The notes under the pieces: model-generated | Told to the model about the DNA's origin: nothing | What the model saw: only the letters and a program-made list of their open reading frames with translations | Databases searched by the model: none | IMG/VR virus record: IMGVR_UViG_3300048590_000257 | Coordinates: 1-21,560 of that record | Origin: a virus | Length of the DNA stretch: 21,560 nt | Direction: 5' to 3' (one strand) | Part shown: positions 1 to 21,560 of the stretch, one piece after another | How positions within the stretch are numbered: position 1 is the stretch's first letter | Layout: the number at the start of each line of letters is the position of its first letter | Made by a program: the position numbers and the translations under genes

Positions 1-1429
1 ACTGGAAGATCGCCTTCGCCGGGCCGGTGTCGTAGCGCTCGCCCATCGTGCGGCGCAGCGCGCGCGCCGCATCGAATGCCTTCGCAGACTCGGGAGCAAG
101 GTTGCCCGCCTGCACTGCGTTGTCGAACGTGTCGTCGAGAATGCGCTGCACGTTGCCGAAGGCTGCCGATGCACGCGGGTCGGTGTTGGCGAGCGCGACC
201 GACTTGCCCTGCGCCGTGCTGCGCGCGAGGTTGACGTCGGGGAAGCGCATCGGAATGCCACCCGAGAGATCGTCGATCATGCCGCGAAACTCGGTCGCGT
301 TCGGCACGCCATGCAGGGGCGCACCGGGGTAGTAGCGGCGCAGCACTGCCTGCAGATCGCCGGAAGGTGGCGTGAGATACGCGCCCTGCAGCTCAGGCAC
401 GTTGTACGCGGCGTTGATCGCCTCGCGCAGCACGTTGCGGTTCTCGGTGGCGTTCCTCGCGATGATGTTGCCGGCGTTCGTCGCAGATTCGATCGGCGCG
501 CTCGTGATCGGCGAGATTCCCTCGAGCACCGCACGGCGCGCCGCGTCCTGCTCGATCTCGCGCGCCGGGATCGTCGCCGAGTAGTTGCGCACGACCTTGC
601 CGAGCCGCGCGATGCCGGCGTCGTCGGCAGCCTGGTGCGCCATCGGCATCGCGCCGGGCACCAGCTCGGGCGCGTTGGTCAGGTTCTGAATCGCACGATC
701 CGGGCCCACCGCGGCGCGCGTGAGGCGCTCGCCTGCGCGGTACGGCGCACCGGCGCGCATCCGACGCACGGCGTTGACCGCATCCGTTCCGCCGCCGACG
801 ATCGCCTGTCCGCCTGCGCCGCCCATGAAGCCGAGCAGCGCGTTCACGATCGCCGAGTCGTCGTCGGTCTTCGTGCCGAGAATCGTCCCCTGTCCTGCGC
901 CGAGACCGCCGGCCATCGCCATCGAGCGCAGCTTGTTCAGCGCGCCACCAGCCCTCCACGCCTGCTGCGCGGCGTTCGCCGCCTGCGTCTGGCCCGTGCC
1001 CGGCAGGAACGCCGTCGCGACGTTGCCCGCCACGCGCCCGCCTGTTGCCCATCCGCTGCCGCCGTAGGCGTCCTGATACTGCTGCTCGGCCTGTTTGTTC
1101 AGGTCGGAGACGCGCGAGGCTTCGCTGCCGAAGAACTTCGCGATGGGGTTGTCGGGAACCAGACCGTATGCGCTCGTGGCGAACGCGAGCGCCTTGGGCA
1201 CGAGGTACGCGCCGCTGTCCACCGGATCGCGCGCGCCGCGCACTGCGCCGGCGCCGAGGGCTTCGACGGCGCCGGGTTGTTCGGCCAGTACGGGAGGCTC
1301 TTCGACCAGCGGCACCGACTCTGCGGCCGGCGCAGGCGCCGCGTAGCGCTCCCACGGGCCGCCAGCGGGCGCGGGCTGCGTCGGCTGGCCTTGCGGTGCC
1401 TGCTGCGCGTAGCGCTCCCAGGGTTTCAT
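1..1429 (-). CDS. Partial internal/ejection-type virion protein (N-terminal 476 codons)
   Basis: Open frame that runs off the left edge, so the C-terminus is missing. The ATG at 1429 overlaps the stop of the upstream gene as ATGA. The N-terminus carries the motif PWERYA twice, about residues 3-8 and 25-30, separated by Ala/Pro/Gln-rich linker. Then follow Gly/Ala-rich segments and a helical, Ala-rich body. No catalytic motif is visible in the part present. Its place as the last of four similar low-complexity virion genes after the tail adaptor and nozzle genes matches the internal-core/DNA-ejection protein block of podoviruses (P22 gp7/gp20/gp16 or T7 gp14-16 position). The role is inferred from position and composition; the missing part could hold an enzymatic domain such as a transglycosylase. 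Confidence 0.7.
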   Translation of the reverse strand, partial: MKPWERYAQQAPQGQPTQPAPAGGPWERYAAPAPAAESVPLVEEPPVLAEQPGAVEALGAGAVRGARDPVDSGAYLVPKALAFATSAYGLVPDNPIAKFFGSEASRVSDLNKQAEQQYQDAYGGSGWATGGRVAGNVATAFLPGTGQTQAANAAQQAWRAGGALNKLRSMAMAGGLGAGQGTILGTKTDDDSAIVNALLGFMGGAGGQAIVGGGTDAVNAVRRMRAGAPYRAGERLTRAAVGPDRAIQNLTNAPELVPGAMPMAHQAADDAGIARLGKVVRNYSATIPAREIEQDAARRAVLEGISPITSAPIESATNAGNIIARNATENRNVLREAINAAYNVPELQGAYLTPPSGDLQAVLRRYYPGAPLHGVPNATEFRGMIDDLSGGIPMRFPDVNLARSTAQGKSVALANTDPRASAAFGNVQRILDDTFDNAVQAGNLAPESAKAFDAARALRRTMGERYDTGPAKAIFQ

Positions 1430-2928
1430 GGACGGCTCTCCACGGGCTCCCACGATTCGCGATCGGCCGGGTCGCCGCCGCGGTATCGGTAGCCGTCGAC
1501 GATCTCGCCGGCGCGCGGCGGTCCGGCGCCGACATCCGGATCGCCGAACTCGGAGGTGTACGCCTGCTGCATGCGCGACTTCACGCCGTCGACGAACTCG
1601 ATCACGCGGCCGAGCTCGCGCTGAAACTCCTCGTAGCTCTGCGCCCGGTCGAGCGCGGCGAGGTTGTTCTGCAGCATCGTGTTTTCGCGATCGGACACCT
1701 GCCCGAGTGCGCCGCCGGTCTTCGACATATCGCGCATCGTCTGCAGCACGCGGAAGGCGACCTGCGATTTCAGGGTGTCAAGCTTCGCCGCGGCGTTCGC
1801 GCGATCGGTGCCCGGGATGTTCGGGAACATGCCAGGGATGCCGGTGATGCCCTTCAAGCCCGGGTGATCCTTCACCTCGCGCGCGATCTCGCCGAGGCGG
1901 TCGAGCTCGGCCACGCTCTGGTCGAGCGCAGCGCGCGCACGCCCAGCCTCGCGGTTGCGCCTGTCGATGCGCGCCTGGTCCGCGGGCGATAGCGGTTTCC
2001 CGCCGATAGGCTGGCCGTTGACCGTCACGGGCGTGGCCGTTCCGTCCGGGTTGATCTGGATGCCACGCGCCGAGTCGTAGGTCGGCTTGGCTGTCGCGGT
2101 GGGCTTCGGCCCGATCGGCGTCCCCTCGGCCGTCATCGCCGGTACGAACGCGCCGGTGCGCCAATCGATGAACCCGCCGCGGTCGGCGTCCCACGTGCGG
2201 TTGCCCTGCTCGATCTGCTGGCGCGTACGCGCCGCGCTCGCATTCGACGCATTCGCCGACGCGCGATCCTTCGCGACTGCCGCGTCGTGCAGCCCCGGGT
2301 CGTACTGATGCGCGCCGGTGAACGCGCCGAACGTGCCCATGCCGCCGGGCAGCGCGGCGAACAGATCGGGCGCGCCTTTGTTGGTGCCGGCACCGAGCAT
2401 GAATGCCGCGCGGTTCGGGTCGGTGGCGAGCATGCCAGGCGCGGCGAGCCGCTGCGCGCTCATGCCCGCTTCCTTCATCAGCGTGGCGATGTCGCCGACG
2501 CCCGAGCCCTTTTCCGCGCTCTCGGTGCGCGCGGCGTGCAGCGAGGCGATGGTCTCGCCCAGCAGGCGCAGCTGCTCGGGGCCGAGGCCGGCCTTCGCCC
2601 CCTCCGTCATCGCGACCCGCGCGGTCTCGAGCGGAATGCCCAGCCGGTAGGCGGCGTTCTGCGCGAGGAACTCGGGGTCGGCGCGCATCTCGCGCGCCCT
2701 GAGGTTCGCGCGTTGCATCTGCTCAGCGAGATCGACCTCGCGCACCTTCTGTGCAGCATCGGTGCGCGCCTTCTCGGCCTGCGCGCCGTACAAGTCGATC
2801 TGACCGCGCGTGGCGTCGGCCTTCAGGAGCCGATCCGTTTCGGCGTCGGCCGCCTGTTGCTTCAGCCCGCCGCCGAACAGACCAGCCAGTCCGGAGACTC
2901 CCGTCATCGGTGCATAGCCACGTGGCAT
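1426..2928 (-). CDS. Putative internal virion/ejection protein, 500 aa
   Basis: The start ATG at 2928 follows a strong Shine-Dalgarno-like GAGGTGAGA that overlaps the end of the upstream gene, and the stop overlaps the next start as ATGA. The N-terminus is short and Gly-rich (VSGLAGLFGGGLKQQAADAE), typical of phage core proteins. Residues about 25-90 are long amphipathic helix rich in Ala, Gln, Glu and Arg. The middle (about residues 280-310) has a glycine/proline-rich beta-like segment with NGQPIGGKPLSP. The C-terminus ends in DGYRYRGGDPADRESWEPV, a tail-end motif I recall from other phage structural proteins. No enzyme motif is seen. Function is inferred from the neighbours (adaptor, nozzle, gp14-like protein) as a component ejected with or packed around the DNA. 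Confidence 0.7.
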   Translation of the reverse strand: MPRGYAPMTGVSGLAGLFGGGLKQQAADAETDRLLKADATRGQIDLYGAQAEKARTDAAQKVREVDLAEQMQRANLRAREMRADPEFLAQNAAYRLGIPLETARVAMTEGAKAGLGPEQLRLLGETIASLHAARTESAEKGSGVGDIATLMKEAGMSAQRLAAPGMLATDPNRAAFMLGAGTNKGAPDLFAALPGGMGTFGAFTGAHQYDPGLHDAAVAKDRASANASNASAARTRQQIEQGNRTWDADRGGFIDWRTGAFVPAMTAEGTPIGPKPTATAKPTYDSARGIQINPDGTATPVTVNGQPIGGKPLSPADQARIDRRNREAGRARAALDQSVAELDRLGEIAREVKDHPGLKGITGIPGMFPNIPGTDRANAAAKLDTLKSQVAFRVLQTMRDMSKTGGALGQVSDRENTMLQNNLAALDRAQSYEEFQRELGRVIEFVDGVKSRMQQAYTSEFGDPDVGAGPPRAGEIVDGYRYRGGDPADRESWEPVESRP

Positions 2929-2932
2929 CGTC

Positions 2933-3685
2933 TCACCTCACTCGCATGCCCGTGAGCGAGCCGAAGCTGCTTTGCGGGATGGCGCTGCGCTGGCCGGACA
3001 GCATCGGATTGCCCGTCAACGTGCCGAAATTGCCGAGATTCGGATCGGCAGGCGCCGCGGGAACCGTCGTCCCGAACGCTCCACCCACGCCGGCGCCGAT
3101 CGCCGGCCCTGCGGCCTGTATCAAGCCACCCGCGAGCATCTGCCCCGAGTTCACGTTGCCTGCCTGATCGATGCGCGTGCGCGAGTTGCGCGCCGCCTGC
3201 TGCATGATCGACACCAGGTTGTCGACGTCGCTGGCGCCCTGCGCGTTCGTGAGCCCCTGCTCGAACATCATCTGCCGCCCGCCGCCGGCGCGCGCTGCCA
3301 TGCCTGCCTCGAGGATCGCGCGCTCGAGCTCCGCCGCGGCGCGCTTGGCCATCTCCGTGTCGTAGCGACTCGACGCCCCGACCGGGCGCGAAGCGCTCTG
3401 CGCGGTCGTCTGCGCTGCCTGCTGGGCGACGCCCTCGAGGCGCTCCTGCGCGGGCTGCACGACGCGCTGCAGCTGCTCCTGCGGGTCCGCGGCGACCTTC
3501 ACGGCGTTTTCGAGCACCTGTGCCTGGCGGCGGCGGTCGAACTCCTCCTGCTCGTCCTGCGCAGCCTCGATCTCGCGCCGCTGGCGTTTCTGCGCGTCGC
3601 GCTGCGCGTCGTACTGCAGGTACGCGCCGCCCGCCGAGGCGATCGCCGAGATGATGAGCGGTATCAGTAGATCGAGGCCAAACAT
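2933..3685 (-). CDS. T7 gp14-like internal virion protein with N-terminal membrane segment, 250 aa
   Basis: Residues about 3-23 are a hydrophobic segment (LDLLIPLIISAIASAGGAY). It is followed by a highly charged coiled coil of about 50 residues rich in Gln, Arg, Glu and Asp, a Gln/Ala-rich region, and a Gly-rich second hydrophobic stretch near residues 200-220 (GGLIQAAGPAIGAGVGGAFG). This order is the hallmark of gp14-type internal core proteins, which insert in the outer membrane during DNA ejection in T7; the comparison is by architecture, not by sequence match. The start ATG is embedded in TGATG with the upstream stop, and a GGGGAG ribosome site lies inside the upstream gene. The stop lies 4 nt before the next ATG. 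Confidence 0.7.
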   Translation of the reverse strand: MFGLDLLIPLIISAIASAGGAYLQYDAQRDAQKRQRREIEAAQDEQEEFDRRRQAQVLENAVKVAADPQEQLQRVVQPAQERLEGVAQQAAQTTAQSASRPVGASSRYDTEMAKRAAAELERAILEAGMAARAGGGRQMMFEQGLTNAQGASDVDNLVSIMQQAARNSRTRIDQAGNVNSGQMLAGGLIQAAGPAIGAGVGGAFGTTVPAAPADPNLGNFGTLTGNPMLSGQRSAIPQSSFGSLTGMRVR

Positions 3686-4407
3686 CAGAAGCTCCCCTGG
3701 ATGATCGTGCCGCTGCTCGGCCTGGCGATCGGGTACTGCGGCTGATACTGACGCTGCGCCTGCTGCCGGCCCGACAGGATCTGGTAGCGCGCGAGCGCCG
3801 GCTGCATCGCCTGTGCGTAGGAGTCCACGGCCGCGTAGTTCGTTGCGCCCTTGGCGGCGTCGACGTTCGAGGCCATCTGCGAGAGCGCGTTCTGCGTGGC
3901 GTTGCCGGCGTCCAACCCGGAACGCATCTGTGAGATGAGATTCAGGCGCGTCCGCTCGTCGTTGGCTCGCACCTCGTCGGCAGCCGACTGCGCGGTGTTG
4001 CTCGCGTCCATCAGCGCGCGGCCGAACTCGCGCTGTTCCAGACCCTGCGCGCTCACGTCGGCCGAGCCGCCGGTCAGGCCCGTGCGCGCAAGACCGAAGC
4101 GGAGCTTCCGCAACGTATCCTCGCGGTTCTCGTTCAGGCGGTTGGCCTGCAGGTCGTAGACGTCGTCGCGCACCTGGTTGTAGATCGGCGCACGCCCGCT
4201 CGGGTTATTGCCGGGTCGCCCGACGATGCCAAACAGGCGGTTCAGTTCGGCGATGCGTAGCGCGAGATCCCACTCCTCCTGCGACTCGCGCGCCGAATTC
4301 GGCAGCCACACCGACGTATTGCCGCCTGCGCGCGGCGTGGTCTGCAGGTAGAAGCCGTCACCGGTATCGGTCGATAGGTTTCCGCGAATTCCAGTCAGGG
4401 TGCTCAT
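3685..4407 (-). CDS. Putative virion-associated protein, 240 aa
   Basis: Not recognised as a named family. The N-terminal 60 residues contain a Gly/Ser/Thr-rich segment (GDGFYLQTTPRAGGNT) followed by a helical ESQEEWDLALRIAELNRLFG stretch. Residues about 90-200 are almost entirely predicted helix rich in Ala, Gln, Asn and Asp, and the last 30 residues are Gln/Pro/Ser-rich and probably flexible. Composition resembles the other ejection-block proteins. It starts in ATGA overlap with the nozzle gene and ends in TGATG with the gp14-like gene, so it is translationally coupled to both. A structural or ejection role is inferred from position. Confidence 0.65.
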   Translation of the reverse strand: MSTLTGIRGNLSTDTGDGFYLQTTPRAGGNTSVWLPNSARESQEEWDLALRIAELNRLFGIVGRPGNNPSGRAPIYNQVRDDVYDLQANRLNENREDTLRKLRFGLARTGLTGGSADVSAQGLEQREFGRALMDASNTAQSAADEVRANDERTRLNLISQMRSGLDAGNATQNALSQMASNVDAAKGATNYAAVDSYAQAMQPALARYQILSGRQQAQRQYQPQYPIARPSSGTIIQGSF

Positions 4408-5942
4408 CCCGCAACCCCCAGGTTGTCGAAGTGGTAGATCAGCGCCGACAGCTCGAAGGACTCCGGCGCCTCGTGCTCGATGACGGCGGCCACCGACGGC
4501 GCCATGAGTCCGACCGGGATCCAGCCCTGTGGGCGCGAATCGTCGGGGAGCATCGAGAGGTCGATCGGGCCGGCTTCGAATACCTCGGAGCCCGTGTCGG
4601 AGCGGAAGAGATGCGTGATCTCGAAGCGCCCAGCGCGCGCGCTGCGCGTGGCGACGACGTCCATCGCGTGGATCTGCTTCAGCGCCGCTGGCGACTTGAA
4701 GTCGAAGAACGGCGTGACGACGCGCACGCGCGGTGCCGCTCGCCCCTCGGCCGGCATCTCATCGGCCCATGCGTACGGATCGCGATCGGAACTGAGCGCC
4801 GCCACCGCGGCTCGCGCGTCGTCGTCGTAGGCGTAGTCCGGGTCGAGACGGTAGATGTCGCCGTCGGCCGAGCGCAGGTAGGCCGTGCCCTCGAAGTCCA
4901 CGGCGCCGGCGATCTCCCACGGGAAGACGTACTCGCTCCACGCGTAGACCTTCGCGGTGCGGCTGAACGAATACACGAGAGCGCGCGCACCTTCGATGAG
5001 CCAGAACTGTCCGAGGCTGGGGAAAAACCGCGCGAGCGCGCGCGTGGTGAACTGCGTGGCCAGGCGATCGACCGGCACGCCGACGTCCAGGTCCATCGCG
5101 TTGGCGTTCTGGGCGTTGAGCACGATGCTGCGCACGCCGGACGGCGAGAGGAAGAACAGGTCCGCCCCCACGTTCGCGCCCGTGTCGCCGGCCACCTGGC
5201 CCACGGCGATTGTTTTGTAGAACCGCATTTCCGCCGGGTCGGGGTCGACATCCCACAGCTGCGCGGCGTCCCCCGTGCTCACCACGAGCCGGCCGTCGAA
5301 CTCGCCCAGCGCGGCAATCGTGTTGCTCGATCGCGTCTTGCGGTTCGTCGGCAGGAAGCCCGCGTCGTCCTCGGCCGTCCAATCGCGCGGATCATCGGTC
5401 TTGGAGAATCGCACGACGCCCGAGGGGTCGCCCGCGAACACCTTGCTCGCGATCGGAATCGCCGTCGTGCCGTTCGGGCAGTTGGCGTCCTCGATGCGGT
5501 TGGCAGTCAGGTCCGTCGGCTTGCCGAAGAAGTGCCGCACGCCGACGTCGGTCGCCGCGACCACGTACAGCGAGTCGGCCACGAGGAAGGCCGCGTGCAC
5601 GCGATCGATACGATCGCCCGGGTTGCCCGGTATGCTGCCCGCGTAGTCCAGTCGCATCGTGCGGTAGCGCGCGGAGTCCTGCACGAACGGTACGGAGGTG
5701 ATCGCCTGCACCTGCGGGTTCGCGCCGCCCCAGAAGCCGGTGAGGCACCCCGGGCCACTGAACAGCCCCCGCACCCCCGGCCCCCAGGACCACACGTAGC
5801 GCGCACCGGGGCGCTTTCGCACCGCCTTGCCGGGCGTCACGTAGGCGTTCCGAAGTTCCCGGAAGCGGTTCGCATCCTGAATGTTCGCCGGGCGCGAGAG
5901 ATCTACGCCGCCGGAGAACTCCGCATAGACGATGCTCGCCAC
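4404..5942 (-). CDS. Tail nozzle / stabilization-type beta-propeller protein, 512 aa
   Basis: GTG start at 5942, one base after the adaptor stop (TGATGTG), with a G-rich ribosome site just upstream. The N-terminus reads FSGGVDLSRPANIQDANRF and then RNAYVTPGKAVRKRPGARYV. The pattern of FsGG, an Asn in the first strand, a Gly turn and kRPG is characteristic of podovirus nozzle proteins that form the tail tip below the adaptor (T7 gp12 / P22 gp10 class). The rest is rich in beta-strand-like repeats with aromatic and Gly-Asp turns (DSLYVVAATDVGVR, GTAYLRSADGDIYRLDPDY), as expected for a propeller. At 512 aa it is closer to P22 gp10 than to the 794-aa T7 gp12. It directly follows the adaptor gene, the usual order. 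Confidence 0.75.
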   Translation of the reverse strand: MASIVYAEFSGGVDLSRPANIQDANRFRELRNAYVTPGKAVRKRPGARYVWSWGPGVRGLFSGPGCLTGFWGGANPQVQAITSVPFVQDSARYRTMRLDYAGSIPGNPGDRIDRVHAAFLVADSLYVVAATDVGVRHFFGKPTDLTANRIEDANCPNGTTAIPIASKVFAGDPSGVVRFSKTDDPRDWTAEDDAGFLPTNRKTRSSNTIAALGEFDGRLVVSTGDAAQLWDVDPDPAEMRFYKTIAVGQVAGDTGANVGADLFFLSPSGVRSIVLNAQNANAMDLDVGVPVDRLATQFTTRALARFFPSLGQFWLIEGARALVYSFSRTAKVYAWSEYVFPWEIAGAVDFEGTAYLRSADGDIYRLDPDYAYDDDARAAVAALSSDRDPYAWADEMPAEGRAAPRVRVVTPFFDFKSPAALKQIHAMDVVATRSARAGRFEITHLFRSDTGSEVFEAGPIDLSMLPDDSRPQGWIPVGLMAPSVAAVIEHEAPESFELSALIYHFDNLGVAG

Positions 5943-5943
5943 A

Positions 5944-6651
5944 TCAGCCCCCCGGGACCGACGTGGGCGGCAGCAGGTACGGCACGTCTTCGTCGAGCAC
6001 GCGGCGCTCGCTGCGCGGCGTGACGACCGTCGCGCGCCGATGCCGGCCCTTCAGATCGAGCAGCATGGCTTCGAGCTGTTGCGCGTACTGCGGGCCGTCC
6101 GGCTGTCGGTAGTGCAGCTTCGCGTTGGTCAGCGCATGCAGGAACAGCGGCCCAGTCGGGATCGAAGCGACGTGACTGTCCTCGGTGAACGGCAGCAGCG
6201 ACCGCACGTATTCGATGCGCAGCTTCGAGTCGACGATGGGCTCAGGGTGCAACTCGATCTGCACCTTCCATGACGGATTGACGGCATCCGCGTTCCACCG
6301 GATCTCGTAACGGCAGGGATCGGCGGGCGCGGAGAAGTTGCGCTGCTGCACGCTGATGCCCTCGCGCAGCGCGAGCCAGGCGCCCCAGGAGAGGATCCAT
6401 ACGCCCTCGATGCGCTCGAGGTTGCAGTCGGTCGGCAGGTCGTACCAGATCGAGCCGTCTGCGACGTCGATGACCGCAGAGGCGCGCAGGTGCTTCCACT
6501 CGCCGACCTCGTAGAGCGCCTCCTGTGCGCGCTGCAGGAACGAGTCGAGAATGGGCTTGGCGAACGAGATTCCGGCCGCACCACCGATCCGCACCTGTAG
6601 CTCGGTGCGCAATGATTCGAGCGTTCGCGGGGGCGTGGCCGAGAACGTCAC
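5944..6651 (-). CDS. Head-tail adaptor, tail tubular protein A-like (T7 gp11 / P22 gp4 class), 235 aa
   Basis: The start is the GTG at 6651, in GTGA overlap with the upstream gene and preceded by AAGGAAAAGG. The frame stays open much further upstream into the capsid gene, but that extension is a shadow. Residues 10-50 form helices (LESLRTELQVRIGG, ILDSFLQRAQEALYEVGEWKHLR), followed by a beta domain with WYDLPTDCNLERIEGVWI; the LP-DC-R-I pattern is typical of adaptor proteins docking under the portal. The C-terminal half includes a helix with LFLHALTNAKLHYRQPDGPQYAQQLE. Length fits the family (166-240 aa). It lies between capsid and nozzle genes as expected. The last 30 residues are Arg-rich and Pro-rich. 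Confidence 0.75.
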   Translation of the reverse strand: MTFSATPPRTLESLRTELQVRIGGAAGISFAKPILDSFLQRAQEALYEVGEWKHLRASAVIDVADGSIWYDLPTDCNLERIEGVWILSWGAWLALREGISVQQRNFSAPADPCRYEIRWNADAVNPSWKVQIELHPEPIVDSKLRIEYVRSLLPFTEDSHVASIPTGPLFLHALTNAKLHYRQPDGPQYAQQLEAMLLDLKGRHRRATVVTPRSERRVLDEDVPYLLPPTSVPGG

Positions 6652-6974
6652 GTGGTGGCCTTTTCCTTCGCGCGCGCTTTCGGGCCGACGGCGAGCTGCT
6701 GCAGGTCGGCGATGAACTGGCGCATCGTGGTGTAGGCGAGGTCGACGTAGGAGCGCCCGCTCTTGGGCTCCTCGCCGTACAGGCGCGCCAGGCGCTCGTA
6801 CTCGATGCGCGGATCGTCGATCGTCACCTCGTCGGGTGTGGCGTCGATCGCGTCGAGCTTGATCTGCTCGCCGTGCACCGCCTGCAGCACCGGGATTTCG
6901 TGCTCGCCGACGTCGACGAGGAGGGTCTCCGCCATGTCGCGGCGGATGGGAACGCGCTTGATCGAGATCTGCAT
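6648..6974 (-). CDS. Conserved capsid-adjacent protein, 108 aa, unknown role
   Basis: Starts at ATG 6974 with GGAG five bases upstream. A short basic N-terminus (MQISIKRVPIRRDM) is followed by a beta-rich part with EIPVLQAVHG and DEVTIDDPRIEYERLARLYGEE, then a helical VDLAYTTMRQFIADLQQLA and a basic tail (KARAKEKATT). I do not know a named function. The EIPVLQAVHG ... EYERLARLYG layout looks like the small acidic proteins often found just after the major capsid gene, which may act in head completion or capsid assembly. It couples to the adaptor gene by GTGA overlap. Confidence 0.75.
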   Translation of the reverse strand: MQISIKRVPIRRDMAETLLVDVGEHEIPVLQAVHGEQIKLDAIDATPDEVTIDDPRIEYERLARLYGEEPKSGRSYVDLAYTTMRQFIADLQQLAVGPKARAKEKATT

Positions 6975-6996
6975 GGAGTCTCCGGGTTGAAAGGGC

Positions 6997-7010
6997 GGGC
7001 CCGAAGGCCC
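6997..7010 (-). other. UUCG-tetraloop hairpin in the capsid 3' untranslated gap
   Basis: In the 45-nt gap after the capsid stop (7020) the minus strand reads GGGCC-TTCG-GGCCC, a 5-bp GC stem capped by an exceptionally stable UUCG loop. It is followed by GCCCTTTC, so the U tract is too short for a good intrinsic terminator. It could attenuate transcription into the 108-aa gene or protect the 3' end of an abundant capsid mRNA. The hairpin is seen directly; the role is inference. Confidence 0.45.
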
Positions 7011-7019
7011 CGCGGATGC

Positions 7020-8081
7020 TCAGGTGATCGAGATCACACCTTGCGCCTTCGAGTGGTTCAGCGTCATCGCGCCTTTCCAGGTCAGCGCCATGTACACGAC
7101 GTACTTGTCGTACGGGCGCGGCGGCTTGCGGCTGACCATGTCCTGCCCCTGCAGCGGGCGCAGCTTCAGGTGCCGCAGGTTCAGCATGTAGCAGCGCTTG
7201 GCCCAGTGCACCGCGGGCGTGACCGCCCCGCCGAAGTTGTCGTCCCACTCCGGCGCCCACTGGATGGGCACGCCGTTGAAGGCAAGGCCCGTGATCGCCG
7301 GATCGAGCTTCGTGCCGCCGGTGGGCGCGATCTGGATGTAGCGCTGGATGACCGAGGCGTTCGCCGCGGCATCGCGGAACATGTCGATGTAGTCCTTGCC
7401 AGCGATGATCGTGGTCGGACGACCGCCGTTGCGCGAGCAGGCACGCCACATGTTCTCGGTCTTGCCCAGGATCGTGCCGGCCGCGAGCCCCGTCTCCCGA
7501 TTCGAGAGCCACGCCGGCACGTCGAACCGATCGATGCCGCCGACGACTTCCGTGCCGGTCGCCGTGGGCGCGGCCTTGATCGGCACGAGGAAGTCCAGGC
7601 CCGCGATCGCGTCGGTCGAGGACGAGCCGTCCAGGTGCAGGGCCTGCGAGAACTTCTCTTCGTAACCCAGCCGAAGCACCTCGCTCTGCTCGGTGAGCAG
7701 GTTCGTGAGCTGGATCATCTCGGCGTCGCTCGCGCTCGCCTGCCGATCGTCGGTGACGATGATCCCGTTCTGCGCGAGCCGGTCCTCGTCGAGCATCAGG
7801 CCGTCGTGCGCACTGCGCCACGGGTACTTTGCCTGCTCGATGGTGTTGCGCTCGTTGTAGGTCACCGAACCCGAGCCGCGGTACCACTGGAAGTTCGAGC
7901 TGTAGCGCATGCGCAGCTGCTCGACGACGTATTCCTTCGCGCCGGGAAACGACGTCTTGCGCTTGTTCAGCTCGTTCATGAGCGGCCGATCGACGGCGAT
8001 CTGATCGACGGGGTTGTTCTTCAGGTAGAAGTCCAGGCCGACCTTTGCGGCCTCGGCGAGCTGTCCGGCAGTGAACGGCAT
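7020..8081 (-). CDS. Major capsid protein, 353 aa
   Basis: Begins MPFTAGQLAEAAKVGLDFYLKN at ATG 8081, six bases after a full GGAGG ribosome site, which fits a highly expressed gene. Residues about 20-90 contain the E-loop-like region (NKRKTSFPGAKEYVVEQLR) and the capsid-like run GSGSVTYNERNTIEQAKYPW, followed by a helix (DAEMIQLTNLLTEQSEVLRLGYEEKFSQALH) that would be the spine helix of an HK97-type fold. The C-terminal half has SNRETGLAAGTILGKTENMW and IIAGKDYIDMFRDAA. The sequence style is that of the capsid proteins of BPP-1-like podoviruses; this is from memory, not an alignment. It lies between scaffold and adaptor. It has its own long leader downstream of a terminator, so it is probably transcribed separately from the portal-scaffold genes. 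Confidence 0.85.
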   Translation of the reverse strand: MPFTAGQLAEAAKVGLDFYLKNNPVDQIAVDRPLMNELNKRKTSFPGAKEYVVEQLRMRYSSNFQWYRGSGSVTYNERNTIEQAKYPWRSAHDGLMLDEDRLAQNGIIVTDDRQASASDAEMIQLTNLLTEQSEVLRLGYEEKFSQALHLDGSSSTDAIAGLDFLVPIKAAPTATGTEVVGGIDRFDVPAWLSNRETGLAAGTILGKTENMWRACSRNGGRPTTIIAGKDYIDMFRDAAANASVIQRYIQIAPTGGTKLDPAITGLAFNGVPIQWAPEWDDNFGGAVTPAVHWAKRCYMLNLRHLKLRPLQGQDMVSRKPPRPYDKYVVYMALTWKGAMTLNHSKAQGVISIT

Positions 8082-8086
8082 TTCAG

Positions 8087-8091
8087 CCTCC
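8087..8091 (-). promoter_or_regulatory. Ribosome binding site of the major capsid gene
   Basis: GGAGG on the minus strand, five bases before the ATG at 8081. It is among the best Shine-Dalgarno matches in the window and fixes the capsid start. Confidence 0.8.
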
Positions 8092-8225
8092 TGTGCGAAT
8101 TGGATGGAAGAACCCTTTCGGGGCCGCTCCGATTCGCGGTTGGCGAGGCCGCATTCAGCCGATTGCTCGGGCGGGCGCGCGCTGACGAGGCGTGCAGGTG
8201 CTGTCAGGTGCGACCGTACCGAGGA

Positions 8226-8243
8226 CGAATTGGCTCACTCCAC
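8226..8243 (-). repeat. Direct repeat copy A, GTGGAGTGAGCCAATTCG
   Basis: Minus-strand copy of an 18-bp sequence that differs by one base from copy B at 12212-12229. Similarity continues a few bases further (TCCTCGGTA here, CCCCAGGTA in copy B). It sits 6 bases downstream of the scaffold terminator T run, at the beginning of the capsid leader. It is probably a shared promoter-like or regulatory element, or a module boundary. Confidence 0.65.
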
Positions 8244-8249
8244 AGTGCG

Positions 8250-8274
8250 AAAAAAGCCCGCCATGTAGGCGGGC
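8250..8274 (-). terminator. Rho-independent terminator after the scaffold gene
   Basis: On the minus strand GCCCGCC-TACAT-GGCGGGC is followed at once by six T residues (8255-8250). The 7-bp perfect GC stem with a 5-nt loop is a textbook intrinsic terminator, placed 45 bases after the scaffold stop. There is no T run on the plus side, so it acts in the minus direction only. Confidence 0.9.
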
Positions 8275-8319
8275 CAAGGTGGCGCAATGCCACCGGGAGG
8301 AGACAACCGGGAAAAGGCG

Positions 8320-9420
8320 TCAGGCTGTGCCGATCGCGCCGGCGATGGCTTCCTGCATCGAGGACGGCTCGCGCCGGCCGACGTTGGCCGCCGACGGGCG
8401 CAGCGGCTGCGGCGTGTTCGGTGTCGGCGTCGGGCGCGGCGGTGCCATCGTCGTCATCGTCTGGCCGATCGCGTCGTAGGCCATCTGCAGCGCGCTCGCC
8501 CAGTGCTCGGGCGGGATGGTCTCGGCCACGCGCTTGGCGTGCTGCTGCATCAGCGCCTGCTTCTTCGGCCAGTCGAGGTCGGTCTGCGACCACTTCTGGA
8601 CCATCGCGCTCACGCTCTGCGTAGCGCGCTGCACGGCCTGCACGTACTGCTGCTGCGTGCTCTGCTGGGCCTGCGCCGCCTGCTGCTGCTGTTGCTGCTG
8701 CGCCTGGAACTGTCGAGCCTGCAGCACCTGCCGGGCGTACTCCGGCGTGATCTTGCCGTCCTGCACGGCCTGCGCCAGGTCGGGGTGCTGCACGAACGGA
8801 TCGGAGCCGTTCGGATCGCGCCCCATGACCGTTCGGAACTGCTGCGTGAGGTGCCCGAGCAGCGGCTCGATCGCCTGCCAGTTGCCGGCCTTCACCGCGC
8901 GGGTGAAGTCGAGCATGGCGAGGATCTCGCGATCGTCGGCTCCGGTGTCGGCGATCATCTGCTGGAACGCGGTGACGGTGCCGCGCATCTCCTCGAGCTG
9001 CGCAGTCGCGGTTTCGGCGGCCGTCGTCGCCTCTTTCGCGCGCGTGACCAGCGCCTGGAAGCGCTCGCGCGCCTCGGGCTTCAGGCCTTCCGGCTCGCGG
9101 TACGGGTCGTCGGCGGGCGGCTGCTGCTCGCCGGGCTTCGCCGCGGGCTTGGCGGGCTGCTGTTGCTGCGCGTTCGGGTCAGCATCGGCGGCTGCATCCT
9201 TCGGCAGGAAGCGCCCATCGGGACCTCGCGGACGATCGTCGCCAGCGATGGGCTGCTGCGCACCGTCATCGTCTTCGCTCGGCTGGCCCAGCGAGCCGCG
9301 AAGCGCATCGAGCATCGAACCGGGGCCGCGGTCGTCGGTGCTCTCGGCTTCGGGCTGCTGGCCTTGCTCGGGCGCGTCGAGCGCGCCGTCGTCGATCTGC
9401 TCGTTCTGGTCGGGATCCAT
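8320..9420 (-). CDS. Capsid scaffold protein, 366 aa
   Basis: The start is ATG 9420, preceded by AGGAGG; the frame is open further upstream but only into the neighbouring gene. The N-terminal 120 residues are acidic and disordered (Asp, Gln, Pro-rich). Residues about 125-170 are helical (ARERFQALVTRAKEATTAAE). The middle has a long Gln tract (QFQAQQQQQQQAAQAQQ) inside a helical region, then VQKWSQTDLDWPKKQALMQQH. The C-terminus is a Pro/Thr linker followed by a short basic/helical end, as expected for the coat-binding end of a scaffold. Acidic, helical, Gln-rich proteins directly between portal and capsid genes are scaffolds in P22-like and BPP-1-like phages. No protease motif is visible. Confidence 0.75.
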   Translation of the reverse strand: MDPDQNEQIDDGALDAPEQGQQPEAESTDDRGPGSMLDALRGSLGQPSEDDDGAQQPIAGDDRPRGPDGRFLPKDAAADADPNAQQQQPAKPAAKPGEQQPPADDPYREPEGLKPEARERFQALVTRAKEATTAAETATAQLEEMRGTVTAFQQMIADTGADDREILAMLDFTRAVKAGNWQAIEPLLGHLTQQFRTVMGRDPNGSDPFVQHPDLAQAVQDGKITPEYARQVLQARQFQAQQQQQQQAAQAQQSTQQQYVQAVQRATQSVSAMVQKWSQTDLDWPKKQALMQQHAKRVAETIPPEHWASALQMAYDAIGQTMTTMAPPRPTPTPNTPQPLRPSAANVGRREPSSMQEAIAGAIGTA

Positions 9421-9424
9421 CCGT

Positions 9425-9430
9425 CCTCCT
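9425..9430 (-). promoter_or_regulatory. Ribosome binding site deciding the scaffold start
   Basis: AGGAGG on the minus strand, four bases before ATG 9420. It selects this start over the in-frame codons that lie further upstream inside the 144-aa gene. Confidence 0.75.
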
Positions 9431-9431
9431 G

Positions 9432-9866
9432 TTACGCCGCGTCGGTCAGCGGCGACCAACCGGTATTGCCGGTGCCGGTTTCCTTCACGTAGACGATCGT
9501 GTCTTCGCTGCCGTCGTATCGAATGGCGACCGTGCCCGGGGCTGCCGCGACCGCGCCCTCGGGCGTGCCCTTGACGAACAGCAGGGGCGGGCCGAGCGTC
9601 TTGTCGATCTCCAGCGTCGCCGTGCCGGTGACGGGCACGCCGCGCACCACCACCGAATACGGGAAGCGCTGCTCTTGCGTCGTGCTCTGCGGGATCGTGC
9701 CGAAGGCCCAATCCTGGTACGTCAGCCCACCATCGGCGCTGACTTCGACCTTCGCGGTGGACGACGCCGGGGTGATGAGGCGCACCGGCGCGCCGGGAGG
9801 CACCGCGAAGACTTTCGAAGCTTCGACGCCCGCCTTCAGGGGAAAAGTGACGACTTCGCCTGCCAT
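9432..9866 (-). CDS. Putative capsid decoration/head protein, 144 aa
   Basis: Starts at ATG 9866, one base after the portal stop (TGAAATG), with GGAG upstream. The sequence is almost entirely beta-like: EVVTFPLKAGVEASKVFAVP, VRLITPASSTAKVEVSADGG, SVVVRGVPVTGTATLEIDK. The last 35 residues (GTVAIRYDG, then TIVYVKETGTGNTGW) match a short motif usually found at the ends of phage fibre or appendage proteins. A beta-rich, low-charge protein between portal and scaffold is best read as a capsid cement/decoration or head-fibre protein. A structural component is likely; its exact place is not provable from sequence. Confidence 0.65.
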   Translation of the reverse strand: MAGEVVTFPLKAGVEASKVFAVPPGAPVRLITPASSTAKVEVSADGGLTYQDWAFGTIPQSTTQEQRFPYSVVVRGVPVTGTATLEIDKTLGPPLLFVKGTPEGAVAAAPGTVAIRYDGSEDTIVYVKETGTGNTGWSPLTDAA

Positions 9867-9867
9867 T

Positions 9868-11814
9868 TCACACTCCTACGAGTTCAGCGGGCGAGCCCGC
9901 AGGTTGGGGATTCATCGCCGCGTCGATGATCTCGGGCGGCAGTTCGGCCGGCATGCCCTGCTGCGGCAGCCCTTCAGCCGGGGTGGCGCCCGGCATCGCA
10001 CCGGGCATCGGCAGTGCCGGCAGCGGCGGGAAGAACTTCTCGATGTCGATGCGTTCGTCGAAGCGCTTTAGCGTCTCGCGCAGCAACTCGATCACGCCCT
10101 CGGCCTGGTCGTTCAATCCGGCTTGGCGGAACTGCAGCACCTGCTGCATGAACGACATCAACTGCGGGGCGAGCTGCACCCACTGCTCGCGCTCCTGGTG
10201 GCGGTTCGGCTTGCCGGTGGAGCCCGCCCGGATGCGGATCGCGACCATGTCGACGACTTCATCGCGCGGGAGCGTCGGCCACACGTACCCGGGGCCGGCC
10301 ACGCGCTCGACCTGTTGCGGCGTGAGTTCCAACAGGAAAATCTGCGCGGCGTACTCGGCCATCTCGCCGATGAATTCCTCGATCGTGTCCTGCCGATAGG
10401 CGGTGCGCGACTGCATGCCCATCGACTGAATCTCGGCCTCGGTGGCGGTCTTGGCCTTCTGAATGGAGGCTCGTGACGCGTCGCTCGCGCCAGACGTTTG
10501 CTCGAAGTCGCGCAGCACAGGCGTCGTGTCATAGGCGGTCGGGTCGATCGGCGAAGCCGGGATCGGAACAAGCTCACCCTGCAGCGGCGCGTTCGCGCCG
10601 TTCGTCGCGACGCCGATCATCTGCCGGCCGCGCCGGTTCGCGAGGTTGTCGACGTCCTGGTCGGTGAGGGCGCCCCCCTTGCGGTAGGCCCAGCCCGGGC
10701 GGTTTTCCTTGCGCGCCTGCGCAAGCTGCGTGCGCATCGCGTTGTACTCGTCCTGCAGCCCGGTCCACTGCTCGACGTCGGAAAGGGGATAGAGCTGACC
10801 GTCGACCTCGTTCCAGTAGAGCGCGAAGAACGGGTACCAGCGCCGCCCAACGCGTTCCGGGCGGAACGGCTCACGCGCCCATTCCCTCGCGCCGAACTCC
10901 AGCGTGTAGATGGTCTGGCTCGCACGGTCCCAGATCTCGAGCACGCGCACGAACTGCTCGCGCTCGCGCTTTCGGTTGCCCGCCTGATTGTCGCGAGCCT
11001 CGCGGCGGTCGCCGTACTTCGTGCCCTTCGGCTTGCGGCCGAACCGCTCCTCGAAGTCCGAGCAGGTCATGAAGAGCTGGTGCGCGATGGCGCGAGCCTG
11101 CGGGTACTCGCTGAACGTCGTCAGGCTCTCGTCGAGGATCAGGATGTCCTCGTCGGCGACGAAGTCGATCACGAGCCCTTCCTCGACGAGCACCTCGACC
11201 TGCTGCTCGAGCGCCGCGAGCTGCTGCTGCAGTTCCGCTTCTTTCGCCTCGGTGTCGCCGTCGCCGCGCTCGATGCTGGCGGTGAGCGCCCGGATGCGCG
11301 CGAGGTTGTCCTGTGCGTCGGCGATGCGGTTGACAATGACCGGGTCCTGCTGGAAGTCGCGCTGGTAGCTGACCTTCAGCCAGGCGACGCCGTTCGTCAT
11401 CGCGCTCGGGATCGCGCGCGTGATGCGCTTCTTGAGCCGGCCGCCGCGAACGAACATCCGGTTCAGGACGATCTGCAGCGTCTGGCAGAAGGTCTCCAGT
11501 GCCCCATAGGACTGGTCTTGCACCTGCTCCTCGGGCGATACATCGATCTCGGGATCTTTCGCGTAGTACAGCGGCACGAGCGTCTGCATGATCCCGAGGA
11601 TCAGGTTCGCCCGCACTTCCTCCGGGTCGCGCTTGGTCTCGTCCTCGAGCCCCTGCACGCCGCGCACGTACTTCTGCAGCTCGACGTTGCGCTTGCGCCG
11701 CGCCTTGTTGTCGTCGGTCGCCGATTCGATGGACGACTGGAAGCGCTTGATGAGCGCCAGCGTTCGCGGATCGGTCTCCGGCTGTGCTGGCGTTGTCTGC
11801 TGCTCGTCAGCCAC
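9868..11814 (-). CDS. Portal protein, 648 aa
   Basis: GTG start at 11814, overlapping the previous gene by 8 nt with only a weak ribosome site, so expression probably depends on coupling. The N-terminal helical region (TLALIKRFQSSIESATDDNK, ARRKRNVELQKYVRG) leads to EVRANLILGIMQTLVPLYYAKDPEIDVSP, then a helix-rich stem/clip region with a coiled coil around residues 170-215. WYPFFALYWNEVDGQLYPLSDVEQWTGLQDEYNAMRT is the wing-type segment common to podovirus portals: the Y-L-S-D, Q-D-E-N and T-like pattern. The C-terminus is long and Pro/Met/Gly-rich, as in barrel-bearing podovirus portals. Length, location after the terminases and the neighbours agree with a portal of the P22/BPP-1 type. Confidence 0.85.
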   Translation of the reverse strand: MADEQQTTPAQPETDPRTLALIKRFQSSIESATDDNKARRKRNVELQKYVRGVQGLEDETKRDPEEVRANLILGIMQTLVPLYYAKDPEIDVSPEEQVQDQSYGALETFCQTLQIVLNRMFVRGGRLKKRITRAIPSAMTNGVAWLKVSYQRDFQQDPVIVNRIADAQDNLARIRALTASIERGDGDTEAKEAELQQQLAALEQQVEVLVEEGLVIDFVADEDILILDESLTTFSEYPQARAIAHQLFMTCSDFEERFGRKPKGTKYGDRREARDNQAGNRKREREQFVRVLEIWDRASQTIYTLEFGAREWAREPFRPERVGRRWYPFFALYWNEVDGQLYPLSDVEQWTGLQDEYNAMRTQLAQARKENRPGWAYRKGGALTDQDVDNLANRRGRQMIGVATNGANAPLQGELVPIPASPIDPTAYDTTPVLRDFEQTSGASDASRASIQKAKTATEAEIQSMGMQSRTAYRQDTIEEFIGEMAEYAAQIFLLELTPQQVERVAGPGYVWPTLPRDEVVDMVAIRIRAGSTGKPNRHQEREQWVQLAPQLMSFMQQVLQFRQAGLNDQAEGVIELLRETLKRFDERIDIEKFFPPLPALPMPGAMPGATPAEGLPQQGMPAELPPEIIDAAMNPQPAGSPAELVGV

Positions 11815-12190
11815 GGTCGGCGAACATCCGTTCGAGCTTCAGGCGCTGCTCACCGCTCAGGCCCGCCGATCCATCCGTGCGAGCCTCGACCGTCTGTTCG
11901 GTCTCGTCGGTGAGCGATGCCATCGCAGCCAGGCCGTCGCGGATCGTGTCGGCGAGGCCGGCTTCGGCGATCGAATCGGCTTCGAGCGCGGACTTCGCTA
12001 TCGGCACGAGGATCGGAGCGCCTTCGAACAGGTGCCCACCGATGCTGTAGACCCGGAACCGGCGCAGATCGCCGCGCTCGTCGCGCAACTCGTCGACGCC
12101 TTCGTACCGGGTCGAAGCGCCTCGGGCGGCCAGCAGCTCGGCGAAGGTCAACGAGGGGCGCGTCTCGCGCAGGCGGGCGATGAGGTTCAT
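11807..12190 (-). CDS. Hypothetical protein, 127 aa, upstream of the portal
   Basis: Not recognised. ATG 12190 is preceded by AGAAGGGC. The N-terminus is helical and basic (NLIARLRETRPSLTFAELLAARG), the middle has short strands (RRFRVYSIGGHLFEGAPILVPI), and the C-terminus is acidic helix with DETEQTVEARTDGSAGLSGEQRLKLERMFADRG. It overlaps the portal start by 8 nt, so it is likely cotranslated with the portal. It is the first gene after a 47-nt gap that contains the repeat also found before the capsid gene, so it probably opens the portal-scaffold transcription unit. Confidence 0.7.
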   Translation of the reverse strand: MNLIARLRETRPSLTFAELLAARGASTRYEGVDELRDERGDLRRFRVYSIGGHLFEGAPILVPIAKSALEADSIAEAGLADTIRDGLAAMASLTDETEQTVEARTDGSAGLSGEQRLKLERMFADRG

Positions 12191-12211
12191 GGTTCGCCCT
12201 TCTACCTGGGG

Positions 12212-12229
12212 CGAATTGACTCACTCCAC
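12212..12229 (-). repeat. Direct repeat copy B, GTGGAGTGAGTCAATTCG
   Basis: Lies in the 47-nt gap between the coiled-coil gene and the 127-aa gene, 21 bases before ATG 12190. It differs from copy A (8226-8243) at one position and has the same orientation relative to the downstream genes. No sigma70 promoter is evident around it. Confidence 0.65.
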
Positions 12230-12237
12230 CTTCGCGA

Positions 12238-12483
12238 TCAAGCGGTCGTTTTCAATGTCGCCGCCATCGCCCGAATCGCGTTGTGCGCTTCCTCGACGCA
12301 GGAGTTGTCGGACACGCGGCGAATCACTTCTTCGGCGGATACGCGCAGCGCGTGCATCCTCGCCTTGAGTGAGGCGACCTCGTTTTCGAGGCGCTCCTTG
12401 TCGGCGGCGAGCTTCGCGTGCGCCGTCTCGTCGATGTCCAGGCAGCCGCCCTTGCTGCGATGGCCGGTGTAGCGGATGGTCAT
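12238..12483 (-). CDS. Small coiled-coil protein, 81 aa
   Basis: The start ATG overlaps the stop of the upstream gene as ATGA. The first 15 residues are polar (MTIRYTGHRSKGGCLDID); residues about 20-50 form a heptad-like coiled coil (HAKLAADKERLENEVASLKARMHAL), and the rest is helical. No membrane segment is visible, which argues against an Rz-type spanin. It is coupled with the Ea22-like gene. Function unknown; similar coiled-coil miniproteins accompany Ea22-like accessory genes in other phages. Confidence 0.65.
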   Translation of the reverse strand: MTIRYTGHRSKGGCLDIDETAHAKLAADKERLENEVASLKARMHALRVSAEEVIRRVSDNSCVEEAHNAIRAMAATLKTTA

Positions 12484-12872
12484 CGCAGCGCGGTATCGAT
12501 TGCGGCGCGCAGATCGTCAGCGGTCGGCTTCGAGTCGCCGGCACGCAGGATCGGCGTGGCGAACACGTACAGCGTGTCGCCGCCGATGCCGCGCTGCCCG
12601 ATCATGTACTCGGCCATCCTCTCGATGCGCGCTGCGTCGGCGCGCAGCCGCCTCACCTCGGCGACCAGCGGCGCGATGTTCGCCGGACTGCATGCGGCGA
12701 TGTAGGCGGCCGTCTCCAGATCGATGATCTCGTTGGAATCGGCGATGTACACCACGCCCCCGGGATTACGGCGACTTTTCGCCAGCACCTCACCACCTTC
12801 CTCGCTCCACCACGGTCCGGGGTATGGACCACCTCCCAGAGCCTTGATGATCTCGTCGTCATACTTTGCCAT
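12480..12872 (-). CDS. Ead/Ea22-like accessory protein, 130 aa
   Basis: Starts at ATG 12872 with GAGGGA upstream. Residues about 48-80 (DLETAAYIAACSPANIAPL, then VAEVRRLRAD) match the ubiquitous phage motif with AAYIAA-SP and LxxEVxRLR seen in the lambda Ea22/Ead family. The N-terminus has GGGPYPGPWW and a short strand segment (GGVVYIADSN). Family members are usually in early accessory regions and have no defined biochemical role; here it is between the large terminase and the portal genes. It is coupled to the downstream coiled-coil gene by ATGA. Confidence 0.65.
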   Translation of the reverse strand: MAKYDDEIIKALGGGPYPGPWWSEEGGEVLAKSRRNPGGVVYIADSNEIIDLETAAYIAACSPANIAPLVAEVRRLRADAARIERMAEYMIGQRGIGGDTLYVFATPILRAGDSKPTADDLRAAIDTALR

Positions 12873-12881
12873 CAGGTTCCC

Positions 12882-14450
12882 TCACGCCTTATACCGACTC
12901 ACCGGCTTTCGCTCCGGTGCGTCCAACACGCGCGCCGGCACCCTGCCCAACGTCGGCGGGGGCGGCGCGGCCTTCTCGGCTTCGGGCAGGAGCCCCTTGC
13001 CGAACTTCTGCATGCCGCGGGCGGCCAGCGACAGCACGTCGACGCCGTCGTCGTACGCGCCGGCCGGGAACGCCTGCAGTTGATCCATGAGCGCAGCGAC
13101 CCACGGGCGCCCCTCGGGCACCGCGAGCCACCCCATCGCGACGAGCGCCTGCAACGACCTGGCGCGCGTGGGCTTGTCGTGGATCGACGCGAGCCACTCC
13201 ATCCAGCAGGCAATCTGCCGCTGCTGCATGCGCTTGATGAGGAACGGCTCGACAGCGCGACGGATCGGCCCGGCCTCGCCGAACCAGATCGCGGGCTTCC
13301 ACTTCTCGACAAGGTCGAGCTGGCGCTCGATCCAGACGTCCGAACCGGTGCGATCGCGCCACCAGTCGAGCAGGTGCCAGCGCGACTCATGGTCGATGCC
13401 GATGATCCCGTGTTCGGTGTAGTCGCCGCCGTCCTCGGTCACGGCGTAGTCGCTCGCGCCGATGATCACCATGCCCTTCGGAGCGATGCCGTAGCGGGCG
13501 ATCTTCGTCGTGTCGAAGTAGCCGTCGCTGTCCGGCGCGGGGCGCTGCTGGTAGAGCGAGGCCCAGGTGCGCGCGTTCGATCGGAAGTTCGCCCAGTGCT
13601 GTTCGTCGAACCACTCTGGCCATAGCATCTCGCCACGCGCACGCCCGAGCGGATCGTCAGCGCGTTCGGCTTCGGCCGGCAGCGAGAGCACCTCCCACGT
13701 CTGCCCGTCGCGGCACTCGATCATCCCGGAGCGACCATCGTAGCCCTCGGGCAAGATCGACCCGGCGAGGTCGGCCTCGTGCCATCGCGTTTGCACGAGC
13801 ACGATCCAGCCGCCCGGGATGAGGCGCGTCTTCAGGTCGTCGTCGTACGCCTCGCGCGTCTTCTTCCTGATCACCGGGCTGTCGGCGTCCTCGCGGCCCT
13901 TCACCGGATCATCGATCAGCAGCCCGTTGGCGCGGTTGCCGGTGATGCCCGAGAGGATGCCGCCGGCGAGGTACTCGGAGCCGTTCGTGAGGGCCCATTC
14001 GTCGGCCGCCGAGGTGTCCGGCGCGATGCCGGCGCCGAAGATCGCTTCGAACCCGGATTGCCGGCAGATCTGCCGCGCGCGCCGGCCGTGACGACGCGCC
14101 AGATCCGACCCGTAGGACGCGAGAATGATCCGATAGCCCGGGTGCTTGCCCATGAGCCACGTCGGCGCGACGACGCTCGTGTAGGTGCTCTTCGCGCTGC
14201 CTGGCGGCATGAAGACCATCAGCCGACCGTGACGCCGCGCCGCGGTGCGCTCGATCGCCTCGAGCAGCAGCCGATGGTGCGCGGTGACGTTCGTCTCGAT
14301 TGGCCGAAACAGCCACTCGTCCGGGTCGTCGCTCGCCGGCTTGCCAGGAACCTCGATCGCGTTCGCATAGTCGACCAGCGAGGCACGGGCGCGGCGCCGG
14401 CGCAGCAGCTCAGCCGCGGCTTCCGCCGGCGATAGCTTCGAGGTCTGCAT
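12882..14450 (-). CDS. terL: Terminase large subunit, 522 aa
   Basis: The DNA-packaging motor ATPase and nuclease. Walker A is PPGSAKST (residues 82-89), Walker B is LLIDDP (177-182), and the coupling motif is VLVQTRWHEAD (217-227). The C-terminal RNase H-like nuclease has candidate metal ligands D334 (GASDYA), E392 (WFGEAG) and an Asp cluster at 467-471 (YDDGVD). Length and motif order are normal for TerL. It sits after the small subunit, overlapping it by 41 nt, so the two are probably translated together. The ATG at 14450 is retained because the residues after it (LSPAEAAAELLRRRRARASL) form the expected N-terminal helix. The Ala in Walker A in place of the usual Gly is common in this terminase group. 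Confidence 0.93.
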   Translation of the reverse strand: MQTSKLSPAEAAAELLRRRRARASLVDYANAIEVPGKPASDDPDEWLFRPIETNVTAHHRLLLEAIERTAARRHGRLMVFMPPGSAKSTYTSVVAPTWLMGKHPGYRIILASYGSDLARRHGRRARQICRQSGFEAIFGAGIAPDTSAADEWALTNGSEYLAGGILSGITGNRANGLLIDDPVKGREDADSPVIRKKTREAYDDDLKTRLIPGGWIVLVQTRWHEADLAGSILPEGYDGRSGMIECRDGQTWEVLSLPAEAERADDPLGRARGEMLWPEWFDEQHWANFRSNARTWASLYQQRPAPDSDGYFDTTKIARYGIAPKGMVIIGASDYAVTEDGGDYTEHGIIGIDHESRWHLLDWWRDRTGSDVWIERQLDLVEKWKPAIWFGEAGPIRRAVEPFLIKRMQQRQIACWMEWLASIHDKPTRARSLQALVAMGWLAVPEGRPWVAALMDQLQAFPAGAYDDGVDVLSLAARGMQKFGKGLLPEAEKAAPPPPTLGRVPARVLDAPERKPVSRYKA

Positions 14451-14991
14451 CAGAGAGCGCGTGGCGGTGCTCGTGCTGCACGGGGCCGCCGCCCTTGCCG
14501 GTGTGTTCGACCTTGTCGGTCAGCATGCCGAGGTGACGCATGGCGAGCGCCAGCGCGGCGCCCTTGTCGAACACCTTCGCCTTCTTGGTGAACATCGGCA
14601 CGTGCTTCAGATTCCCACCCTCGTCGATCGAAGCACCGCCGGCCATCTCGACAACATCGATGCCCGCGAGCGCCGCCGCCGCGTCATCGTCCAGATCGGT
14701 CGGCTTCTTGAGCGAGCCGTCGTCGCTGTACAGCTTGCGGATGTCGAAGAACGCGATCCTCGCCAGCTCCTGCAGCACTCGGTCCTGCGTGATGTGCGTG
14801 CGCCGCTCGCGCGCCCTCATGGCTTCCTGCACTGCAGCAACCACCTGAGCATTCCTGAGTAGCCGCGAGGCGTTCACCTCCGCCGCATTTCCGCGTGCTG
14901 CGTATCCCGCGCGCGCGTAGGCAGCCGTCGCGTTCAGATCGACGAGGTACTCGTCGACGAAGCGCTGCTGTTTCGGCGTCAGCGGTTTCAC
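14410..14991 (-). CDS. terS: Terminase small subunit (Terminase_2 type), 193 aa
   Basis: GTG start at 14991 in GTGA overlap with the HTH gene. The N-terminal domain reads PLTPKQQRFVDEYLVDLNAT, AAYARAGYAARGNAAEVNASRLL and NAQVVAAVQEAMRAR, the classic Terminase_2 small subunit sequence that forms an HTH for DNA recognition at the packaging site. The middle RVLQELARIAFFDIRKLY is the usual oligomerisation helix. The C-terminus is low in complexity with a His/Gly-rich stretch that may contact TerL. The frame is open well upstream of the GTG, but the homology begins at KPLTPKQQ. Confidence 0.92.
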   Translation of the reverse strand: MKPLTPKQQRFVDEYLVDLNATAAYARAGYAARGNAAEVNASRLLRNAQVVAAVQEAMRARERRTHITQDRVLQELARIAFFDIRKLYSDDGSLKKPTDLDDDAAAALAGIDVVEMAGGASIDEGGNLKHVPMFTKKAKVFDKGAALALAMRHLGMLTDKVEHTGKGGGPVQHEHRHALSDADLEAIAGGSRG

Positions 14992-15296
14992 ATCCTCGCC
15001 CTGTAGTAGCTCACCACGTGCCGTTTCCTGCCTGCGCCTTCGGTTTCGTACTCGACGACGCGCCGGTAGGCAACGAACACCTGCCGATCCAGCCGCATGC
15101 GGGTGAGCGTGTTGCGCACGGTATCCACGCGCTCGATACCGAGTCGCTCGGCCAGCTCGGCGGCGCACAGCGCGCGCCGCCGCAGCCAGAACAGCACCTG
15201 CTCGCGCATCGGTGCCGCGCGCAGCAGACGCCGCGGCTGAGACCGCCGCTCGTCGTCGGCAACGATGGCCGTGATGCCATTCAATCCCCGCTCCAT
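14988..15296 (-). CDS. Winged-helix/HTH protein, about 102 aa
   Basis: The C-terminal 75 residues (MREQVLFWLRRRALCAAELA, ERLGIERVDTVRNTLTRMRLD, RQVFVAYRR) form a winged-helix DNA-binding domain with a clear recognition-helix segment (RVDTVRNTLTRM). The start is uncertain: ATG 15296 has no ribosome site, and the TTG at 15311 is less likely. Either would overlap the membrane miniprotein. It lies just before the terminase genes and couples to the small subunit by GTGA. A role in control of late transcription or of packaging is possible but unproven. Confidence 0.65.
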   Translation of the reverse strand: MERGLNGITAIVADDERRSQPRRLLRAAPMREQVLFWLRRRALCAAELAERLGIERVDTVRNTLTRMRLDRQVFVAYRRVVEYETEGAGRKRHVVSYYRARM

Positions 15297-15388
15297 CCGC
15301 GCGCAGCCCAACGCCAGAGCGCCAAGAACATCGCCATCGCGCCGATGAACGCACCGAAAAGCATGGCGAGGAGGATAGAGGCCGTCAT
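15281..15388 (-). CDS. Membrane miniprotein, 35 aa
   Basis: A short ORF starting at ATG 15388 in ATGA overlap with the upstream gene, with AGGTGG six bases before it. Residues about 4-26 form one strong transmembrane segment (ASILLAMLFGAFIGAMAMFL), followed by a positively charged, aromatic end (WRWAARGW). It fits a type of tiny phage membrane protein that is easily missed in annotation. Function is unknown. It is not part of a recognisable holin/endolysin cassette, as no lysis enzymes are adjacent. Confidence 0.6.
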   Translation of the reverse strand: MTASILLAMLFGAFIGAMAMFLALWRWAARGWSGD

Positions 15389-15582
15389 GCGCCCACCTTG
15401 AACCGCTCGCGCACTCCCTGCGGGTCGCACCGCCCCTCGCGCGCCATCTGATCGCGGTAGTCGTCGGTGCAGTCCTCGCAGGGCGAGGTCGCGCCGTTGT
15501 GCACTCGGCGTGCAGCGCGCAGCCATGCGGCGTATGCGTCGAGATCCGGGAAGCACGGCGGGAAGGTGGTCGGCGCGGACAT
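15385..15582 (-). CDS. Cys-containing small protein, 65 aa
   Basis: Starts in TGATG overlap with the RusA stop and has GGAG nine bases upstream. The sequence has a DLDAYAAWLRAARRVHNGA helix and then SPCEDCTDDYRDQMAREGRC. The Cys-x2-Cys plus a further Cys recalls a zinc-binding site, although with the C-terminal Cys only three or four candidate ligands are visible. Similar C-x2-C small proteins are common in early operons of temperate phages. Role unknown. Confidence 0.7.
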   Translation of the reverse strand: MSAPTTFPPCFPDLDAYAAWLRAARRVHNGATSPCEDCTDDYRDQMAREGRCDPQGVRERFKVGA

Positions 15583-16034
15583 CAGAAGAACTCCGGCTCC
15601 GGCTCGCGCTCGGGGATGGCGAGCTCGGCCTGCTGCGCCTGCATCGGCTCGATCTCGACCTCGGCGCGCGGGTTCGTGCGATCGATGCCGTGGTAGACGT
15701 GCCGCTCGCGCACCTGGCGGTCGTTGCGGTACACGCCGGCCTGCACGAGCACGCGTTCCTTCGTGCGCTTGTCGGTCTCGTAGCGGTCCTGCAGGACGTC
15801 GAGCAGCAGCGATTCGTCCAGGTCGGGCCGCTCGCTCGCGTACCAGATCCGGATGGTCATCCGCAGCGGACCCTCGAGACGCTGACGCGCCGCCGGCGGG
15901 ATCTGCCGCAGCGCATCGCGTTCGTAGGCGAGCGCCTCCTTCGACTTGATCGGCGTCGGTCGGCCCTTGATCGTGACGATCTGGCGGCTATTCGCCTTCG
16001 AACACGGCTGCCCGAGGATGACCAGGCGAATCAC
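15582..16034 (-). CDS. rusA: RusA-like Holliday junction resolvase, 150 aa
   Basis: Endonuclease that cleaves Holliday junctions and other branched DNA before packaging. The GTG start at 16034 has a strong GGGAGG ribosome site and overlaps the upstream stop as GTGA; the longer open frame to 16421 is not coding. The N-terminus MIRLVILGQPCSKANSRQIV has the beta-strand and Pro-x2-Lys-x-N pattern of RusA. Acidic residues D71 and D73 in ERPDLDESL and D105 in YRNDRQVRE correspond to the catalytic aspartates D70, D72 and D91 of E. coli RusA in order and spacing. The C-terminal 20 residues are Glu/Pro-rich and probably disordered. Confidence 0.85.
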   Translation of the reverse strand: MIRLVILGQPCSKANSRQIVTIKGRPTPIKSKEALAYERDALRQIPPAARQRLEGPLRMTIRIWYASERPDLDESLLLDVLQDRYETDKRTKERVLVQAGVYRNDRQVRERHVYHGIDRTNPRAEVEIEPMQAQQAELAIPEREPEPEFF

Positions 16035-16207
16035 GACCGCGCCTCCCGGTACCGCCCCTCGCACCGCTCCCACGCAAGAACCGCCGCCCGCTGCGCGCCG
16101 CCGCCATGCGGATGCGTCGCCCGCGCGCAGGTCGGCGTGCCGCCGTAGCGCGCGAGCTCGCGGTAGTGCGCGCAGGCGGGGCATTGCGTGTCGGCGAGGT
16201 GGGTCAT
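16031..16207 (-). CDS. Zinc-ribbon-like miniprotein, 58 aa
   Basis: Begins MTHLADTQCPACAHYRELARY in ATGA overlap with the N4 gp49-like gene. It has C-x2-C (CPAC), a further Cys in PTCARATHPH and one in WERCEGRY, so at least four Cys plus several His are available for one zinc site. It ends in a GTGA overlap with rusA. Only very short sequence is available, so a small DNA-binding or protein-interaction role is a guess. Confidence 0.65.
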   Translation of the reverse strand: MTHLADTQCPACAHYRELARYGGTPTCARATHPHGGGAQRAAVLAWERCEGRYREARS

Positions 16208-16569
16208 GCGGCCGCCAACCGCTCCCGCAGCGCGTAGCCCATGAGCGGCCACATCTTCGCGACCGCGTGCTGGCGCGCGATCTTGCGGCCCAGCTCGGCG
16301 TCGAAGTTCTCGTGCGAGACGCACGCGCTCTCGCCTGTGACGGTGAAGCCGTTGCGCAGCACGAGGACGCAGAAGGTGAGCAGACCGAGCGGACTGCATT
16401 CGGCGTCCAGCCGCACGTCATCGCCGTCCGCCTGAAACCGCCCGTTCACACCTTGCGCGGCCGTGAAGTAGAACTCGCTGGTGATGTTCGCCTCGATGTC
16501 GGCCGGCGTGACGCGCGGCGCGGTGAGGCCCTTCTGCTGGATTTCCTGCTCGATCTGGTCGTCGTTCAT
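16204..16569 (-). CDS. N4 gp49/Sf6 gp66 family protein, 121 aa
   Basis: The start is ATG 16569, with GGGAG upstream; the frame is open further into the helicase loader but the homology begins here. The C-terminal half (PLGLLTFCVLVLRNGFTVTG, ESACVSHENFDAELGRKIAR, QHAVAKMWPLMGYALRERL) is a very good match to the conserved core of this family as I recall it, including GFTVTGESACV, NFD-E-GRKIA and the Trp-Pro-Leu-x-Gly pattern. The family occurs in phages and prophages as an early gene of unknown biochemical role. It is cotranscribed with the replication genes and coupled to the following miniprotein. Confidence 0.85.
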   Translation of the reverse strand: MNDDQIEQEIQQKGLTAPRVTPADIEANITSEFYFTAAQGVNGRFQADGDDVRLDAECSPLGLLTFCVLVLRNGFTVTGESACVSHENFDAELGRKIARQHAVAKMWPLMGYALRERLAAA

Positions 16570-16583
16570 CGTCGTCTGCTCCC

Positions 16584-17240
16584 TCAGAAAACGCCGGAAT
16601 CGGCCGGCTCCGCAAATGCGCGCGCGGGCGCGACGTCGGGCTCGTTCTCGGGATCCCACGGCGGCACGTCCTCGCCCGTCCGCAGCCGGTCGATGACGCC
16701 GGCCTGCATGAGCGCAAGCAGCGCGAGCTCGGCTTCTTCGCTGCGGCAACGCTCACCTCCTGTGTCGACATGCTCGAGCAGGATCGCGCGCAGGCGATGG
16801 TCGGTGAACGCGCCGCGCGCGAGCCTCTGCACGGCCAGCGCGGTCAACGGTCGACGTGCCCAGAAGAGCGGATCGCGCCGAGTGTTGCGGCCGATCGTGC
16901 CGAGCATCTGCTGCACTCGCGCGAGGTTCGCGCGGGCTTGCTCGCGGGTCGTCGGCGTGCCAACGAATTCGAGCCGTGGCGTGCGATCGGAGCCCGCCGG
17001 CTGCGCGCGGCACAGGCGCAGGAACTCGGGGAGCGTCGGGGGATTCTCGGCGTTCTGGCAGTCGACGAGCGCGCGCTGGATGCGTTCGGGATCGATGCCG
17101 GCGAGCGCTTCATCCCAGGTCGAGAGCACCTCGACCATGTCGGAGCCACGCCAAAGCGCGAGGAATCGCGTTCCCCACGTGGCGCGCAGCTTGGCGAACA
17201 CCTCGCCGCCGATGGTGCGCTGCTTGCGGTCATCCGACAC
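16584..17240 (-). CDS. Replication helicase loader, lambda P-like, 218 aa
   Basis: Likely brings the host replicative helicase to the phage origin. The GTG start at 17240 overlaps the initiator gene by 11 nt and has a perfect GGAGG six bases upstream. Residues 11-70 (GEVFAKLRATWGTRFLALWR, MVEVLSTWDEALAGIDPERI and NAENPPTLPEFLRLCR) follow the pattern of lambda P-like proteins: an aromatic W-x-L core, a central helix and PP-L-EF--LC. The rest is helical with RVQQMLGTIGRN and ends in an acidic tail. Position directly after a DUF1376 initiator repeats the lambda O-P order. Confidence 0.75.
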   Translation of the reverse strand: MSDDRKQRTIGGEVFAKLRATWGTRFLALWRGSDMVEVLSTWDEALAGIDPERIQRALVDCQNAENPPTLPEFLRLCRAQPAGSDRTPRLEFVGTPTTREQARANLARVQQMLGTIGRNTRRDPLFWARRPLTALAVQRLARGAFTDHRLRAILLEHVDTGGERCRSEEAELALLALMQAGVIDRLRTGEDVPPWDPENEPDVAPARAFAEPADSGVF

Positions 17241-18315
17241 GGCGGGCCTCCACCTCGATCGTCACGGGTTCTGGTTTCGCCGGCTTCGTGCGGCCGTCGA
17301 TCGCCGCGGAAATGCGGTCGATCTCGTCGCCGAAGGCGGAGCCGGGGCGCTGCCCGGCGCGCTGCGCGGTGCCTGGCGGGTGCTGCGGCATGGCGGCGGC
17401 GTCGCGCAGTCGGCCCTGCATCGCAGCGAGCACGTAGGGCTGATGCGCGTCGGGCTTCGTCTCTCGGAGCTCTCGAGCGAGATCGCCCAGCTGCTGCGGC
17501 GTCACGCCCTGCAAGAGCAGCTGCGCGAGCTTCGGGTCGGAGGGGTTGACCCGCTGCACGCCCGCCTCGCGCATGAGGCGGCACGCCTGCCCGGAAAGGG
17601 TCGGTTCCGGCGACTCACGCGCGGGCTCGCGCGAGGCTCCCGAACGAAGTGAGGGAGTTTCCCTTTCCCTTCTCTCTCCCTTTCCCTCTCCCTCTCCCTT
17701 AGACACAGAATCCCCGGGGACAGGGGTAGGGACATCCTCGGGACGCGCCGGGCCTGTCCCTCGGGACTCGTTCGGTATGTCCCCGGGGACATGCGAGGCT
17801 TGTCCCTCGGGACATTTCGGGTCGGGCCAACGATCGGAACCGGTGCGCTCGCGGTACTCGACCCACTCCTCGAAAGACGGATAGACCGGCTTGACGTCGA
17901 GGCGCTGGCCCATCTTCTTGAGCCGCTCGCACTCGCGGCGGTGCCGGTGCTGCAGCTTCGACGTCCAGGCCTCGTTCGCCTTCTCGGCGACGACGCCGTG
18001 ATACAGGCGCCCGTCGCTGCACTTCACCCAGCCGCGCAGCGCGCCGACCCGGATCTTTCGCCAGTCGCGCACCCCGGAGCCGAAACCGTAGCCGGCGAGC
18101 GAGGCGAGCTCCTCGTCGTCGTCGGGCAGGCTTGCCGCGGGAACCTGGTGCCACGACGCGCACCACAGCAGCACAGCCGCGCGGAACGCGTCACCGCTCA
18201 CCTTTGATGCGAGTCCCGAGTCACGCAGCCGGCGAACGTCGAGCGGCATGTACGGGAAGTCGGTCAGGTCGACGTCGGCCGCGACGAGCGGCGCGGGATT
18301 CTGTTGCTCGCTCAC
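17230..18315 (-). CDS. DUF1376-type replication initiator (lambda O-like), 361 aa
   Basis: The GTG start at 18315 overlaps the upstream stop as GTGA and has GAGGGGGCGAGG upstream. The N-terminal domain (residues about 17-135) is typical DUF1376/YdaU: DLTDFPYMPLDVRRLRDSGL, FRAAVLLWCASWHQVPAASL and a basic helix KLQHRHRRECERLKK. Residues 166-220 form a low-complexity linker encoded by the iteron array and the polypurine tract. The C-terminal part (PTLSGQACRLMREAGVQR, PKLAQLLLQGVTPQQLGDLA) is helical and probably contacts the loader. The next gene is lambda P-like. I infer that the N-terminal domain binds the iterons in its own gene, as in lambda O. Confidence 0.8.
   Translation of the reverse strand: MSEQQNPAPLVAADVDLTDFPYMPLDVRRLRDSGLASKVSGDAFRAAVLLWCASWHQVPAASLPDDDEELASLAGYGFGSGVRDWRKIRVGALRGWVKCSDGRLYHGVVAEKANEAWTSKLQHRHRRECERLKKMGQRLDVKPVYPSFEEWVEYRERTGSDRWPDPKCPEGQASHVPGDIPNESRGTGPARPEDVPTPVPGDSVSKGEGEGKGERRERETPSLRSGASREPARESPEPTLSGQACRLMREAGVQRVNPSDPKLAQLLLQGVTPQQLGDLARELRETKPDAHQPYVLAAMQGRLRDAAAMPQHPPGTAQRAGQRPGSAFGDEIDRISAAIDGRTKPAKPEPVTIEVEARRVG
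17658..17700. other. 43-nt homopyrimidine (+) / polypurine (-) tract beside the iterons
   Basis: Forty-three consecutive pyrimidines on the plus strand, made of TTTCCC and CTCTCC-like units; the coding strand is all purine and encodes a Gly/Glu/Lys/Arg stretch. It begins immediately after the iteron array, separated by only three bases. Such tracts can form triplex or ease strand opening. It could be the unwinding part of an origin. Confidence 0.5.
17704..17818. repeat. Iteron array: five 23-bp palindromic units, putative replication origin
   Basis: Palindrome centres fall at 17715.5, 17738.5, 17761.5, 17784.5 and 17807.5, an exact 23-bp period. The core is TGTCCCYSGGGACA: unit 4 is a perfect 16-bp palindrome ATGTCCCCGGGGACAT (17777-17792), and unit 5 is TGTCCCTCGGGACA. 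Unit 3 has GTCCCTCGGGAC, while units 1 and 2 are weaker on the left arm. All five keep GGGAC on the right. The period is not a multiple of three, so the repeat is not a protein repeat. Location inside the initiator gene matches lambda oriV in gene O. Confidence 0.75.
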
Positions 18316-18659
18316 CCTCGCCCCCTCAGATACCGCTTCCCCATCCGATGCCCGAGCGGCCGCAGCTCGATCGCGATGCCGGCCTCGAGCAGCCCGGGCA
18401 GGTGGTCGTAGACGACGTGCGCCGTCACGCCCGCGGCGCGAGCCCACTCGTTCACCGTGCGGGCCTCGTGCGGATCGAGCGCGGCGATGATCCGCGAGCG
18501 CCCGTCGCGCTTGCCGGTCGACTTGGACGGGCGCTTGCGGTTGCGGCGCGCGTCGGGTTTGCCGGTACGCACTGGCGACGGTTCCGTCACCGGCTCCGCG
18601 CTCGCCGGGATGCGCGAGCCGCCGAGCAGGTTGGCGACGCTGGATGCGATGCCGCTCAC
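18312..18659 (-). CDS. Winged-helix DNA-binding protein, 115 aa
   Basis: GTG start in GTGA overlap with the upstream gene, stop in GTGA overlap with the initiator. The N-terminal 50 residues are Ser/Pro/Arg/Lys-rich and probably disordered. The C-terminal 65 residues (RSRIIAALDPHEARTVNEWA, RAAGVTAHVVYDHLPGLLEA, GIAIELRP) look like a MarR/ArsR-type winged helix with recognition helix AHVVYDHLPGLLEAG and a wing. Such small wHTH proteins upstream of the O/P pair are frequent in temperate phages and may assist replication or regulate it. No specific family name can be given. Confidence 0.7.
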   Translation of the reverse strand: MSGIASSVANLLGGSRIPASAEPVTEPSPVRTGKPDARRNRKRPSKSTGKRDGRSRIIAALDPHEARTVNEWARAAGVTAHVVYDHLPGLLEAGIAIELRPLGHRMGKRYLRGRG

Positions 18660-19036
18660 CCCTGCGCCCTCGCCCGCAACAGCCGCTCGACGTGCTCGGC
18701 CTGCTCATGCGTCAGGCGCACGCCGGGCATGCCGTTGACGTTGATGGCATCGAGCCCGAAGAGGTACAGCTCGCCGTTGTCCCAGATGCAGGCCTCGAAA
18801 TCGACCGCTGCCGGCGCATCGTCCTTCGGCAGCCGGTAGACGTAGCCCATGCCGATCTGCTCGCGCACGATGACGCCTGCGCCTACTGCGGCGGCCAGGC
18901 GCGTGGAGATCTGCTTCACGTCAAAGCCGAAGAGCTTCGCGATCTCGGAGCCGGTCATCGACTCCGGCGCACCGTCCGCGGATAGGTGCTCGACGAGGCG
19001 CGCGGCGACGGAGCCGGCGCGGGGGACGTAGCTCAT
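18656..19036 (-). CDS. Winged-helix protein, 126 aa
   Basis: ATG 19036 overlaps the methylase stop as ATGA and has GAGGA upstream. Residues 5-65 are a winged-helix (AARLVEHLSADGAPESMTGS, EIAKLFGFDVKQISTRLAAA, VGAGVIVREQIGMGYVYRL), with SEIAKLFG and VKQISTRLAAA as the HTH helices. The C-terminal part (FEACIWDNGELYLFGLDAIN, GVRLTHEQAEHVERLLRA) looks like a short extra domain with a helix. The next gene also encodes a winged helix, so the two may cooperate. Function is unknown; DNA binding is inferred. Confidence 0.7.
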   Translation of the reverse strand: MSYVPRAGSVAARLVEHLSADGAPESMTGSEIAKLFGFDVKQISTRLAAAVGAGVIVREQIGMGYVYRLPKDDAPAAVDFEACIWDNGELYLFGLDAINVNGMPGVRLTHEQAEHVERLLRARAQG

Positions 19037-19896
19037 GCGGTTTCCTCAGCGAACAATCCCCCGCGCGATCGCTCGAGCGCGGCCGAGCAGGCGGGATTCA
19101 GCCAGACGACTTCGATGCGTTCTCGCGCCCCGTCGGCCAGCGTTGCGCGCTCGTGCCGCTCCCAGCCGGCGAAGAGCTCGACGTCGTATAGCTCGCACGC
19201 GTAGCCAGAGAGAACGACCATCCCGCTCAGCCCGTGCAGGACCTGCGCCAGCGCTCGGTGATCGTCGTCGGTGAGCTCGCGCGTGTACTTCTGACGCGTG
19301 CCACGCGCGACCGACCGCGTGGCATGGACGTATGGCGGATCGACGTAGTGCAGTGCATCGGGCCCGTCGCAGGACCGCATGACAACGGCGGCATCGCGCG
19401 ACTCGATCGTCACGCCGCGCAGGCGCTCGACGAACGCCGGCACCTGGTCGGGCCAGCTCGCGAGATCGTGGGCGGCACTCTTGTTCCTAGGGCCGCGTGC
19501 GCCAGTCCTGAAGCCGGTGAGGTGCTTCGGGAAGACCGCGCCGCTGCCGAACCCCATGAAAGACCGGACGACGGTGCGCCGCGCCTGCTCGACCGGGTCG
19601 TCGCTGTTCTCGTAGCTGAGCTCGAACTCCACGCGCGCGGCCGGCGTGAGCTCAACCAGGCGCATAAGCCGACCGGCGAGCAACGGATCGCGCAGCACGC
19701 GGAAGACGTTGACGACCTCGTCGGCGATGTCGTTGTAGACCTCGGTGTGCGCGCGCGGCTTTCGCAAGAGCACCGAGGCGCCGCCGCCGAACGGCTCGAC
19801 GTAGACCGCGTGCGGCGGGAAAAAGCCGATGATCCACGGCGCCAGGCGGAATTTCCCACCGTGGTATCGAAGCGCCGGGCGCGTGATCGACGTCAT
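19033..19896 (-). CDS. DNA adenine-N6 methyltransferase (D12 class), 287 aa
   Basis: Methylates adenine in DNA with S-adenosylmethionine. The start is ATG 19896, in ATGA overlap with the upstream gene; a longer open frame upstream is unneeded. Motif X is LRYHGGKFRLAPWI (residues 9-22), motif I for AdoMet binding is VEPFGGGASVLL (33-44), followed by EVYNDI (52-57), and the catalytic motif IV is DPPY (186-189). The region between holds the target-recognition part (RSFMGFGSGAVFPK and RTGARGPRNKS). The length fits the Dam family. As an orphan methylase in a phage early operon it may shield the phage DNA from host restriction or act in regulation; no restriction enzyme is adjacent. Confidence 0.9.
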   Translation of the reverse strand: MTSITRPALRYHGGKFRLAPWIIGFFPPHAVYVEPFGGGASVLLRKPRAHTEVYNDIADEVVNVFRVLRDPLLAGRLMRLVELTPAARVEFELSYENSDDPVEQARRTVVRSFMGFGSGAVFPKHLTGFRTGARGPRNKSAAHDLASWPDQVPAFVERLRGVTIESRDAAVVMRSCDGPDALHYVDPPYVHATRSVARGTRQKYTRELTDDDHRALAQVLHGLSGMVVLSGYACELYDVELFAGWERHERATLADGARERIEVVWLNPACSAALERSRGGLFAEETA

Positions 19897-20186
19897 GCCG
19901 CGTCGTCCTCTCTCACCCTCACCCACCCATCCGGATGGCGCTCGATGAGGCCGCGTGCATCCAGGTAGCGGATGGCGATGGCGACGGTTTCGCGGTCCTC
20001 GTCGTTGAGCGGGTTACGCTGGCCGAGGGCCACTTCTGGCTTCTGGGAGGGGTCGAACCAGCGCTCGCGCCAGTTGCCCACCGACATGCAATGGCACTCG
20101 ATGTCGCTCCTCGCCGCGCTGTAGGCAAGCGCGCGTTCGAGGCGGCGCATTTCGGCGCGGGCGGCGCGTTGCTCGGGCGTCAGCAC
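19893..20186 (-). CDS. Hypothetical early protein, 97 aa
   Basis: The GTG start at 20186 has a full GAGGAGG eight bases upstream and overlaps the upstream stop by 7 nt. It reads MLTPEQRAARAEMRRLERAL, an amphipathic helix, then DIECHCMSVGNWRERWFDPS and, at the end, DRETVAIAIRYLDARGLIER with a wing-like HPDGWVRV. The last 40 residues could be a winged-helix half. The role is unknown. It is coupled to the methylase by ATGA. Confidence 0.65.
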   Translation of the reverse strand: MLTPEQRAARAEMRRLERALAYSAARSDIECHCMSVGNWRERWFDPSQKPEVALGQRNPLNDEDRETVAIAIRYLDARGLIERHPDGWVRVREDDAA

Positions 20187-20449
20187 GTCACCCCCTCCTC
20201 TGCCGGCACGTCGACCGGCTCGGCGTCGGGGCGGATGGGGCGCAGGCACGCATCGAGCACATGGTCGAACGCCTCGCCGGATGGCCCGATGATCGGGGCG
20301 CTCACCATCCACGCCGGCCCCTCGTCGGGATAGACCTCGGGCGGCACGAGCCTCACGACACGCACGACGCGGCCAATGCCCCACGCGCGCTCGGGTGAGC
20401 GTGAGCGCACGATGAGCGCGAGATCGCCTTCGCGACAGCGCAGCGTCAT
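20180..20449 (-). CDS. Small beta-barrel-type hypothetical protein, 89 aa
   Basis: The start is ATG 20449, in ATGA overlap with the preceding 44-aa gene. The sequence is MTLRCREGDLALIVRSRSPE, then GIGRVVRVVRLVPP, GPAWMVSAPI and VLDACLRPIRP. The pattern CR-GDLA-IV, GR-V-V and D-LRPI is that of a small SH3-like phage protein seen in many early operons, which I recall without a name or function. The C-terminus is acidic (DAEPVDVPAEEG). Confidence 0.65.
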   Translation of the reverse strand: MTLRCREGDLALIVRSRSPERAWGIGRVVRVVRLVPPEVYPDEGPAWMVSAPIIGPSGEAFDHVLDACLRPIRPDAEPVDVPAEEGVTC

Positions 20450-20580
20450 CGCCCGCACTCCCTGCACCACTGCGCGACGAGCACGCGCAGCCGCACTCCG
20501 CGCGCGGTGCGCATGAGCGATTCGATGGTGCGCAGGCGGCGGGCGCGCAGGGTGAGGCGGTGCAGGTTGGATTCGCTCAC
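20446..20580 (-). CDS. 44-aa basic hypothetical protein
   Basis: GTG start at 20580 in GTGA overlap with the CII-like gene, and stop in ATGA overlap with the next gene, so the coupling supports translation. The protein is basic, helical, with many Arg and Leu (NLHRLTLRARRLRTIESLMR), and ends with WCRECGR, a C-x2-C pair. It is too short to classify. Confidence 0.5.
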   Translation of the reverse strand: MSESNLHRLTLRARRLRTIESLMRTARGVRLRVLVAQWCRECGR

Positions 20581-20945
20581 GACCTGACTCCCGCCTGCTT
20601 CGTGAGCTCGATCAGCGCCGGCAGCAGCTGCGCGATCTGCGAGACCGCCTGCTGGCGCATCGCGTCGGGATCGCGCAGGAAGCGCTCGATCAGCCAGTAG
20701 ACCGGCCGGTAGTCCTGCGTCGAGGCGAGGATTCCCTCGAAGTCGTCCACGCGCAGCGGGCGCGGCTCGGCGCCCTCCAGGTTCAGGCGCTTCGTGAGGT
20801 CGGTGGGCGCCATGTCGAGGTCGGCCGCCACGCCCGCCACACCCTTCCTCGAGGCGTAGACGGTGGCCGCCGTGACCTCGCGCAGCGACCGGTACTGCAC
20901 GGTCAGCCCGGGCGTGAAGTCGAGCGTGAGCTGGCTCGTCGTCAT
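20577..20945 (-). CDS. CII-like phage regulatory protein, 122 aa
   Basis: The N-terminus MTTSQLTLDFTPGLTVQYRS is followed by LREVTAATVYASRKGVAGVA, ADLDMAPTDLTKRLNLEG and PRPLRVDDFEGILASTQDYR. A compact HTH (GVAADLDMAPTDLTKRL) with the following DDFEGILAST is the pattern of Phage_CII/CP76-type regulators, which choose between lysis and lysogeny. It is the second gene of the PR-like transcript after the cro-like gene, as in lambda-like switches. ATG 20945 lacks a ribosome site and a hairpin lies just upstream, so its translation may be regulated. The family call is from memory of the pattern. Confidence 0.65.
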   Translation of the reverse strand: MTTSQLTLDFTPGLTVQYRSLREVTAATVYASRKGVAGVAADLDMAPTDLTKRLNLEGAEPRPLRVDDFEGILASTQDYRPVYWLIERFLRDPDAMRQQAVSQIAQLLPALIELTKQAGVRS

Positions 20946-20948
20946 GCG

Positions 20949-20968
20949 CCGTACCGACGGATGTACGG
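20949..20968 (-). promoter_or_regulatory. Inverted repeat directly before the CII-like start
   Basis: CCGTAC and GTACGG form a 6-bp stem with an 8-nt loop. On the minus strand the stem ends 3 bases before ATG 20945, and no Shine-Dalgarno sequence lies nearby. It could hide the start region, act as an attenuator or be a DNA-binding site. Confidence 0.35.
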
Positions 20969-21017
20969 TGGTTGCACATGGGTGGGCGCAAGAATCGGCG
21001 GCATGAGCAGCACGAGG

Positions 21018-21275
21018 TCAGGCGGCCTTTTCAGGGACGGTTGGCACGGCCGGCGCGCCCTCGCGGCCGATCAGCTCGGGCCAGATGCGGTACCAGTCGT
21101 CCGGTCGCAGCCGAAAACGATGAACTCCGGTCGCTGCCTCGATGGCGGCGCAGTGTTCAGCGGGGACGCTTCCACGAGCCTTCCAGTTGGCGACTGCGCC
21201 CTGCACGACGCCGCACGCAGCGGCGAGCGCAGCTTGGCTTCCAGCTGCCCTGATGGCTTCGTCGAGTGCTTGCAT
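21018..21275 (-). CDS. Cro-like (YdaS-type) HTH repressor, 85 aa
   Basis: First gene of the leftward early transcript and divergent from the CI-like gene. The sequence MQALDEAIRAAGSQAALAAA, then CGVVQGAVANWKARGSVPAE and HCAAIEAATGVHRFRLRPD, is the typical YdaS/Cro pattern: helix, AALAAACGV (HTH helix 2), QGAVANWKARG (recognition helix) and P-EHC-AIE--TG. The protein should bind the same operators as CI. ATG 21275 lies where the predicted transcription start falls, which suggests a leaderless mRNA. The Pro/Ala-rich C-terminal 15 residues are probably flexible. Confidence 0.8.
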   Translation of the reverse strand: MQALDEAIRAAGSQAALAAACGVVQGAVANWKARGSVPAEHCAAIEAATGVHRFRLRPDDWYRIWPELIGREGAPAVPTVPEKAA

Positions 21276-21282
21276 GTCCCGG

Positions 21283-21311
21283 ATTAAACACGATCGTGTT
21301 AATCAGGTCAA
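21283..21311 (-). promoter_or_regulatory. PR-like promoter for the cro-like/early operon
   Basis: On the minus strand the -35 box is TTGACC (21311-21306) and the -10 box is TTTAAT (21288-21283), each 5 of 6 matches to consensus, with an ideal 17-bp spacer (21305-21289). Operator O1 lies inside the spacer. The expected transcription start is about 21275-21277, at the cro ATG. Confidence 0.8.
21284..21303. promoter_or_regulatory. Operator O1
   Basis: Contains the perfect 14-bp palindrome AACACGATCGTGTT (21287-21300), flanked by TA-rich bases. It falls between the -35 and -10 boxes of the cro promoter, so bound repressor would block RNA polymerase. It shares the core CACG-nT-CGTG with O2. Confidence 0.8.
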
Positions 21312-21337
21312 TTCCCGTGTGTTGGATCAGGTCGATC

Positions 21338-21355
21338 TAATCACGGTCGTGATTA
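21338..21355. promoter_or_regulatory. Operator O2
   Basis: TAATCACG-GT-CGTGATTA, an 18-bp inverted repeat with perfect 8-bp arms. Its centre is 53 bp from the centre of O1, about five helical turns, so dimers bound to both would be on the same face. It overlaps the candidate -10 region of the CI-like gene and could mediate autoregulation. Confidence 0.75.
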
Positions 21356-21359
21356 CACT
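21354..21359 (+). promoter_or_regulatory. Weak candidate -10 box of the CI-like gene
   Basis: TACACT (4 of 6 to TATAAT), with no clear -35, lies 7 bases before GTG 21367. If used, transcription would start at the GTG and yield a leaderless mRNA, as for lambda PRM. The absence of a -35 would fit a promoter that needs activation. Confidence 0.3.
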
Positions 21360-21366
21360 TGCTACG

Positions 21367-21560
21367 GTGATCAAGCGCCGCCGAGAGGCGCTCGGCCTGT
21401 CCCAAAAGGAGCTGGCGCAGCGCGCTGGCGTCAGCCAGTCCACGATCGGGAACATCGAGGCAGGCTCCAGAGGGGCGAAGAGAACGCCCAACACGCTGCC
21501 GCAGATCGCACATGCGCTCGAGGCGACCACCGATGAGATCCTCGCCGAGGCGGGCATGCG
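21367..21560 (+). CDS. Partial CI-like XRE-family repressor (N-terminal part)
   Basis: Only the N-terminal 64 codons are in the window, the only convincing gene on the plus strand. The HTH reads IKRRREALGLSQKELAQRAG, then VSQSTIGNIEAGSRG, a textbook XRE domain, and continues TPNTLPQIAHALEATTDEIL. GTG 21367 is preferred because the in-frame GTGs at 21319 and 21349 would put O2 inside the gene; no ribosome site is visible, so the mRNA may be leaderless. It is divergent from the cro-like gene with two operators between, so it is the likely prophage repressor. The missing C-terminal part would tell whether it has an S24 peptidase domain. Confidence 0.8.
   Translation, partial: MIKRRREALGLSQKELAQRAGVSQSTIGNIEAGSRGAKRTPNTLPQIAHALEATTDEILAEAGM

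Follow-up and report, generated by a model that had tools for sequence, protein, structure and literature searches.

The capsid gene of the phage studied here lies behind a leader of a kind in which hairpin loops are complementary to the short strand just upstream, and comparison of these leaders gives good support to a family of capsid-leader pseudoknots arranged in a row. In the window (the whole stretch of 21,560 nucleotides analysed), this leader is preceded by a GC-rich hairpin with a run of U and by an 18-nt element that recurs, in gene direction, ahead of other late units. We consider the chances about even that the capsid gene forms a separate late transcription unit, with its leader tuning translation or stability.

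The 21,560-base record has no close match among 50,697 phage records, the sole match there being to a replication gene of Burkholderia phage Magia (73.5% over 2% of the window), and a distant DNA search with the capsid region gave no matches. A 42,433-base contig represents the identical phage (its capsid protein, L002, is 100% identical). At the start of the longer twin contig (L214:1-1377) lies a phosphoglucomutase/phosphomannomutase gene, perhaps host DNA beside a prophage or else a phage-borne gene. The late genes are on the minus strand, in the order terminase, 127-aa ORF, portal, 144-aa ORF, presumed scaffold and capsid:

14450-12882, minus strand: terminase gene
12190-11807, minus strand: 127-aa ORF ahead of the portal gene
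9868..11814, minus strand: portal protein gene (phrog_12082, E 2.4e-12)
8320..9420, minus strand: presumed scaffold gene, named by position only, start codon put at 9420
7020..8081, minus strand: major capsid protein gene, 353 aa (phrog_9953 'major head protein', E 3.3e-38)

The capsid protein is 21-28% identical to annotated capsid or head proteins of Microcystis phage Mae-Yong1326-1 and Myxococcus phages Mx8 and Mx9. The presumed scaffold has no PHROG or Pfam match and owes its name to its place between portal and capsid. Between these two genes lie the elements that bear on transcription, together with one further copy upstream:

8250..8274, minus strand: intrinsic-terminator-like hairpin (7-bp all-GC stem, 5-nt TACAT loop, U6)
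8226..8243, minus strand: candidate late promoter element, block 1, GTGGAGTGAGCCAATTCG, directly behind the U-run and ahead of the capsid gene
8214..8220, minus strand: GGTACGG, putative weaker block 2 of the candidate promoter, picked by eye from aligned sites
12212..12229, minus strand: second copy of the candidate promoter, GTGGAGTGAGTCAATTCG, ahead of the 127-aa ORF and portal gene

The initial annotation had described a strong hairpin with a 7-bp GC stem and U6 between scaffold and capsid, a 168-nt capsid leader and a capsid GGAGG, and all three are present. The minus strand at 8274-8250 reads GCCCGCC, TACAT, GGCGGGC and TTTTTT in turn, the leader occupies 8249-8082, between the U-run and the ATG at 8081, and AGGAGG stands at 8092-8087, five bases ahead of that ATG. 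A search of both strands for an all-GC stem of 7 bp with T6 behind it gives one hit in the whole window and none in 200 dinucleotide-preserving shuffles. A loose terminator scan of window positions 1-20000 is without enrichment (12 sites observed against 8.3, sd 2.7, in shuffles), and among these 12 the hairpin at 8274-8250 has the most GC pairs. Below threshold, Rfam likens it to terminator-bearing small RNAs (best E 0.017). A GC-rich hairpin with a U-run directly after it is the form of an intrinsic terminator, and this one is predicted to terminate transcription. Terminator-like hairpins are also seen in L012/L003, L013, L015, L016, L018 and L019, and the terminator is present in seven of the nine leaders of the window's own clade; the clade members lacking it, L021 and L053/L004, have the 18-nt element. 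In L004 (3820-3845), the place of the terminator is taken by an 8-bp GC hairpin without a U-run, which overlaps the start of the promoter-like element. Among leaders of at least 60 nt, the terminator was counted in 7/55 of a first set of relatives and 1/26 of a new set, counts that omit L012 and L018, whose hairpins show in their sequences. Judged from these sequences, the terminator is a feature of the clade and the structured leader the general one.

The element behind the hairpin, GTGGANTNANNCAATTCG, is exact over 18 nt at both 8243-8226 and 12229-12212, and block 2 appears in the aligned sites, by eye, as GG[TC]A or similar about 9 nt past CAAT. A slightly narrower form of the element has no exact match in 200 shuffles of the window, whereas, once three mismatches are tolerated, it is no rarer than expected by chance (two copies in 19 of 100 shuffles), which counts against it. 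When the window, L003 and L004 are aligned, the stretch right behind the hairpin is better conserved than the hairpin itself, and the element is conserved in all nine clade leaders. A search for its 15-base core with at most one mismatch finds 14 sites in five related records, all 14 in late-gene direction, and a reversed control pattern finds none in the same five. These five, inspected out of 80 loci listed for the element (118 stretches in all), amount to about three independent phages, as G002/G003 and G006/G007 are near twins. G001, G002, G003 and G007 have three sites each, one in front of the portal unit, one in front of the capsid gene and one in front of a collagen-like gene; G006, a shorter contig, has two. 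The window, L134 and L100 each have their two copies in one variant particular to that phage, while the three sites of G002 and G003 differ in variant, which counts against this pattern. Two sites with two mismatches face against the late genes; they fall at the same place in two twin contigs, in coding-like sequence, and are treated as chance. The copy ahead of the portal unit overlaps the end of the upstream ORF (12229-12221, minus strand; …KVE stop, GTG GAG TGA). In L161, G001:31893-32400, the gene behind the third element has GPKGDRGDPGPEGP repeats of collagen-like type and is probably that of a tail fibre.

The same element thus opens several late units, in gene direction at 14 of 14 sites, and we infer that it is a late promoter. 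As it lies behind the terminator and recurs at two other late units, the capsid gene probably has a late promoter of its own. In window positions 1-20000, no sigma-70 promoter was found. A single-subunit RNA polymerase (PF00940) was found in none of nine records, a search that is uninformative since its control was likewise found nowhere, and Pfam reveals no polymerase among nine further ORFs of the longer twin contig. In phage T7, a late promoter adjoins the capsid gene (gene 10), and the candidate here would likewise stand immediately ahead of one; however, the window element is unlike the T7 promoter, and the leader here holds pseudoknots.

Separate control of the capsid-to-scaffold ratio had been suggested in the initial annotation, and it is supported by the element's presence in 9/9 clade leaders, seven of them with the terminator, and by its recurrence at late units. 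The second option given there was regulated read-through, in which one late transcript runs through both genes and the hairpin curbs capsid expression until an antiterminator acts. The terminator in 7/9 clade leaders and the lack of a sigma-70-type promoter in window 1-20000 would fit this, but other late units are also preceded by the element, two clade members have it without the terminator, and it would be odd to block the capsid gene alone when capsid is needed most. Read-through is rather unlikely, and it is not needed to explain the data.

In relatives of the window, capsid leaders show a short strand, a few bases and then a hairpin whose loop complements the short strand. Such a unit constitutes an H-type pseudoknot, running S1a, loop 1 (UG..A), S2a, loop 2 (UUC or similar), S1b, 0-1 nt and S2b. 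In L041 and in phages of the L309 type, S1 measures 4-5 bp, the GYC of the loop being predicted to pair with GRC upstream. In the window, the leader contains:

8177..8207, minus strand: pseudoknot unit 1, proposed from comparison with L003 and other clade members
8136..8160, minus strand: pseudoknot unit 2, proposed by a permissive finder (L011 has the same sequence) and conserved in clade alignment A10
8087..8092, minus strand: AGGAGG ribosome-binding site of the capsid gene, read from the sequence

In unit 1, S1 would pair TGAC (8206-8203) with GTCA (8186-8183), and S2 would pair GCACGC (8195-8190) with GCGCGC (8182-8177) with one A.C mismatch, because of which the automatic finder misses the unit in the window; this counts against it. 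In L003, the unit 1 stem is intact. Within the close clade S1 of this unit is nearly invariant, and covariation comes from S2 and from the wider family. In unit 2, S1 would pair GGC (8160-8158) with GCC (8144-8142) and S2 GCGG (8152-8149) with CCGC (8139-8136). The window's own pseudoknot copies are imperfect, then, and are proposed on the strength of the comparison. Behind unit 2, GCGAATCGGAGCG (8139-8120, minus strand) is nearly unchanged in eight of nine clade rows, L004 differing. Two other folds were considered and rejected: a nested consensus fold of the window, L003 and L004 has an unfavourable covariation term (+2.34), and a hammerhead ribozyme, judged by eye from the CUGA/GAA spacing, fails in that neither the A of CUGA nor the spacing is kept in L016 and L021.

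The wider family was assembled by a capsid-protein search, which gave three close loci and then the best 80 of 169 relatives, and by a second profile search, from which the best 80 of 204 relatives were taken. Five bacterial genome contigs also carry relatives; four come from betaproteobacteria, among them Herminiimonas contaminans (a prophage, L387) and Rhizobacter; a scan of genome contigs with A2 found none. The 80 loci of the first set yield 67 distinct leaders, measured from the upstream ORF to the capsid start, of which 55 are at least 60 nt long and 12 are shorter (15-52 nt). The short ones, where only 15-52 nt separates scaffold and capsid, belong to L044-L051, L054-L059 and L066; they have no array because this space is too small, which counts against a general role. 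For the new set, 87 loci were intended; ten lacked a measurable leader, and L346 was excluded beforehand since its capsid start is missing. Twenty-seven leaders proved new, the others being copies of earlier ones, and exclusion of one 8-nt leader left 26.

The pairing that makes these hairpins pseudoknots was assessed by permutation, with hairpins chosen by stem energy alone and the pairing of each loop with its own upstream 11 nt compared with permuted ones. In 159 hairpins, pairing with the own upstream strand scores -5.75 against -4.64 when permuted (z -6.8), and in 84 hairpins of held-out leaders -5.89 against -4.62 (z -5.1), while 180 hairpins from 54 non-redundant leaders give z -5.9; no permutation of 300 reached the observed pairing. 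The downstream 11 nt show no excess (-4.47, -4.08 and -4.33 in the three sets). At the level of the family, the loops thus pair with a strand outside the hairpin, and the pairing is kept despite change of sequence, as in H-type pseudoknots. The permutation test was relied on in place of the MAFFT alignment A10, in which stem S2 is shifted by one column between rows.

Counts of whole units agree with this, with some reservations. A loose finder, whose geometry was fixed on the first set before the new leaders were scored, detects 59 units in the 26 new leaders (60 nt or longer), against 32.0 (sd 3.6, maximum 39) in 30 shuffles; 25 of the 26 have a unit, and 22 of them more than one. In the first set of 55 leaders, it detects 116 units against 56.3 (sd 6.1) in shuffles. 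The signal of this finder is not strand-specific, reverse complements giving 51 units in the new set and 67 in the first, and the loose geometry has a high background of about 5 per kb in coding DNA, both of which count against it; one reason for the antisense units may be that loops could also pair with the strand of the next unit. A narrower consensus unit, in which loop 1 begins with U and loop 2 ends with a pyrimidine, follows a rule made after both sets had been seen. Its density is 6.75 per kb in leaders of the first set and 7.47 per kb in 23 new leaders, compared with 0.82 and 0.75 per kb in flanking coding DNA and 1.27 and 1.87 per kb in the leader antisense. Among the 56 consensus units, S1 helices are of 37 kinds and S2 strands of 44, and the unpaired bases are kept; of 104 units taken without the consensus rule, 95% have a pyrimidine at the end of loop 2. 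By a permissive count that includes chance units, 0, 1, 2 and 3 units are present in 4, 7, 32 and 11 of 54 leaders, respectively. Between the end of the array and the start codon lies a median of 47 nt (1-104 nt in 35 leaders), so that in most leaders the ribosome-binding site is not covered.

The leader could also be a series of plain hairpins in which a protein binds a conserved UUCGYC loop and no loop-to-linker pairing forms. UUC is indeed kept in loops before the paired stretch, and in L035 and L041 the loop cores alone recur as direct repeats of 12-14 nt; still, the complementarity of loops to their own linkers beats permutation in both sets and the paired stretches vary, with 37 types in 56 units, making this quite unlikely. 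An ordinary spacer with a terminator, its structure without a role, is very unlikely in our estimate: the window leader by itself is no more stable than its shuffles (z -0.61, which counts against a fold), and some relatives make do with just 15-52 nt at this place, yet such a spacer would not account for the conserved element, the family-wide pairing signal and the enrichment over flanking DNA.

At Rfam gathering thresholds, there are no matches in the window and 14 relatives, and in open-licence literature no paper dealing with pseudoknots of phage capsid leaders was found. The nearest working parallel is the operator of T4 gene 32. This is a translational operator, by which the product of the gene (gp32) is autoregulated; it folds as an H-type pseudoknot, about 28 nt long, which precedes the ribosome-binding site in the mRNA leader (PMC535899). 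T4 has one such pseudoknot, at the 5' end, with UUAAA/UAAA repeats behind it; in an operator of this type, the protein encoded by the gene binds its pseudoknot, repressing translation. An H-type pseudoknot in a phage mRNA leader is common to both, whereas the capsid leaders have several units in a row instead of one and precede a capsid gene rather than the gene of a single-stranded DNA-binding protein. UUAAA/UAAA repeats are absent from window 8249-8082, and protein binding is putative here.

Tandem units are found in ToxI, a type III antitoxin RNA described as an array of 36-nt H-type pseudoknots, with pseudo-ToxI repeats in phage PhiTE (PMC3475682, PMC5086642). ToxI/PhiTE and the capsid leaders have in common tandem H-type pseudoknots of about 30-36 nt with a terminator nearby. 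In contrast, the repeats of ToxI are nearly identical, whereas stems in the capsid leaders vary between units; the ToxI terminator separates the array from the toxin gene, and the one here stands ahead of the array, which the capsid gene follows. Identity with a ToxI-type array was rejected for the window leader, which lacks near-identical repeats and a toxin downstream, and PADLOC gave no match for the four proteins tried. It is hardly credible, despite the array in ToxI and the repeats in PhiTE, that the leader serves as a phage-borne decoy RNA, or as a mimic of an antitoxin, directed at a type III toxin of the host, since units within an array are not near-identical (no 12-nt direct repeat in the leaders of the window, L043 and L025), the gene found after the array is for the capsid and not for a toxin, and the array stays ahead of the capsid gene in distant phages.

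In phage P22, synthesis of the scaffolding protein is autoregulated, and a post-transcriptional balancing of scaffold and capsid is what we propose here; the regulated gene is that of the scaffolding protein in P22 and would be the capsid gene in the window, and we know of no pseudoknot array in the P22 case. Capsid genes resembling that of Mx8 also tend to have a gap in front, exceeding 100 nt in 70 of 75 measurable loci (of 80). Their leaders, in L226-L305 (e.g., L227:1817-2000), are structured differently and about 187 nt long. Twenty-two chosen leaders of this kind have a different shared fold, in which 18 of 35 predicted pairs are changed on both sides in at least one sequence and a stem CAUCUGA/UCAGAUG lies right before the ribosome-binding site; Rfam has no match in 14 loci. 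A leader motif common to the window and Mx8 was rejected, as the matching AATTCGTCC falls inside the upstream coding sequence of Mx8.

Taken at the strength given at the outset, the favoured explanation is that translation or stability of the capsid mRNA is controlled via recognition of the leader fold. Portal-scaffold transcripts would end at the hairpin at 8274-8250, and a phage late promoter at 8243-8226, perhaps with 8220-8214, would start the capsid mRNA, possibly near the first pseudoknot. In the resulting leader, a few H-type pseudoknots in a row would precede a strong ribosome-binding site that is left open. The pseudoknots would set the yield of capsid protein: they may shield the mRNA from decay or, in the boldest form of control by fold recognition, bind a phage protein, for example capsid or scaffold in surplus. 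With terminator and element both in place, as in the window's clade, the ratio of capsid to scaffold would come under separate control. More tentatively, and with the balance of probability against it, the capsid leaders may represent a new class of regulatory RNA, made of small pseudoknots in a row with freely varying stems and fixed, unpaired UG..A and UUC, whose fold is recognised by a phage protein, so that the capsid mRNA senses free capsid or scaffold protein and sets the ratio for the shell.

Capsid and scaffold are needed in a set ratio, and to our knowledge little is known of how phages outside the model systems control it. The sequences described here suggest two layers of such control: in one clade, a transcription unit of its own for the capsid gene, and much more widely, from betaproteobacterial prophages to metagenome phages, a structured leader. 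If the array acts as an operator or stabiliser, it would be a compact RNA part found by comparison alone, and a reason to seek leader RNAs before capsid genes generally.
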